Shown here in pieces: positions 1 through 56,855 of a stretch of 56,855 bases of DNA. Under the pieces are notes generated by a model. The model was not told the origin of the DNA and ran no database searches. It saw only the letters and a list, made by a program, of their open reading frames with translations. A program made the translations under genes and the position numbers. The DNA lies in assembly GCA_021846505.1 (NCBI GenBank), contig JAJZWV010000016.1, positions 1 through 56,855 on the forward strand. The letters are read 5' to 3'. Position 1 is the first letter of the stretch. Each line of letters opens with the position of its first letter. Source of the DNA: Bacillota bacterium. GTDB lineage: Bacteria > Bacillota > Sulfobacillia > Sulfobacillales > JAIMBI01.

Positions 1-225
1 GGAGGCGGATTCCGCCGGCGATGGGCTGAAGACCCACGCTTGCCGGCCGGGAGCCACCCGGAGCTCCACGGGCGGCAGCACATGCACTGCCATGTACTGC
101 GCATAGGCAAAGTGCGCCGGCTCGTCAGGTCCCTGCCACAGCGGCAGCACGCCCAGCCACGACACCCCGAGGGCCAGGAACAAGAAAAACACCAGCAGCA
201 GTTCCCCAGCGCGGCGCTTAACCAT
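1..225 (-). CDS. N-terminus of a membrane glycosyltransferase-like protein (partial)
   Basis: Reading leftward from ATG at 225, an open frame of 75 codons runs off the window start. The protein starts with a positively charged tip, one hydrophobic segment (about residues 9-27, rich in LLLVFFLFLALG), then the motif WQGPDEPAHFAYAQY. A Pro-Asp-Glu-x-x-His-x-x-Tyr motif just after the first membrane helix is typical of polytopic GT39/DUF2142-type membrane proteins that handle lipid-linked sugars, where the acidic pair lies in the first extracytoplasmic loop. A GGGGGG ribosome-binding stretch lies 6 bases before the ATG. Only the N-terminus is visible, so substrate and exact family cannot be given. 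Confidence 0.6.
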   Translation of the reverse strand, partial: MVKRRAGELLLVFFLFLALGVSWLGVLPLWQGPDEPAHFAYAQYMAVHVLPPVELRVAPGRQAWVFSPSPAESAS

Positions 226-386
226 GCATGCCCCCCGGCGCGCGGCTTGGCCGCGCCTTTGTGCTGGCATCGCCCGCATCTCGCCGGCAGCTCCCCGGGC
301 AACGGGCGGCCGATTGCTCCACCAGCCGCCGGACACTCTCGTGGCATCGGGCACCCGGCATCGATGATCGATAGGCGATAATCCTC

Positions 387-398
387 ATATCGAGATAT
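387..398. promoter_or_regulatory. Short dyad before the small membrane protein gene
   Basis: ATATC-GA-GATAT forms a 5-2-5 inverted repeat, nested in an outer CTCA (385 region) / TGAG (403 region) pair, 22 bases before the ATG at 421. A possible -10 (GATAAT, 377-382) lies just upstream. The position suits a repressor operator. No regulator gene is adjacent, so the binding protein is unknown. Confidence 0.3.
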
Positions 399-420
399 CG
401 ACGTGAGGAGAGGATAGCCG

Positions 421-876
421 ATGCGGGCAAAAGCTCCCAACCTCCGCGGGCACGTGCTGGCGCTGATGGTGCTGTTGGTGGTGCAATTTCTGCTGGGCAT
501 GTGGGTCAACCTTTTTGTGGTGCTCCCGGGTCCCGCCGCCGCCTTGGCGCCGGCGGGGGCGTGGGCTCGCCTGGGCTGGGCCTCTGCGGCAGGACCCTGG
601 GCGCTCCAAGCCCACATCGTGCTGGGCCTGGTGCTGGGCGCTATGGGCATTGGCCATCTTGTGAGGGTCTGGCGCGGGACGCCGCGGGTGGGCCTCGGCT
701 GGTCGCTGGCCGGGCTTGTCGGCGTGGCCGCCGCGAGTGTGGCCGGGGCGCTTTTTCTCAGCACGGCCGCCGCCGCCTGGTCGATGGCGATGGCGGCCGG
801 ATTCGCCGTCGCCTTGGTGGCCTATGGCATGGCCATGGCCATGCCGGGGCACCCGGCGGTCGGCGGCGCCTCATGA
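421..876 (+). CDS. Small four-helix membrane protein, function unknown
   Basis: The 151-residue protein has four hydrophobic segments (about residues 10-38, 62-82, 94-116 and 120-140) with short loops, so it is an integral membrane protein. A conserved-looking His-Ile-Val-Leu-Gly stretch starts the second helix and His79 ends it. No catalytic motif is recognised. GGAGAGGA lies 6 bases before the ATG. Its TGA overlaps the ATG of the LD-carboxypeptidase gene (ATGA, 873-876), so the two are probably co-translated. A dyad overlaps its promoter region. The product could be a heme-free cytochrome b561-like or DoxX-like protein, but nothing decides this. Confidence 0.6.
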   Translation: MRAKAPNLRGHVLALMVLLVVQFLLGMWVNLFVVLPGPAAALAPAGAWARLGWASAAGPWALQAHIVLGLVLGAMGIGHLVRVWRGTPRVGLGWSLAGLVGVAAASVAGALFLSTAAAAWSMAMAAGFAVALVAYGMAMAMPGHPAVGGAS

Positions 877-1943
877 GCGAAAGAGGCCGCAGGCCGGGGG
901 GCGCGCTGCGGTATCCGCCGAAGCCCGCGCCCGGCGACCGTGTGGCGGTACTGTCCCCCTCGGCCGGAGCTCCGGCCCGGTTCCCCGCGCCCTATGAGCT
1001 GGGGTTGGCGCGCATTCGCCAGCAGTTCGGCCTGGTGCCGGTGGAGTATCCCACCACGCGTGCCCCCGAGGCGCGGCCCGAGGAGCGCGCGGCCGACATC
1101 CATGCGGCGTATCGGGACCCGGAGATCAAAGCGGTCATTGCCAGCATCGGGGGCGAGGATGAAATCAAGGTGCTGCGCCATCTGGACCCCGACATCCTGG
1201 GGACCCATTTAAAGCCGTTCTTTGGCTACAGCGACAACACCAACTTGCTGCACTTTCTGTGGGGCCTCGGTGTGGTTGCGTACCACGGCGGCGCCGTCAT
1301 GGTGCAGTGGGGGCGGCCGGGGGCGATGCACCCGCTCACGGAAGCCTCCCTGCGGCGGGCGATGTTTGACCGTGGGGACTGGGTGCTTCCCGCCGTGGCC
1401 GAGTACACGGATGAGGAGCAGTGCGACTGGAGCAACCCGGCCAGCCTCGCAGCGGCGCCGACCCTTGAGCCTGCCGCGCCCTGGGAGTGGGCGGGCTCCG
1501 CCCGCCAGGTGGCTGGCCCCTCGTGGGGCGGCAGTCTCGAAATCATCGACTTCCACCTGCGCGCGGGGCGCTACCTCAAACCCCTCGAGTGCTACGACGG
1601 CGCGGTGTTGTTCATCGAAACTTCCGAGGAGCTGCCGCCGGCCTCATATGTCTACCGGGTCCTCCTGGGCATGGGAGAGCGCGGCCTCTTGCAGCGATTC
1701 TCCGCGCTGCTGGTGGGAAGGCCGAAAGCCGTGTCGCTGGACAACCCCCGCAGGCCGGATGCGAAGGCGGCGTATGCACATGCCCAGCGCGAAGCGGTCT
1801 TGGCGGCCGTCGGCGAATACCATCCCCACCTCATGGTGGTATTCAATGTGGACTTTGGCCACACGGACCCGCAGCTGGCAATCCCGCACGGCGGGTGGCT
1901 GCAGGTGGATGGCGTAGCACGCCGCATCACGGTGCGGTACTAG
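873..1943 (+). CDS. LD-carboxypeptidase, peptidase family S66 (MccF/LdcA-like)
   Basis: The 356-residue protein matches family S66, serine peptidases that remove the terminal D-amino acid from murein tetrapeptides (LdcA) or cleave peptidyl-nucleotides such as microcin C (MccF). Visible signatures are VAVLSPSAG near the N-terminus, SIGGEDE, the nucleophile motif GYSDNT with Ser120, and the C-terminal FGHTDPQLAIPHGG with His330. The C-terminal GHTDP-x-P-x-G-G pattern resembles the MccF branch more than cell-wall LdcA, so a self-immunity or peptide-recycling role is possible. There is no signal peptide, so it acts in the cytoplasm. ATG 873 is chosen because it overlaps the preceding stop (ATGA); upstream in-frame starts lie inside the previous gene. 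The last 62 bases are duplicated at 7331-7392. Confidence 0.85.
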   Translation: MSERGRRPGGALRYPPKPAPGDRVAVLSPSAGAPARFPAPYELGLARIRQQFGLVPVEYPTTRAPEARPEERAADIHAAYRDPEIKAVIASIGGEDEIKVLRHLDPDILGTHLKPFFGYSDNTNLLHFLWGLGVVAYHGGAVMVQWGRPGAMHPLTEASLRRAMFDRGDWVLPAVAEYTDEEQCDWSNPASLAAAPTLEPAAPWEWAGSARQVAGPSWGGSLEIIDFHLRAGRYLKPLECYDGAVLFIETSEELPPASYVYRVLLGMGERGLLQRFSALLVGRPKAVSLDNPRRPDAKAAYAHAQREAVLAAVGEYHPHLMVVFNVDFGHTDPQLAIPHGGWLQVDGVARRITVRY

Positions 1944-1959
1944 CGCGGGGTGCCAGCCG
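1898..1959 (+). repeat. 62-bp direct repeat, copy 1 (3' end of the S66 gene)
   Basis: This segment covers the last 46 bases of the LD-carboxypeptidase gene and 16 bases downstream. It is identical to 7331-7392 in the same orientation; identity stops abruptly at both edges. Here it is in its native context, because the encoded C-terminus (GGWLQVDGVARRI) fits the S66 family. Confidence 0.9.
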
Positions 1960-2117
1960 CTCCGCTCGGAGTGCGGCGCGTTGCCGGACCAAGAGTAGCC
2001 TCATCCGCGAGGTGTTGCCGATTCCGGCTTATTCCTTCGTCGGGTCACGACCTGTGCGGTTTAACCCCCGGATAATGGACAATCCCGCCGGTTTTCATGC
2101 CCTCGCGTGGTTGTTGG

Positions 2118-2143
2118 GGGCGTGACGCCTGCGGGTCACGCCC
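2118..2143. terminator. Inverted repeat at the 3' edge of the transposase remnant
   Basis: GGGCGTGAC (2118-2126) pairs with GTCACGCCC (2135-2143) across an 8-base loop. It overlaps the stop codon of the leftward transposase remnant and lies 175 bases after the rightward S66 stop. It could be a bidirectional terminator or an insertion-sequence end. No clear T-run follows on either strand. Confidence 0.4.
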
Positions 2144-2525
2144 GAACCGGTTTCAGGGTCAGGATCCCAGCGAGCGCCCGGCGGTAGCCCTCCACCGGGA
2201 GCCAATCGGGCAGACTCCCGTGGTACCGCACCGTGTTGTAGTGATGAATCCACGCCGTCACGGTCCGGTACGCGTCCGGGAAGTCGCCGCAGGATTCATT
2301 CCCCAAGCACTCGCGCTCGAGCAGGCTGTGCCAACTCTCGCTGGGGGCGTTCTGGTTGGGCGGGGCCGGCGTGCTCGCACGTATCGAGCCAGCAGCTTCA
2401 CTCCAAAACTCGGGCTCCCCACCCAGATCCTTGGGCTGTTGACACGCCAGATTGATGATCCAGACCCGGGCTTCGGGGGTAATGCTCGGCGGGCGCCCCG
2501 CCCGAGCCCGATTCTCCCTTGCCAC
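2136..2525 (-). pseudogene. Chimeric transposase remnant (IS630-type start joined to an IS3-type end)
   Basis: The 129-codon frame begins with GRPPSITPEARVWIINLACQ, which resembles the second helix-turn-helix of IS630-family transposases. A one-frame shift just after it would continue the IS630 match (a KLLARYVR-like stretch). The frame ends with ESWHSLLERECLG and HHYNTVRYHGSLPDWLP, which is the C-terminal end of an IS3/IS150-type rve integrase domain. The two halves belong to different families and the catalytic core between them is missing. I read it as the product of a deletion joining two old insertions; it cannot be an active transposase. Confidence 0.6.
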
Positions 2526-2601
2526 TCAGATACCCGGGACGGCGGCTCCCAACTCAAAGGCGCCGCCGTCCCGACTGCTGGTCCATTCTTGGTTCCCAAC
2601 T

Positions 2602-3483
2602 TCATGGGTGCGTTCGTCGTTTGATCCGCATGTGCCATACGTAAGCGTCTTCGAGCGAAGCGGGCTGAGGAATCGCGGCTGGGGCGGGAGCGCCTTCGCC
2701 CACGAGACGGTAGCGCACCCCGCCCGCCTCGGCCACGGTCGCCACCTGGGTCCAGCCTGTCGGCGGACTCGCGCCGTCTGCCGTCCGCAGTTCCCACACG
2801 ACACCCCGGGCCGCGTCGATAAAGTTTGCGACGCTGCCGTCGTAGACCACTTCCCCCACTGCGACCAGCGCTAAGTTGCGACAGGTCTGGCTAATGTCCT
2901 CGACGATGTGGGTGCTCAGGATGACGAGCCGGTCGGTGGCGAGCCCTGCGAGCAGATTGCGCAGGCGGATCCTCTCCTCAGGGTCCAGTCCCGCGGTCGG
3001 CTCGTCGACGATCAGGATATCGGGATCGGCGAGCAGCGCCTGCGCAATGCCGACCCTACGACGCATACCGCCGGAGAAGCCCTTAAGTCTGCGGTCAGCG
3101 TCTTCACGCAGGCCGACCAGCTCGAGCACCTCTCTGATGTGCCGACGCCGCATGCTCCCGTCGTCCATCTCCTTGAGAATCGCCATGTAGTCCAGGAACT
3201 GCGCTGCCGTCATCTCAGGATAGAAGCCGAACTCCTGCGGCAGGTAGCCAAGGCGCCTCCTGAGATTCGTCCGACCCGGCTCGCGGGTCACGTCCTTCCC
3301 GTCCACCCGCACGCTCCCGCTGTCCGCACGGGTGATCCCGACAAGGATGCGCAGAAGGGTCGTCTTGCCAGCGCCATTCGGTCCCAACAGGCCGAACATG
3401 CCCTGTTCTAGTTCGAGGTCGATCCGAGTCAGCGCCTGAACACGTCCGTACGATTTCCCCACCCCGTGAACGGAGAGATTCAT
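2602..3483 (-). CDS. ABC transporter ATP-binding protein (ABC-2 export type)
   Basis: The 293-residue ATPase has Walker A GPNGAGKT (residues 34-41), the Q-loop in YLPQEFGFYPEM, the signature FSGGMRRRVG, Walker B DILIVDEP and the switch His in LSTHIVED. The LSGGM-type signature and GLDPEER segment are typical of ABC-2 exporters (CcmA/NatA type). The C-terminal 60 residues form a family-typical accessory segment. ATG 3483 starts the domain directly; an open frame continues upstream but is out of phase with the permease coding sequence. The partner permease lies 17 bases upstream and is truncated, so this ATPase is probably an orphan inside the mobile-element region. Substrate unknown. Confidence 0.85.
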   Translation of the reverse strand: MNLSVHGVGKSYGRVQALTRIDLELEQGMFGLLGPNGAGKTTLLRILVGITRADSGSVRVDGKDVTREPGRTNLRRRLGYLPQEFGFYPEMTAAQFLDYMAILKEMDDGSMRRRHIREVLELVGLREDADRRLKGFSGGMRRRVGIAQALLADPDILIVDEPTAGLDPEERIRLRNLLAGLATDRLVILSTHIVEDISQTCRNLALVAVGEVVYDGSVANFIDAARGVVWELRTADGASPPTGWTQVATVAEAGGVRYRLVGEGAPAPAAIPQPASLEDAYVWHMRIKRRTHP

Positions 3484-3500
3484 GCTGCCACTTCCCCCAA

Positions 3501-3995
3501 TCAGACGTAGCGCTCGTTGTCTCGCACCAGCAGAAGCGCTCCGATTCCCATCGCCAAGGCAACCACCATCAGCGTGAGGGCGTTCGCCACCAGTGCGCCT
3601 CGCGGCACGCCATGCACCACAAGAAACCACAGGAGGCGCCGACCCCAGGCATAGGTGAGCAACGCGTGGGCCGTGAGCATTTGGCCCATCCAGAGGATGC
3701 TGGTCACTCCCGCGCCCACGGCAGGCTGCCTGGACCAGAGCGCCAGCAGCACCGCCGTGGCGGTCGCAGCGAGCATGGGCGGGAAGACGACCCAGAAAGG
3801 TCGCGTCGCCAGCAGGGCGCCACCGAAGCGGACTTCGCCGGAGACAGCGACGAGCAGGGCTAGGAGGAAAAAGACGATGAGGCTGGCCGCGTGTCGGCCG
3901 AGAAAGAGGCGCCAGAGAGGGGTCGGAGTGACGCACGGTGACGTAGCGGACCGGGTCGAAGGCCGCCCGCGGAAGCGGCCGCCCCGCGGCCCGTG
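3501..3995 (-). pseudogene. ABC-2 type permease, C-terminal part only
   Basis: The frame encodes hydrophobic segments such as SLIVFFLLALLVAV, AATATAVLLALW and LTLMVVALAMGIGALLLV, fitting the last four helices of an ABC-2 exporter permease. A stop codon lies in frame at 3996-3998, and 10 bases further the terminal repeats of the IS21-like element begin. The 5' half of the gene is therefore missing, most simply through insertion of or deletion by that element. A neighbouring frame (DPVRYVTVRH region) may be a frameshifted piece of the same protein. It is followed by its ATPase gene with 17 bases between. Confidence 0.65.
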
Positions 3996-4010
3996 TCAAC
4001 AGCGATCTTT

Positions 4011-4049
4011 ATTTCCCCAGATCGCCAACGGACATTTCCCCAGTTCGCC
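4011..4049. repeat. IS21-type terminal repeats, left end
   Basis: Two 16-base copies, 4011-4026 and 4034-4049, differ at one position (ATTTCCCCAG-A/T-TCGCC). They face the right-end repeats in inverted orientation and are the probable transposase binding sites. Confidence 0.75.
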
Positions 4050-4169
4050 AGGTGCCATGTCCGCAAATCAGCACCAGACACACCGGGACATCACGGCATC
4101 GGCCATCCGCACCGCCGGACCCTTCGACCCATCGCAGCAGGGGCCGGAGGGTCCGGGAGGGCGGAACGG

Positions 4170-4538
4170 TTACGGCGCCGGGGCCACCGGGCGGGCGGCC
4201 CACCGCGAGAGGACGCTGGCCGCCGACTCCAGGGCTCCCCGGTCACCCGGGAGGTCCGTGGTGAGCGCCCAGGTCCGGAGGTCGTGGGCCGTCTCCGCCC
4301 AGGTCCGGGCGGCAGGCGTGAGCGCGGGGCGCCCGGGCGGCCCCACCGCCAAGGCGCGGTCCATGGCCGCCCAGTCGATCCGCAGCGCGGGATACTGGGC
4401 GTCGAGTGCTTCGCGCAACGCCCCGGCGGCCGAGCACTCTCCGTGCCGATGCGCTAACAAGACCTGACGGGGGTGCCCCGCCTCCCACACCGTCGCGAGG
4501 CGTGGGGCACTCGCGCCCCGCCACCGTACAAACGCCAT
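4170..4538 (-). CDS. Small protein encoded downstream of istB in the IS21-like element
   Basis: The 122-residue product begins MAFVRWRG, continues RQVLLAHRHGE and contains the segment RIDWAAMDRALAVGPPG. It has an excellent ribosome binding site, AGGAGGT 7 bases before the ATG, lying inside the last codons of the istB remnant, so translation was probably coupled to istB. It sits inside the terminal repeats and so belongs to the element. No catalytic motif is seen and I do not recognise a named family. I have a weak impression that similar small proteins accompany transposition genes in other high-G+C Firmicutes; it could be an accessory or regulatory protein. Confidence 0.55.
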   Translation of the reverse strand: MAFVRWRGASAPRLATVWEAGHPRQVLLAHRHGECSAAGALREALDAQYPALRIDWAAMDRALAVGPPGRPALTPAARTWAETAHDLRTWALTTDLPGDRGALESAASVLSRWAARPVAPAP

Positions 4539-4541
4539 CCA

Positions 4542-5882
4542 TCATACCTCCTGGGTGACACCCGGTGTCAGATCCGCCTCCGGGCCGGGGGCCCGGAGGG
4601 CGGTCGGACCGGCCGAGCCAGCCGGCGGACCGGCCCAAGTCCCCGCCCGCTTTTTGTCCTGCAGCCGGTAGGACTCGCCCCGGATGTTCAGAATGGTGGC
4701 ATGGTGGAGCCGCCGGTCGAGGATGGCCGTCGCGAGCACCGGGTCGCCCGCCCCACTCGCTGAAGCCTTTGTGGGACGTGAGCGCCCGGCGACTCGTTTC
4801 GTACCGGGCACTGACCACGCGGAAGAATCGATGGGCGTCCGTCCGGTCGAGGGCCAGGTACCCGACTTCGTCGATACACAGAAGCTGGGCCGCGTGTAGA
4901 CGGCCAGGCGCTGCGGAAAGCGGTTCTCGTGCCAGGCCTTGCGCCAGTCGGCCACGAGATCCTGCACCGTCACGAAGTACACCGAGTGGCGCGCGTGAAT
5001 CGCCGCAATCGCCAGGGCCACCAACCAGGGCGTTTTCCCCACCCCGGGCGGGTCGAGGGCCGCGCGATGGGCGGCCGCATCCACCCACGGGAGCGTGGCC
5101 AGCTCCCGGACCTGCCGCTCATCCAGGCTCGGCGGGAAGGCGAAATCGAAGGTCTCCAGCGTCTGGTGGTACGGCAGATGGGCCAATCGGGTGGGGCGCT
5201 CCGCCTGGCCCTTCGTTTGCGCGCGGTAGGCTTCGGCCGCTTTCGGGACAAAGCCTGGGAAGCGCGCGAAATCGAGAAACCGCGCGTGCCAAGTCACCGG
5301 GCCCCCCCGGGGGTGCTGCAGGACCATCGGGGGCATATTGTCCGACAGGATTTCTTCGGGCACGCCCCCGAAGGCCGCGAACGCATGCTCCAAACATGCC
5401 AGCAGGGTGTCCTGCGTGGTATCCCGCACGAACTCCACGTATAGGCAGCGCGAGTCGCTCAGGGTGTAGACGAACGCCCACCGCTGGCGCACCGTGCCCT
5501 CCGGGTCCACCGTCTCACCGAACGCGGCCCAGTCACACGGCGCCTGGCGCCCCGCCGACGTTTCGTAGCGCATCACCCCCACGGGGGTCCGCGCGGGACG
5601 CAGCCCAGCGATGAACGCCCGCACCAGGGTGAGGCCGCCCGGATAGCCTTGCGCCCGAATCTCATCGAACACCACCACGCTGTTCCAGCAGCCCTCGCGG
5701 GTCCGCTGACGGATATACCGAGGTAGGGGTCGAGGAGTCGGGGCTGCGAGGCCCGGGCGGCCCATGGTCCGCCCGGGGCGCCGGGGCCGTGACGATCTCG
5801 TGAATCGTCTTCCGGTCCCCCCCGTCTCCCGACTAACCGCACTAATGCTCATCCCCTGCCGATACTGGTCTCGCATCGCCAT
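4542..5882 (-). pseudogene. istA: Fused istA-istB remnant (IS21 transposase and its AAA+ helper)
   Basis: From ATG 5882 (SD AAGGAGTG) the frame encodes an IstA start (GMSISAVSRETGG), is frameshifted around 5700-5800, then resumes with the rve integrase core (DWAAFGE, LSDNMPPMV, YRAQTKGQAER). At about 5195 it joins in frame to IstB, cutting out the IstA C-terminus and IstB N-terminus. IstB shows the Walker A-like PPGVGKT, YFVTVQDLVADW, then a frame change to LLCIDEVGYLALDRT (Walker B) and ALTSHKGFSEWG, then a change back to LATAILDRRLHHATILNIRG. The complete IstA catalytic domain and a continuous IstB are both lost, so the element cannot move on its own. Confidence 0.8.
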
Positions 5883-5934
5883 GGATTCACTCCTTCCAAT
5901 TGCGCGCATGCGCGGCCGCCTCCTTCTGGGGCTC

Positions 5935-5975
5935 GATCCGCCCCCGGGAGCGTTTCGCGCTCCCGGGGGCGGATC
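5935..5975. repeat. Perfect 18-bp hairpin upstream of istA (copy 1)
   Basis: Arms 5935-5952 and 5958-5975 are perfectly complementary (GATCCG...GGGAGCG) with a TTTCG loop. The hairpin lies 52 bases upstream of istA. A structure here can block read-through transcription or translation into the transposase when the element lands inside a transcribed gene. The second IS21 copy has a comparable hairpin at 7039-7063. Confidence 0.8.
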
Positions 5976-6037
5976 CCCCCTGAGCGGCGGCCCCTACGTC
6001 GCGACACCCACCGGCGCCCGCCACTTCCCTGGTGGTG

Positions 6038-6071
6038 ATCTGGGGAAATGGCACTGCTGATCTGGGGAAAT
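6038..6071. repeat. IS21-type terminal repeats, right end
   Basis: Two exact copies of GATCTGGGGAAAT (6038-6050 and 6059-6071), spaced 21 bases start to start, are inverted relative to the left-end copies at 4011-4049. Confidence 0.75.
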
Positions 6072-6105
6072 GCCGGGTGCTGTGTTTGGGGACATGCCGG
6101 TGGTG

Positions 6106-7011
6106 CTATTGGGGAGTGTAGAGCTGGCGCTTACACCCGGTCGGTCTCGGCCCACGTCGCGATGCAGCGCCCTTTTTTGTAGGGGGGCCGAGCCTCGTCC
6201 GCCACACAGCGGTCAAGCCGCGTGGCATTGGTGGCCGCCCCGTCGACCACCACAGGCGGCGGCACGAGCAAGTGCCGCCGCCCGTACCCGACTTTGTTTT
6301 CCCGTGCCCTTTTTCGTGGCCACTGTACGGATGGCACAGGGGGACGGTGAACCGGTAATGGGCCTGAAACCGCTGAAACAGGTCGGTGAGGCGGACGGTG
6401 TCCGCCACCTTCCGACCCACCCCCGACGCGTTGTCACAGATGCAGCGCGGGGGGACGGTCCCCCCGTGCGTGAACACGGCTTGGAGCCCGGTGACGAGGC
6501 ATTCCGCCGTCTCGCCCCCGAATCACTGCACATAGCCGGCGTTGCTGTACGGAAAGCTCACGGTAAGATACTTGCTGGACGGGGTGCGGCCGTCCATGAC
6601 GACGTCGGCGGTGCCGAAGTCGCCCGGACACTCCCCGGGATGCCAGACCCGCTCCAGGGTGCCACGGGTCGGAGCGGTCGTCCGCAGTCCTTTGACATAG
6701 CGCGGGACCATGGAGTACGCCCCCTGAAAGGTCGGGTACTCGGCGCGCAACCGTTCCCCAATGCGCTGGGCCGTATGCCGTTGCTTATAGGACCGGTGCC
6801 GGTCCTCCGCCAGCCAGCCCGGGATCGTCGCGGTGTAGGGGTCCAATTGAGACGGCCGCGCCGGGCCGACGGGCCCCGGCGGGGTGGGCGAAACGTCCTC
6901 ACGCGCCAGGTACTTGCGGACGGTTTTCCGGTCGAGGCCGAGCGCCGTCGCGATGGCACTTGGCCCCGGCCCTTGGGCCTGTAGTTCCTTCATGCGGGTT
7001 TGCTGATGCAT
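6106..7011 (-). pseudogene. istA remnant (IS21 copy 2), frameshifted
   Basis: From ATG 7011 (MHQQTRMKELQAQG) the frame shows the N-terminal helix-turn-helix (IATALGLDRKTVRKYL) and the start of the integrase core (GDFGTADVVMDG). Around 6520 the match moves to a second frame (VPPRCICDNASGVGRKV, FQAHYRFTVPLCHPYSGHEKG), and around 6330 to a third (ENKVGYGRRHLLVP). At least two frameshifts are needed, so it is not functional. It differs in sequence from copy 1, so the two are distinct IS21 members rather than a recent duplication. Confidence 0.75.
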
Positions 7012-7038
7012 CGAGACTATACCTCCCACGATCCCCCT

Positions 7039-7063
7039 CTCGGAACCCCCGCGGGGTTCCGAG
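7039..7063. repeat. 11-bp hairpin upstream of istA (copy 2)
   Basis: CTCGGAACCCC (7039-7049) pairs exactly with GGGGTTCCGAG (7053-7063) over a 3-base loop, 28 bases upstream of the istA start at 7011. Its placement matches the hairpin of the other IS21-like copy although the sequences differ. Confidence 0.7.
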
Positions 7064-7330
7064 GCTTACCCTAGAGAAGGGGGCCGCAATTGCCCAGACC
7101 CGGCGCGGAAACTGGGAAATTCCTCATGCTGACACTGGGGAACCTCCCATGCCGACCCTGGGTAATTCGAGGCTACGATATACACCAATCAGGGACCGCG
7201 ACGGCGTCCAGTGCGGCGCGTTCGGTGTGGATGGTGCCACGGCACTCCACCGGGCGGCCGCTGTCCAGTCCACACGCCAAGCCCTTATGGCATCTCACAC
7301 CCCTCGACTATGACGGGGCCTTGGCGGATA

Positions 7331-7392
7331 GCTGCAGGTGGATGGCGTAGCACGCCGCATCACGGTGCGGTACTAGCGCGGGGTGCCAGCCG
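7331..7392 (+). repeat. 62-bp direct repeat, copy 2
   Basis: Identical to 1898-1959 in the same orientation. Here it is not part of a carboxypeptidase gene: upstream sequence is unrelated, and on the opposite strand it provides the last codons of the IS256 remnant. It therefore looks like a displaced copy of the S66 gene end. The two copies bracket the 5.4-kb mobile-element region. Confidence 0.9.
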
Positions 7393-7700
7393 GTCCTCAA
7401 AGTAGATGACCAACTGCCCCAGAATCTCGCCCCAGTTCGGCAGAGGCTGCGTCCCCTGCCGCTGGGCCTCTTGGCCCGCCAGGTACAGCATTTTTGTCAG
7501 CGCCGTGTGCGTCGCTGAGGCTCTAGCTCTTGGTCCTCCCGGCGCAGCGGCCGGTGGAACCCTTCAATGAGGTTCGCGGTGTAGATGGGGCGGCGCAGCC
7601 CCTCGGGATACCGATAAAAGATCGCCAGTTCGACTGCCACAACCGCACCACCGTCGGATACCGAGTCCCCCCAGTCGGCGGCAAAGTCCGCCGGGGCTAC
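7360..7700 (-). pseudogene. IS256-family transposase, C-terminal remnant
   Basis: Three frames together give the C-terminal end of a mutator-type (IS256) transposase: a YPTVVRLWQSNW-like stretch, then FYRYPEGLRRPIYTANLIEG, then LTKMLYLAGQEAQRQ and NWGEILGQLVIYFEDRL. At least two frameshifts separate them, and the N-terminal two thirds with the DDE catalytic residues are absent. After FEDRL the frame enters the 62-bp repeat and stops at 7360-7362. Sequence from 7700 to 7850 holds an open frame without recognisable motifs. Confidence 0.75.
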
Positions 7701-7874
7701 TCCGCGACCCATCTGGGCTGCGTCCGGGGCCGCCCACCCGCCCCGGCTCGCGACGCGATTCACCCCGGGTCCCGGCAGCACCACAGGAAAGTCGATGGAG
7801 GGGTTTCCCCCCACCTGGCGAACTTCCACGGCGGGGTCCCTCCTCATTGATCCTTGCTATCGGATAAAGTAAGA

Positions 7875-7884
7875 TATACGTATA
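7875..7884. promoter_or_regulatory. Perfect palindrome in the promoter region of the M48 gene
   Basis: TATACGTATA is a perfect 10-bp palindrome 33 bases upstream of the GTG start, inside an AT-rich stretch that contains -10-like hexamers. TTGCTA at 7854-7859 is a possible -35. It may be an operator or simply the promoter core. Confidence 0.35.
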
Positions 7885-7917
7885 CCATAGAGCGACGGGG
7901 GCAGAGGAGGGAGCGCG

Positions 7918-8832
7918 GTGGCTGTGCTGCGGGTGATGGGGCGCACCCTTTGGTACATCACGCTCCTCGCCATTTTAGCGGTGGTGTTCGCCTACAACAG
8001 CGTGCTGCTGAGCTTGGTGGCCACCGCGTTCAACAGCGGCGCCCCCATCCCCTTGGGGTTTTTCCTCGAGGGGGCGCTGGTCCTGGTGGGCCTGTCGCCC
8101 CTAGGCCAGGCTGTGGCCGCCTGGACCGCTGGCTTTCGGCCGCCCACCCCCGCCCAGCGAGCGCATTTGACCGCGCTGCTGTCGGATGTGCGGGCGCGCA
8201 CCGGCTACCACCGGCCCATTACGCTGCATGTCATGCCGACGGCCACGGTGAACGCCTGTGCGCTGGGCACCCGCCACGTCGCCTTGACCGAGGGAGCGCT
8301 GTCCCTGCCCCGCGAGGAGCAGGAGGCGATCTTGGCGCATGAGCTGGGGCACTTGAGCGGGCGCCACACTGTGATGACCAGCAGCCTGTCCCTGATGAGC
8401 ACCGCCGGCAACTGGCTGGGGTGGCTGGCCGGGTGGATTGGCCTCGGGATTGTGCTGGGCAACGTCATAAGCCGCCGCCGCGGGCGGCGAGGCCAAGGGG
8501 GTGATGGGATGGCCCTCATCGCCTTCGGGATTGCGCTGGCCTCAGTGATCATGACGCTGCTGGTGATGGCCATGTGGTCGGTGTACAGCCGCCAGTCCGA
8601 ATACGACGCGGACGCCTTTGCCGGGCGCCATGGGTACCGCCGCGAGCTGGCGGCGGCGCTCCGCCGCATTTCGCCCACGCGGTTCACCGGCAAAAGCTTG
8701 ACCAACATGGTGTGGGCGTCGCACCCGGCCACGTGGCGGAGGCTGAGGCGCCTCGAGCACCCCCCCACTCCGCCTCGCCTGTCGGCCCCGCCGCCGCCAG
8801 CCCCGTCGGCTCCGCGGGTGCGGCGTTTTTGA
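7918..8832 (+). CDS. M48-family membrane metalloprotease (HtpX-like)
   Basis: The 304-residue protein has two N-terminal membrane segments (about residues 13-35 and 45-63), the zinc motif HELGH at residues 141-145, and the third ligand Glu228 in SEYDADAF. Two further hydrophobic segments lie at about 160-185 and 200-222. This is the arrangement of HtpX/M48B proteases, which degrade misfolded membrane proteins with the active site in the cytoplasm. The C-terminal tail is rich in Pro and Ala. A GTG start is chosen because GAGGAGGGAG precedes it at good spacing. It lies 57 bases upstream of the nuclease-helicase gene in the same direction. Confidence 0.9.
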   Translation: MAVLRVMGRTLWYITLLAILAVVFAYNSVLLSLVATAFNSGAPIPLGFFLEGALVLVGLSPLGQAVAAWTAGFRPPTPAQRAHLTALLSDVRARTGYHRPITLHVMPTATVNACALGTRHVALTEGALSLPREEQEAILAHELGHLSGRHTVMTSSLSLMSTAGNWLGWLAGWIGLGIVLGNVISRRRGRRGQGGDGMALIAFGIALASVIMTLLVMAMWSVYSRQSEYDADAFAGRHGYRRELAAALRRISPTRFTGKSLTNMVWASHPATWRRLRRLEHPPTPPRLSAPPPPAPSAPRVRRF

Positions 8833-8889
8833 CATCGCCTCGACCCGATGATGGGTGCGCAGGGAGAGCGTAAGGAGGACGTCAGAAAC

Positions 8890-11800
8890 ATGTCCAGCGA
8901 AGATCTGAGCGGTGACCCCCGGTTCAGTGCCACTGACTTGGTGGACTTTTTGTCATGCCCCCGCAAGCTGCTGCTGAACCGGGAGCACCGCGAGGGGCTG
9001 GCAGAGCGCCCCGTGCGCGACGCGATGGGGCAATTTCTGGCGGACCAAGGGTTGCAGCACGAGCAGCGCGTCCGCGACGCGCTCGCCGCTCAGCACCCCG
9101 ACTTGACCGCGATTGGGGGCGGCGGGCCGCGCCAGCGCATCGCGGAAACCTTGGACGCCATGCGCCGCGGCGTGTCGGTGATTGACCAGGGCGAGCTGTC
9201 CGCCGGGCCTTGGGTGGGCCGGCCCGACTTCCTGATGCGCGTGGACAGCGAGGAGGCACCCAGCCGCTTTGGGCCCTACCACTACGAGCCCCTGGACGCC
9301 AAGTTGTCCAAGCGGGCCCGCGGCGAGGCGGTCACGCAGCTGGCGTTCTACAGCCTGCTGCTGGAGGACGTGCAAGGGGTGTCTCCTCGGCACATGCACA
9401 TTGCGCTGGGCGGCGACCGCACCGTGGCACTGTCCACACAGGACTTTTCGTCGTATGTCAAAAGCGCGCAGGGGCGGCTGGTGGAGTGGATCGACACTCA
9501 GCCGGCCTCGGCGGCGGTGTACCCCGAGCCGGTATCCGCGTGCCAGCACTGCGACTGGCGGCCCGCGTGTGACGAGGTGCGCCGCCGCGACGACCACGTG
9601 GCGCTTGCGGGCGGCGCCGGTGCAGTGGAGGTCGCGACCCTCCACGCCGCCAATGTCGACACGCTGGCCAAGTTGGCCACGCTGGCCGAAGGGGCCCACG
9701 TCCCGGGCATTGGGCCGCACGCCTTGGCGCGGCTGTCCCGGCAAGCCCGCCTGCAGCTCCGGCAGCACGACGAGCCTGGACTGCACTGCGAGGTGCTGCC
9801 CGATGCGGAGCGGGGTTTTCGGATGCTGCCGCCCGCCACCGACGGCGACCTGTATCTATCCATCCAGAGCGACGGGCTGGCCACCGGGGGCCCGCTGGCT
9901 TACCTGTGGGGGTGGATCGAGGGAGGCGGCGGGACCCAGGCGGCCTGGAACTTTGGATGGGCGCACGACCGCGCCAAAGAGCGTGAGGCGCTCATGACGT
10001 GGGTGGACCAGGTGCAGGCGCTCGCCGCGGCTCAGCCCACCATGCACGTGTACCACTATGGATCCGCCGCCCGCCAGCTGCTGGCGGCCTTGATGGCCCG
10101 CACCGCCACCCGCCAGCGGGAGCTGGACGCGCTGCTGCGCGCAGGAGTGTTTGTGGACCTGTATCAGGTGCTCCGCCGATCGGTGCAGCTGGCGGTGGAG
10201 GAGTATGGGCTGCCGCAGGTCGAGGCGTTTTACGCGGACCTGGTGCCGCCGCGGGCGGCCGGCACCATCGAGGGCAGCATGACGGCGGTGTACTACCACC
10301 GCTGGGAAGACAGCGGCGAGCAGCGCTGGCTGACGGAGCTGGAGCGCTACAACGAGGCCGAATGCCGATCACTCATGGGCCTGCATGCATGGCTTGGGGC
10401 GCTGGCGGCCCAGCACCAGGGCACACCGGCTTACGAGGGGGTGCAGGAAGGCGCGGCCGAAACCCAGCTTCCGGAGATCGATCGGCTGCTGGGCTCCACG
10501 AACCCGGGCCACCAGCTTTTGGGCCACCTGCTGCAGTATCACTGGCGCGAGGAGCGCACGGTGCGCGCCGACTTGGCCGCGCGCAAGCGATCCACCCCTG
10601 AAGAGTTATTCGATGACTCGGAGTCCATTGCCAACCTCACCTGGGTGGCCAGCGAGCCCGGGGGCGTCGATGTGTACCAGTTTGACCCCGCGCAGCCGTT
10701 CAAGCTGACGGCCGGCAGCAAAGTGGCCGACCCGAGCACAGGGCAGCAACTGGGGGATCTGGTTCACGTGGATCCTGAGGAAGGAGTGGTGAAGCTCCCG
10801 CGGCCGCTCTGGGCGCCGCATCCCCAGCACCTGGTGCCCAACCTGGTAATCGCCGCTCCCAGCATTGTCAGCGCCTTAGAGCGCCTGGCGCACGCGCTCG
10901 CGGGGGGCACCGGCCTCTATCAGGCGGCCCGGCACCTGCTGTACCGTGAGGCGCCGGATTTTCGGACCGCCACGCTGGCGGCCGGCGGCGCTGTGCCGGC
11001 GGACAGTCTGGTGCGGGGGGCCGAGCGGCTGGCGCTGGACTTGGACCGAAGCTACCTCGCGGTGCAGGGCCCGCCCGGCACCGGCAAAACTTACCTGGCC
11101 GCACACGTCATCGTGCAGCTCGTGGAGGCGGGGCACACCGTCGGCGTCATGGGGCCCAGCCACAAAGTGATTGGCAACCTGCTGCAGGCCGTGGGAGGGG
11201 CCGCCCCGCCCCATCTGGTGAGCGGATTGCAGAAAATCTCCAGCGGGGTGGACCCGGTCAAGGTGCCGGGCATTCGCCCGACCACCACCAACGGGTCCAT
11301 CGAAAGCGCCGTCCGGCGGCGGCAGGCCAACCTGGTGGCAGGAACGGCCTGGCTGTTTGTGAGCGAGGCGCTGGACCAGCAGCTCGACTACCTGGTGATT
11401 GATGAAGCCGGCCAGGTGCCGCTGGCCAATGCGCTGGCCGCAGCCACAGCCGCCCAGAACCTCATCCTGGTGGGCGACCCCCAGCAGCTGCGCCAGCCGC
11501 GCGTGACGGTGCATCCTATGGAAAGCGATGCGTCGGCGCTGAGCCACCTGCTGGATGGACAAGAGGTCATGCCGGCGGACCGCGGCCTATTTCTCGGCCA
11601 GACGCGCCGCATGCACCCGGCAATTACGCGGTTTGTGGCCAACCTCGCCTACCAGGGACGGCTCGCCGCCCTGCCGGGTCTGGAGCTCCAGCACATCCGG
11701 GTGGCCGGCGCCGACGCCGCCGGCCTGTGGCACGTCCCGGTGTCGGGGCCGCTGGCCAATGACAGCGCGTCGCCCGAGGAGGCGGCGGCGGTGCTCGCCT

Positions 11801-12252
11801 TAGTGTCCGCCCTGGCGGGCGGCGAGTGGGTGGATCAGACTGGCAAGGCCCATCCCCTGACCCTGGACGATATTTTGGTGGTGGCCCCGTTTAATCGACA
11901 GGTGAACCTCCTGACCCATGTGCTCCCCGCCGGCAGTCGGGTGGGTACCGTGGACAAGTTTCAGGGGCAGGAGGCGCCGGTGGTGATTTACAGCACGGCG
12001 GCCGCGGATGGAGAGCGCGCTCCCCATGGCGAAGAGTTTTTGCTCAACATCAATCGGCTGAACGTCGCCATCTCGCGCGCCCGAGCGCTTGCGGTCCTGG
12101 TGGCCCACCCACGGCTTCTAGCGTCGCGGCCCCTCGATCCGGAGCCGCTGCGGGTGGTCAACGCGCTGTGCGCCCTGGCTGAGCAGGCGTCGCCGCTCCC
12201 GGCCGCGCTGGCCCGGGCGGTGGACGCGGCCGCACGGCAGCCGCGCACCTGA
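8890..12252 (+). CDS. Cas4/RecB-like Fe-S nuclease fused to SF1 helicase (TM0106-type)
   Basis: The 1120-residue protein joins two machines. The N-terminal part starts FSATDLVDFLSCPRK and has the PD-(D/E)XK pieces Asp113 (GRPDF) and Asp136-x-Lys138 (DAKLSK). Cys23 together with Cys218, Cys221 and Cys227 fits the four Fe-S ligands of Cas4 and AddB nucleases. A middle region (about 230-660) resembles the RNase H-like segment of TM0106 proteins. The C-terminal SF1 helicase has GPPGTGKT (727-734), DEAGQ (838-842), GDPQQLRQP, TVDKFQGQE and LNVAISRAR. It should process DNA ends for repair or act against foreign DNA. ATG 8890 is preferred over 8848 because AAGGAGG precedes it. No cas genes are nearby. 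Confidence 0.85.
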   Translation: MSSEDLSGDPRFSATDLVDFLSCPRKLLLNREHREGLAERPVRDAMGQFLADQGLQHEQRVRDALAAQHPDLTAIGGGGPRQRIAETLDAMRRGVSVIDQGELSAGPWVGRPDFLMRVDSEEAPSRFGPYHYEPLDAKLSKRARGEAVTQLAFYSLLLEDVQGVSPRHMHIALGGDRTVALSTQDFSSYVKSAQGRLVEWIDTQPASAAVYPEPVSACQHCDWRPACDEVRRRDDHVALAGGAGAVEVATLHAANVDTLAKLATLAEGAHVPGIGPHALARLSRQARLQLRQHDEPGLHCEVLPDAERGFRMLPPATDGDLYLSIQSDGLATGGPLAYLWGWIEGGGGTQAAWNFGWAHDRAKEREALMTWVDQVQALAAAQPTMHVYHYGSAARQLLAALMARTATRQRELDALLRAGVFVDLYQVLRRSVQLAVEEYGLPQVEAFYADLVPPRAAGTIEGSMTAVYYHRWEDSGEQRWLTELERYNEAECRSLMGLHAWLGALAAQHQGTPAYEGVQEGAAETQLPEIDRLLGSTNPGHQLLGHLLQYHWREERTVRADLAARKRSTPEELFDDSESIANLTWVASEPGGVDVYQFDPAQPFKLTAGSKVADPSTGQQLGDLVHVDPEEGVVKLPRPLWAPHPQHLVPNLVIAAPSIVSALERLAHALAGGTGLYQAARHLLYREAPDFRTATLAAGGAVPADSLVRGAERLALDLDRSYLAVQGPPGTGKTYLAAHVIVQLVEAGHTVGVMGPSHKVIGNLLQAVGGAAPPHLVSGLQKISSGVDPVKVPGIRPTTTNGSIESAVRRRQANLVAGTAWLFVSEALDQQLDYLVIDEAGQVPLANALAAATAAQNLILVGDPQQLRQPRVTVHPMESDASALSHLLDGQEVMPADRGLFLGQTRRMHPAITRFVANLAYQGRLAALPGLELQHIRVAGADAAGLWHVPVSGPLANDSASPEEAAAVLALVSALAGGEWVDQTGKAHPLTLDDILVVAPFNRQVNLLTHVLPAGSRVGTVDKFQGQEAPVVIYSTAAADGERAPHGEEFLLNINRLNVAISRARALAVLVAHPRLLASRPLDPEPLRVVNALCALAEQASPLPAALARAVDAAARQPRT

Positions 12253-12253
12253 A

Positions 12254-12280
12254 CAGAGGAGATCAGAGGAGATCAGAGGC
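12254..12280 (+). repeat. 10-bp tandem repeat after the helicase stop
   Basis: CAGAGGAGAT occurs twice in tandem (12254-12263, 12264-12273) followed by a partial CAGAGGC. Each unit contains an SD-like AGAGGAG, and an ATG follows at 12291 with a 24-codon frame of no recognisable identity. Confidence 0.7.
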
Positions 12281-12324
12281 AGGCGCCGCGATGCCAAGTT
12301 CGTGGGCCCCGTGGCGGGGGCGCG

Positions 12325-12831
12325 CTGTCTGGCATCCACGCGGTGGAGTCGCTGGTGCGCATTAGCCGCCGGCGCCTCTATCTTATGGGGGTCTCTGTCG
12401 GGGACAGCGCCGCGCTCAAGCTGGCGAGCATGCGGCCGGGCTGCGGGCGGCCGTGGCACTCAGCCCCTCTCGGGGCTGAGCATCCCCCTCTCCTGGCAAA
12501 TTGCCCGTGCCGCTGTCGGCACCGCCCTCTACCAACAGGGGACGTTGGAGAACCGGAGCTGCGCATCCAGCCGTCCGCCGACACTTCGCCCGGCAGCCTC
12601 CCCACTTGGGGGCCATCAAGGCGCCGATGGGTTTCCGCAGGGAGCCGGTGACCGCCGCGTGGCGTGGCAAACGGCCCTGCAGTTCGACACCGCCATGAAG
12701 GCTGCGGGCAACACGGTCACACTCACGCTCTATCCCGGAGCCACCACGGCCTACACCACACCGAGGCCACCGCCTCCTGCGGCGCCATGGCCTCGCGGTT
12801 CGCCCGGTATGGCCTGCCGTTGCGGGACTGA
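12325..12831 (+). pseudogene. Degraded alpha/beta hydrolase (dienelactone hydrolase-like)
   Basis: Pieces in different frames follow the order of a dienelactone hydrolase. First comes LYLMGVSVGDSAALKLASM, which resembles the strand plus nucleophile-elbow region (G-x-S-x-G). Later come IKAPMGFR and AMKAAGNTVTLTLYPGATTAY, which resemble the strand, helix and histidine-loop region (usually YPGAxHAF). Several frameshifts separate the pieces and the C-terminal catalytic His is not preserved. It is probably a dead gene; the identification rests on motif order only. Nothing else coding is seen between 12253 and 12982. Confidence 0.4.
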
Positions 12832-12982
12832 CGGCGCTTTGGCCGACACTAGCACGTCCCGGCGGCGGGTACCATACTGAGCCGTCAGGCGATGACGGGC
12901 TCAGAATCTTCTTAGCCAGCCCCGGTATGCTGGCAGGAAGGCCGAGGGTTGGGACTAAGCGCACAGCGAGGGGGATGAGGGA

Positions 12983-13672
12983 GTGCCCGAAGAGTCTTCT
13001 CTGCGCGCCCACCCCCACTTGGCGGCGCCGCGCTTTCTGCTGCTGGTTTGGGCCGCCCTGGTCGTTCTGATGCTGGGGCTGTTTTTTGAAGGCATCCACA
13101 CCGGAATCCTGTACGAGGTGCTGTCGTGGGCCCAAGATGCCGGGGTGCTGGGCGTCGGCGTGGGCATCGTGGTCATGGCGGTGTTCTCCATCATTCCGGC
13201 GCCGTCGGAGCTTATCTCCATCGGCCTGATGTCTGCCTTCGGCGTCATCCCCGGCATCGCCTACTCGTGGGTGGGTGGCATCTTGGGCGCCGGTGCGGCG
13301 GCGCTGCTGGCCAAAGCGGTGGCGCGGCCGCACGCGATGCGGCTGGTGCGCCGGCATCTGCCGTGGCTGAGGTCGTGGCTGTCGCGGCGTGGATCGCTCG
13401 GGCTTTTGGCCGTCCGCTTTGTTCCGCTGGTACCCTACCACCTGGTCAACTACATGGCCGGCATCTTAAATGTTGGGCTCCTTCCGCTTCTGTGGACGAC
13501 GGCGCTGGGTACGCTGCCTTTCCAGCTGGGATTGGCCGGGGTGTACACCGGCGTGGCCTACGGCTCGGTCCTGCCGTTTGCCGCCGGAGGAATTGTCCTG
13601 GCCCTTTTGGTGTCCGCGGGTTGGGCATGGCGCCGCTGGGTGCCGCTGGCCGACGACACGGGGGGCGACTGA
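12983..13672 (+). CDS. TVP38/TMEM64 (VTT-domain) membrane protein
   Basis: The 229-residue protein has about six hydrophobic segments. The central region reads SIIPAPSELISIGLMSAFG, then VGGILGAGAAALLAKAV, and later LLAVRFVPLVPYHLVNYMAG and LGTLPFQLGL. The pattern P-x-P-S-E followed by a Gly-rich helix and R-F-x-P-x-x-P-x-x-x-x-N-Y is the VTT (SNARE-associated, DedA-like) domain, linked to lipid scrambling or transport at the membrane. GTG 12983 follows a GGGGGATGAGGGA stretch. It stands alone, with degraded sequence on both sides. Confidence 0.8.
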   Translation: MPEESSLRAHPHLAAPRFLLLVWAALVVLMLGLFFEGIHTGILYEVLSWAQDAGVLGVGVGIVVMAVFSIIPAPSELISIGLMSAFGVIPGIAYSWVGGILGAGAAALLAKAVARPHAMRLVRRHLPWLRSWLSRRGSLGLLAVRFVPLVPYHLVNYMAGILNVGLLPLLWTTALGTLPFQLGLAGVYTGVAYGSVLPFAAGGIVLALLVSAGWAWRRWVPLADDTGGD

Positions 13673-13675
13673 GTC

Positions 13676-14044
13676 CTGCCCCCGCGCCGCGCCGGAGTGG
13701 CTTGCTGCGCCAACCGCTCCTGCCGTTGGCCCAGCATGTGGGTCCACCCGCAGCGCCCCCCACCGATGGCTCGCACAGCCTCCGCCGAAACCCGGTCTGC
13801 TCCAAGTGCGGGTCGGCGCCACCGCCCGGCGCCGGTGACCGTGTCCCGGTGCCGGTGGTGCGCACCGCCAGCGATTCTCAGGCCCGCCGACCCAGGCAGC
13901 CCATGCGGCGCGCTCACCTCTATTCACGGCCCGAGAGGCGCGATGCCTCGCCTAAGGAAATTTGCTGAACGCTCAGCGCCCGAGCCAAGAGCGCCTGAGG
14001 AAACTAACGATTTGCGAGTCTGCGGATTTGAGGAGGTCAAGACC
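13676..14044. other. No gene recognised
   Basis: Several open frames exist on both strands, but they are high-G+C shadows without family motifs, membrane pattern or good ribosome binding sites. One short CSKCG motif at about 13797-13812 in a forward frame is not backed by surrounding sequence. Confidence 0.5.
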
Positions 14045-14380
14045 ATGACGCCGGTGGCTTCCCGCGATGCCGCCAGCAGCGTGCTGGCAGATGCGGTGGC
14101 CATCCGCTGGGATTCGCGCTGGCCGCTGTTTCTCCTTTGTGTCCCCCCGGAACCCTCCCGGTCGAGGTGAAGCCGATGCGGCAGCGCCCGCTGGGGATGG
14201 CCCGCTGGCATTGCGGCCCGTGGGAGCCAACGGGCCGCCCCCATGCGGATTCTCTCGAGGGGGTATAGTTCGTCTCGCCGCTCCTGCCGGACGAGGCCCG
14301 CGAGTATCTCACCCGGCTCGCCTCGTTTGGATGCGATAAGGTGTACTGGAAGGGGCCCGGCCCGGGCGGCGGACACCCCA
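14045..14380 (+). pseudogene. Broken gene of unknown function
   Basis: ATG 14045 has a good GAGGAGG site 8 bases upstream and opens a 41-codon frame (AVAIRWDSRWPLFLLCVPP). After a one-base shift the reading continues plausibly (TLPVEVKPMRQRPLGMARWH), meets a TAG at about 14266, and then resumes as FVSPLLPDEAREYLTRLAS and FGCDKVYWKG. Continuous protein-like sequence through a frameshift and a stop suggests a decayed gene of about 110 codons. No family recognised. Confidence 0.4.
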
Positions 14381-14399
14381 GGGCCCAGGGAGGCAGGAG

Positions 14400-14705
14400 C
14401 TACTGCCGGCCCAAGTCCCGCTGGCAGTGGGGGCACACGGTGGCGCCGTGCCGCACAGGCTCCTGGCAGAAGGGGCAGGGAAATCCGGTGCGGAGGGCTT
14501 CTTGGCGCTGGGCGTCGAGCGACGGCGAAATCACCAGCATGATGACGACGCCGATCCACCCGAGAAATGTGCCCACCACCCATCCGAGAACCTGCTGCCC
14601 CTTTTTGTTGCCCAGATGCACGCTGATCCATAGGGGGACCAGCAACATGGCGAGGATCCACAATAGGACAAGCCCCACAAACCCCGTGGGCAAAACGTTC
14701 ATCAT
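14400..14705 (-). CDS. Membrane-anchored zinc-ribbon protein (superinfection-immunity-like)
   Basis: The 101-residue protein has two membrane helices (about residues 8-27 and 38-59) with a charged NKKGQQ turn, followed by a zinc ribbon CPFC-x10-CPHC near the C-terminus. The two-helix part with the GWVVGTFLGWIGVVIML segment resembles the small superinfection-immunity family found widely in bacteria, where its role is unclear. ATG 14705 is chosen because GGAGGTGA lies 6 bases upstream; GTG 14723 and ATG 14711 overlap that site. It stands alone on the minus strand. The ribbon would face the cytoplasm. Confidence 0.65.
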   Translation of the reverse strand: MMNVLPTGFVGLVLLWILAMLLVPLWISVHLGNKKGQQVLGWVVGTFLGWIGVVIMLVISPSLDAQRQEALRTGFPCPFCQEPVRHGATVCPHCQRDLGRQ

Positions 14706-14935
14706 CTGCATCACCTCCCCCACTTATCAGGCCACGCACCCAGGGGAATGCGGCGCTACTGCCAGCAACATTGTATCTTACGTTCGCGCTATTCAAGACA
14801 GCCCGGGCGGCAGCGACGGCCGCCCCCATTGGCCATCGACGGTCCTTGCATGGGCTTTCCCGTGGCATTCCAGCGGCGCCCGGCCAGGCAATGGTGTAGC
14901 CTGGATCAAGGCTGATCGGAAAAGGAGTGGCACCC

Positions 14936-15571
14936 GTGGAGCTGACGAAATTTGGGCATGCGTGTGTGAGACTGGAGAAGGGTGGGCAGCGGCTGGTCAT
15001 CGACCCGGGGGCGCTGAGTCCTGAGCCGGACGTGCTGGCCGGTGCGGCGGCGGTGCTGGTGACCCACGTGCACTTCGATCACTTGGATGCGGAGCGCCTC
15101 ATCGCCGCGGCCGATGCTGACCCGCACTTGGTGGTATACACCTGCCAGGAGGCCGCGGAGCCGCTCCAGGTGCTGGGCGACCGGGTGCACGTCCTGCGCC
15201 ATGGCGACCAGGTCGCGGTGGCCGGGTTCTCGGTGGAGGCGGTCGGCGAGCGGCACCACGTGGCCCACCCCGACTGGCCGCCCTCCAACAACATCGGCTT
15301 TCTCATTGACGGCACGGTGTTCCATCCCGGCGACGCCCTGACGGAGATTCCGGTGCAAACGCTGCTGGTGGCGGGGCAGGCGCCCTGGCTGACCATGATG
15401 GACCTCATTCTGTACCTGCGGCGCATGCGGCCCCGCCGCGCCTATGCCATTCACGACGGCTTGATGAATGACTGGGGCCTTAAGGTACTGGGCAACGTGC
15501 TCGACCGCGAGGCCAGCCACCTGGGCATCGAAATCCGCCGGCCGGCCGTGGGCGAGACGATAGCGATTTAG
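14936..15571 (+). CDS. Metallo-beta-lactamase-fold hydrolase (UlaG/UPF0173-like)
   Basis: The 211-residue protein starts MELTKFGHACVRLE, the typical opening of UPF0173/UlaG-like MBL-fold proteins, and has the zinc motif HVHFDHLD (H-x-H-x-D-H), a later His in VFHPGDAL and AIHDGLMND near the C-terminus. Such proteins hydrolyse lactones, phosphodiesters or other small substrates; the substrate here is unknown. GTG 14936 is preferred to GTG 14927 because AAAGGAG then has a spacing of 8. There is no signal peptide, so it is cytoplasmic. No operon partner. Confidence 0.85.
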   Translation: MELTKFGHACVRLEKGGQRLVIDPGALSPEPDVLAGAAAVLVTHVHFDHLDAERLIAAADADPHLVVYTCQEAAEPLQVLGDRVHVLRHGDQVAVAGFSVEAVGERHHVAHPDWPPSNNIGFLIDGTVFHPGDALTEIPVQTLLVAGQAPWLTMMDLILYLRRMRPRRAYAIHDGLMNDWGLKVLGNVLDREASHLGIEIRRPAVGETIAI

Positions 15572-15986
15572 GAGCCTGCCCCCACGGGTCCAGCGGAATT
15601 CGCTGGAGGGCCAGGCGCCAGCCGAACCGATCGAGCTCCGGCCAAGCAGCCCAGCGCCGCGGCCCGTGGGGTGGGATGGCGGCGCCCGCGGCGGTCAGCG
15701 GCACGCTGCTCCCCTTGGCTGGGCTTGCACTCGTGGCTGTGAGCCTGTCCATGTCGCGCCGCCGCCCACCGGCGGCCACCGCGGTGGAGGCGGATGAGGG
15801 AGACTGCACAGCGATGGCGCGGCGTGCCATCTTAGCCGTCTGCGCCGAGTCGGCGCTTCTCTCCTCGCCTGGCCGACCTGGATGGGCTGGATGATAGGCT
15901 AGGGTCGCAAGACGCTGCTCAGCAGAGGGCATCATCGGTTGACGGGTTATATCACCGTACATCCGCGACTGTGATGTATTGGTGGC
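15572..15986. other. No gene recognised; left flank of the IS607 element
   Basis: Open frames on both strands lack motifs. Just before the recombinase start, ATCAC (15951-15955) and GTGAT (15971-15975) form an inverted pair, with an interleaved TACAT/ATGTA pair, in a relatively AT-rich stretch. This may be the recombinase binding end or the tnpA promoter region. The exact left boundary of the element cannot be set. Confidence 0.4.
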
Positions 15987-16550
15987 ATGAAACTGAGCAC
16001 GTGGGCGAAGGATCAAGGCATCAGCTGCCAAGCCGCGTGGCGGATGTACGGCGATGGCAAACGGCCCGTGCCCGCAGAGCAATTGCCCACCGGCACCATC
16101 ATCGTGAAGCCGCCGAAGGAGGAGCCCACCGGGGTGGCGGTCTGTGCGCGGGTGTCCTCCTCGGATCAGCGGTCCGAGTTGGATGGGCAGGTGGCCCGGG
16201 TGGTTCTGTTTGTGACGCGCAAGGGTTGGCCCGTGGTGCGCACGGTCACGGAAGTGGGCTCGGGGCTCAGTGGCCATCGCCCCCAGCTGATGAAGGTGCC
16301 CGCGGACCCGTCCGTCGCCATCGTGGCCGTCGAGCACCGAGATCGGCTCATGCGATTCGGCGCCGAATATGTCGAGGCGGCGCTGGCCGCCCAGGGCCGG
16401 CGTCTGGTGGTGGGCGATCCGGGAGAGGCCGGGGACGACTTGGGGCAGGACATGACCGACGTGCTGACCAGCCTGGGCGCGCAGTTGTCTGGGCGACGGT
16501 CAGCCCGGCACCGGGCCGAGAAGGCGCTGAAGGCGGCGAGCGAGGAATGA
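15987..16550 (+). CDS. tnpA: IS607 serine recombinase TnpA
   Basis: The 187-residue protein has the MerR-like helix-turn-helix start (MKLSTWAKDQGISCQAAWRM), then the small serine recombinase domain: CARVSSSDQRSELDGQ with the nucleophile in Ser57-Ser59, EVGSGLSGHRP, VAVEHRDRLMRFG and the C-terminal GRRSARHRAEKAL. Compared with typical IS607 recombinases it is full length and in frame. It would cut and rejoin the element ends through a covalent serine link. The only oddity is a VPADPSVA segment where LLADP-type sequence is usual. Its stop overlaps the first possible start of tnpB. Confidence 0.88.
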   Translation: MKLSTWAKDQGISCQAAWRMYGDGKRPVPAEQLPTGTIIVKPPKEEPTGVAVCARVSSSDQRSELDGQVARVVLFVTRKGWPVVRTVTEVGSGLSGHRPQLMKVPADPSVAIVAVEHRDRLMRFGAEYVEAALAAQGRRLVVGDPGEAGDDLGQDMTDVLTSLGAQLSGRRSARHRAEKALKAASEE

Positions 16551-17769
16551 CGGGTAACCAGGCAATTCGCTGCGAACTGGAGCCGACAGCGCGGCGGGAG
16601 CGGCGCGGTACGCCCACAACGGGGGTCGGGCGGTGTGCCAGCGTCTGCTGGATGCCGGGAAGCCTGTTCCGCACGCGGCGGAGATCACCGGCGATGGAGT
16701 GCGGACAAGCCGGGGCGATCCTGGGGCTGCGGCGTCTCGAAGTGCTGTAGCCAAGAGGCTTTGCGCGATTGGGACCGGGCCTTCGCCAACTTCTGGCGTG
16801 GGCGCCAGGCGGGTCGTCCCGTCGGGTTCCCGCGCTTCCGCCGCAAGCACGGGCGGTGAGACGCCTTCCGGCTCACCGGCAGCATCAAGGTCCGCCCGAG
16901 TCGGTCACGCTGCCGCGCGTGGGCGGCGTGCGGACGAAGGAAGCGACGGAGAAGTTCGGTGGCCGGATCCTCTCGGCCACCGTCAGCCGCGAGGCGGATC
17001 GCTGGTGCGTATCCCTGGCGGTGGAGGTCGAGCGCGAGGACCCGCAACCCGTCGAGGGTCCGGTGGTCGGCGTGGATTTGGGCCTCACGTCCTTCGCGGT
17101 GATCTCGGACGGAACCCGGATCGAATCGCCCAAGCCGTTGGCGCAAGCCGAGCGCCGCCTGCGCCACCGGCAGCGCCTGCACAGCCGCAAACAGCGGGGA
17201 TCGCACAACCGGCGCAAGTCGGCGGCGGGATTGGCGCGGCTGCATCGCCGCATTCGCTGTCGGCGCGCGGACTTCCTGCACAAAGCCACCACGGACCTGG
17301 CGAAAGCCCAGTCGGTCATCGTGGTCGAGGACCTTTTCGTGCAGGGCAGGATCCGCAACCACTCGCTAGCGCGCTCCGTCACGGACGCTGGGTGGTCGGA
17401 GTGCCGGCAGATGCTGGCGTACAAGACCCAGTGGTACGGATCCCAGTTGGTCATCGCCCCGCGCTTCTACCCGTCCACCAAGACCTGTTCGGCCTGTGGG
17501 GCCGTGAAGGACGAGATGCCGCTGGGGGAGCGGGTCTTCCAGTGTGCGGTGTGTGGGTTGGCGATCGACCGGGACTGGAACGCGGCGCGGAACCTCGCGC
17601 CGCTTGTCGCCGGGAGTTTCCCGGAGACGCAAAACGCCTGTGGAGGGGATGGCGCTGGCCGGGAGAGCGGCCCGGCGAAACTGGCCCCCGTGAAGCAGGA
17701 AGCATCGAGTCGGCAACCAGCGTCCCAAAGGACGCGTGGAAACAAAAGACTATGTTTGGCCGCGTGTAG
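16547..17769 (+). pseudogene. tnpB: TnpB, RNA-guided nuclease of the IS607 element, frameshifted
   Basis: The RuvC core is in one frame and complete: GVDLGLTSFAV (Asp at 17074), VIVVEDLFV (Glu at 17327), the zinc finger CSACG/CAVCG and DRDWNAARN (17567-17593). Upstream, the N-terminal half is split: AIRCELEPTA in one frame, AARYAHNGGRAVCQRLLDAG in another, EALRDWDRAFANFW in a third, then a TGA at 16858-16860 (HGR-stop-DAFRLTG) and a one-base loss before SVTLPRVGGVRTKE. At least four lesions make it inactive unless they are sequencing errors. The guide (omega) RNA would be expected from its 3' end and the right flank. Confidence 0.8.
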
Positions 17770-17788
17770 CGGCGCGACTCCCCTTTCC

Positions 17789-18652
17789 TCACAGGACGCC
17801 CAGGTCCCGCGCGAGCGCCGGCAGCCGAGTCCGCTGCAGGGCCGCGAAGGCGGCATCCCCCGCGCCGGTGCGCGCCCACCACGTATTGACCACCGTGCTG
17901 AGCACCGCGCGCGCCCACACCACCCGCTGCCACTGCTCTCGGTCCTCGGGGTGCGGCAGTGAGGCCGCCATCGCTTGGACCAGCGGATGGCCGCGCCCGT
18001 GCGTGAGCCACACATTGGCGGCCATCGAGGCCAGGTCCCACAGGGGCGGCATAAGGGCCGCGTCTTCGAAGTCGGTCCAGTGCCAGCCGCTGGGGCCCGG
18101 CAGGAGGTTGGCGGGATGTGCATCCCCATGGCAAGGCCGCAGTTGGCGGTCCTCCACAGCACCGAGCCACTGATCCATCTCCGCCCACCACCCCAGCAGG
18201 GGGCCCAGGCCGGGATCTCGGGCCGACCGCAAGAACCCGGCGGCCCTTCGCGACACGGACCACGCGCCCAGCCGCGGCAGGGGAGCGGGGCATGAGGCCA
18301 TCGCCGCCGCCAGCTGGGAGACGCGGTCGACGAGAGCGGTGGGGTCCAGGGGCTCTCGGGCCGTGGGCGGCACATAATCCCAAGCGCTGACGACCGCGCC
18401 GCCCTGGACATGAACCGGTCCGGCCCCGCCCTTCCAGGGCGGGGTAACCCGCACACCGGTGGCGTCCAAGTGCTGCGCGACCGCCACTTCGCGCTGGGCG
18501 TCCTCCCATCGTGCGGCCACCGGGTCATCCATGAGCGACGCCCGCAGCACCAGGCGGCTTCCGCCGCCGGCCACCAGGGCGATGACGTTGTAGTTGGCGG
18601 CCAGCACGGTCACGGTGGCCTGGCCGATTAGGCGCTCGGCCACCACTTCCAT
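17789..18652 (-). CDS. Aminoglycoside phosphotransferase (APH)-fold kinase
   Basis: The 287-residue protein carries the APH catalytic motif CHGDAHPANLL followed by WTDFEDA (the catalytic Asp/Asn and the DFE/DFG-like metal site), at about residues 172-195. N-terminal beta strands lead to an ALVAGGGSRLVLRAS nucleotide-loop region. APH-fold kinases phosphorylate aminoglycosides, macrolides, choline, homoserine or fructosamines; specificity cannot be assigned. It converges with the IS607 element and its 3' end almost touches the tnpB remnant. The SD before ATG 18652 is weak. It stands alone. Confidence 0.8.
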   Translation of the reverse strand: MEVVAERLIGQATVTVLAANYNVIALVAGGGSRLVLRASLMDDPVAARWEDAQREVAVAQHLDATGVRVTPPWKGGAGPVHVQGGAVVSAWDYVPPTAREPLDPTALVDRVSQLAAAMASCPAPLPRLGAWSVSRRAAGFLRSARDPGLGPLLGWWAEMDQWLGAVEDRQLRPCHGDAHPANLLPGPSGWHWTDFEDAALMPPLWDLASMAANVWLTHGRGHPLVQAMAASLPHPEDREQWQRVVWARAVLSTVVNTWWARTGAGDAAFAALQRTRLPALARDLGVL

Positions 18653-18803
18653 CTGCGTGACGGTCTCAGGGCAATCCAGGGAAAGCGCACCTTCTTCCTT
18701 GTGACTGCGGACCTGCCCTTCGAACCCGGCGGCCCGAGCGGCTTTGACGGCCGCGAAGTCAAGGGCCGGGCGCTATTCTCACCGGCCTCAGGTGGCGACC
18801 GGA

Positions 18804-19066
18804 TCAGGCTTTAAGGGCCGCCACGCTGTCGGATACGAACCCGGGAATCTCCTCGAACGAAGCTTGCCGTGGTGAAACTCCCACCGGGAGCCAGCATCCT
18901 GGCCGCCCGCCCTCACGGACGATTCCACCCAACCCACCACGGCCAGAGCCTCGCCGTCCTGAAACCACCCTGCTGGCGCCATGTGCGACACCGCCGGGGC
19001 CCTGCCGAGCATCCCCAGCCACTGCATAACGTCGCCGGGATCATGAAACGCGCCACCCTTGCGCAC
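18804..19066 (-). pseudogene. Short frameshifted gene of unknown function
   Basis: One frame gives HDPGDVMQWLGMLGRAPAVS and WFQDGEALAVVGWVE; the adjacent frame continues IVREGGRPGCWLPVGVSPRQ and EEIPGFVSDSVAALKA. Joined by a single frameshift near 18925 they read as one protein of about 87 residues. No family recognised; it may be a nonfunctional remnant. The rest of 18653-19080 shows nothing. Confidence 0.3.
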
Positions 19067-19082
19067 CGCTTTTTGATGAGGC

Positions 19083-19112
19083 TGAACGCCTCGCCCCTCG
19101 GAATGCTATAAT
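19083..19112 (+). promoter_or_regulatory. Promoter of the isomerase gene
   Basis: TGAACG (19083-19088) and TATAAT (19107-19112) are 18 bases apart; TG-C before the TATAAT gives an extended -10. The start codon follows 35 bases downstream. Confidence 0.6.
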
Positions 19113-19146
19113 AAGTGTCAGTCCTTTGTCGAGCGGGGGTTAGACC

Positions 19147-20073
19147 ATGCAGCTTTCCCTGTACTCATCTGTGGCCCGCACGCACCCATTTGGTCTCTAT
19201 CAAGTTATCCAATGGGCCTCTCAATTTGGCTACACCCAGATTGACATCCGCGGATCGTCGCTGTACTCGCTTTCCGTGACGGACAACTCCCGCAGAACCC
19301 TGGGATACGATATGGTCAATCCAAGCCGGATGCCGGCCCATGCCCGGCGGGATCTCGGTTCAGCGCTGCGCGATCTCAGCTTAAGCATCAGCTCGATTTC
19401 GAGTTACGTGCCCCTGACAGTGTCCGAGCCATCGCTGCAGGAACAGGCCATCGCCATGTTATGCTCTTATGTGGACTTGGCAGTTGACCTAGAATGTCCG
19501 GCCATTAGAACATATGGAAATGATGTTAATTCCCCTTTGGAGTATGAGCGTGCATTTGCCAATCACGTGGTATTGCTGCGCGAAATTGCCGCCTACGCCG
19601 CAACCCGGGGAGTGGCCATTCTGATTGAGACCAACGAAAACACCGTCACGCCCAACCTGGATGCAGCGTTCCGCGTCCATGACCACGTGGGCGCGCCAAA
19701 CCTGAAGGTGGTGCTGGATGCGGTCAACGTGTATTTCGCCGGTACACCGCTGGCCGATCTCGACGCCGAGTTTGCCAAAATTGATGCGCGAGTCGCGATG
19801 CTGCACGTCAAAAATGTCAGGATGGCGGCTAACGATGCCGTGACGTATCGTGGCAGTACGGGTCAGGACTTCGTTTGGACGGACCTCGCCTCAGGTGATG
19901 TCGACTGGCGGCACTATCTGGCCCATGCGCGAGAGCGCGGCTTCGACGGCCCGATCGTGTACGAATACGCGAATCCTTTTAAGGGGATGAGCGAGCAGTT
20001 CTGGGACCGTGTTCCCCCTCCGGATGAATCGGCACAGTCGGCGGCCCATTTTCTCCAGCAAATCATCGCATAG
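19147..20073 (+). CDS. Sugar phosphate isomerase/epimerase (xylose isomerase-like TIM barrel)
   Basis: The 308-residue protein belongs to the AP-endonuclease-2/xylose-isomerase-like barrel family that includes IolE, IolI, OtnI-related and tagatose epimerases. Signatures are YTQIDIRGSS (second strand), AIRTYGND, GVAILIETNENTV with the metal Glu, LKVVLDAVNVYF with the metal Asp, VAMLHVKN (His-x-Lys) and GPIVYEYANP with a final Glu. These fit the E-D-H-E metal site. It converges with the kinase gene three bases away and faces the sugar-acid locus, so it probably isomerises an intermediate there. The gene is visibly richer in A+T than its left-hand neighbours. SD GGGGG precedes ATG. Confidence 0.8.
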   Translation: MQLSLYSSVARTHPFGLYQVIQWASQFGYTQIDIRGSSLYSLSVTDNSRRTLGYDMVNPSRMPAHARRDLGSALRDLSLSISSISSYVPLTVSEPSLQEQAIAMLCSYVDLAVDLECPAIRTYGNDVNSPLEYERAFANHVVLLREIAAYAATRGVAILIETNENTVTPNLDAAFRVHDHVGAPNLKVVLDAVNVYFAGTPLADLDAEFAKIDARVAMLHVKNVRMAANDAVTYRGSTGQDFVWTDLASGDVDWRHYLAHARERGFDGPIVYEYANPFKGMSEQFWDRVPPPDESAQSAAHFLQQIIA

Positions 20074-20076
20074 GGG

Positions 20077-21465
20077 TTAGTCATGGCCGATGCGGTGAAG
20101 CAGGTTCCCGAGTGCTCGCTCATCCCCAATGTTGCCCGGAAAAACGATCAAGGGCATGCCCGCCCACCGAGAATCCGGCTGGCCCACCCACACCGAGACG
20201 CCTGAGGCGATTTGCCCCAGAACACGTGCCCGCCGGATGGAGAGGCCCCGCGTGGCAATCTCCCGAGCCGTGATGCCACCCTTGGCGATGACCATGCGCG
20301 GCGGCACCTCGACCGACTGCACGATTTCAACGAGCGCATCGGCCACCTCCTGGCCAATGCGCAGCGTCTCCGTCCGCTGTTGGCCGCGAATGGGCGTGCG
20401 GCTGGTGGACACGACGACATGCGTTCCGCGCCCAAGGCCCTCGTTCACCGCTCGGACCGCTTCGGCCACAGCCGACGGCCGGTGCCCGCTCATCAGGCCC
20501 GGGACATCCACCTCTACGTGCTTGAGCGCCACGGCGTCAAGCGCATGCGCCAGCTGCCGCGTCGTGCTCTCCACGTGGGAGCCGACCACGACGAGAGCGC
20601 CGTGCGCCCGAATGTCATCCGGCGCGGGCAGGTGTTCGATCCAACCTGACGCAGCAGGCTGACCGCTGTAAGACTTCACGAAGGATGAGGCGGTCCGGAA
20701 AAGGAGCCGCTGCCCGTGTGCCTGGCGCTCCAACACCGCCAAGCTGAGAACATCCAGGTCCTCGTAGCTGACAGCATCCACGATGACGGGTACATTGCCC
20801 TGCGCCGTGGCCAGGCGCTCCGCCACGGCCCTCGGGCCGCTGCGCGTCACCTCGAGGGGAATCAGCAAGCAGTCGCTCGCCGCCAGGCGGCCAGCCGACT
20901 TCTCCTCGACCCACTGGCGAAGGTTCGATGATCGATAGCCAAACATGTGGTCCTTGGCGAATTCCGTCGCGCTCACGGGGACAAGCTGTGCACCGCGACG
21001 CAAATAGTGCCGCCCGTGATAGGTGATGCGGCCCTCCTCAACGTAAGCCGGCACCAGCAGGTGCGCATCATACGGCGCCAGGGCCGCCGCGGCCAATACG
21101 TCCACTTCGAGGGGATAGTGGCCCCGCAGGGTAGAATCGGCACGCAGAACCACGTCGAAGGAGGTGGCTGTCTTCTCGGCCACCTGCTGAAGAGACGCGA
21201 CAGCGTCCTTTATAATGGCTCGGGCTTCCTCTGGCGAATGCGCTCGCGTGTTGGTCAAAACGTAGAAGAAATCGCTCGGGTCACGAAACGCCTGCTGCAG
21301 ATTGTCGGGGCGCCAGTCGGTCAGCACGGAAACCTCGGAGAGTGTCTGGGCCCCGGTGGGGTCATCATCCAGCACGATGAGCTTCGTGCGTCGAGCCGCA
21401 CGGCGCTGGCGAATTTCCCGGCGCATATCGGCAAGTCCGACCCACGGCGGCGGAACCCGGCCCAT
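20077..21465 (-). CDS. Four-carbon acid sugar kinase (OtnK/DtnK, DUF1537 family)
   Basis: The 462-residue protein begins its conserved part with LIVLDDDPTGAQT, the diagnostic motif of the four-carbon acid sugar kinase N-domain, followed by VLTNTRAHSPEEA and RADSTLRGHYPLE. The C-domain shows VVVGSHVES, VVVSTSRTP, AKGGITAREIA and VFPGNIGD, which bind nucleotide. The family phosphorylates D-threonate, D-erythronate, L-threonate or 3-oxo-tetronate. With PdxA2 in the same operon, D-threonate or D-erythronate to the 4-phosphate is most likely. ATG 21465 is a choice; ATG 21489 overlaps the upstream stop and is possible. It is the last gene of the six-gene leftward operon. Confidence 0.88.
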   Translation of the reverse strand: MGRVPPPWVGLADMRREIRQRRAARRTKLIVLDDDPTGAQTLSEVSVLTDWRPDNLQQAFRDPSDFFYVLTNTRAHSPEEARAIIKDAVASLQQVAEKTATSFDVVLRADSTLRGHYPLEVDVLAAAALAPYDAHLLVPAYVEEGRITYHGRHYLRRGAQLVPVSATEFAKDHMFGYRSSNLRQWVEEKSAGRLAASDCLLIPLEVTRSGPRAVAERLATAQGNVPVIVDAVSYEDLDVLSLAVLERQAHGQRLLFRTASSFVKSYSGQPAASGWIEHLPAPDDIRAHGALVVVGSHVESTTRQLAHALDAVALKHVEVDVPGLMSGHRPSAVAEAVRAVNEGLGRGTHVVVSTSRTPIRGQQRTETLRIGQEVADALVEIVQSVEVPPRMVIAKGGITAREIATRGLSIRRARVLGQIASGVSVWVGQPDSRWAGMPLIVFPGNIGDERALGNLLHRIGHD

Positions 21466-21481
21466 CCTAGCGCTTGGCCCC

Positions 21482-22438
21482 CTACTCATCGGTGGACGCG
21501 TCGCGATCTTGCACCCACCGGCGGATGAGGTCCCGCTCGCGCGCGCCATCCATCCGACGCATCTCTTCATCGGGCCACGGGTAGAATCCGCGCCCAGCCT
21601 TCTCGCCGACGGCGCCCTGGCTCACCAGCGCCCGGAGCTCCCCGCCCGGCTCGCGTCCAGCACTGAGAGTCGGAAAGAGATATGCTGAAATAGCCTCAAA
21701 CACATCGAGCCCTCCCATATCCGCCGTTCGAAAGGGTCCCGTGACACCCAGGCGCCGTCCCAGCGTTAGCTCTGCCGCCAGGTCGATGTCCGCCGCCGAA
21801 GCCACCCCCTGCTCCAGCAGGTACTGCGCTTCGCGAAACAGCGCGTACTGGAGCCGGTTTCCAATGTAGCCAGGCACCTCTTTATGGACCACGATGGCGC
21901 GCTTGCCCATTTGGCCGACGGTGTCAATTACCCGGCGGATCGCATTCGGATGGGTGCAGCGGCCCGGAACCACCTCCACCAGGGGCATCAGATGCGCCGG
22001 GTTCCAGAAGTGCGCGACCAACGCTCGGTCCGGGCTGGCGATCCGCTCAAATATTGCGGTGGGGCTGAGTCCCGACGAGTTGCTGGCAATGACGGCGTCG
22101 CGGCCGCACTGCGACTCGACGTCACAGAAGAATGCCTGCTTGTGGGCGAGGTCTTCCGGGATCGCCTCGACGATCAGCACGGCACCGTCCACACCAGCGG
22201 ATAGCGACTCCACGAATTTAATGCGATTCAAGACGCCCTCCTCGCCTGCCGGGAGGGCCCCTTCCGCCGAAAGGGTGCGGAGCTTCTCGAGGATGCGACG
22301 GCGTGCCTGGGCCAAATCCTCGGGGGAAATGCCCCAGAGGCGGACGGGCCGGCCTGCTAGCGCTGCCGCCAGCGCAATCGAGTGGCCCATGGTTCCGGCA
22401 CCGAGCACCGCCACCGGCTGATAGGGCCCGCTGTCCAT
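21482..22438 (-). CDS. 3-hydroxyacyl-CoA dehydrogenase-family oxidoreductase (gulonate/carnitine dehydrogenase-like)
   Basis: The 318-residue NAD-dependent enzyme starts with the Rossmann motif VAVLGAGTMGHSIALA and continues VEAIPEDLAHKQ, SNSSGLSPT, ALVAHFWNPAHLMPLVEVVPG with the catalytic His-Asn pair, and VPGYIGNRLQYALFREA. The HFWNPAHL form, instead of the HFFNP of fatty acid enzymes, is typical of relatives acting on small hydroxy acids: L-gulonate 3-dehydrogenase, L-carnitine dehydrogenase. In this operon a sugar acid is the likely substrate. ATG 22438 overlaps the previous stop (TGATG) and has GGGAGGCG 6 bases upstream. Substrate unproven. Confidence 0.8.
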   Translation of the reverse strand: MDSGPYQPVAVLGAGTMGHSIALAAALAGRPVRLWGISPEDLAQARRRILEKLRTLSAEGALPAGEEGVLNRIKFVESLSAGVDGAVLIVEAIPEDLAHKQAFFCDVESQCGRDAVIASNSSGLSPTAIFERIASPDRALVAHFWNPAHLMPLVEVVPGRCTHPNAIRRVIDTVGQMGKRAIVVHKEVPGYIGNRLQYALFREAQYLLEQGVASAADIDLAAELTLGRRLGVTGPFRTADMGGLDVFEAISAYLFPTLSAGREPGGELRALVSQGAVGEKAGRGFYPWPDEEMRRMDGARERDLIRRWVQDRDASTDE

Positions 22439-23151
22439 CAGACACGCCTCCCGCTCGCCGGTGTGGCCCTGGCCAGTAGGTCGACCTCGGCCAGGATCGT
22501 GCATGGGCTGCTGTCCACGTCCTCAATCAGCAGTGGCACGACGTAGACGCGATCAATGCGGCCACGGCATCTGGTCAGGTCGACGTCCTCCAAGATGAAG
22601 AACGGCTGAGCTCCCGGCCGATGGGTGCCCAGCACCTTCTGATGAAATGCGAGGCCCGCCTCCAAGTGCTGGGCAGCCGATGCGGACGGTGTGTCCAGCC
22701 CCACGGCGCGGAGGGTAGGGAAGCGGAGGAAAAACTCCCCCGCGGATTCGTCAAACCCAGGATTGTGCCACCCATATCGGTGTGGGTCCGCCCTTCGCAC
22801 CACGCCGAAGCCCGTTCGCAGCAGCAAAAGGTCGGCCCCATCCAGCTGTTCGGCTAAGGGCTCAAGGCGGTCCGCTGTGATGAGGCCATCCTCCCCAGTG
22901 AGAAGCTCCGCCAGCACGACCGCTTCAAAGACCATCTGGGCCGCCGTCAGTTGCGAAACTGCCATGCCGTTGGGATTGAAGTGCCGCGGGCAATCCATGT
23001 GGGTGCCGCTGTGCGTGATGGCAGCAACCCACGATTGGTCGAATGGGTCGCCCTGATCCATTGCACGCTGGCGGCGCACTTGTACCGGCGGGTTGTCTCG
23101 GTATGCGGGCGTGCGCGGTCCCAGTGGATACGACAGCAAGTATCGCGTCAC
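22438..23151 (-). CDS. Cyclase-family hydrolase (kynurenine formamidase-like)
   Basis: The 237-residue protein has the family metal motif HSGTHMDCPRHF (H-x-G-T-H-x-D-x-x-x-H) at about residues 47-58 and opens with YLLSYPLGPRTPAY, as kynurenine formamidases and isatin hydrolases do. VGLDTPSAS and IDRVYVVPLLIEDVDSSPC are further family segments. Such Mn/Zn enzymes hydrolyse cyclic or formylated amides and lactone-like rings, so a role as a sugar-acid lactonase is possible in this operon, but that is inference. GTG 23151 matches family starts; ATG 23178, which overlaps the pdxA2 stop, is the alternative. Confidence 0.8.
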   Translation of the reverse strand: MTRYLLSYPLGPRTPAYRDNPPVQVRRQRAMDQGDPFDQSWVAAITHSGTHMDCPRHFNPNGMAVSQLTAAQMVFEAVVLAELLTGEDGLITADRLEPLAEQLDGADLLLLRTGFGVVRRADPHRYGWHNPGFDESAGEFFLRFPTLRAVGLDTPSASAAQHLEAGLAFHQKVLGTHRPGAQPFFILEDVDLTRCRGRIDRVYVVPLLIEDVDSSPCTILAEVDLLARATPASGRRV

Positions 23152-23174
23152 GCACTCCTCTCCCCCTTCGGCGC

Positions 23175-24191
23175 TCATCTGGCTGAGTGTTGGCGTACGC
23201 CCCACAGAGCCGCCGCGCGCAGGGCCGCGACTTGCCCGTGCGCGTTGGCCTCGCCACGCCCCGCAATATCAAAGGCTGTCCCATGATCCACCGACGTGCG
23301 AAGCACCGGAAGCCCGAGGGTGACGCTCACGGTGCCGTAGAAATCCAATGTCTTTGCCGCAATGTGCCCCTGATCATGATAGAGGGACAGCACGCCGGCA
23401 TAGCGACCCATCCGAGTCTGATAGAAGACGGCGTCGGCAGGAATGGGCCCCTCGACGCGGAAGCCCGCGTCCTTTGCCTGCCGGATGGCGGGCGCCAGAA
23501 CCGCCCGCTCTTCCGTGCCCAGCAGGCCGTTCTCGCCTCCGTGCGGGTTCAAGGCGGCCACAGCGAGCGTCGGGCGCTGCACTCCCAGCTCCTCAAGGAA
23601 GCCAAGGCAGCGGGTGATGCCGGAGTGCACACGGTCCGCGGTCAGGAGGCCAGGGACCGCGCTCAGCGGGTGGTGCCGCGTGAGAAAAAAGATCCGCAGC
23701 GGCCCCACCTCAAACATGGTATATACGCCCTCCGCGCCAAACAGCTCGGTCAGCATCTCGGTGTGGCCGGGATAGTGGTAACCCGCCAAGCGCAGCGCCT
23801 CTTTGTTAAGCGGGGCCGTGCTCATCACATCCACGGCTCCCACCTTGGCCGCGTCGACCACGCCCAATATGGCGCGTCCTGCCTCGTCTCCGCCCCGGGC
23901 ACTCACTGCACCGAAGGGCACCGGCTCCGCATCGCGGGAGGTGGCCACCAGGAACAGAGCCTCTTGACCATCCTCCACGCTCCGGGGGTCGTCGACGACC
24001 GCCACTTGGCGAGTGGCGCCCAGCAGGGTGAGTGCCGACTGCAGCACATGGGGATTGCCAAACAAGACGGGAGTCCACTGGCGCTCAGCTTCCAACTCCA
24101 GCAGAGCTTTGACGACAATTTCGGGTCCAATGCCCGCCGGATCCCCGAGTGTGATGCCAATGCGCGGGAGTCTCTCCGAAACATTCGCCAT
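23175..24191 (-). CDS. pdxA2: PdxA2-type 4-phospho-threonate/erythronate dehydrogenase
   Basis: The 338-residue protein is of the PdxA family: ITLGDPAGIGPEI at the start, DVMSTAPLNKEALRLAGY, YPGHTEMLTELF (metal His), AALNPHGGENGLLG, YHDQGHIAAK and TSVDHGTAFDIAG. PdxA makes vitamin B6, but the copy here sits beside a DUF1537 kinase, the known arrangement of PdxA2, which oxidises and decarboxylates D-threonate 4-phosphate or D-erythronate 4-phosphate to dihydroxyacetone phosphate. ATG 24191 follows AAAGGGG at a suitable distance. No other B6 gene is near. The start of the next gene lies at its stop, so the two are coupled or closely spaced. Confidence 0.85.
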   Translation of the reverse strand: MANVSERLPRIGITLGDPAGIGPEIVVKALLELEAERQWTPVLFGNPHVLQSALTLLGATRQVAVVDDPRSVEDGQEALFLVATSRDAEPVPFGAVSARGGDEAGRAILGVVDAAKVGAVDVMSTAPLNKEALRLAGYHYPGHTEMLTELFGAEGVYTMFEVGPLRIFFLTRHHPLSAVPGLLTADRVHSGITRCLGFLEELGVQRPTLAVAALNPHGGENGLLGTEERAVLAPAIRQAKDAGFRVEGPIPADAVFYQTRMGRYAGVLSLYHDQGHIAAKTLDFYGTVSVTLGLPVLRTSVDHGTAFDIAGRGEANAHGQVAALRAAALWGVRQHSAR

Positions 24192-24230
24192 TCCCAACAC
24201 CCCTTTAGGACTTCTTGAGCAGCGCCTAGG

Positions 24231-25025
24231 CTATCCGGCATCTGGTGGCCCACCGCCCTGTGGGCCCGTGGGCGCCAAGCAAAACGCCAGGCCGGATGCT
24301 TCAAGCCGCTGCTGCTGCCGCGCGGTGATGCGGTCGTCAATTAAAAGCGTGGCATCGTCCGGCAGCGGCGTCACAAATCCGTACCGGGGTTCTTCCAGCT
24401 TCGTGTGATCCGCCACCACGTAAACGTGGCGCGCGGCCTTCATCATCGCCCCCTTGAGATACGCCTGTGCAAGGGTAGGCGAGACCAGCGAACGACTCTC
24501 CAGATTCACGCCATATGCACCCATGAATGCCCGATCCGGGCGAATGTGCCGCAGGTTGTCTTCCGTCAGCGACCCCATGACGGCCTGGTTCATCGGCCGC
24601 AGCACGCCGCCGAGCATGATGACCTCAAAGGAGTCAAACGGGAGGAGCGCCACCAAGATGTTCACGGCGTTGGTCACCACCGTAATCTGGTGAAACCGGG
24701 TCAGCTCCCGAGTGATAGCGCCGGTCGTCGTCCCTGCATCCAGCAGCACCACCTCGGCATCCTGGATGTGGGAAACCGCCAGCCGTCCTATCGCCATCTT
24801 CTCGGCCACATGCGTTCGGGACTTCTCTGGCACACTTGGCTCGCCTGGTATCTCAATCGCGCCCCCGTGCACGCGGAGCACGAGGCGCTGCTCCTCAAGA
24901 ACCTGGAGGTCGCGCCGGATGGTGGCGGCGGACGCGCCGGTGAGGCGTTGCAGGTCAGCCAATCCAACCTGCTTGTGCGCCTCCACCGCCTCAAGAATTT
25001 GCCGCTGTCTCGCTTCGGCCGACAT
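24231..25025 (-). CDS. DeoR-family transcriptional regulator
   Basis: The 264-residue protein has the DeoR N-terminal helix-turn-helix (RQRQILEAVEAHKQVGLADL, then LTGASAATIRRDLQVLEEQ, then VHGGA) and the sugar-phosphate-sensing DeoRC domain with LDAGTTTGAITREL, TVVTNAVNILVAL, VIMLGGVLR and VADHTKLEEPRYGFV. It most likely represses this locus and is released by a phosphorylated intermediate. The ATG at 25025 follows GGGGGCGG; it lies 16 bases after the glycosidase-like gene. Dyads in the divergent region 26014-26232 are its candidate operators. Confidence 0.88.
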   Translation of the reverse strand: MSAEARQRQILEAVEAHKQVGLADLQRLTGASAATIRRDLQVLEEQRLVLRVHGGAIEIPGEPSVPEKSRTHVAEKMAIGRLAVSHIQDAEVVLLDAGTTTGAITRELTRFHQITVVTNAVNILVALLPFDSFEVIMLGGVLRPMNQAVMGSLTEDNLRHIRPDRAFMGAYGVNLESRSLVSPTLAQAYLKGAMMKAARHVYVVADHTKLEEPRYGFVTPLPDDATLLIDDRITARQQQRLEASGLAFCLAPTGPQGGGPPDAG

Positions 25026-25041
25026 GAGCCGCCCCCGCTTC

Positions 25042-26013
25042 TTAGCCCGTCTCGACCACGCTGTGTCGGAGCTCGTGTGCGCCATCGTCGCGCGCATACT
25101 CGTAGAAATAATGAAGCGTGGTGCCTCGCACCACCACATCAATGTACCGCAGCGAGCCACTGCCCTGCTTAGACCACAGCCGCGGCCCCCCGGCATCCAC
25201 TTTCACAAAGGTTTTCAGATCAAAAGATACCGCCAGGCCCGCACGGTCCTGGTACGTTTCACCGGTGTGAGAGCGCCCATCAAACAGCATCCAGTAGACA
25301 CCGTCCCGGGGAACAATCGTCGACCCCCGCGCTAGGAGGTAGTCCCAGCCCGACCCTGGCTCAAGCAAGGTGCCGGCCCACTCGAAGTGTATCCCGTCGA
25401 CGCTGTACGCCAACCCGGTCTTTGACCGTAAGCGGCCCGTCGCAAAGGCGTTTTCGGTCCCATGCATCTCGTCCGCGCTGATGGGGAAGTCCGGGCGCGA
25501 CACGAAGTTGACCATAATGTACGTCACCGGACCCACCATGAAGACGAACGGGTCCTTTACACCTTCTAGGTCAAACTCCTCTGCTGTCAGCGCAGGTTGG
25601 CGGTCGGCCGCCTTTAGATCCGCCGGGTCATGGGCTTCGATCAGGTCTATCCGCCACCGGCGATCGGCGGGGTCCACGTAGCTGCAGTATAGACGCCAGG
25701 ATCCCGCAGGCGTCAGCTGGAGCGCCGAGCGCTCGATTGATGCGGAGTGCAGCTCGTCGGCCGTGATTTCAGCCAATGGCGTGAATTTCATGCCGTCCGC
25801 GCTTTCCGCAATACGGCAGGCGATGCCCCTCCCCCGCCCAATGGGATGCCGCACCCGGTAGGCCATAACAAATCGCTGGCGCTGCCCGTCGTACACGACC
25901 GACGGTGCCCCCACCCAAAAGTCTCGCTCGGGACGGTCTGGCTCGACGATCACGGTGCCGCTGTCAGGCTCGAATAGAGGCAAAGAAGACCACTGCCGGT
26001 CGGCATCAGCCAC
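25042..26013 (-). CDS. Five-bladed beta-propeller, glycosidase (GH43-like) fold
   Basis: The 323-residue protein has repeated propeller-type segments: FWVGAPSVVYDGQRQRFVMA, RLYCSYVDPADRRWRIDL, GVKDPFVFMVGPVTYIM, GLAYSVDGIHFEWAG and VYWMLFDGRSHTGE. W-x-G-A-P and V-K-D-P-F acids at the blade starts and a glutamate region later resemble the GH43/GH62/GH32-superfamily active site. No signal peptide is seen, so if it is a glycosidase it works inside the cell on an imported substrate. GTG 26013 is preferred over GTG 26070 because AAGGGGG precedes it by 9 bases. It is the first gene of the leftward operon. Confidence 0.7.
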   Translation of the reverse strand: MADADRQWSSLPLFEPDSGTVIVEPDRPERDFWVGAPSVVYDGQRQRFVMAYRVRHPIGRGRGIACRIAESADGMKFTPLAEITADELHSASIERSALQLTPAGSWRLYCSYVDPADRRWRIDLIEAHDPADLKAADRQPALTAEEFDLEGVKDPFVFMVGPVTYIMVNFVSRPDFPISADEMHGTENAFATGRLRSKTGLAYSVDGIHFEWAGTLLEPGSGWDYLLARGSTIVPRDGVYWMLFDGRSHTGETYQDRAGLAVSFDLKTFVKVDAGGPRLWSKQGSGSLRYIDVVVRGTTLHYFYEYARDDGAHELRHSVVETG

Positions 26014-26055
26014 GAAGACAACCCCCTTGTTTGTGAGTGCCACGAGCACAGCGAT

Positions 26056-26068
26056 GAGTGTATCACTC
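26056..26068. promoter_or_regulatory. Dyad GAGTG-TAT-CACTC in the divergent region
   Basis: A 5-3-5 inverted repeat between the leftward glycosidase-like gene and the rightward MFS gene. It overlaps an alternative GTG start of the leftward gene and is a candidate operator. Confidence 0.4.
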
Positions 26069-26115
26069 ACGACCTCTTCAATCCACTCTCAGCAGATCAG
26101 GCTCAAGAGGCCGCC

Positions 26116-26129
26116 GAAAAAAGTTTTTC
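26116..26129. promoter_or_regulatory. Dyad GAAAAA-AG-TTTTTC, candidate DeoR operator
   Basis: An exact 6-2-6 inverted repeat, the most A+T-rich point of the divergent region. DeoR-family proteins often bind repeats containing GAAA/TTTC. It lies 104 bases before the MFS start and 103 before the leftward start. Confidence 0.45.
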
Positions 26130-26232
26130 TGTCCATCAGGCCGCGCCAAGAAGGATTGCGCGGATGCTTCACCGAATCATCACAAATGCGCGATACGCGC
26201 ACGTCCCAGTTTTTGGAGGAGGAGGGACCGCC

Positions 26233-27498
26233 GTGAGAATGGCACCAAGTGTTCCCAGGCTCCGATGGACACGCATCATGCCCATCGCCATCGCGATGTA
26301 CACGATTTCCTTCATGGACCGGATTAACCTCTCATTCGCCACCACGGGCATGTCCAAGGACTTCGGCCTAACGGCGACCGGCGTGGGCTTAATTCTTGGT
26401 CTTTTCTTCATAGGGTACTTGGTCCTGCAAGTGCCGGGTGGCTACCTGGCAGAGCGGTGGAGCGCAAAGAAGTTCATCTTCTGGCTGCTGATCGTGTGGG
26501 GAATCTTCGCCGCCATGAGCGGCCTGGCGCAAAATTCCACACAGGAGCTGTGGATTCGATTCTTCTTGGGGGTCGCCGAAGGCGGCATTTGGCCCGCGAC
26601 CCTCGTGCTGCTGTCCAATTGGTTCCCGCGGGAGGAGCGTGCCCGAGCCAACGGCCTGTGGGTTATCTGCCTGCCTCTGGCGGCAGCCATCACGTCGCCG
26701 ATCTCCGGCGCCTTGGTCGCTTCCGTCGGCTGGCGGCTCATGCTTGTATTTGAAGGAATCCCCCCACTGATTTGGGCGGGGCTCTGGTGGTGGGGCATCG
26801 AAGACCGCCCGGAACAGGCCAAGTGGCTCTCCACCAGCGAGCGCGAGTTCATCACGACACGGATCAAGGCCGAGCGACGGCCCACAACCGGCACGATTTG
26901 GAGCGTGCTCCTCGAGCCGTCGATGTGGATTCTGTCTGCCGCCTACTTTCTGACCATCATGGGTGGCTATGGGCTGAATCTCTGGACGCCGACCATCGTT
27001 CACTCGATCGGGGTGGGTTTTCTCGGCACGGGACTTCTGCTCGTCATCCCCAACGGGGCGGCGGTTTGGCTTCTAATTTCGGCAGGCCAATACTCTGACC
27101 GCATTGGCAAGCGCATCGCGGTGTCCGTCGGGGTTCTGTGCATTTCGTTTGTGGGCTACCTACTTCTGGGGGTTATCGGAACCGGAATTGTTGCCTTAGC
27201 CATCCTGTTTCTGGCACTGGCGACCGCAGGCTTTTATGCCCGGCAGGGACCCCTGTGGGCCATTCCCACGGAGGTGCTGCCGGCAGGTACGGCGGGAACG
27301 GCGATGGGGCTCATCAACGGCATCGGCAATATCGGTGGGTTTGTGGGCCCGTTCGTGTTTGGCTACTTGAAAACCACCACGCACTCCTTTACGGCCGGAT
27401 ACTTCGTGATGGGCCTCGCGATTCTCGCGGGCGCAGCCGTGCTGCTTACCGTCAAGGAGCGGCGCGTTCAGCCCGACGCCACGGCCGCAGTGGGATAG
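26233..27498 (+). CDS. MFS transporter, anion:cation symporter (sugar acid) type
   Basis: The 421-residue protein has about 12 hydrophobic segments. After the first helix, SFMDRINLSFA is the D-R-x-N signature of the anion:cation symporter subfamily, which imports hexuronates, glucarate, galactonate and similar acids with protons. GYLVLQVPGGYLAERWSAKK (helices 2-3 loop) and EGGIWPATLVLLSNWFPREE (helix 5) agree. GTG 26233 has GGAGGAGGGA directly upstream; ATG 26239 is close and possible. It heads the rightward operon of the sugar-acid locus and most likely imports the pathway substrate. A 16-bp hairpin follows its stop. Confidence 0.88.
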   Translation: MRMAPSVPRLRWTRIMPIAIAMYTISFMDRINLSFATTGMSKDFGLTATGVGLILGLFFIGYLVLQVPGGYLAERWSAKKFIFWLLIVWGIFAAMSGLAQNSTQELWIRFFLGVAEGGIWPATLVLLSNWFPREERARANGLWVICLPLAAAITSPISGALVASVGWRLMLVFEGIPPLIWAGLWWWGIEDRPEQAKWLSTSEREFITTRIKAERRPTTGTIWSVLLEPSMWILSAAYFLTIMGGYGLNLWTPTIVHSIGVGFLGTGLLLVIPNGAAVWLLISAGQYSDRIGKRIAVSVGVLCISFVGYLLLGVIGTGIVALAILFLALATAGFYARQGPLWAIPTEVLPAGTAGTAMGLINGIGNIGGFVGPFVFGYLKTTTHSFTAGYFVMGLAILAGAAVLLTVKERRVQPDATAAVG

Positions 27499-27529
27499 CC
27501 GTACGGTGGCACCCTCAGCGAGCCGTTGC

Positions 27530-27565
27530 GAGGCGAGGACGCCGATTTGTCGGCATCCTCGCCTC
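27530..27565 (+). terminator. Strong hairpin between the MFS and dehydratase genes
   Basis: Arms 27530-27545 and 27550-27565 form a 16-bp stem with one mismatch and a TTTG loop. No T-run follows, so it is more likely an intercistronic attenuator or mRNA-stability element than a full terminator. The next gene starts 27 bases later. Confidence 0.65.
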
Positions 27566-27591
27566 ACATTATCAGAAGAGGGGATGGCCTC

Positions 27592-28767
27592 GTGAAGATT
27601 GTCGACGTTCGGGTGCGCTTTTTCCGATATCGCCCGCCCAATCCACTCGTCAGCAGCATTGGCCGCCGCCGGTTTCGCCTGTTGTGCCTGGTGGAGCTGA
27701 CGGCGGCCAGCGGGCAGGTGGGCGTGGGGGAAAGTTGGGTCAACTTTCCCTCCTGGGTCGCCGCGGAGCGCCACGCCACCATAACGGAGGGCATCGCACC
27801 GCTACTGGTCGGTCGCGATGCGGCAGACGTGATTGGCACGCAGCAGCGCCTCTGGGCCGATCTGGCTCCTATCGGCCGGCAGGGCGGCATAGCCGGAGCA
27901 GTGTCTCAGGCCCTCAGCGGTGTGGACTTAGCGCTGTGGGACCTGTTGGGCAAGGATCGCGGCCTCCCGGTGTACCGCATGCTTGGCGGCGGACGCCAGC
28001 GGGTCCCCGTCTATGCGTCCGGCCTCGGACCCCAGCTGGACGAAAACAGGGTGCACACACTAATGGCCCGAGGCATTGGCGCCTTTAAGATCAAAGTGGG
28101 ATTTGGCCACGCCGAGGATTATACGCAGGTGGCCCGCCTGCGGCAGCTGGTCGGGGACGGCGGACGAATCATGGTTGACGCCAACCAGGGCTGGCAGACG
28201 CCGAATGAGGCGCTGCTGGCCATAAGGAAGCTTGCTCCCCTTGGGCTGGAGTGGGTCGAAGAGCCGCTGCCCGCTGACGACTGGGAAGGCATGGCTTACG
28301 TCACCTCGCGGTCGCCCGTTCCCATCAGCGCCGGTGAGAATCTCTATGGGCGAGCTGCCTTCGCGCGGTGGGCCCACCGGCGCGCGTTCAACATCGCACA
28401 GCCGGACCTCACGAAAGTTGGTGGATTCACCGAGGCGTGGGCCATCGCGCAGATGATGCCGGCATACGGACTCGCGTGGGCTCCCCATTTCTTGGGCGGC
28501 GCCGTGGGGCTGGCCGCTACCTGCCATCTGTTTGCACTGGTGCCGGGTGGCATCGCCGTGGAGCTGGACAGCAATCCCAACGCCTTGCGCGATGGGATAG
28601 CCGCGCTGCCCTTTCCCGCTGCGGTCGAAGACGGGCACATCGTGCTGCCCGACACCCCAGGGTGGGGCCTCACGCTCCGTGAGGACTTACTGACTGTCCA
28701 CGAAGTGCCTTGGCAGGAGGCATGGCGGGAAGCGGATCCCCCTGCCGATTCACCTAGCCAGAAGTAA
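27592..28767 (+). CDS. Enolase-superfamily acid-sugar dehydratase (mandelate racemase type)
   Basis: The 391-residue protein shows the full mandelate-racemase-type site: Lys166-x-Lys168 (FKIKVG), metal ligands Asp196 (VDANQGW), Glu223 (VEEPLP) and Glu249 (AGENLYG), and the catalytic His299 in WAPHFLGG. Enzymes of this group abstract the alpha proton of a sugar acid and most often dehydrate it to a 2-keto-3-deoxy acid. The aldolase gene next door supports dehydration. GTG 27592 follows AGAGGGGA at good spacing; the open frame further upstream overlaps the hairpin. The exact substrate is unknown. Confidence 0.85.
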   Translation: MKIVDVRVRFFRYRPPNPLVSSIGRRRFRLLCLVELTAASGQVGVGESWVNFPSWVAAERHATITEGIAPLLVGRDAADVIGTQQRLWADLAPIGRQGGIAGAVSQALSGVDLALWDLLGKDRGLPVYRMLGGGRQRVPVYASGLGPQLDENRVHTLMARGIGAFKIKVGFGHAEDYTQVARLRQLVGDGGRIMVDANQGWQTPNEALLAIRKLAPLGLEWVEEPLPADDWEGMAYVTSRSPVPISAGENLYGRAAFARWAHRRAFNIAQPDLTKVGGFTEAWAIAQMMPAYGLAWAPHFLGGAVGLAATCHLFALVPGGIAVELDSNPNALRDGIAALPFPAAVEDGHIVLPDTPGWGLTLREDLLTVHEVPWQEAWREADPPADSPSQK

Positions 28768-28806
28768 GGAGGATTCCCTCACGGCAGAGAGATGGGAGGC
28801 TTCATC

Positions 28807-29700
28807 ATGCCAGATTTGTACCCAGCAGTGCTCACGATAACGCAGGCGGCCCCGCACGAGGATCCAGGCACCAGCGGCGAGGTCGACTTGAACGCCATGC
28901 GGCAATACCTGGACTGGATCTGTGGCCCCCGCAACAGCGACGGATTGTTTGCACTGGGCACGACGGGCCTGGGCCCGATCCTGCCCTGGCCACAACATCA
29001 GGAGGTGCTGCACCTCATTCGCGATGTGAGCAAGATTCCGGTCGTGGTTATGGTGGGGCCTCCCCTGCCTTCGGCTCCTCTCCTGGAAAAATTGGCGTGG
29101 CTCCACGCCCACCACTTGGAGGCCGTCGCCCTGCTGCCTCCCCTGTACTACGATTTTCCCGCCGAGGCACAGGTCGAGACACTGGCCGCGGCCGCAAGAT
29201 CCTGGCGTGGCGCCGTATGGCTGTATAACATTCCCCAGCGTGTAGGATACGCGCTCAGCCATGATACCGTCGCCCGCGTCGTGGAGCGCTGTCCAAACGT
29301 GGTGGGCATCAAGGATTCAAGCGGCGACGGGGGCAATATTCCTGTCTGGCGTCAGATATTTGGCCAGGGCCGCGTTTTCTGCGGCGCCGAGCCGGTGGCG
29401 CTGCCGAGCTTGCTGGCAGGGGCGGATGGTCTGGTGTCCCAATATGCCAGCGTGCTTCCGGAGGTAGGGAGGGCGCTTGCCACCGACCAGAGGGCAGGCC
29501 GCAAGCAACTTCAGGCGTCCCTCAACCGCCTCATCCAGCGCTCGGCCCACCTTCCCTTGATAAGTCTTTTGGGTGAGCTAGGGTTTCGGCGGGGAATCCT
29601 TCCTCGGCCCGCGCTGCCTCCATGGCCGGCGCTGGAGGACTCCGCGCGCCCTCTAGTGCACGAGTGGCTGGCCCTGGGCCAAATCGTCAATGCGCGCTAG
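28807..29700 (+). CDS. DapA-family 2-keto-3-deoxy acid aldolase
   Basis: The 297-residue class I aldolase has the family landmarks: LFALGTTGLGP (the G-T-T-G substrate loop), Tyr140 in WLYNIPQRVG, and the Schiff-base Lys169 in VGIKDSSGD. Its neighbour is an acid-sugar dehydratase, so it most likely cleaves a 2-keto-3-deoxy acid into pyruvate and an aldehyde, rather than making lysine precursors. ATG 28807 is preferred to ATG 28792 because GGGAGG lies 7 bases upstream. The gap to the dehydratase gene is 39 bases. Confidence 0.85.
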   Translation: MPDLYPAVLTITQAAPHEDPGTSGEVDLNAMRQYLDWICGPRNSDGLFALGTTGLGPILPWPQHQEVLHLIRDVSKIPVVVMVGPPLPSAPLLEKLAWLHAHHLEAVALLPPLYYDFPAEAQVETLAAAARSWRGAVWLYNIPQRVGYALSHDTVARVVERCPNVVGIKDSSGDGGNIPVWRQIFGQGRVFCGAEPVALPSLLAGADGLVSQYASVLPEVGRALATDQRAGRKQLQASLNRLIQRSAHLPLISLLGELGFRRGILPRPALPPWPALEDSARPLVHEWLALGQIVNAR

Positions 29701-29803
29701 GCCGGGCTTACGGGAGCGTCTTCACACAGCCGGGCCCGCCAGTCATCCAACACTCGACTCGCCGTCAAGCCAGAAAAAAGGCAGAAAGAAGGTCGTCACT
29801 CCA

Positions 29804-30643
29804 ATGCTCGTCAATCTGCGCACAGCGTTGGCGCGGGCCCCGGTGTGTTTTGGCTTCAACGTGACCAGCTTGGAAATCCTGGATGCACTGGTGAGTGTCG
29901 GCGAAGCGTCGCCAGCTGCCACGATACTGCAGATGACAGACCGCTACATCGACCACTTCGGCGAGCCCCTGATCCGCCAGTGGATCCGGCCGCGCCTGGC
30001 CGCTTCACCCCAAGCGTTTGTCCTGCATCTCGATCACGGCGTCAGCATCGGGACCATTGACCGGGCGCTTCGCCTAGGGTTCACGTCTGTCATGTACGAC
30101 GGCTCGCGGCTTGCGCTCGCGGACAATATTGCCCAGACACGGCTGGCCGCCGAGAAAGCTCGACACGTCAACGCCTCCCTCGAGGCAGAGGTGGGGCACG
30201 TCGGCGGACAGGAAGATGGGGCGGCGGCCGAAGACTCATGGCTCACCACCGTCGAGGAGGCCCGGGCGTTCGCTGCCGGCGTCCAGGTGGACGCCTTGGC
30301 CATCTCCGTCGGGACAGCTCACGGCGGCCGCCCCGGTAACCTATCGCCAAATCTTCGTGTGGACCGCATTCGAGACATCGCCGCCGCGGTCAGGGTCCCG
30401 CTCGTCCTTCATGGGGGCAGCGGAGTGTCCCCCGCCCTGCTTCAGCGTGCCATCGAGGCTGGAATCCGCAAGGTGAACATTGGCACCGAACTCAAGCGGG
30501 CGTGGGCCGAAAGCTTTCCGGCCGCCCTCCGCGAGACCCGTGAGCCGTGGCAGGTCCGCGATCTGGTTGTCGTGCGCCTCATGGCCGTCATCCGGCACTT
30601 CGGGCGCATCACGAGGACCGGCGAGGAGTCCCAGCCCCCTTGA
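29804..30643 (+). CDS. Class II fructose-bisphosphate/tagatose-type aldolase
   Basis: The 279-residue protein has the zinc-aldolase motifs: FVLHLDHG (Asp-His), LEAEVGHVGGQEDG (His), ISVGTAHGGRPG (His), VLHGGSGVSP (His) and RKVNIGTEL (phosphate binding). It is of the GatY/KbaY/FbaA type, joining or cleaving DHAP-derived sugar phosphates. DHAP is the product expected from the kinase plus PdxA2 branch of this locus, which suggests a link between the two operons, although an aldolase could equally use its own phosphorylated substrate. It is the last gene of the rightward operon. ATG 29804 has AAAGAAGG upstream at 11 bases. Confidence 0.85.
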   Translation: MLVNLRTALARAPVCFGFNVTSLEILDALVSVGEASPAATILQMTDRYIDHFGEPLIRQWIRPRLAASPQAFVLHLDHGVSIGTIDRALRLGFTSVMYDGSRLALADNIAQTRLAAEKARHVNASLEAEVGHVGGQEDGAAAEDSWLTTVEEARAFAAGVQVDALAISVGTAHGGRPGNLSPNLRVDRIRDIAAAVRVPLVLHGGSGVSPALLQRAIEAGIRKVNIGTELKRAWAESFPAALRETREPWQVRDLVVVRLMAVIRHFGRITRTGEESQPP

Positions 30644-30666
30644 GGGCGTGCCCTTCCCGCCCGCCT

Positions 30667-31370
30667 CTACACCGGCGTCTTGGCCCACACCAAGTCAAAT
30701 TGGCGGACGGCGGGGGCGCTCGTCGGGGCGGAGCCCTCGGCTGCCCGGCCGGCCGATGCGCGCAATGAGCTCCCGCATCCCGTCGGCGCTGTCAAACACC
30801 AGCTGGTCCTGGCAGGTATCCACCTGGACGATTTCGAAGCCGGCCTGCCGCACGCTGTCGCGCACGGCCCCCGCGCCCCGCCGATTGACGGTCCCTGGAT
30901 GCACCAGCGGCCGCATAACCGTGTGGACGAACGGATTGCCGTCCGCGCCTGGCGCATAGAGAAACCCGCCTGGCTTGCGTATCCGGAAGACACCCTGGGC
31001 CAGGGGTTGCTAGATGCACGACCCGCAGCGCCGCCACGCCGTCCCTCAAGTGTTCGGGCCAGTCCACCACCTCCAGGCCGCGCGCCGCGAACCAGGCGGA
31101 CGCCTCGGGGCGCGAGTGGCGCCACGCCCCATCCAGCATGCGCGGCGCCTGGTTCACTCCCAAGATCCGCACCCGCCCGCGGCCTGCCGCCCGCTCCTGC
31201 AAGCCGCTCCCCACTGCGCCGGCGCCCCTGCCCACATCGACCCACAGCCGGCCCGCCGCCATGGGGAGCTGGTCGGCCAGCGCCGGGCGACCTCTGGCTG
31301 CGCTCCTCCAGCAGCGCGCGATATTGGGCCGTTCGCTCATCAAATCCCAACAGGTCCCGAACCCGAGCAT
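30667..31370 (-). pseudogene. SAM-dependent methyltransferase, frameshifted
   Basis: Joined pieces read as a class I methyltransferase: DERTAQYRALLEE in one frame, then LWVDVGRGAGAVGSGLQERA (motif I, G-x-G-x-G) and ILGVNQAPRMLDGA (motif II) and GLEVVDWPEHLRDG in a second, then MRPLVHPGTVNRRGAGAVRD and AGFEIVQVDTCQDQLVF in another. At least three frame changes are needed. It is most likely a decayed gene, isolated between the sugar-acid and acyl-CoA loci. Confidence 0.55.
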
Positions 31371-31433
31371 CGGGGGATCCCCCCCGGGCGCGCGGATGGA
31401 CCGAGAGGCAGGCCGCCTAGGAAAGGCACACGG

Positions 31434-32987
31434 CTACTTGGCGTACTGCTTCTTCAGCGCGCCTCGGTCAACTTTCCCACTGCCGGTCTTCGGCAGCGCG
31501 GTGGCAAATTCCACTCGGCGCGGCCGCTTGAAGGCGGCCAGCTGGCCGTCGGCCGCCAGAAACTGCCCCAGGTCAGCGGCGGACAGATTCGACCCGTCCG
31601 CTGGCACCACCACGGCCGTCACCTGCTGCACCAGCCGCTCGTGCGGCGTCCCAATGACGGCGGCCTCGCGGACGGCCGGGTGCCGCAGCAGTGCCGCTTC
31701 CACTTCCGACGGGTAGATGTTTTCGCCTCCGCTCACAATCATGTTGTCCGCGCGGTCCAGGTAAGTGAGATAGCCATCCGCTCCCACGGTCACCACGTCG
31801 CCGGTGCGAAGATAGGGCCCCACGCGCCGCCGCGCCGTCTCCTCGGGCGCCTGCCAGTATCCCGGCGCCACAACGTCCCCGGCAAATGCCAACTCACCCG
31901 TCGCCCCTTCGGACAGGGGCGCGAGATTTCCCTCGGCCGTCAGGAGCACGGCCTCCGCCACCTCCTGGCGCACGCGGCCCATCGATCCCCGCACCCGCCG
32001 CTCACCGGCGCTGTAGGTGGTGATGAGCCCACTGGTCTCGGTCTGGCCATACAGCTCGATGATAGGAGTATGCAGAAGCGCCTCCAGCCGATCCGGCACG
32101 TGGGGCGGCGTCGCCGACCCGCCAAACACGATGAAGCGCAGTGGCGAGGCGGGGGGTGCCGGCGGTGCGCCCGCTGACAGCGTGCGGAGAACGTCAATCA
32201 GCATCGTCGTCACCAGCGCGGAGAACGTCGGGCGGAAGGCACCCGCCTGCAGCAGCCAGGCTTCCGCCTGCCAGCGCGGCAGAAAGCGCGCCTCGGCTCC
32301 GACAGCCAGCGCGGGCAGTGTGGTGCACTGCAAGCCCCCGACGTGAAACAGCGGCAGCGCCTGCAGCAGGCGGTCGCCCGATCCCAGCTCCCACGCGCTG
32401 GCCACCATGTCTACCGCGGCGGTGTTGTTCCGGTGGGTCTGCCGCACACCCTTGGGCCGCCCCGTCGTGCCGCTGGTATACATCAAAAGGCAGTCGTCAC
32501 CGTCGCGCCGCGGGGCGATGGCAAGCCCCTGGGGCTCCGCCGCGACGGCAGCGAGACGCACTACATCGAGCCCGACGGGCGCAGGAGCCCCTTCGCTCTC
32601 GGCCCCGCGAACCACTAGGTGCCGGACGGGGGAAGCCGGCAATAGAGACAGCAGGCGTGGCACGTCTCGGCCCTCGGCCATGAGAACGCGGCTTCCGCTG
32701 TCGGACAGGGCGAATGCCAGGTCCGCCTCACTGAACCGGTAGTTCAGCGGCACGGCCACACCGCCCGCAATCCAGACCGCGTACAGCATCACGGCGCCGT
32801 CGGCACTGTTGGGCAGGTAGAGGGCTACCCGGTCACCGGGGGCCAGCCCGCTATCCACGAGGTAATGGGCCACGGCGCGCGCGCGCTCGTCCCACTGGCG
32901 ATAGGTGAGTGTGCCCTCGTCATCCGACAGGGCCGACCGGTCAGGGAACTGACGCACGGCTTCGGCAAACCGACTGGCCAGATTCAT
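31434..32987 (-). CDS. Acyl-CoA synthetase (AMP-forming), fatty acid type
   Basis: The 517-residue protein has the adenylation signatures LLMYTSGTTGRPKGV (P-loop-like A3), ELYGQTETSG (A5), YLRTGDVVTVGADGYLTYLDR (A7-A8), GGENIYPSEVEAAL and the C-terminal Lys in KTGSGKVDRGAL. It activates a carboxylic acid to its acyl-CoA in the cytoplasm. It is the last gene of the leftward acyl-CoA operon, 80 bases after the carboxyltransferase gene, with AGGAGG 8 bases before the ATG. A second, different ligase lies at 37228-38808. Acid specificity is unknown. Confidence 0.9.
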   Translation of the reverse strand: MNLASRFAEAVRQFPDRSALSDDEGTLTYRQWDERARAVAHYLVDSGLAPGDRVALYLPNSADGAVMLYAVWIAGGVAVPLNYRFSEADLAFALSDSGSRVLMAEGRDVPRLLSLLPASPVRHLVVRGAESEGAPAPVGLDVVRLAAVAAEPQGLAIAPRRDGDDCLLMYTSGTTGRPKGVRQTHRNNTAAVDMVASAWELGSGDRLLQALPLFHVGGLQCTTLPALAVGAEARFLPRWQAEAWLLQAGAFRPTFSALVTTMLIDVLRTLSAGAPPAPPASPLRFIVFGGSATPPHVPDRLEALLHTPIIELYGQTETSGLITTYSAGERRVRGSMGRVRQEVAEAVLLTAEGNLAPLSEGATGELAFAGDVVAPGYWQAPEETARRRVGPYLRTGDVVTVGADGYLTYLDRADNMIVSGGENIYPSEVEAALLRHPAVREAAVIGTPHERLVQQVTAVVVPADGSNLSAADLGQFLAADGQLAAFKRPRRVEFATALPKTGSGKVDRGALKKQYAK

Positions 32988-33067
32988 GACAGTGCCTCCT
33001 TGTTAGGCTTGGTTAGGCTTGCGAGGAACCTTGGCACCGCGACTCAAGAGTGCAGACCGCCAGCCGG

Positions 33068-34600
33068 TCACACCGGGTGGACAGCATTGTGCTTCGCGGG
33101 CCAGCCTCGGTCCTTGTGCTCATAAGCGGCAAAGCGCCGAATCAGGGCTTCGCGCAGGTCCTCCGGCGCCACGATGTCATCCACCACCAACTCGCCGGCG
33201 AGGTGCAGGATGTTGATGTCCCGGCGGTACTCCTCCCGCCGCTCCTGAACCAGCTGCTGGCGCGCCTCGGCCGTCGCGCCGGCTTGAATTTCCCGGTAGT
33301 ACACGGCGTTGACCGCCGCCTCGGGGCCCATCACGGCCACCTCGGCACCCGGCAGCGCCAGGACGGCGTCCGACCCAAAGGCCGGGCCCGCCATGGCGTA
33401 CAGCCCCGCCCCGTAGCACTTGCGCACCATCACCGAAATTTTGGGCACGGTTGCCTCGGACACCGCCGCGATCATTTTGGCGCCGTGGCGGATGATGCCT
33501 TGCCGCTCGACGGCCGACCCCACCATAAAGCCCGGCACATCGGCCAAAAACAGGAGCGGCACGTTGAAGGCGTTCGCCAGCCAGATGAACCGGGCCCCCT
33601 TGTCGGCCGAGTCGACAAACAGCGTCCCTCCCTTCACCTTCGGCTGATTGGCCACAATCCCCACCGTGCGCCCCCCCAGCCGGGCGAATCCGGTCACCAG
33701 CTCGGGCGCAAACAGTGCCTTTACCTCGAAAAACGACCCACAGTCCACCAGTGCCTCCACCAGCGCCTTGATGTCAAAGGGCTGGCGCGCCTCGGCTGGA
33801 ATGATGGCCTCGATGGGCGTGGCCGCGCTGGGCGCTTTGGCCGCCCGCACCGGCGGCGCCTGGCGAAAGTGGGGCGGCAAATAGCTGAGATACCGCCGCA
33901 CCACGCCGATGGCGTCATCCTCATCAGCCGCCAGCACGTCTCCGAGCCCGCTCACGCGGCAGTGCATGCCGGCGCCGCCCATCTCCTCCAGCGACACCTT
34001 TTCGCCAGTGGCCATCGCCGCCATGCGGGGCGAAGCCAGGTACGCGCTGGCGTGGCCATCCACCATCACCACCAAGTCGCTGAACGCCGGAATGTACGCG
34101 GATCCGGCCGGCGAGGGGCCAAACAGCACCGTCACCTGCGGCACCACCCCCGACAGCTGCACCTGGCGAAAGAAGATGCGCCCCCCCTGACGGCGGCCCG
34201 GAAAGCTCCGCACCTGGTCATCGATGCGGGCGCCCGCCGAATCCACCAAATACAAGAGCGGAACCCGCATGCGCTCCGCCGTCTCCTGAATGCGCAGGAT
34301 TTTCTCAATCGACTTGGGGCCCATCGAACCCGCTTTCACGGTGGCGTCGCTGGCCATGAACGCCACCGGCCGGCCCTCAATGCGGCCCACGCCCGTCACC
34401 ACCGCATCCGCCGGCAGCTCCGCATTCAGCGCTTCGGCGAAAAGCCCGTCCTCCCACTCCCATCCATCGGCATCAAACAGCTTCGCCAAGCGCGCGCGCA
34501 CAAACTGCTTGCCCGCCGCCTGCAGGCGCTCGTGATATTCGGGCCGCCCACCAGCCACGATGCGGGCGCGCGCCTCGCTCCACGACTCCTTGTCCAACAC
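33068..34600 (-). CDS. Acyl-CoA carboxylase, carboxyltransferase (beta) subunit
   Basis: The 510-residue protein is a biotin-dependent carboxyltransferase of the propionyl-/methylcrotonyl-CoA carboxylase type. Segments are VAFMASDATVKAGSMGPKSI, LLYLVDSAGARIDDQV (oxyanion loop), FGPSPAGSAYIPAFSD, and in the C-domain FLADVPGFMVGSAVE, ARFIWLANAF and GAEVAVMGPEAAVNAVYYRE. In an operon with an isovaleryl-CoA-dehydrogenase-like enzyme and AtuA, 3-methylcrotonyl-CoA or geranyl-CoA carboxylation is plausible. The biotin carboxylase and biotin carrier subunits are not in the window. GTG 34600 follows AGGAGG by 4 bases; the upstream in-frame ATG lacks such a site. Confidence 0.88.
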   Translation of the reverse strand: MLDKESWSEARARIVAGGRPEYHERLQAAGKQFVRARLAKLFDADGWEWEDGLFAEALNAELPADAVVTGVGRIEGRPVAFMASDATVKAGSMGPKSIEKILRIQETAERMRVPLLYLVDSAGARIDDQVRSFPGRRQGGRIFFRQVQLSGVVPQVTVLFGPSPAGSAYIPAFSDLVVMVDGHASAYLASPRMAAMATGEKVSLEEMGGAGMHCRVSGLGDVLAADEDDAIGVVRRYLSYLPPHFRQAPPVRAAKAPSAATPIEAIIPAEARQPFDIKALVEALVDCGSFFEVKALFAPELVTGFARLGGRTVGIVANQPKVKGGTLFVDSADKGARFIWLANAFNVPLLFLADVPGFMVGSAVERQGIIRHGAKMIAAVSEATVPKISVMVRKCYGAGLYAMAGPAFGSDAVLALPGAEVAVMGPEAAVNAVYYREIQAGATAEARQQLVQERREEYRRDINILHLAGELVVDDIVAPEDLREALIRRFAAYEHKDRGWPAKHNAVHPV

Positions 34601-34638
34601 GGCACCTCCTTCGCGGCGCATTGGCCCTGCCTGAATCT

Positions 34639-34980
34639 CTAGAAGCGCGGGCGCGCCGGCCCATCGTCCGGCCAGTCAATCTCCAGCCTCAGCAGGGCCG
34701 CCCCCAGCGTCTTGCCCAGATTGTCCACGCGCAGCGAGGCGGCCGCTCCGCCATCCAGCGCTCCATCCACGACAAACTTCAAGGCACAAAGGCGCGGCAG
34801 CTCGTACCGGGCCACAGGGCCATCGGCCCAAGGAGCCAAGTGCCGGGCCACGGCCGCGGACGTGACCTGCGCGCTGACCACGGCATAGGCTGCAGCATCC
34901 GGCATCATCAGGCTCAAGTCGAGGAGGTTGCCCTTGTCCCCCGACCGGCAGGTTGCCACATCCACCAGCTGCCGCCGCAT
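34639..34980 (-). CDS. AtuA-related small protein (C-terminal AtuA domain as a separate gene)
   Basis: The 113-residue protein carries DVATCRSGDKGNLLDLSLMM, which corresponds to the C-terminal domain of longer AtuA proteins where R-S-G-D-K-G-x-x is invariant, and LCALKFVVDGALDGGAAASL. In Pseudomonas the two AtuA domains are one chain; here they are two genes, with this one 71 bases downstream of the larger part. The AAGGGGGTGAGG site before ATG 34980 is good. It probably forms a complex with the product of 35052-36428. Biochemical function of the family is not established as far as I know. Confidence 0.8.
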   Translation of the reverse strand: MRRQLVDVATCRSGDKGNLLDLSLMMPDAAAYAVVSAQVTSAAVARHLAPWADGPVARYELPRLCALKFVVDGALDGGAAASLRVDNLGKTLGAALLRLEIDWPDDGPARPRF

Positions 34981-35051
34981 CGCCTCACCCCCTTCCGCAG
35001 CGCCCCCTGAGCGCCGCGCGCCATTATGCCCCGACACCCGGCAGCATCGGC

Positions 35052-36428
35052 CTATCCTCCGTCTAAGAAGCGCGCGGCTGGCCGCACCACCACCGCCACC
35101 GCCTCGTCCACCGCATGGCGGGCGATGGTGCCACTTTTGGCGGCAAACAGCTCTCGCACGCGATCCACCCCAAAAAAGCCGCTGGCGGTCGGCGGCCCCG
35201 ACAAAGCCAGCGGAGGAAACAGCCGGCTGAATGCCTCCGCCTGAGCGCGGCTGTCGGTGGGGAGAGCCATGCGCAGGTACACTTCGTTGGTGCCAGCAGG
35301 GTCCGCCGCTGGGGCCAGCGGGCCATGAAAGGCGCTGACGCCCAAGTACTCGGCCCGCGGCGGATGCGGCGACAGCCCGCGGGCGGCCGCCTGCCGCTCG
35401 ATGATGGCGGCCGCGGCCTGTGCCTTCTCCAGCGCGTCCGGCCAGGAAAATCCCACCACTCCCTGGCCCAGAAATCCCTGCCGGTACCCCGCCAGCACTT
35501 TGTAGCGACCAGGGCGCGCGTGCCCCCGCACGCCGCGCACGGCCACCCGATCTGCCCCCTCCCGCTGGAGCTCCACCTCGGTGAGGTCCACTGTCACGTC
35601 GGGCGTCAGATAGCGCGCGGGGTTGTGCACCTCGTACAGCAGCTGCTCGCGGACCGTGTCCACGCTCACCCGCCCGCCGCTGCCGGTCACCTTCGTGATA
35701 GTGAGCCGCCCATCCGCATCCAGCTCCGCGATCGGGTAGCCAATGTGGTCCAGCCCCTCGATGTGCCGCCAGTCGCCGCTGTGATTGCCCCCCGTCACCT
35801 GGCCAGAGCACTCCAAGAGATGTCCCGCCACCGCGGCGGCGGCCAGCCGCTGGATGGCGGCCGCCGACGGATGCGCGTCCGCCAAATCCCAACCCCATGC
35901 ATGAGCGGCCGCGCCCAGGAACAGGGCGCTGTCGGCCACCCGGCCGGTGATGACAAGATCCGCCCCCCCCGCCAGCGCCTGCTGGATGGGGGCCGCCCCT
36001 AAATAGGCGTTGGCAAACACCGGCACCCGATCGGGCTCATCACCCCCGTCGGTCCAGCAGACAGCCGGCAGCTGCCCCATCACGTCGTCCCCCACCACCA
36101 CGCCGATGACAGCCTCTATCCCCACCGTGCGGGCCACCTCGGCGGCTGCGCGGGCGGCGGCCCACGGATTTAAGCCGCCGGCATTAGAGATGAGCCGCAC
36201 ACCGTGTGCCCGAGCCGCCGGCCACAGGTCGCGGAGCAGCGGAATTAGGTCCCGGGCAAACCCGAGGCGCGGATCGCGGGCGCGATCCTTGGCCAAGATC
36301 GCCAGCGTGAGCTCGGCCAAGTGGTCAAAGCCGACATACTGGACATCGCCGGCCGTGATAAGCTCCAGGGCCGGATCATGGCTGTCGCCATAAAAGCCCA
36401 GCCCACCCCCCATTCGCACGGCGGTCAT
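35052..36428 (-). CDS. atuA: AtuA family protein (DUF1446), acyclic terpene utilisation type
   Basis: The 458-residue protein has the DUF1446 pattern: GGGLGFYGDSHDPALELI, DVQYVGFDHLAELTLAIL, RLISNAGGLNPWAAA, ITGRVADSALFLGA, GHLLECSGQVTGGNHSGDW, GYPIAEL and TKVTGSGGRVSVDTV. Family members occur in terpene (atu) and leucine/isovalerate (liu) gene clusters beside acyl-CoA carboxylases, as here. The C-terminal AtuA domain is encoded separately by the next gene. Its ATG overlaps the enoyl-CoA hydratase stop (ATGA, 36425-36428), showing tight coupling. Reaction unknown. Confidence 0.85.
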   Translation of the reverse strand: MTAVRMGGGLGFYGDSHDPALELITAGDVQYVGFDHLAELTLAILAKDRARDPRLGFARDLIPLLRDLWPAARAHGVRLISNAGGLNPWAAARAAAEVARTVGIEAVIGVVVGDDVMGQLPAVCWTDGGDEPDRVPVFANAYLGAAPIQQALAGGADLVITGRVADSALFLGAAAHAWGWDLADAHPSAAAIQRLAAAAVAGHLLECSGQVTGGNHSGDWRHIEGLDHIGYPIAELDADGRLTITKVTGSGGRVSVDTVREQLLYEVHNPARYLTPDVTVDLTEVELQREGADRVAVRGVRGHARPGRYKVLAGYRQGFLGQGVVGFSWPDALEKAQAAAAIIERQAAARGLSPHPPRAEYLGVSAFHGPLAPAADPAGTNEVYLRMALPTDSRAQAEAFSRLFPPLALSGPPTASGFFGVDRVRELFAAKSGTIARHAVDEAVAVVVRPAARFLDGG

Positions 36429-37231
36429 GGGCGAGATCCCTTGGCTTCTCCGCCAGCGTGAGCCGAAGTCGCCGCTGACCCGCTCAAGAACGCTTCCGCG
36501 GCGGCGGCAAGGCCGGGAGCCGACAGCGCCAGGTTGCGCAGCAGCGCCAGATGGGCGAGCCGCGGCTGGAGGGCGCCGGCCCCCAGCGCCCGGTACGCCT
36601 CCATCGCGCTGCGAATGACCACCGGGTCGACGGCGGCCAGTCGCTCCGCCTCCTCCATCGCGCGGTCCAACACCTGTTCCGCCGGCACCACCGCGTCCAC
36701 CAGTCCCCAGTCCAGCGCGGTGTCGGAGGAAATCGTGCGGCCCGACAGCGCCAGCGCCATCGCGCGCCGCTCGCCCACGGCTCGAGCCAGCAGCGGCAGA
36801 ACGGTGTAGGGGAACAGACCGCGCCGAATCTCCGGCAGGCCCAGCACCAGATCGTCGGCCCCAACAACTAGGTGTGCCACCAGGAGCAGCCCTACCCCTC
36901 CCGCCAGCACGTGGCCGCGCGCCGCCGCCACGACCGGGGTTTGGAGCTCCGCCTGGAGGCCAAACAGCCCGAGGCCGGTGCGCCCGCGCTCGTACAAGCC
37001 CGCAGGATCCAGCCGAGCCAGCTCCAGAAACTCTGCCAAGTCGGCCCCGGCCGAGAACGTGGGGCCTCGCCCGGCCAGCACCATGGCACCCACGGCCGGG
37101 TCGCGATCCCCCTCGCGGAGGGCCGCTTCAATCGCATCGGCCAGCACGCCCGACAGCGCATTGCGCTTCTCGGGGCGGTTCAGGTGCAGCACCCGCACGC
37201 GCCCTCGGGCCTCCACCTCCAGGATGCTCAC
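36425..37231 (-). CDS. Enoyl-CoA hydratase/isomerase
   Basis: The 268-residue crotonase-fold protein has HLNRPEKRNALSG, the oxyanion segments FSAGADLAEF and RGHVLAGGVGLLLVAHLVVG, and LPEIRRGLFP with the second catalytic Glu position retained. The first catalytic Glu of true hydratases (in GGGCE-type sequence) is replaced by a Gly-Val-Gly-Leu region, so the exact reaction (hydration, isomerisation or methylglutaconyl-CoA hydration) is open. Both ends overlap neighbours by 4 bases: its ATG with the ligase stop, its stop with the atuA start. Confidence 0.85.
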   Translation of the reverse strand: MSILEVEARGRVRVLHLNRPEKRNALSGVLADAIEAALREGDRDPAVGAMVLAGRGPTFSAGADLAEFLELARLDPAGLYERGRTGLGLFGLQAELQTPVVAAARGHVLAGGVGLLLVAHLVVGADDLVLGLPEIRRGLFPYTVLPLLARAVGERRAMALALSGRTISSDTALDWGLVDAVVPAEQVLDRAMEEAERLAAVDPVVIRSAMEAYRALGAGALQPRLAHLALLRNLALSAPGLAAAAEAFLSGSAATSAHAGGEAKGSRP

Positions 37232-38808
37232 GAGGCGCCGCCGTACAGGGCCTGCAGCTCCCGCTTCAGCACTTTGCCGGCGGGACTTTTAGGGAGCGCC
37301 TCGGCAAAGTAAATGCGCTTGGGCACCTTGAACGCCGCCAACTCGCGGCGGCAGTGCGCCAGCAGCTCGCCGGCCTCCACACGCTCCCCCGCTTCCGACC
37401 GCACCACCACCGCCACCACCGCTTCCACCCAGTAGGCATCCGGCACACCGATGACACTCACCTGCCCGACGGCAGGATGGCGGGCCATAACCTCCTCGAC
37501 TTCTTGGGACGAGACGTTTTCGCCCCCGGTCTTGATGATGTCCTTGACCCGGTCCACAAAGTACAGAAACCCGTCGGGATCTTGGGCCGCCAGGTCGCCC
37601 GTGTGGTGCCATCCTCCACGAAAGGCTTCGGCCGTCCGCGCGGGATCCTGAAAGTACCCGGCCATGACGGCCGGCCCGCGCGCCACCAGCTCCCCCACCT
37701 CGCCACGCGCTGCCGGGCGGCCGTCTGCATCCACCACCTGCAGCTCCAGCGGCAGGTGCGCTGCCCCAATCGGGTCGGGGCGCGCACGGCGGCTAAACAC
37801 CTCCTGGCCCCGGGTGCTGGCCCCCAGCGGCGTGAGCTCGGACTGCCCCCAATACCCGACCCACTCCACCTGCGGCGCCAGCTGGCCCAAGCGTGCCATG
37901 GCAGACCCGGGCAGATACTGAAACACGATGCCGTGCTGCAGGCGGGTGAAGTCGCGAGGATCCAAATCGGGCAGGGCCAAGAGGCCCAGATAGGCGGTCG
38001 CAGGGAGCACCAAGTAGGTGACCCCTTCCTCCTGGATGGCCCGCAGCAGGGCGCGCGGCTCGATGCGCCGCAGCAGCACCCCGGTGGCCCCGGTGGCGAG
38101 CGTGGCCAGCAAGACATAGAGGCCCGCGACGTGGAACAGCGGCAGTGCCAGCAGCGGCCGCTGCCGCCGGCCAATCTCCAAATCGGCGACGGCGGACAGC
38201 AGCGCCGCATGCCAGTTGAGGTGCGTACTCACCACCCCCTTCGGCTGCGCCTCCGTGCCGCTGGTAAACAGCAGGGTCGCCATGGCGTCGCTGGGCACGG
38301 CGACCGCCGGCCACTCTGGGGGCTCGCTGGCCAGCACCTCCTCCAGCCGGCGAAAGCCCGGAGGCAGCGGTGCGTCCGGGCCGAGAAACCAGCAAAGCTC
38401 GACGGCACTCAGCGACGCGGCATCCCCCGCCATAAGGGGCCACAGGGATGCGTCCACCATCAGAGCCCGCGCCCGGGCGCGGCCGATGGCCTGCACCAGC
38501 TCGGGGCCGCGCAGCAGGGCGTTTAGCGGCAGCAGCGCCGCACCGATCGCGGACGCCCCGAACCAGAGCGCCACAAATTCCGGCGAGTTCAGGCCCAGCA
38601 CCGCGACCACATCGCCCGGCCCCAGCCCCGCGCGGCGCAGCGCCTGCCCCATGCGCGCCGCCAAGGCATCCAGATCGCGGTAGGTCACGTCTTGCCGCTC
38701 AAAGCGCAGGGCGGCCGCCTCTGGATGCCGGCACGCACTGCGATGGAGCAGATCCCCCACGTTGAACCGATGAAGCAGATTCTCCTCCAGTGCCTCCGCT
38801 TCCGTCAC
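37228..38808 (-). CDS. Acyl-CoA synthetase (AMP-forming), second copy
   Basis: The 526-residue ligase has LLFTSGTEAQPKGVV, YWGQSELTPLGA, WHHTGDLAAQDPDGFLYFVD and DIIKTGGENVSSQEVEEVM, with the C-terminal Lys in KSPAGKVLKREL. It is clearly different from the ligase at 31434-32987 and lies between the dehydrogenase and hydratase genes, so it probably activates the main pathway acid. GTG 38808 follows AGGAGG at a good distance. It lies 24 bases after the dehydrogenase gene. Confidence 0.9.
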   Translation of the reverse strand: MTEAEALEENLLHRFNVGDLLHRSACRHPEAAALRFERQDVTYRDLDALAARMGQALRRAGLGPGDVVAVLGLNSPEFVALWFGASAIGAALLPLNALLRGPELVQAIGRARARALMVDASLWPLMAGDAASLSAVELCWFLGPDAPLPPGFRRLEEVLASEPPEWPAVAVPSDAMATLLFTSGTEAQPKGVVSTHLNWHAALLSAVADLEIGRRQRPLLALPLFHVAGLYVLLATLATGATGVLLRRIEPRALLRAIQEEGVTYLVLPATAYLGLLALPDLDPRDFTRLQHGIVFQYLPGSAMARLGQLAPQVEWVGYWGQSELTPLGASTRGQEVFSRRARPDPIGAAHLPLELQVVDADGRPAARGEVGELVARGPAVMAGYFQDPARTAEAFRGGWHHTGDLAAQDPDGFLYFVDRVKDIIKTGGENVSSQEVEEVMARHPAVGQVSVIGVPDAYWVEAVVAVVVRSEAGERVEAGELLAHCRRELAAFKVPKRIYFAEALPKSPAGKVLKRELQALYGGAS

Positions 38809-38832
38809 TGCCCGTCGCCTCCTACTGCACGT

Positions 38833-39969
38833 TCAGCGCTGGCCCGACAGCTCGCGGGCCAGAATCAGCCGCCGAATTTCCTTCGTGCCGGCCCCAATGT
38901 CAAACAGCTTCGCGTCCCGAAACAGGCGCTCGACCACCGAGCCGCGCACATAGCCCGCGCCTCCGTAAATCTGCACCGCCTCATCGGCGGCATGGCGGGC
39001 AGCTCGGCCGGCGTACAGCAGCGCCGCCGCCGCCTCCCGGCTGGCGCGCGCCCCCGCGTCCAGCCGCTGGAGGGCGTCCAATGCCAAAAGCTCGGCCGCC
39101 CGCGTTTCGACATACATGTCGGCCAGCTTGGCGGCCACCAGCTCAAACTCCATCAGGGGCCGGCCAAACTGCCGGCGGCGCTGGGCATAGCCCAGCGCCC
39201 GGTCGAGGGCCTCCTCGGCAATCCCCACGCCCGACAGCGCGTAGAAGGCGCGCTCGCGATCCAGCCCCCGCATCATGACCACGACCCCTTGATTCTCCTC
39301 CCCCAGCCGGTTGGCGGCCGGAACCGGCACGCCGTCGAAAAACACCTCGCCGGTGGGAGATCCGCGCATCCCCAGCTTGGCGAACGCTGGCCCCGTGCTC
39401 ACGCCCGGCCACCCACGCTCCACGATGAACGCCGTAATGCCGTGCTTGCCGGCCTCAGGATTCGTTTTGGCGTAAACGACCCACAGGTCCGCAATGGGCG
39501 CATTGGTGATAAAGGTTTTGCTGCCGGTCAGCACATAGCCGCCGCTGGCCGCTCGCCGGGCCTGGGTCGTGATGGCGGTCGCGTCCGACCCCGCTTCCGG
39601 CTCGGTCAGAGCCAGCGCCCCCACCGCCGCCCCCGAAGATAGCTCTGGCAGGTAGCGCTGCCGCTGCGCTTCACTGCCGCTGAGCCAGATGTTGTGGGCG
39701 CACAAGTTCACGTGAGCTCCATACGACAGGGCGAAGGCGGGCGACACACGCGAAAGCGCCCGGCCAATCAGAGCCGCGGAGGCTAGGTCCCCGCCGCGGC
39801 CGCCATCGGCCTCCGGGATTCCGGCCCCCAAGTAGCCCAGCTGGGCTGCCTGTTCCCATGCCGCCCGCGGCAGCTGGTCATCCTGATCCATGGCTTCCGC
39901 CACGGGCTCCAGCTCCCGGCGGGCAAATTCCAGCGCCGCCTGGTAGACGGCCTCCTGCTCCGGTGACAT
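38833..39969 (-). CDS. Acyl-CoA dehydrogenase, isovaleryl-CoA dehydrogenase-like
   Basis: The 378-residue flavoprotein has ALALTEPEAGSDATAI, SKTFITNAPIADLWVVYAKT, FAKLGMRGSPTGEV, and the C-terminal VQIYGGAGYVRGSVVERLFR and DIGAGTKEIRRLI. SYGAHVNLCAHNI near residue 90 and GLDRERAFYALSG are close to isovaleryl-CoA dehydrogenase, whose catalytic Glu lies in the G-L-D-x-E-R helix and is present here. This supports a branched acyl-CoA substrate. ATG 39969 is chosen (AGGAAG 9 bases upstream); GTG 39975 is possible. It is the first enzyme gene after the regulator. Confidence 0.88.
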   Translation of the reverse strand: MSPEQEAVYQAALEFARRELEPVAEAMDQDDQLPRAAWEQAAQLGYLGAGIPEADGGRGGDLASAALIGRALSRVSPAFALSYGAHVNLCAHNIWLSGSEAQRQRYLPELSSGAAVGALALTEPEAGSDATAITTQARRAASGGYVLTGSKTFITNAPIADLWVVYAKTNPEAGKHGITAFIVERGWPGVSTGPAFAKLGMRGSPTGEVFFDGVPVPAANRLGEENQGVVVMMRGLDRERAFYALSGVGIAEEALDRALGYAQRRRQFGRPLMEFELVAAKLADMYVETRAAELLALDALQRLDAGARASREAAAALLYAGRAARHAADEAVQIYGGAGYVRGSVVERLFRDAKLFDIGAGTKEIRRLILARELSGQR

Positions 39970-40070
39970 ACCCACGTGCTTCCTGTCACCTCCTTTCACC
40001 TGGCTCCCTCGGCCTGACAGCCCGCTTGAGCGCTCGTCCTCCGCTTGAGGCAGGACTTCGGCTCCGCCGT

Positions 40071-40796
40071 TCAGAGCCGAAAGCGCTGCCGAATCAGCTG
40101 ATACTGGTTGGTGCCCCGCAGGTAAGTTTCGAACGCCGCCAGGTGCCGCCGAACCCGGCGGGCTGCGGCGGCCTCGTCCCCCGCCGCGATGGCCGCGGCG
40201 ATGCGCTCGTGAGCGCCCAGCACCTCGCGCGCCACCGCCGCCTCGTACGCGGGCTCCACCGTCGACACCCGCACCAGGTCGCGAATCGCATCATGCAGGG
40301 CGGACAGCACGGGGTTGTGGCAGGCTGAAGCCACAGCCGCATGAAACACCAAGTTTTCCTCCACCTGACCCACGTGGTGGCCGTCCGCGATAAGCCGGGC
40401 GAACCGCTCACAGGACGCGGCCAGCGCCGCGACGTCGCCCGGCTCCCGGCGCCGTGCGGCCAGGGCCGCAGCGGCCGCCTCAATCTCCGCGCGCGCTTCC
40501 AGGAGCTCTGCCAGCGACACCTGGGTCGACTCCAGCAAAATCCCGAGCGACCGCGCCACGTGCTCGGGGCCGGGAGCGGCCACGAAGACTCCCCCTGCCG
40601 GCCCGGGGCGTGTCGCCACCAGCCCTTGGTCAGCCAGCAGGCGAACGGCTTCGCGCACCGTGGCCCGGCTGCGCCCGCTCCACTGGATCAGGTCACGCTC
40701 ACGCCCCAGCCGCGCCCCTGCGGCCAGCTGCTCGCTCGCAATGTGCGCCTGGATGAGCCCCGCCAGCCGATGGGCCTCCCCACTGCAGGCAGTCAT
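40071..40796 (-). CDS. GntR/FadR-family transcriptional regulator
   Basis: The 241-residue protein has a winged-helix N-domain (RLAGLIQAHIASEQLAAGAR, then SRATVREAVRLLADQGLVAT, then RPGPAGGVFVA) and an all-helical FCD effector domain with the metal-type pattern ELLEARAEIEAAAAALAA, NLVFHAAVASACHNPVL and HERIAAAIAAGDEAAAARRV. This fits the FadR subfamily, which senses acyl-CoA or organic acids. It is first in the leftward acyl-CoA operon and presumably controls it and the divergent MFS gene. ATG 40796 has GAGGTG upstream; ATG 40847 would place the start at the -10 region. Confidence 0.88.
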   Translation of the reverse strand: MTACSGEAHRLAGLIQAHIASEQLAAGARLGRERDLIQWSGRSRATVREAVRLLADQGLVATRPGPAGGVFVAAPGPEHVARSLGILLESTQVSLAELLEARAEIEAAAAALAARRREPGDVAALAASCERFARLIADGHHVGQVEENLVFHAAVASACHNPVLSALHDAIRDLVRVSTVEPAYEAAVAREVLGAHERIAAAIAAGDEAAAARRVRRHLAAFETYLRGTNQYQLIRQRFRL

Positions 40797-40836
40797 CCCT
40801 GACACCTCGCGCTTTGACTGCATGTTCATCCTAATC

Positions 40837-40842
40837 ATTATA
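40837..40842 (-). promoter_or_regulatory. -10 element (TATAAT) for the acyl-CoA operon
   Basis: A consensus TATAAT on the minus strand lies in an A+T-rich island 41 bases before the regulator start at 40796, in otherwise very G+C-rich sequence. A clear -35 at standard distance is not visible. Confidence 0.5.
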
Positions 40843-40847
40843 CTCAA

Positions 40848-41181
40848 TGGGCCTGCGCGTCATAGTCCAGCGGGCTGCAAGGTTTTCGCGGCCGCCGCCG
40901 GACATTCCCAGGTCCCGCCCGGTAGGCTCTTTTAGGGGAGGCGCCGGCGATTTGTGGGGGCGCCGCCCCCGCCGCGCCGTGGGCGGATTGGATTCGGCGG
41001 CGAGCCTCGGCGCGGTTCCCGGCCTCCAACCCCTTGGAGCCGCAGCCCAATCGCGATACGCTCGAAGAAAGCGGCCGGCCCTCGACCTGCGACAGTCTTT
41101 TTCGCGCCGACGCCACCTGGCCCGTGCCAAGTCGCAGCACGTGCCGCTCAAGATTTATCGCCGCGCCCGCGGCCGGAAGGA
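40848..41181. other. Divergent intergenic region, no gene recognised
   Basis: Frames are open on both strands throughout because of high G+C, but none has motifs. The forward frame ending at 41185 overlaps the MFS start and finishes with a basic segment (RAKSQHVPLKIYRRARGRK) that could be the tail of a lost gene. The region probably carries the MFS promoter. Confidence 0.4.
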
Positions 41182-42426
41182 GTGAGCGCGATTTCCGCAC
41201 ACGAACATGGGCTCCACTCCGGGGATGGGGCGCACACTCACCGATCCGTCCTCCAGATGCAAGCGATTGGGATTGCGTTCAACATCGGCTATCTCATGCT
41301 GGCACTGGCCGTGCCGCTCTATGCCGCCCACCGCCACCTCCCCATTTGGTCGATTGCTCTGCTGACGGCCCTGCCGGGTGTCTTTCTCGTTCTGCAGCGC
41401 ATTTTGAGCGGCCCGTTCACGGCGGTATATGGCGAGGTGCGCATCTTGCGGCTCTCCCTAGTCTTGGCAGTCGGCGCCGGAGTGGTCCCACTGGTGGGAT
41501 ACACCAGCATTGCCGGCCTCATCGGCGCCCAGGTGCTGAGTGGCGCCATGCGCGGCCTCTTTTGGACATCCGCGCAGTCGTACATCACGCGCCTTCCGGG
41601 AGACCCGGCCACGCGGTTGGGTCATTTTACCGGCGGAGCCAACCTAGGAGGCCTGATCGGGATCGTGGCCACCGGCCCGCTGCTCGGCTGGGTAGGCTAC
41701 CGCATGGTGTTCGGGGCGGTCACCCTGCTCCAGGGGGCTGCTTTGCTTCTGACCGTTGGGCTCGCATCGCTGGCCGCTGGCCAAAACGGAGACCGCATTC
41801 TGCCGGCCATTCGGCGCCTGCCCTCGCTGTTTCGCTACTCCACCATCTGGCTCGCGGGCGGCATCGCGATCTTGGCCGCTATTCCCCAGGCGCTGGTGCA
41901 GTCGTTCTATCCGCTCTATCTCCTGCACCTCACCCACTCGGCTGCCGCGGCCAGCTTTCTCACGGCGCTTCGCAATGTGGGAACGATTCTGGGAAGCTTC
42001 TCGGCTGGGCGGCTGCTTCGGTGGACCGGTCTGCGCGCCGGCATGATGCTGGGCGTGGCCGGCATGGCGGCGGGGCTAATCCTGACGGGCGCTGCCTCCG
42101 GGACGTGGCTGGTTGGCGCGGCGCTTCTCGCCACGGGATTTCTGTCAGCACCGGTAGCTGTGCTGTACCTGACCCTGGTTGTGGGCGCCGTGCCGGACAC
42201 CGAGCGCGCGTCCGCCATCGCCCTCGTCAACGTGTTTTGGTCAGTCGCCATGCTGCTGGTGCCCCTGTGCTTTGGGTTGGCCAGCCAGCTGGCCGGCATG
42301 GCGGGGGCTTTCGCGTGGATGGGACTGGCGGCCGTCGCCGCCCTGATTCCCCTGGCGCGCGCAGGGCTGTGGGCGACGGCTGCCGCCGACCGGGCACGCG
42401 CGGCTGCCCCATCCGCCGGGGCGTGA
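41182..42426 (+). CDS. MFS transporter
   Basis: A polytopic protein of about 415 residues with 12 hydrophobic segments. YAAHRHLPIWSIALLTALPG and LVLQRILSGPFTAVYGEVRI correspond to helices 1-3 with the MFS-A loop; GGANLGGLIGIVATGPLLGW is helix 5. It resembles drug/metabolite efflux or YfcJ-like permeases more than sugar-acid importers. The start is uncertain: GTG 41182 touches the GGAAGGAG site, so an ATT codon at 41191 or ATG 41257 may be used instead. It is divergent from the FadR-type regulator, and its cargo may be related to that operon. Confidence 0.75.
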   Translation: MSAISAHEHGLHSGDGAHTHRSVLQMQAIGIAFNIGYLMLALAVPLYAAHRHLPIWSIALLTALPGVFLVLQRILSGPFTAVYGEVRILRLSLVLAVGAGVVPLVGYTSIAGLIGAQVLSGAMRGLFWTSAQSYITRLPGDPATRLGHFTGGANLGGLIGIVATGPLLGWVGYRMVFGAVTLLQGAALLLTVGLASLAAGQNGDRILPAIRRLPSLFRYSTIWLAGGIAILAAIPQALVQSFYPLYLLHLTHSAAAASFLTALRNVGTILGSFSAGRLLRWTGLRAGMMLGVAGMAAGLILTGAASGTWLVGAALLATGFLSAPVAVLYLTLVVGAVPDTERASAIALVNVFWSVAMLLVPLCFGLASQLAGMAGAFAWMGLAAVAALIPLARAGLWATAAADRARAAAPSAGA

Positions 42427-42853
42427 CTCCCCCATGGCCTCACGACCAGGGGATCCCGCAGCCAGTTCCGAGAGTCCCAGACCTCACCCCACCGCCAGTG
42501 GCCGCGCCGGACAGTGCGTCGCCACATCGCCCCGCCGCCGCAGGCCGCCTGCGCCGGCAGGTCCCATCAAGCCGGCTGGCCACCCTAGCGCCTCCAGGCG
42601 CAGGCTCCGAGCCGTCCGCCAGGCCACAGCGCGCGGGGGCCAGGGCGGGGGCGTCCCCCGCCCCGCCCCGCAGTGGCCGAGGGCCCCGAAACCACGGGCT
42701 GCCCGCACTGTCTGTCTGCGGGGCGGGCTCCATCACAGCATCACCAAAACAGCCCGCAGCACGGCTGCTGTCAGTGAGCCGCCATCAGAGACGGGATGTC
42801 CCGGCCTCCGGCCCCGTATGGCACCCTCACTCACCGGCTCGGGGATCGCTGGC
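42427..42853. other. No gene recognised
   Basis: Very G+C-rich spacer between the convergent MFS gene and the end of the ectoine operon. Open frames on the minus strand are Gly/Arg/Pro-rich without motifs. No clear terminator hairpin with a T-run was found. Confidence 0.45.
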
Positions 42854-43831
42854 CTAAGAGAGCAGCGCGCACACCCGCTCCGGATCCACCGCGTTGCCGG
42901 TCAGCAGCACGGCCGCCGCCGCACCAGGCGGCACGTGGCCTCCCAACAGCGCGCCCACTCCTACAGCCGCCGCCCCTTCGACAACTATCCGATGCTCACG
43001 CAGCAGAAACCGCAGGCCGCCCGCAATCTCCTCTTCAGACACCTCCACCATGTCGTCCACGAGCCGCCTCACCAGGCGGAGCGTGTGCTGGTTGTCTGCA
43101 CCCAGCCCACCCAAGAGGCTGTCGGCCCACGTCGGACCCTCAGTGGCGGCGACAGGGCGGCCGGCTCGGACGCTGGCGGCCATGCTGGGTGCTTGGCGGG
43201 CACCTATCCCCACGATCCGAATGGCGGGCGCCGCCGCCTTAAGCACCAGCGCCACGCCTGCCAAAAGTCCCCCGCCGGAGACGGGCACCAGCACAGTGTC
43301 CACCTCCGGGCAGCGATCCAGCAAATCCAGCCCGGCGGTGCCTTGCCCGGCGATGACATCCGGATGGTCAAACGGGGGCACCACCCACCAGCCTTCCGCC
43401 TGCGCGCGCTCCTCGCAGCGCGAAGCCGCTTCGGCCTGGCTGGCGCCACCGACGTGGACGTCCGCTCCCCATCGCTCCAGCTGGCGAATTTTCACGGGGG
43501 GCACGCCCTCGGGCACAAACACGGCCGCGGGTATACCCAGATCCTGCGCGACATAGGCCACTGCCGCACCGTGGTTGCCAGTCGAAAACGTGGCCACCCC
43601 CGCCAGTGGGCTGCGCGCATGGCGTGCGCGCAGGGCGTTGGCCGCGCCCCTCACCTTGAACGATCCCACGGCACTGGCGTATTCCATCTGCAGGTGCACC
43701 CGCCCACCCCAGCGCTCCGACAGCGGCAGCGACGGCACCACGGGCGGCGCCGCTACCAGGTCCCGAATGCGCCGGCGAGCGGCCCACACATCCTGCGCGG
43801 TGGGCGCTCCGACGCTGGCGGGCCCACTCAC
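42854..43831 (-). CDS. eutB: EutB-like PLP-dependent dehydratase (hydroxyectoine utilisation)
   Basis: The 325-residue fold-type II PLP enzyme of threonine dehydratase type has Lys59 in GSFKVRGAANA, FSTGNHGAAVAYVA, and the PLP-phosphate loop SGGGLLAG. VPPFDHPDVIAGQGTAGLDL and ADSLLGGLGADNQHTLRLV are close to what I recall of EutB proteins, which act on the hydroxylated intermediate of 5-hydroxyectoine breakdown. It is adjacent to EutD (start overlaps its stop, GTGA at 43828-43831) and shares the operon with EutC, which strengthens the call. The alternative is an ordinary serine/threonine dehydratase. Last gene of the operon. Confidence 0.8.
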   Translation of the reverse strand: MSGPASVGAPTAQDVWAARRRIRDLVAAPPVVPSLPLSERWGGRVHLQMEYASAVGSFKVRGAANALRARHARSPLAGVATFSTGNHGAAVAYVAQDLGIPAAVFVPEGVPPVKIRQLERWGADVHVGGASQAEAASRCEERAQAEGWWVVPPFDHPDVIAGQGTAGLDLLDRCPEVDTVLVPVSGGGLLAGVALVLKAAAPAIRIVGIGARQAPSMAASVRAGRPVAATEGPTWADSLLGGLGADNQHTLRLVRRLVDDMVEVSEEEIAGGLRFLLREHRIVVEGAAAVGVGALLGGHVPPGAAAAVLLTGNAVDPERVCALLS

Positions 43832-45027
43832 GCAGACCGCCCGGTGGGAAAGCTGTCTTTCGTCAGCAGATCGCGGGTAAAGGTTGTCAGCACCTCGCAC
43901 CCCGCCTCGGTCACCGCCAGGGTTTCGCTCAGCTCGAGCCCCATCGGCGGCGCCCACATGCCCGCGATCAGGTGAAACGTCATGCCCGGCTGGAGCACCG
44001 TGCGGTCGCCTGCGCGGAGGCTGGCCGTATGCTCGCCCCAGTCGGGGGGATATCCGATGCCCACTGCGTACCCAAGCCGGGACGCCTTTTCGTAGCCTCC
44101 CGCCTGGAGGCGGCGCCGCCAGGCGGCTTCAACCTCCTCGCAGGCGGCGCCGGGCGCGATGGTGGCCAAGGCGGCTTCCACGCCTTCCAGCACCACGTCG
44201 GCCAGGTCCCGGTAGGCGGGCGGGGGTGTGCCCAGGTACAGCGTGCGGGCCAGCGGGGCGTGGTAGCGATGGCTGCAGCCGGCGAGCTCCAAATTCACCA
44301 CATCCCCCACCTCGTAGCAGCGGTCGGTCCAGGTGAGATGGGAAGTGGTGGTCCGCTCCAGCGAAGGCATGAGGGGCACGATGGCGGGGTAGTCGCCGGG
44401 CACATCGGCCGTGCCGCCAATCTCGGCAGCAAAAATTGCGGCCGCCGCGTCGCACTCACGCACCCCTGGCTCGATAACCTCGAAGGCCGTGGCCATGGCG
44501 TGCTGCGCAATGGAAGCCGCCTGGCGCATATAGGCAAGCTCTGCCGGCGACTTGGTCAGGCGCACCCAGTTGACGAGAAGACTGGCATCCAGCAACGTGG
44601 AAGCCGGGAGTGCCCGAAGGAGGGCCAGGTACGCTTGCGCGGTGAAATAGTAGGCGTCCAGCTCGATCCCAATGCGGCTGTGGTCGGCCCCCAACTCGCG
44701 CAGGAGATCCGCCACCGCCTCCATCGGATGATGATCCAGCGATTGAATGAACGATTCCGGATAGCTGCGAATGTGATCGTCAGGCAGCCACGTGGTGAGG
44801 CGAGCGCCACTGGTGTCTTGCGGCCGACCCATCCAAAAGGGAGCGGGCTCGCTTCCCAGCACCACCAGCACTTGCGGCACATAGAATGACCAGCCGTCAT
44901 AACCCGACAGATAGTTCATGTTGGCTGGGTCCGCCACCAGGAGCACCTCTGCCCCGACCCGCTCCATCTCCCCCCGAATTTTGCCCAGCCGCTGTTGGTA
45001 CTCCGCGGCGGGAAACCTGAGTGCCAC
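43828..45027 (-). CDS. doeA: Ectoine hydrolase (EutD/DoeA), M24 creatinase-like fold
   Basis: The 399-residue protein has the family length of DoeA and its hallmark MNYLSGYDGWSFYVPQ, followed by GRPQDTSGARLTTW, SYPESFIQSLDHHPM, GIELDAYYFTAQAYLALL, VNWVRLTKSPAELAYMRQAA, GDYPAIVPLMPS, HLTWTDR and LAGCSHRYHAPLARTLYLG. DoeA opens the ectoine ring to N-acetyl-diaminobutyrate, acting in the cytoplasm. The M24 metal ligands of aminopeptidases are not conserved, as expected for creatinase-like hydrolases. GTG 45027 is preferred to 45126 because GGGGGG lies upstream and the family starts here. Confidence 0.87.
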   Translation of the reverse strand: MALRFPAAEYQQRLGKIRGEMERVGAEVLLVADPANMNYLSGYDGWSFYVPQVLVVLGSEPAPFWMGRPQDTSGARLTTWLPDDHIRSYPESFIQSLDHHPMEAVADLLRELGADHSRIGIELDAYYFTAQAYLALLRALPASTLLDASLLVNWVRLTKSPAELAYMRQAASIAQHAMATAFEVIEPGVRECDAAAAIFAAEIGGTADVPGDYPAIVPLMPSLERTTTSHLTWTDRCYEVGDVVNLELAGCSHRYHAPLARTLYLGTPPPAYRDLADVVLEGVEAALATIAPGAACEEVEAAWRRRLQAGGYEKASRLGYAVGIGYPPDWGEHTASLRAGDRTVLQPGMTFHLIAGMWAPPMGLELSETLAVTEAGCEVLTTFTRDLLTKDSFPTGRSA

Positions 45028-45142
45028 CTCCGGGTCCCCCCTTTCACTTGACTTGGCGTTGACTTGACGCTGAACCGGCGGCACTCGGCGAGTGAGTCTT
45101 CCTTGCCCCGTGGGGCGGCGCCTCACGGCATGGCCTCCCGCT

Positions 45143-45787
45143 TTAGCGCGACGCCTCCACCCGGCGCTCCAGCACTCCGCCGAGCCGCGACAGCGTGAGG
45201 TTGATCACGAGATAGGCTACCGCCGCCATGCCGTACATGATGGCAGGCTGCTCCGTCGCTGAGGTGCCCAAGCGCGCCTGATACATGATGTCCGCCACGC
45301 CCACAAGGTACAGCAGCGTGGTGTTTTTGACCTGCAGCACCAGAAACGTCATCAGCGACGGCAGCATGATCACCCACGCCTGCGGCAAAATGACCCGCCG
45401 GAGCCCCTGCGCGCGCGTCATGCCCAGCGCGTCGGCCGCCTCGCCCTGCCCCTCGGCCACAGCCGCGATCCCGGCGCGAAAAATTTCTACGGCATAGCCA
45501 ATCCCGTAGAGAATCAGCCACAAGAGCCCTGCCGCGAACGGCGACAGGTTGATTTGAAATTGGCTCAGGCCAAAGTAGATGATAAACAGCTGCAGGATGG
45601 GCGGCAGGCCCCGGATCACTTCCACATAGCCCGTGATGATGGCCGCCAGCAGCTTGCCCCCGTAAAGCTTGCCGATGGCGGCCAGCACGCCCACCACGAC
45701 CGAGATGGCGACGGCAATCGCCGTCATCTCCAGGTCCAGCGCTCCCCCACGAGCCATCACCGCCCAATACAGCGCCACGTAATGCAC
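45143..45787 (-). CDS. ABC permease, polar amino acid family (probable ectoine uptake)
   Basis: The 214-residue protein has five hydrophobic segments and the EAA loop GEAADALGMTRAQGLRRVILPQ of HisM/GlnP-type permeases. YVEVIRGLPPILQLFIIYFG is the usual segment before it. Its GTG overlaps the stop of the ATPase gene (TAGTG), so the two are coupled. A second permease gene lies on the other side of the ATPase, giving the heteromeric channel typical of Ehu systems. Ectoine as cargo is inferred from the operon. Confidence 0.85.
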   Translation of the reverse strand: MHYVALYWAVMARGGALDLEMTAIAVAISVVVGVLAAIGKLYGGKLLAAIITGYVEVIRGLPPILQLFIIYFGLSQFQINLSPFAAGLLWLILYGIGYAVEIFRAGIAAVAEGQGEAADALGMTRAQGLRRVILPQAWVIMLPSLMTFLVLQVKNTTLLYLVGVADIMYQARLGTSATEQPAIMYGMAAVAYLVINLTLSRLGGVLERRVEASR

Positions 45788-46599
45788 TAGGGATGGTCAC
45801 CTCCCAGTGACACGGGTGCGAGCGGCGAACCCTCTGCTGCGAGAGGTTTCAAGACCCGGTTCAAGAATGTGCGGGCGCGGTCGGTCTGTGGGTGCTCCAG
45901 CACCTCGCGCGCCGGCCCCTGCTCCACGAGGCGGCCATCCGCCATCACCACCACGGTGTTGGCCACCTCTTTGGCAAACATCATCTCGTGGGTCACCAGA
46001 ATGAGGGTCATCCCTTGGCCAGCCAGCCGGCGGATCGCCTCCAGGACCTCGCCCACCATTTCGGGATCCAGCATGGACGTGGGCTCGTCAAACAGCATCA
46101 CCTCCGGGTCCATGGCCAGGGCGCGGCAAATGGCCACCCGCTGCTGCTCGCCGCCCGAGAGCCGCCGTGGGTAGGCGTTGGCTCGCTCGGCCAGCCCGAC
46201 CGCCGTCAAGAGAGCCATCGCCTTATCCTGCGCTTCCGCCCGCGGCATGCGCTTAGCTTCCATGGGTCCCAGCATGACGTTGCCCAGCGCGGTGAGGTGC
46301 GGAAACAAGTTAAACGTCTGAAACGCCATCCCCACGTGGGTGCGAATCTCGCGCAGCACCGCCTTGCTGGGCGGCGCCGCGCCGCCCACCAGCTCGCGGC
46401 CCAGCACGCGAATGCGTCCCTCGTCAAACGGATGGAGGTAGTTGATGCATCGGATGAAGGTGCTTTTGCCAGCGCCGCTGGGCCCAATGATGGCCACCAC
46501 CTCGCTGCGCTTGACCTGCAGCGAAATGTCCTCGAACACGGTGCGCGGCCCAAAGCGCTTGGTCAAGTGCTGAATGTCAACTGCGACGTCGCTGGACAT
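45787..46599 (-). CDS. ABC ATPase, polar amino acid family (probable ectoine uptake)
   Basis: The 270-residue ATPase has Walker A GPSGAGKS (39-46), Q-loop in VGMAFQTFNLFPHLTAL, signature RLSGGEQQRVAICRALAM, Walker B VMLFDEPTSMLDPEM and the switch His in LVTHEMMFA. It is of the GlnQ/HisP type that serves polar amino acids and compatible solutes, including EhuA. The start overlaps the upstream permease by 23 bases, and its stop overlaps the downstream permease start. SGGEQQRVAI differs slightly from the usual QQRVAIARA only in ICRALA. Confidence 0.9.
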   Translation of the reverse strand: MSSDVAVDIQHLTKRFGPRTVFEDISLQVKRSEVVAIIGPSGAGKSTFIRCINYLHPFDEGRIRVLGRELVGGAAPPSKAVLREIRTHVGMAFQTFNLFPHLTALGNVMLGPMEAKRMPRAEAQDKAMALLTAVGLAERANAYPRRLSGGEQQRVAICRALAMDPEVMLFDEPTSMLDPEMVGEVLEAIRRLAGQGMTLILVTHEMMFAKEVANTVVVMADGRLVEQGPAREVLEHPQTDRARTFLNRVLKPLAAEGSPLAPVSLGGDHP

Positions 46600-47227
46600 T
46601 AAGTTCCCACCTCGCTAAGATGCGTGAAATCAAGATGTAGAACGCGAAATAGAACAGGCCGGCCAGCACAAACATATCCATCGGCTGAAAGGTTGCTGCC
46701 GACGCTTGGTTCGCCTGAAACATCAAGTCGGCCACGCCAATGGTAAACACCAGGGATGTATCTTTGATGAGGTTGCTGAGCTCGTTGGTGCCCGGCGGCA
46801 GAAAGGCCAAAAGCGCCTGGGGCAGAATTACTCGGCGCATCATCGCGCCATTGGTCATCCCTAAAGCTTGCGCCGCCTCGCGCTGGCCCCGGTCGACCGA
46901 TTGCAGCCCGCTGCGCATATCTTCGCTGTACAGCGCGGCGTAAAACGCCCCCAGGGCCACCACGCCGGCCCAAAAGCCTGGCAGGCGAATCCCCACCTGG
47001 CCCAGGCTGTAGTAGGCCATGAACACCAGCACCAGCACCGGAATCGCTCGAAAAATCTCGATGTACCCCACGGCCAAGCTTCGCAGCACGCGCACCCGGC
47101 CCGTGCGCGCCGTGACCAGCAGCGCCCCCAGCGCCAGCGCCAGCACCAGCGCCGCGCCGGTCACCTCCAGCGACACCACCACACCTGCAAAAAAGTCTGG
47201 CAGATACTGCTGCCAAAGTTGCAGCAT
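46577..47227 (-). CDS. ABC permease, polar amino acid family (probable ectoine uptake)
   Basis: The 216-residue protein has five hydrophobic segments and the EAA loop REAAQALGMTNGAMMRRVIL. YIEIFRAIPVLVLVFMAYYS precedes it as in other members. It lies between the substrate-binding protein gene, with a hairpin between them, and the ATPase, which it overlaps. SD GAGAGGGGGTGAGG precedes the ATG. It forms the second half of the channel with the product of 45143-45787. Cargo is inferred from context. Confidence 0.85.
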   Translation of the reverse strand: MLQLWQQYLPDFFAGVVVSLEVTGAALVLALALGALLVTARTGRVRVLRSLAVGYIEIFRAIPVLVLVFMAYYSLGQVGIRLPGFWAGVVALGAFYAALYSEDMRSGLQSVDRGQREAAQALGMTNGAMMRRVILPQALLAFLPPGTNELSNLIKDTSLVFTIGVADLMFQANQASAATFQPMDMFVLAGLFYFAFYILISRILARWELNVQRRRS

Positions 47228-47317
47228 GCGGCCTCACCCCCTCTCGGTCCGTGCCTTTCACTCCGCCGAACCTGCGCCGCCGCTGACTCCTGCCTCCACC
47301 CTATCAAACCTATCAAA

Positions 47318-47350
47318 GAGGGGGATGTCCGGCTGCGGCGCACCCCCCTC
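47318..47350 (-). terminator. Intercistronic hairpin after the binding-protein gene
   Basis: On the minus strand GAGGGGGGT pairs with ATCCCCCTC (9 bp with one G-T) across a 15-base loop, followed by TTTGAT. It begins 7 bases after the binding-protein stop. Such structures commonly protect or truncate mRNA so that the binding protein is made in excess of the membrane parts. Confidence 0.55.
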
Positions 47351-47356
47351 CCGCGC

Positions 47357-48232
47357 TTAACCGCCCTGATAGGTGTTGGGGGCTGAGCAGATTCCCTTCA
47401 GGAAGACGGGACTCTGCATCCCGTACTTGTTCAGGATTTTCTGCTCCTGGCCGTTGCAGGCAATTTTCTGCAGGTAGGCGTTCAGCTTTTTGAGGAAGCT
47501 CGCACTGTAGGAGCCCTTGGGAAGGCCGTAGTAGCCCCGGAGGCTGGCAATCGGCGGCGCGATGGAACTCGGCATGGCTCCCAGGATCTTGATGTGCAGC
47601 GACGGGTTCTGGTGAATAGCCCACGCCACGTCCGTGTCCGGCTGAAAGTCGGCGGCCACTCGCCCGCTGGACAAGGCCTGGAACGAATCGGCGATGTTGC
47701 TGTACTGCTTCACGGTGGCGCTTGGCACCTTGTTGGCCTCGGTCACCTCCTCAGAGCCGACCACCACCGCAATTCTCTTTCCCGTCATGGCCGAGACGGT
47801 CGCCTTCCGGATCTGCGGCGACTGCGAATTCACCGCCACCACGTCATTGTAGTTCAGCATTGGGCGGCTGTAGCTGATAACCTTCGCCCGCTTGGCCGTG
47901 TAGTAGATGTCAATCGTGATGTCGGCGCGCCGGGCCGCCACCGCCTGGATCGACGCGGAAAACGGCAGCGACGTCACCACGAGGTGCGCGCCCAGCGTCT
48001 TAGCAAACCCCTGCAGGATGTTGACGTCGTACCCCGTCCACGCATGTGTGGTGGGGTTCTGAAAGTCTTCGGGCGCGTACGCCGACTCGGCGATAATCAG
48101 CTTGTGCGTCTGCTGGACGTGCGCCAGCAGGGTGTTGGGTGCCCCGTTTGCGGTGCCGGAGCCACATCCGGCGGCGGCTGTCGCCAACAAGGCGCCGGCC
48201 ATTAGCTGATACCAGATTTTCTTCCAGCTCAT
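47357..48232 (-). CDS. Substrate-binding lipoprotein of the ABC transporter (probable ectoine binding)
   Basis: The 291-residue protein has a lipoprotein signal peptide with a lipobox ending at Cys23 (ATAAAGC), so it is anchored outside the membrane, as in Gram-positive bacteria. The mature part is a type II periplasmic-binding fold of SBP family 3: HKLIIAESAYAPEDF, TGYDVNILQGFAKTLGA, FSASIQAVAARRADITID, YSRPMLNYNDVVAVN, GKRIAVVVGSEEVTEANKVP and YYGLPKGSYSASFLKKL. An extended C-terminus with two Cys (IACNG, GICSA) might form a disulfide. Good SD GGAGGAGGG. EhuB-like role inferred from operon. Confidence 0.85.
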   Translation of the reverse strand: MSWKKIWYQLMAGALLATAAAGCGSGTANGAPNTLLAHVQQTHKLIIAESAYAPEDFQNPTTHAWTGYDVNILQGFAKTLGAHLVVTSLPFSASIQAVAARRADITIDIYYTAKRAKVISYSRPMLNYNDVVAVNSQSPQIRKATVSAMTGKRIAVVVGSEEVTEANKVPSATVKQYSNIADSFQALSSGRVAADFQPDTDVAWAIHQNPSLHIKILGAMPSSIAPPIASLRGYYGLPKGSYSASFLKKLNAYLQKIACNGQEQKILNKYGMQSPVFLKGICSAPNTYQGG

Positions 48233-48328
48233 GATGCCCTCCTCCTTGGTCCTCTTCGCTTGTCTCGGCTGTGCCGCTGCGATGCCTGGATGGAGCCTCG
48301 GCTCCTGCGCGCTGGGTGGGCGCGCGGC

Positions 48329-49792
48329 CTACGCCATCTCGCCCGGCGGCGCGGATTCCGTCAGGTTGAAGCACACGACTTTGGTCTCCGTCATGGACTG
48401 CGCCGCAAAATGCACCCCCTCTCGCCCCAGGCCACTGCCCTTAAAGCCGCCAAAGGGCATCTGATCCACGCGAAAATCACTGCTGTCGTTGATCATCACG
48501 CCGCCCACGCGAAGCCCACGAATGCAGCGAAAGGCGCGGCCCAGGTCGCGGGTGAACACCCCCGCCTGAAGGCCGTAGTCGACCTCGTTGGCACGGGCAA
48601 TGGCCTCGTCCACATCCTGGACGCTATAAACCCCCACCACGGGCCCATACACCTCGTCGCGGCAGACGCGGCTAGCCGCCGGCGCGCCGATCAGCACCGT
48701 GGGGTCGTAGTAAGCGCCGCGCCGCGCTCCGCCCGCCAGTACCTCGGCGCCTTCCGCCACCGCTTCGCGCACCCACTGCTCGACGCGGACCGCCTCGCGC
48801 TCGGCGATGAGCGGCCCCATGTCGGTGTCCTCCGCCAGCTTGCTGCCCACCCGCAGAGCGCGGGTGCGCTCGACCATGCGGGCCACAAACCGGTCCAGCA
48901 CGCGGCGGTGCACAAACACCCGCTGCACGCCGAGGCAGTTCTGGCCGGCATTGCTGAAGGCGCCCGACACGGCAGCGTCTGCGGCCAGATCCAAGTCGGC
49001 GTCGTCGAGGACCAGTACCGGCGAGTTGGCCCCGAGCTCCATGGACAGCTTCTTCAAGCCGGCCTGCCGCGCAATGCGGCGCCCCGTCTCGAGGCCGCCG
49101 GTGAACGACACCAGTCCCACACCGGGATGGCTCACCAGCTGTCCGCCTAGCCGCGAGCCGCTGCCCGTGACGACCGCCAGCACCTCGGGCGGCACGCCAG
49201 CCTCCAGCAGTGTTTCTACCAGCCGGAGAGCGGAGAGGGGGGCCAGGCTGGCGGGCTTCAGCACCACGGCATTGCCTGCGGCCAGAGCTGGCCCCAGCTT
49301 GTGCGCCACCAGGTTCAGGGGATCATTGAACGGCGTAATGGCCGCGACCACGCCGACCGGCACCCGCTCATAAAATCCTGAGCGCTGCTCCGCACCGGGC
49401 CGGCGATCAAATGCAATCGTTTCTCCCGTGATCCGGGCGCTTTCCTCCGAGGACAGGCGCAGCGTGTCGACCGCGCGGCGCACCTCGGCCCGCGCCTCGC
49501 GGATGGTTTTGCTGCTTTCGCAGGCAAGGGTATAGGCAAACGTTTCGCTCCGCGCTTCCACCAGCTCCGCCGCGCGGCGCAGCATCGTGAGCCGCTGGTG
49601 CACCGACAGCTTCTCTGCCACGGCCGCCCCGGCCACGGCCCCCTCGATGGCCGCGGCCATCATCTCGTCAGTGCCGTCAGGCACGCGGCTGATGACAGAG
49701 CCATCTTGGGGATCGCAGACGGGCAGTGTGGCCGCTGGCGCGATCCACCGGCCCCCGACCAGGTTCTGCGCGGTGCTCAGCGCCGTCGCCAT
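48329..49792 (-). CDS. Aldehyde dehydrogenase (DoeC-like, semialdehyde type)
   Basis: The 487-residue NAD(P)-dependent enzyme has ITPFNDPLNLVAHKLGPALAAGN, VLKPASLAPLSALRLVE, FTGGLETGRRIA, catalytic Glu252 (MELGANSP) and catalytic Cys286 (NAGQNCLGVQR), DEVYGPVVGVY and a C-terminal PFGGFKGSGLGREG. It belongs to the succinate-/aspartate-semialdehyde group. In ectoine breakdown DoeC oxidises aspartate semialdehyde to aspartate, which fits this operon. The start at ATG 49792 lies within the end of the homoserine dehydrogenase gene; GGGGGG is 9 bases upstream. Confidence 0.85.
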   Translation of the reverse strand: MATALSTAQNLVGGRWIAPAATLPVCDPQDGSVISRVPDGTDEMMAAAIEGAVAGAAVAEKLSVHQRLTMLRRAAELVEARSETFAYTLACESSKTIREARAEVRRAVDTLRLSSEESARITGETIAFDRRPGAEQRSGFYERVPVGVVAAITPFNDPLNLVAHKLGPALAAGNAVVLKPASLAPLSALRLVETLLEAGVPPEVLAVVTGSGSRLGGQLVSHPGVGLVSFTGGLETGRRIARQAGLKKLSMELGANSPVLVLDDADLDLAADAAVSGAFSNAGQNCLGVQRVFVHRRVLDRFVARMVERTRALRVGSKLAEDTDMGPLIAEREAVRVEQWVREAVAEGAEVLAGGARRGAYYDPTVLIGAPAASRVCRDEVYGPVVGVYSVQDVDEAIARANEVDYGLQAGVFTRDLGRAFRCIRGLRVGGVMINDSSDFRVDQMPFGGFKGSGLGREGVHFAAQSMTETKVVCFNLTESAPPGEMA

Positions 49793-50898
49793 GCGGTCCA
49801 CCCCCCATCCGGCACTCCCCGTCCCGATGGCACGGCCCGAGCGGCGGCCGACCGCGCGGCGGTCCTCTCACCCAGCGGCCGCGCTAGATCCAGCACATCC
49901 CGCAGCAGGGCGTAGCCGGTTTCGCGCCGGCCGGCGCCTGGACCCAGCAGGGTGACGGGCCCCAGCAGCTCCGTCTCGTACGTAATGGCGTTGGTGACCC
50001 CGCCCACGGCCGCCAGAGGATCGGCGGCCGGCAGCACCTCCGGACGCACGGACGCCACATACCCGGCGCCTCGGCGCGCCAGCTGTGCAACCAGGCGCCA
50101 GTGGGCGCCGCCGCTCCGCTCGGCGGCCATCGCCGCCGGGGTCAGGTGGGTAATGCCTTCTCGCGCGATGTCCTCCAGCTCCACCGGCATGTGGAGCACG
50201 TGGCGGGACAAAATCATGAGCTTGTAGGCCGCGTCGAATCCCTCAACGTCTCCCGTGGGATCGGCCTCGGCGTAGCCAGCGGCCTGCGCCTCCGCAAGCG
50301 CCTCCGCATACGGCTGCCCAGCTTCCATCTGGGTCAGCATGTAGTTGGTGGTCCCATTCAGCACGCCCCGCACCCCACAGATCCCCGCACCGGCCAATGC
50401 CTCGCGGGCCAGCCGCAGGGACGGCGTGCCGCTCATCACCGTGCCCTCGATGCCCAGATGCACACCCCGCGCGGCTGCCAGCTCCATCAACTCTGTGTAG
50501 GCGTGCACCAGTGGCCCTTTGTTGGACGTGATCACATGGCACCCGCGGCTGAGGGCGGCGCGGCAGTGCGTGGTCGCGGGCTCGCCGCTGGCAGTGGTCG
50601 GCGTGGCCTCCACCACCACCTCGGCGCCGCTCTCCCGAATCGTGCTGAGGCTGTCCCATCCGTGCACCACTCCGGCCTGACCCCGATAGGCCGCAAGGGT
50701 GCCCTCCGCCGCTAAGGCAGCCTGCATCGCCTGGAGGTCCAGTCCGTCGGCGTGCGCCACGGATCCCTTCACAGGGTCCGAAACCGCCACCACGGTGACG
50801 TCCAGCCCATAGCGCTCCTGCAGCTCGCGGCGCCCACCCCGCAAAATCTCCAGGAACGCTTGTCCGACGCCCCCACACCCAATCAGTGCGAGCTTCAA
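49777..50898 (-). CDS. Homoserine dehydrogenase (no ACT domain)
   Basis: The 373-residue protein has the Rossmann start LALIGCGGVGQAFLEIL, VVVEATPTT, the catalytic-loop SNKGPLVHAYTEL, GIEGTVMSGTPSLRL, the conserved RGVLNGTTNYMLTQM and EADPTGDVEGFDAAYKLMIL. It reduces aspartate semialdehyde to homoserine or the reverse. The regulatory ACT domain of biosynthetic enzymes is absent. TTG 50898 overlaps the M20 stop (TTGA) and has GAGGAGG 7 bases upstream. Its place in an ectoine operon rather than with threonine genes is unusual and suggests use of aspartate semialdehyde produced from ectoine. Confidence 0.88.
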   Translation of the reverse strand: MKLALIGCGGVGQAFLEILRGGRRELQERYGLDVTVVAVSDPVKGSVAHADGLDLQAMQAALAAEGTLAAYRGQAGVVHGWDSLSTIRESGAEVVVEATPTTASGEPATTHCRAALSRGCHVITSNKGPLVHAYTELMELAAARGVHLGIEGTVMSGTPSLRLAREALAGAGICGVRGVLNGTTNYMLTQMEAGQPYAEALAEAQAAGYAEADPTGDVEGFDAAYKLMILSRHVLHMPVELEDIAREGITHLTPAAMAAERSGGAHWRLVAQLARRGAGYVASVRPEVLPAADPLAAVGGVTNAITYETELLGPVTLLGPGAGRRETGYALLRDVLDLARPLGERTAARSAAARAVPSGRGVPDGGWTAWRRR

Positions 50899-52148
50899 CG
50901 TGTGGCCTCCTCTCCGCCGCGGTCGGCAAACGCTCGCGCGGCTTCCGCCAGCAAGGCTGCCCCCATCGGCAGCACGCGCTCATCCATCGCGTAGCCCGGC
51001 GAGTGCAGGGGCCGGAAATCGCCGGGGACCCCACATCCCAGAAACGCGAGCGCCGCGGGCACCCGCTCCGCCAGGTAGGCGAAGTCCTCGCCGCCCATGC
51101 CAAAGGGCTCCCACACGATGTCTCCTGTGGGAAACAGACGCTGAAACGACGCGGCCAGCGCCCGGTTGGCCCGCGGATCGTTTCGCAGGGGCGGCTCGTC
51201 GCGGCGAATGGCCAGGCGGTAGTCACCACCCAGCGCCCGGGCTACCTGCAGCGCCCGGTCCAACTCCTCGGCCAGCGTGGCCCGCACCGCGGGCGAATAA
51301 GCGCGGAGCGTGCCCGTCAACTCCACCTCGTCCGCAATGACATTGGGCGCCTGCCCTCCGGCGATCTGGCCCACCGTCACGGCCGCGGCTTCCAGCGGCG
51401 ACACCCGGCGCGATACGATTTGATGAATCGCGGGCAGGACCGCACCCAACAGCCACAAGGGGTCCACAGCTAAATGCGGGTACCCCGCATGGCCCCCCCG
51501 GCCCATCAGGGTGGCGTGGAACACGTCGCAGCTGGCCATCGCGGAGCCGTCCCACAGGGCCATCGTGCCGAGCGGCGCCTGCGGATTGAGGTGCAGGGCC
51601 CACGCCATCCCCACTTCACTCAGCACGCCCGCCTCCCGCAGGTGATACGCCCCGCTGTGGCCGTCGCCGTCCGCCGCCTCCTCCGCTGGCTGAAAGATGA
51701 GCCGCACGCGGCTCCCCAGCTCTCCCGCCTCGTCCAGTTGGTGGAGAATGTCGGCGGCGCCAAGCAGCATGGCGCAGTGCCCGTCGTGGCCGCAGGCATG
51801 CATGCGCCCGGGCACCGTGGAGGCAAACGCCGCCCCAGGATCTCCCGTGTCCTCCACAACAGGCAGCGCGTCCATGTCTGCGCGCAGGAGCACGACCGGG
51901 CCGCTCGCTTGCCCCAGCTCAGCCACCACGCCTGTCCCAGCGACCCCCGTCTGCACGCGAAATCTGGGCAGCCGGCGAAACTGGGCCGCAATGTAGGCGG
52001 CGGTCTCGTACTCGTGGAACGCCAGCTCGGGATGGGCATGCAGGTGGCGGCGGTGCGCCGTCAGCCGCGCCGCCAGCGCTTCCGCCCGCCGAGCCACCTT
52101 GGCAGACCCCTCCTCCCCCTGCGCAGCCGGCGCCTGCTGGCCGGTCAC
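50895..52148 (-). CDS. M20-family amidohydrolase (probable N-acetyl-diaminobutyrate deacetylase)
   Basis: The 417-residue metallohydrolase of the hippurate hydrolase/aminoacylase group (M20D) has HLHAHPELAFHEYET, LRADMDALPVVEDTG, the metal motif MHACGHDGH (Cys119, His121), FQPAEEAADG, ALHLNPQAPLG and PFGMGGEDFAYL. It removes acyl groups from amino acids in the cytoplasm. After EutD opens ectoine, an acetyl group must be removed; the classical enzyme is the unrelated EutE/DoeB (M14-like), absent here, and M20-type deacetylases are annotated as DoeB2 in some genomes. Start GTG overlaps the previous stop (GTGA). Confidence 0.85.
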   Translation of the reverse strand: MTGQQAPAAQGEEGSAKVARRAEALAARLTAHRRHLHAHPELAFHEYETAAYIAAQFRRLPRFRVQTGVAGTGVVAELGQASGPVVLLRADMDALPVVEDTGDPGAAFASTVPGRMHACGHDGHCAMLLGAADILHQLDEAGELGSRVRLIFQPAEEAADGDGHSGAYHLREAGVLSEVGMAWALHLNPQAPLGTMALWDGSAMASCDVFHATLMGRGGHAGYPHLAVDPLWLLGAVLPAIHQIVSRRVSPLEAAAVTVGQIAGGQAPNVIADEVELTGTLRAYSPAVRATLAEELDRALQVARALGGDYRLAIRRDEPPLRNDPRANRALAASFQRLFPTGDIVWEPFGMGGEDFAYLAERVPAALAFLGCGVPGDFRPLHSPGYAMDERVLPMGAALLAEAARAFADRGGEEATR

Positions 52149-53362
52149 GACAACACCCGTGCCTCGCTGGCCACCGCGTGAAGCGCTCGGCCCAAGTCAT
52201 CCAGGAGATCGCCCACGTGCTCAATGCCCACGGAGTAGCGAATGAGGGCTTCAGGAATGCCCAGCGCCAAGCGCTCCTCGCTGGACAGCTCCACGTGGCT
52301 GGTCGTTCGGGGTGGTCCCGCGACCGTCTCCACGGCACCGAGGTTGGCCGCCAGGTGGGCGTAGCGCAGCCGCGGGAGCAGCGCCCTCACCGCCTGAAAC
52401 CCGCCGCGCACCGAAAACGACACCACGCCGCCAAAGCCACGCATTTGGCGCGCCGCAATGGCGTGGCCCGGGTGGCCCGGCAGTCCTGGGTAGAAAACCT
52501 GATCGATTCCCGGATGGCTCTCCAAGAACTTGGCAATTTCGAGGGCGCTGCTGTTTTGCTGCCGGATTCTCAGATCCAGCGTCTTCATCCCACGCAGGAT
52601 CAGGTAGGCCGCCTCGGGATGCAGGGTCGCCCCGTTGACTTCCCGAAAGTGGAACAGCTGGGCAACCAAGTCGCGGCGGCCGCAAGCCACCCCCCCCAGC
52701 GCGTCAGCGTGGCCACCCAAAAATTTGGTGGCACTGTGGATCACCAAATCGGCCCCCAGGGCGAGCGGCGACTGGTTGATGGGGGTGGCAAAGGTGTTGT
52801 CCACCACGACCAGCGCGCCCTCTGCATGCGCGCGCGCGGCGAGGCGAGCCAAATCCAAAACCTTCAGGGTGGGATTGGTGGGAGATTCCAGATACACCAT
52901 CTGACAGCCCCGGGCAATCTCCGCCTCAATAGCGTCATGGTCAGCCGTGTCCACCAGGGCCACCTCCACCTGAAAGCGCGGCAGAAACTCCATAAACAGC
53001 AGGCTGGTGCCTCCGTACAAATCTTTGATGGACACCACCCGGTCGCCCGGCTTCAGCAGAGCAAACAGCGTGTTGCTGATGGCCGCCATTCCCGTCGCAA
53101 AGCTAGTGGCCGCTTCGGCCCCTTCCAACAGCCGCACCTTTTCCTCAAGCGCCTCGACCGTCGGGTTGGTGTTCCGCCCGTAGATGTGGCCAGGGGTTTT
53201 GCCCAGCGCCACGTCAAACCACGAGTCCACATCGTCGTAGCCAAACGACACGCTGTGAACCACCGGCACCTGGGTGGCTCGCCCCGGCCACGGGCCATCC
53301 TCTCCGCCCCACACCGCCTTGGTGGCCGGACGGGCGTCACTCCAATCCCACTTCTCTCTCAC
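52145..53362 (-). CDS. Cys/Met-metabolism PLP enzyme (gamma-synthase/gamma-lyase family)
   Basis: The 405-residue fold-type I PLP enzyme has YGRNTNPTVEALEEKVRLLE, FATGMAAISNTLFALL, YLESPTNPTLKVLDL, VVDNTFATPINQ and the PLP Lys213 in HSATKFLGGHADALGG. Members carry out gamma-replacement or gamma-elimination on O-acyl-homoserine, cystathionine or methionine. In an ectoine operon it may act on 2,4-diaminobutyrate or homoserine; this is inference. It occupies the place where a diaminobutyrate transaminase (DoeD) would be expected. GTG 53362 follows AGGAGGGCG by 7 bases. Confidence 0.85.
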   Translation of the reverse strand: MREKWDWSDARPATKAVWGGEDGPWPGRATQVPVVHSVSFGYDDVDSWFDVALGKTPGHIYGRNTNPTVEALEEKVRLLEGAEAATSFATGMAAISNTLFALLKPGDRVVSIKDLYGGTSLLFMEFLPRFQVEVALVDTADHDAIEAEIARGCQMVYLESPTNPTLKVLDLARLAARAHAEGALVVVDNTFATPINQSPLALGADLVIHSATKFLGGHADALGGVACGRRDLVAQLFHFREVNGATLHPEAAYLILRGMKTLDLRIRQQNSSALEIAKFLESHPGIDQVFYPGLPGHPGHAIAARQMRGFGGVVSFSVRGGFQAVRALLPRLRYAHLAANLGAVETVAGPPRTTSHVELSSEERLALGIPEALIRYSVGIEHVGDLLDDLGRALHAVASEARVLS

Positions 53363-53419
53363 CTGTCGCCCTCCTTTTGCTGAAACCCGACGCGCTCTTC
53401 GGTGTGGCGGCCACCTCCC

Positions 53420-54400
53420 TTAGGGGCGCAGGTCCATTCCGACACCGGCCTCCCTCGCGGCTTGGCAGGCCAGGCGCGCGATGGCGGTGTCCTGAATTCC
53501 CGTGCCGGTGAGGTCGCAGACCGTGATGGCCTCGGGAGAAGGTCGCCCCATTTGGCGGCCACTGACGATGTCGCCCAGCTCCACGAGGCGCGCCGGGTCC
53601 AACACCCCCGCCGCCACCGCGTGATGGCTGTCGCCCATCTGCACCGCTTGGCCGCGCACATCGCATGCGGCCACGTCGGCCCGCGCCCATACGGCCACGT
53701 CCAACTCCTGCTTGTCCGGCGCATCCGTGCCGATGGCGGTCACGTGGTGCCCCGCACTGAGCCACTCCCCGCGCACCAGCGGGCTCTTCGCAGGTGTCGC
53801 GGTCACGACCACGCCGCTGGTGGCGACAAGCTCCTCCAGACCGGCGCACACATGCGCCGGCACACCGGCTTGCTGCGCCACACGATCGGCAAGTGCGTGG
53901 GCGTGCCCCGCATCCCGCCCCCAGACGGCAACCTGCTGGACCGGCCGAACCGCCAGCACCGCCTGCACTTGGAACCACGCCTGCAGCCCCGTGCCCACGA
54001 CCCCCAGCGTGTCAACGGCGGCCGGCGCCATCCACTTCGCCGCCACCGCACCGGCCGCCGCCGTCCGGACCGTGGTCAGATACCCACCATCCAGCAAGAC
54101 GGCCAGCGGCTCGCCGGTCACCGCACTAAAGAGGACCATGAGGCCGTTGGCGCTGGGCAATCCACGCTGCGCGTTGCTGAAAAATCCCGTGGACATCTTG
54201 ACGGCAAAGCTGTCCCACGCGTAGGCATGAGCCGCCTTCACGTCAATTTCTCCGTTGGCTTCGGGGAAGTCCAGCCGCAGCACCGGCGGCGTCGCCACAC
54301 CGCCGCCGCCCAGCTGCCGAAAGCCCTCCTCCACCGCAGCCACCGCTGCGGGAGAAAACGGCACCAGCCGCCGCAGCTCCGACTCTGTCAGCACCAGCAT
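53420..54400 (-). CDS. eutC: EutC-like reductase (ornithine cyclodeaminase/mu-crystallin family)
   Basis: The 326-residue protein starts LVLTESELRRLVPF and contains TPPVLRLDFPEANGEIDVK, SFAVKMSTGFFSNAQRGLPS, NGLMVLFSAVTGEPLAVLLD, GYLTTVRTAAAGAVAA, the nucleotide loop GVVGTGLQAWFQ and TVCDLTGTGIQDTAIA. The order and wording (IDVK...K-x-S-x-G-F-F...G-L-P-S-x-N-G-L-M-V) match the EutC branch as I recall it, which reduces the imine formed by EutB in hydroxyectoine breakdown. It is the first gene of the operon, read away from the PucR regulator. ATG 54400 is supported by the upstream AAAGGCG. Confidence 0.82.
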   Translation of the reverse strand: MLVLTESELRRLVPFSPAAVAAVEEGFRQLGGGGVATPPVLRLDFPEANGEIDVKAAHAYAWDSFAVKMSTGFFSNAQRGLPSANGLMVLFSAVTGEPLAVLLDGGYLTTVRTAAAGAVAAKWMAPAAVDTLGVVGTGLQAWFQVQAVLAVRPVQQVAVWGRDAGHAHALADRVAQQAGVPAHVCAGLEELVATSGVVVTATPAKSPLVRGEWLSAGHHVTAIGTDAPDKQELDVAVWARADVAACDVRGQAVQMGDSHHAVAAGVLDPARLVELGDIVSGRQMGRPSPEAITVCDLTGTGIQDTAIARLACQAAREAGVGMDLRP

Positions 54401-54638
54401 GCGCCCACGCCTTTCACCCTGGGAGATGGCACAGCATCATCATGGCGGCGAAATGGGCACAAAACATCTCCGAGGGTGTATGAAAAAACCCGGGGGGAAA
54501 CTGGACAGGTTGACGGAACAGTCCGAATCATGAGGCAGGAGGCGGCGGACCGCCCCACGAACTGCCCCCGTAGAAGATTGGGCGCACGCTCACGCCGAAC
54601 GAAGGGGAAGCTGGCCGAAAGACCGAAAGGATGAGGGG
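54401..54638. promoter_or_regulatory. Divergent control region of the ectoine operon and its regulator
   Basis: The region between eutC (leftward) and the PucR-type gene (rightward) must carry both promoters. Visible features are an A+T-rich GTATGAAAAAAC stretch near 54477-54488, a TTGACG at about 54510 in the rightward direction, and GGAC/GTCC arms flanking it (about 54503 and 54522). I cannot assign -10 elements with confidence. The arms are a possible activator site. Confidence 0.35.
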
Positions 54639-56183
54639 ATGAATCTCAGCGTCGCGGAAGTGATGGCGCTGCCTATCTTGGGATCGGCGCGCCTGCTGAC
54701 ACCAGCGCCGGATCACCGGTCCATCCGCTGGGTATCCGTCATTGAGGCACCCGTCGAAGACTTCGTCCGCGAGGACGAGTTGGTGCTGACGACAGCCATG
54801 GGGTGCAAGGATTCCGAGGCGCTGTCCGCGCTCGTATCCGATATTGCCCACGCGGGTGCCGGCGCACTCGGCATCGCGACCGGCTACTACATCGAGGCCA
54901 TCCCGCCGCCCGTCGTAGATCTGGCTGCGGCGCGCCAGCTTCCCCTCATTCAGATTCCGTGGGCCGTGCGCTTTTCGGAAATCAGCCAGGCGGTGTCCGA
55001 TGCGCTGCTGGCCCAGCAGCGGGTCTGGCTGGAAGATGCCAAAGAGCTGCAAGCCGACGTGTGGAGCGTAATTCTGCGCCGCGGGAGCGTCGACGATGTT
55101 CGGCAGATGCTGGAGCGCCGCCTGCAGGCTCGCCTGCGCATCGAGGAGGCGGGCGGAGTGCTGGTGGCGGGAGCGCACCGCCACACCGAGGCGGGCGCGG
55201 CCACGGCGCCGATCCACTCAGCGCTGCGCCTCGAAGGCTACGTGACCGTGTGGCCGGAAAGCCCCCGCGTCGATGCGGCTGCGCAGGCGGAGGCGGCGGC
55301 CAGTGCGATGGCGGTGTGGTATCTGTACCAAGAAGCCGAGCGCCAGCGGCGATTTCAGTCGCGGGACAGCCTGCTCTGGAGCCTTGCCTACGGTGAAGTG
55401 TCCGTGGGCGATGTGCTGGAGCGGCTCACGTTGCTGGGCTACCACCCGGATCGCGAGTATGTCGGGCTGCTGGGCCAAGTGGACACGCTGGGCGACGCCT
55501 CCACCCCTGCTCCGCCCGACCCTGCAGCTATCCGGGCCGTCCACGACTTGGTCGCCGAAGCCGTAGCCCGTGTGTCGCCCGCCACGCTGTACACCCACCG
55601 CCAGGACACGTTTCTGGTATATCTGGAATCGCGAGCGCGGGAGCATGGGCAAGTGGCGCGTCGGTTTCTGGACGCGCTGGACGCGCGGATGAGGGCCCAG
55701 CTGCCTCTGGTTGTGATGTCGTGGGGAGTGGGCGCGGCGGATTCGGAGCCGACCGGGAACCGCTTCCACAATGCCTATCGGCAAGCGCATGAAGCGTTGA
55801 ACATTGGCTACAGCCAATCCGGTCCGGGGCACCGGACGTTTTTCGCCGATGTCCGCCTCTATCAAATGCTGCTGCACCTCTCGCAGGAGCCGGTCGCGCA
55901 GGAGCTGCTGGCGGCAACGCTGCGCCCTCTGCAGGAGTACGATGGCAAGCGCCATGGCGCCCTCGTGCTCACGCTGAGCACATTTGTCCAAACCCGCGGC
56001 CAAATCAGTGAGACCGCCCGGCTGCTCAATTTGCACCGCCAGTCCCTCACTTACCGCCTATCGCAGATTGAGCGGCTGACTGGCCGATCCCTGGTCGACC
56101 CCGACGACTGGTTCCTGTTCTCCTTTGCCCTGCGGATTTTGAAGCACCAGGAAGCCACGGCACACTTGCACTCGGGCCCCTAA
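54639..56183 (+). CDS. PucR-family transcriptional regulator
   Basis: The 514-residue protein has the PucR N-terminal ligand domain (SVAEVMALPILGSARLLTPA, then DELVLTTAMG, then GALGIATGYYIEAIPPPVVD) and a C-terminal helix-turn-helix of the HTH_30 type (LSTFVQTRGQISETARLLNL, then LHRQSLTYRLSQIERLTG). A central GGDEF-like region without catalytic motif links them. Family members activate purine, choline, amino acid or other nitrogen catabolism in response to a metabolite. It is divergent from the ectoine operon and the only regulator there, so it probably activates it. AAAGGATGAGGGG precedes the ATG. Confidence 0.88.
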   Translation: MNLSVAEVMALPILGSARLLTPAPDHRSIRWVSVIEAPVEDFVREDELVLTTAMGCKDSEALSALVSDIAHAGAGALGIATGYYIEAIPPPVVDLAAARQLPLIQIPWAVRFSEISQAVSDALLAQQRVWLEDAKELQADVWSVILRRGSVDDVRQMLERRLQARLRIEEAGGVLVAGAHRHTEAGAATAPIHSALRLEGYVTVWPESPRVDAAAQAEAAASAMAVWYLYQEAERQRRFQSRDSLLWSLAYGEVSVGDVLERLTLLGYHPDREYVGLLGQVDTLGDASTPAPPDPAAIRAVHDLVAEAVARVSPATLYTHRQDTFLVYLESRAREHGQVARRFLDALDARMRAQLPLVVMSWGVGAADSEPTGNRFHNAYRQAHEALNIGYSQSGPGHRTFFADVRLYQMLLHLSQEPVAQELLAATLRPLQEYDGKRHGALVLTLSTFVQTRGQISETARLLNLHRQSLTYRLSQIERLTGRSLVDPDDWFLFSFALRILKHQEATAHLHSGP

Positions 56184-56561
56184 CTCGCCGCGGGAGGCAC
56201 GCTCGGGCTAGGGTGAAGGCGGCGCCCAGGTGCTAGCGCCAAGCCCTGGCGCCCACCACTCTGGCGCGATAGGAGCTCGGCCGCGAGTTCACCCGGGTTC
56301 ATTGAGGGTGCCAGACGACAATAAAGGCGGCAGCTCGCCTGAGCTGCGGGTTGCAGAACCGCCAACGCGGCCAGAGCCTAAGGCGGGAAAATGCTGCTCG
56401 GCTTCCTCCCGGAGACCGCGATCCCACAGTTATTGACGTAAAGCCCACAAGCGCGGCTCTATGATGAAACCTGTGGGATGGGCAGGCAGGAGAGAAGCGG
56501 CAGCACGTCCCATTCGTTGATAGCTCACATCGACGAAGGAGGGTGCTCCCGCTAGGGAGGA
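56184..56561. other. Intergenic; end of an ISL3-like element with an inverted repeat
   Basis: No gene is recognised. ATCCCACAG (56421-56429) and CTGTGGGAT (56471-56479) form a 9-bp inverted pair around the sequence GGCTCTATGATGAAAC, which resembles ISL3-family ends that open with GGCTCT. The left end of the insertion sequence probably lies here. TTGACG (56433-56438) and TATGAT (56460-56465) are -35/-10-like but 21 bases apart. Confidence 0.4.
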
Positions 56562-56855
56562 GTGTACCGCAGATTTGACCCGGTGCGTGGGTTGGCGCAC
56601 GAACGGGTGACGGCGGTGGTGGAGATGGCGACGGGGTGGCGGGTGCACGTCGAGAGCCCGCAGCCGGCGGCGTGTCCGATGTGCGACGGGACGCGCTGGC
56701 ATCGGCATGCCCGCCTCGCTCCGCGGGGGGTGGCCCACACGTGGGTGGCGGATGCGCCGGTCCCGGTGGCCTGGACGCCCGTCCGCTCCCGGTGTGTCGG
56801 GTGCCCCCCCACGGCGCCGGCGCGCCCGGTCGGGCGGGCGCCCTGGCCGCGGGGG
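56562..56855 (+). CDS. ISL3-family transposase, N-terminal part (runs off the window)
   Basis: The open frame from GTG 56562 continues to the window end (98 codons). It encodes VTAVVEMATGWRVHVESPQP, then the zinc-binding pairs CPMCDGTRWHRH and CVGCPPTAP, with RGVAHTWVADAPVPV between. Two spaced C-x-x-C motifs with an intervening His-rich loop are the N-terminal zinc-finger region of ISL3 transposases. The start is uncertain: AGGGAGGA is too close to GTG 56562, so GTG 56583 is possible. The catalytic DDE part would lie beyond the window. Confidence 0.75.
   Translation, partial: MYRRFDPVRGLAHERVTAVVEMATGWRVHVESPQPAACPMCDGTRWHRHARLAPRGVAHTWVADAPVPVAWTPVRSRCVGCPPTAPARPVGRAPWPRG

Follow-up and report, generated by a model that had tools for sequence, protein, structure and literature searches.

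An 11-gene acid-sugar island with two proposed known-like routes in divergent operons and a conserved pair of putative DeoR operators

Introduction

The described systems closest to the locus studied here are routes for the catabolism of acid sugars. One of these is the D-threonate pathway of DtnK and PdxA2, reportedly described by Zhang et al. in PNAS in 2016, and another is the non-phosphorylative route of Sulfolobus and Thermoproteus. A third is the three-step route for L-threonate and D-erythronate consisting of LtnD, 2-OtnK and 2-OtnC (Guo et al. 2024, as described in PMC12540250). By this account, the kinase and its F_bP_aldolase partner, which acts in a decarboxylating manner, lead from L-threonate to DHAP, and in plants the three steps are stated to be combined as a fusion, the protein LTD (AT1G18270).

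Gene content, integrity and distribution of the island

The window (viz. the whole stretch of 56,855 nt of DNA that was analysed) contains at positions 19147-30643 an island of 11 genes, all of which are intact. A second genome from the same genus (G001) has the identical set of genes in the same order, with 68-90% identity. The genes of the island are as follows:

19147..20073, + strand: HYI, AP_endonuc_2 TIM-barrel protein, isomerase/epimerase/decarboxylase-like (PF01261, 1.4e-28; G001 orthologue 77%)
20077..21441, - strand: acid-sugar kinase, DUF1537 family, FBA-associated (2-OtnK-like) branch (PF07005/PF17042; start codon uncertain)
21482..22441, - strand: HCDH, 3-hydroxyacyl-CoA-dehydrogenase-family protein (PF02737/PF00725)
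22438..23148, - strand: metal-dependent cyclase-family hydrolase (PF04199, 4.7e-22; metal motif HSGTHMDxPxHF)
23175..24185, - strand: PdxA2-type beta-decarboxylating dehydrogenase (PF04166, 6e-89)
24231..25025, - strand: DeoR-family regulator (HTH_DeoR and DeoRC; 82% in G001)
25042..26013, - strand: unclassified five-bladed beta-propeller protein with a GH43/GH130-like fold (proposed start GTG 26013)
26233..27498, + strand: MFS transporter, D-galactonate/anion-cation symporter subfamily (proposed start GTG 26233; 90% in G001 by tblastn)
27577..28767, + strand: enolase-superfamily (mandelate racemase subgroup, MR) acid-sugar dehydratase (PF13378/PF02746; start codon uncertain)
28792..29700, + strand: DapA-superfamily pyruvate aldolase of the KDG-aldolase type (PF00701)
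29804..30643, + strand: FBA, class II fructose-bisphosphate-aldolase family protein (PF01116, 1.7e-65; ATG start at 29804 proposed)

All gene families named in the sequence-only reading were recovered in profile searches (AP_endonuc_2, DUF1537 with SBD_N and NBD_C, 3HCDH, Cyclase, PdxA, DeoR, MFS, MR_MLE, DHDPS/DapA and class II F_bP_aldolase), except that the propeller was recognised by its predicted fold. The left operon comprises the genes for the propeller, DeoR, PdxA2, the cyclase, HCDH and the kinase, and the right operon, which diverges from it, those for the MFS transporter, the dehydratase, the KDG-type aldolase and the FBA-type aldolase. The earlier description of two divergent operons with one DeoR regulator thus holds for the two modules lying side by side but not for the isomerase gene HYI, which is oriented convergently to the left operon and lies outside both of them. 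Several of the listed gene starts were too early, and those of the propeller, MFS and FBA genes were re-placed by means of Shine-Dalgarno-like sequences and conservation in G001.

In the comparison with G001, inner stops are lacking in the ten island genes covered; the MFS gene is not among these ten, and its reading frame is open over 444 aa. The differences from G001 amount to 0.42-0.53 at the third codon position and to 0.06-0.24 at positions 1 and 2, and due to this concentration at the third position the island proteins appear to be under purifying selection. The kinase was found in 2 of the 42 genomes of the order, viz. the window genome and G001. The island is rare and was probably acquired horizontally, and as an acid-sugar catabolic unit it would be run as one regulon. 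The cut-offs of curated substrate-specific models are reached by none of the island enzymes, and PdxA2 passes the general PdxA model only.

The control region

The two operons are separated by 219 bp of DNA, which contains two perfect 6-3-6 inverted repeats:

26055..26069: palindrome TGAGTGTATCACTCA, proposed DeoR operator 1, identical in G001
26187..26201: palindrome TGCGCGATACGCGCA, proposed DeoR operator 2, identical in G001

Both palindromes are unchanged in G001, whereas the flanking DNA of the control region has drifted. When the control region was shuffled, two such repeats were seen in 2 of 5000 shuffles, and the palindrome consensus has five sites genome-wide, two of them in this region. 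As two perfect conserved palindromes are present in the common promoter region, this pattern points to control of both operons by one regulator, and it is quite likely that they are co-regulated, in agreement with what the sequence-only reading depended upon. The DeoR protein, judging from palindrome position only, would sit on both palindromes and repress both operons, and an acid-sugar effector would lift this repression.

The left operon and HYI

The motifs LDDDPTG, STLRGH and KGGIT of the kinase are invariant. Its scores are 96.5 bits with the DtnK model (cut-off 450) and 59.8 bits with the OtnK model (cut-off 350), and for DtnK/OtnK-like proteins in the loci under comparison 235-266 bits are obtained with at least one of these models. 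In the DUF1537 tree, the window kinase is found in a branch which is apart from DtnK and whose usual neighbours are a GarR/LtnD-type dehydrogenase and an FBA-type aldolase. By its model score and its separate branch this protein is not of the D-threonate kinase (DtnK) type, and the earlier assignment of the DUF1537/PdxA2 pair to the known D-threonate/D-erythronate route is not supported. Across phyla, the neighbours of kinases in this branch include GarR/LtnD-type dehydrogenases (24 loci), FBA-type aldolases (19), MFS transporters (16) and PF04199 cyclases (15), where the FBA-type and MFS counts include the window itself. In a Rhodococcus locus with two DUF1537 genes, the window kinase matches the FBA-adjacent copy and not the PdxA-adjacent copy, while in one Curtobacterium a kinase of the same branch lies beside PdxA and MFS genes. 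Based on the tree and neighbourhoods of the compared loci, the kinase belongs to the FBA-associated DUF1537 branch, whose partners agree with those of the three-step route (characterised enzyme from Arthrobacter ZBG10) and which is therefore probably that of 2-OtnK.

The island is similar to the LtnD/2-OtnK/2-OtnC system in having a DUF1537 kinase, from the branch that usually adjoins GarR/LtnD and FBA genes, and an F_bP_aldolase-family partner. However, a LtnD/GarR homologue is lacking among the 11 genes, with HCDH in its place, PdxA2 and the cyclase are additional, and the FBA-type enzyme is encoded in the opposite operon to the kinase and falls on another tree branch. With the DtnK/PdxA2 system the island shares the presence of DUF1537 and PdxA2 genes in one operon, with a PdxA2 not serving vitamin B6 synthesis, but its kinase is not of the DtnK type. 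As for the four-step route LtnD/OtnI/3-OtnK/3-OtnC (ygbJKLM in E. coli), which has an OtnC of the Aldolase_II type, the 11 proteins include no real match to YgbL. HYI was rejected as OtnI, its best match to E. coli YgbM having an E value of only 0.34, and no NCBIfam equivalog was reached by this protein.

PdxA2 is related to the D-threonate-4-phosphate dehydrogenase 6e85 (5.5e-66) but scores below the equivalog model for that enzyme (242.8 vs a cut-off of 583). A role of this protein in vitamin B6 synthesis was considered and rejected: PdxJ, without which the PdxA/PdxJ route is not possible, is absent from the genome and PdxS is present, and hence PdxA2 is not needed for this purpose. HCDH, a probable sugar-acid dehydrogenase, matches lambda-crystallin of the gulonate dehydrogenase family (1.6e-36), and with E. 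coli YgbJ it has no meaningful similarity (E 0.17). It is 46% identical to the product of an Alicyclobacillus gene located amid sugar-isomerase, MFS, DhaK/DhaL and DeoR genes, and this locus, with its annotated DhaK/DhaL, TPI-like and RpiB proteins, seems to resemble an erythrulose-type route. The cyclase, proposed to be a lactonase or esterase, is only 22-30% identical to cyclases near other kinases of the same branch, where any match scored. Other than the Alicyclobacillus locus, the neighbourhoods of the cyclase and HCDH relatives gave no consistent hint of a substrate.

The propeller gene has the sequence AAGGGGG upstream of GTG 26013. In the AlphaFold model (pLDDT 85), residues 1-27 of the longer open reading frame are below 50, and the model matches five-bladed propellers of the GH43/GH130 type (Foldseek 4e-13; Z 25-27 over ~265-295 residues). 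No Pfam, NCBIfam or PDB sequence match was found, and the protein does not belong to GH43 or GH130 by sequence.

The right operon

The MFS transporter scores 272.6 bits against TIGR00893, under the cut-off of 395. In the dehydratase, whose nearest solved structure is 3ddm, an alignment to this structure shows that the KxK motif, the D-E-E metal ligands, the D-H dyad and the E are all present within residues 170-333, and against the archaeal arabinonate dehydratase model the score is 154.8 bits, under the cut-off. The DapA-type aldolase has the catalytic Tyr (YNIP), the Schiff-base Lys (GIKDSS) and the sequence GTTGLGP, which we take to be the archaeal KDG-aldolase motif; it matches the Thermoproteus KD(P)G aldolase 2r91 (2e-15) and scores 72.9 against the curated KDG-aldolase model (cut-off 390). 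What the right operon has in common with the Sulfolobus/Thermoproteus route is the succession of an MR-type dehydratase and a GTTGLGP-containing aldolase of the DapA superfamily, but the island enzymes are below the curated cut-offs and are embedded among four-carbon-acid genes. The plasmid-borne relatives of the dehydratase (in Bradyrhizobium, and in Paracoccus beside GMC-type oxidoreductases) gave no consistent substrate hint, and plasmid matches of the DapA-type aldolase and HYI were weak or none.

The FBA-type enzyme has the metal and DHAP-site motifs HLDHG, GTAHG, HGGSG and NIGTEL. It is the sole PF01116 protein of the genome, G001 likewise has only the island copy, and no such protein was found in five relatives lacking the island (G002-G006). 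Because of this distribution a housekeeping role was rejected and the enzyme appears to be dedicated to the island. In the tree, it groups (94/91) with FBAs of order relatives located beside PfkB-type sugar kinases and falls outside both clades of kinase-adjacent FBAs, although the AU test does not reject a grouping with one of these clades (p 0.07).

Proposed pathway and alternative interpretations

It is very likely that the role of the island is in acid-sugar catabolism. The catalytic motifs of the dehydratase, both aldolases, PdxA2, the cyclase and the kinase are intact. The best overall explanation, which we regard as somewhat better than an even bet, is that of an acid-sugar island whose two divergent operons form one regulon. 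According to this, the MFS transporter would import the acid, and in the right operon, for which dehydration followed by a KDG-type cleavage is reasonably likely, the dehydratase would yield a 2-keto-3-deoxy acid that the DapA-type aldolase would split into pyruvate and a short aldehyde. For the left operon, the conversion of a four-carbon acid to DHAP is an evenly balanced proposition: the cyclase-type hydrolase would open a lactone or ester, the acid would be oxidised at one of its hydroxyls by HCDH, and the four-carbon acid or its oxo form would receive a phosphate at C4 from the kinase. The loss of CO2 that leads to DHAP would be due to PdxA2, the FBA-type enzyme or both. However, PdxA2 and the FBA-type aldolase are together redundant for a single route to DHAP, and this counts against the best explanation, as do the scores of the island enzymes below all substrate-specific cut-offs, the tree position of the FBA-type enzyme and the low identity of the cyclase to those near related kinases.

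The strongest alternative, a serious one even if we place it below even chances, is that two independent pathways are stacked here, viz. a Sulfolobus-like non-phosphorylative hexonate/pentonate route and a tetronate route, which share only the regulator and do not feed each other. A stand-alone described counterpart indeed exists for each half, and most loci of the kinase branch have no MR dehydratase or KDG-type aldolase nearby. However, the 11 genes form a single conserved block with common conserved putative operators, and MR-family genes are also found beside the kinase and FBA in SAR202 (L107) and in Rhodococcus (L049), where the MR-family protein shares only 25% identity with that of the window.

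In another interpretation, which is tenable but rather doubtful, the FBA-type enzyme is a C-C aldolase and not a decarboxylase. IolJ carries out a cleavage to DHAP and an oxo-acid, and the island enzyme would similarly cleave a longer phosphorylated keto-acid supplied by the kinase, or couple DHAP with the aldehyde that arises from the DapA-type cleavage. Its grouping with the PfkB-adjacent and not the kinase-adjacent FBAs, and its location in the same operon as the DapA-type aldolase, are in accordance with this. Against it stand the alternative tree grouping noted above and, in the published three-step route, the decarboxylating role of the F_bP_aldolase partner of a DUF1537 kinase (PMC12540250). 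A plain D-threonate route (DtnK and PdxA2) with unrelated neighbours is quite improbable, for despite the joint operon of DUF1537 and PdxA2 and the closeness of the latter to D-threonate-4-phosphate dehydrogenase, the kinase scores far too low with the DtnK model and branches elsewhere in the tree, and all 11 genes are conserved together.

All 11 genes could also act in a single, so far undescribed pathway that degrades a larger acid sugar present in conjugated or lactonised form. In this pathway the propeller and cyclase would release the acid, the dehydratase and aldolase would cleave part of it to pyruvate, and the remaining four-carbon acid would be converted to DHAP by a novel combination of a 2-OtnK-like kinase, PdxA2 and the FBA-type enzyme; we consider this unlikely. 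The statement in the sequence-only reading that the set corresponds to no described pathway remains correct for the set as a whole, although each of its halves has described counterparts, and no cluster homologous to the island was found to which a substrate had been assigned. What is new is the combination of two known-like routes under one putative switch; neither this combination nor its natural growth substrate is described in the literature searched, and nothing relevant was found there on a pathway with a cyclase and DUF1537 either. The conserved putative operator pair and the dedicated aldolase make the co-regulation and substrate of the island directly testable.

Neighbourhoods of the kinase branch

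DUF1537 and PdxA pairs are routinely annotated as the D-threonate route, and this can mislead, as DUF1537 has a separate widespread branch in which no curated equivalog model is reached among the proteins tested. In this analysis, uncharacterised operons of Bacteroidota, Planctomycetota and Verrucomicrobiota were also observed, which encode Iso_dh (tartrate-dehydrogenase-like), cyclase, DUF1537, MFS and Gfo/Idh proteins. They share with the island the cyclase, a kinase of the same branch, an MFS transporter, a sugar dehydrogenase and a beta-decarboxylating dehydrogenase, but have Iso_dh instead of PdxA2 and Gfo/Idh instead of HCDH, and, unlike the island, no dehydratase or KDG-type aldolase was seen in them. 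A single apiosidase-like neighbour (L088) suggested the unproven idea that these operons might serve apiose. The sets that occur repeatedly in the kinase branch, viz. GarR/LtnD with FBA and GntP, Iso_dh with cyclase and Gfo/Idh, and a split transketolase with an IlvB-like protein and an isomerase, invite substrate screens.

Gene content, conservation and origin of the island

The window is the entire contig C69 of its genome (G000; 3.58 Mb in 119 contigs), and the region 19147-30643 within it contains 11 genes, all of which are intact and arranged as follows:

Left operon, minus strand: propeller, DeoR regulator, PdxA2, cyclase, 3-hydroxyacyl-CoA-dehydrogenase-family enzyme (HCDH), DUF1537 kinase
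Right operon, plus strand: MFS transporter, mandelate racemase (MR)-type dehydratase, DapA-type aldolase, class II fructose-bisphosphate-aldolase-family enzyme (FBA)
Convergent with the left operon: TIM-barrel isomerase

About 1.2 kb from the left end of the island (15987-17962, plus strand), a serine-recombinase-like ORF is followed by a TnpB-like ORF, an arrangement that by eye is IS607-type-like.

The identical set of 11 genes, in the same order, is present in a genome of the same genus (G001; 68-90% identity), which bears out the island as it was described in the sequence-only reading. For the ten genes with a correct frame, the differences between these genomes at codon position 3 far outnumber those at positions 1 and 2, indicating that these ten proteins are maintained. 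The DUF1537 kinase occurs in just 2 of the 42 genomes of the order. The GC content of the island is below that of its flanks (0.635 vs about 0.685 in one of the two genomes, 0.648 vs 0.68-0.69 in the other). The carboxyltransferase gene in the right flank has an orthologue (79%) in G001 that lies on a contig other than the island's. Taken together, these observations suggest that the island was horizontally acquired, with insertion points differing between the two genomes. A close homologous cluster already assigned to one defined substrate was looked for and none was found. The earlier view that the whole set corresponds to no described pathway stands, but the island does not represent a new kind of system and is instead a variant of known acid-sugar catabolic clusters.

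Specificity of the DUF1537 kinase

The kinase scores 96.5 bits against the D-threonate kinase model (cut-off 450) and 59.8 bits against the 3-oxo-tetronate kinase model (cut-off 350). Both models do recognise the other DUF1537 branch, as two proteins of that family in the compared loci (L069 and L136) reach 235-266 bits with at least one of them. Kinases 34-44% identical turned up at 80 loci in a scan of GTDB genomes, to which plasmid and Bacillota loci were added for sorting of the neighbourhoods. The repeatable sets include GarR/LtnD, kinase and GntP, frequently with an FBA-type aldolase; Iso_dh, cyclase, kinase, MFS and Gfo/Idh; and split transketolase, kinase, IlvB-like enzyme and isomerase; besides further sets. 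The second of these recurs as an uncharacterised operon of Iso_dh (tartrate-dehydrogenase-like), cyclase, window-branch kinase and MFS, usually with Gfo/Idh, at L097 (8234-13636), L098, L113, L114, L115, L122, L142, L143, L085, L088 and L089, and at L088 (Thermogutta) a DUF5060/apiosidase-like protein is located near it. The split transketolase set, with an IlvB/glyoxylate-carboligase-like enzyme, an AP_endonuc_2 isomerase and window-branch kinases, is seen at L070-L073, L078 and L058/L079.

In the kinase tree, the window kinase shares a clade, at a modest support of 84, with kinases of two actinobacterial loci, one from Rhodococcus (MR-type gene, racemase, kinase and FBA) and one from Curtobacterium (kinase, PdxA, GntR and MFS). 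The Rhodococcus record has two DUF1537 genes, and it is the FBA-adjacent copy that matches the window kinase. Arthrobacter has a described three-step LtnD / 2-OtnK / 2-OtnC route, in which 2-OtnC contains an F_bP_aldolase domain; for land plants, its fusion in one polypeptide is proposed (PMC12540250, citing Guo 2024). Based on the model scores, the FBA-adjacent Rhodococcus match and the F_bP_aldolase nature of the published 2-OtnC, the window kinase is best read as 2-OtnK-like. The sequence-only reading, which took the kinase and PdxA2 as the D-threonate/D-erythronate route to DHAP, was wrong in this specific, as the D-threonate kinase score is far below the cut-off and the kinase lies in a separate branch that is often FBA-associated.

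The FBA is the sole PF01116 member in the window's genome and the island copy is the only one in G001, while no PF01116 proteins were found in five relatives lacking the island (G002-G006); therefore, this enzyme is dedicated to the island. In the FBA tree, it lies outside both kinase-adjacent FBA clades and groups with FBAs of order relatives that adjoin PfkB-type sugar kinases; a constraint placing it with one kinase-adjacent clade was not rejected (AU p 0.07). The enzyme may act as a decarboxylase or as an aldolase that cleaves a carbon-carbon bond.

Other enzymes of the island

PdxA2 is a clear member of the PdxA family, close to D-threonate-4-phosphate dehydrogenase structures. Its participation in the PdxA/PdxJ vitamin B6 route is rejected, because the genome lacks PdxJ and contains PdxS. 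A second PdxA homologue (contig C70, 40554-41414; L152) lies beside an acetyltransferase-like gene; it has no DUF1537 neighbour, the island kinase being the single DUF1537 protein encoded in the genome.

The dehydratase has the complete MR-type residue set. Among curated models it scores best with talarate/galactarate and archaeal arabinonate dehydratases, without reaching the cut-off of any. In the DapA-type enzyme, the catalytic Tyr and Lys are present, as is GTTGLGP, the archaeal KDG-aldolase motif of the Sulfolobus enzyme. The MFS transporter belongs to the galactonate subfamily. Judged from their sequences, these three proteins are predicted to form a non-phosphorylative route of the conventional kind, in which an aldonate is converted to pyruvate plus an aldehyde.

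The HCDH belongs to the family containing lambda-crystallin/gulonate dehydrogenase. Its closest plasmid relative (46%; L164, Alicyclobacillus fastidiosus) is found amid sugar-isomerase, MFS, RpiB, DhaK/DhaL, TPI-like and DeoR genes, a locus suggestive of an erythrulose-phosphate route, and other relatives occur in ketone-body-like clusters.

No sequence-family match was found for the propeller; its predicted model (pLDDT 85) matches GH43/GH130-type five-bladed propellers (Z 25-27). Homologues in order relatives (L021-L034; 32-42%) constitute a family without a Pfam entry and adjoin genes for ROK-type repressors and sugar ABC transporters as well as Gfo/Idh-like and AP_endonuc_2-like genes (all named by eye from sequence), due to which its role is likely sugar-related, any glycosidase activity being putative. 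Cyclase-family genes are found near window-branch kinases in 15 loci (Bacteroidota, Planctomycetota, Verrucomicrobiota and Thermomicrobiales), and this recurrence suggests a shared step, e.g. the opening of a lactone or ester.

Divergent control region

Based on a Shine-Dalgarno-like sequence, conservation in G001 and the lower model confidence over the first 27 residues of the longer ORF of the propeller, the best starts are GTG 26013 for the propeller and GTG 26233 for the MFS transporter. The 219 bp between them contain two candidate DeoR operators:

26055-26069: perfect 6-3-6 palindrome, TGAGTGTATCACTCA
26187-26201: perfect 6-3-6 palindrome, TGCGCGATACGCGCA

Both palindromes are identical in G001, where the adjacent intergenic DNA has drifted, and when the region was shuffled 5000 times by mononucleotide, 2 of the shuffled sequences contained two such repeats. 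Two of the five genome-wide sites for the consensus TGMGYGNWNCRCKCA lie here; no site of this type was found upstream of the isomerase. The pair matches the expected look of DeoR operators for both operons, and as putative sites these conserved palindromes support the co-regulation of the two operons, a point on which the earlier interpretation depended.
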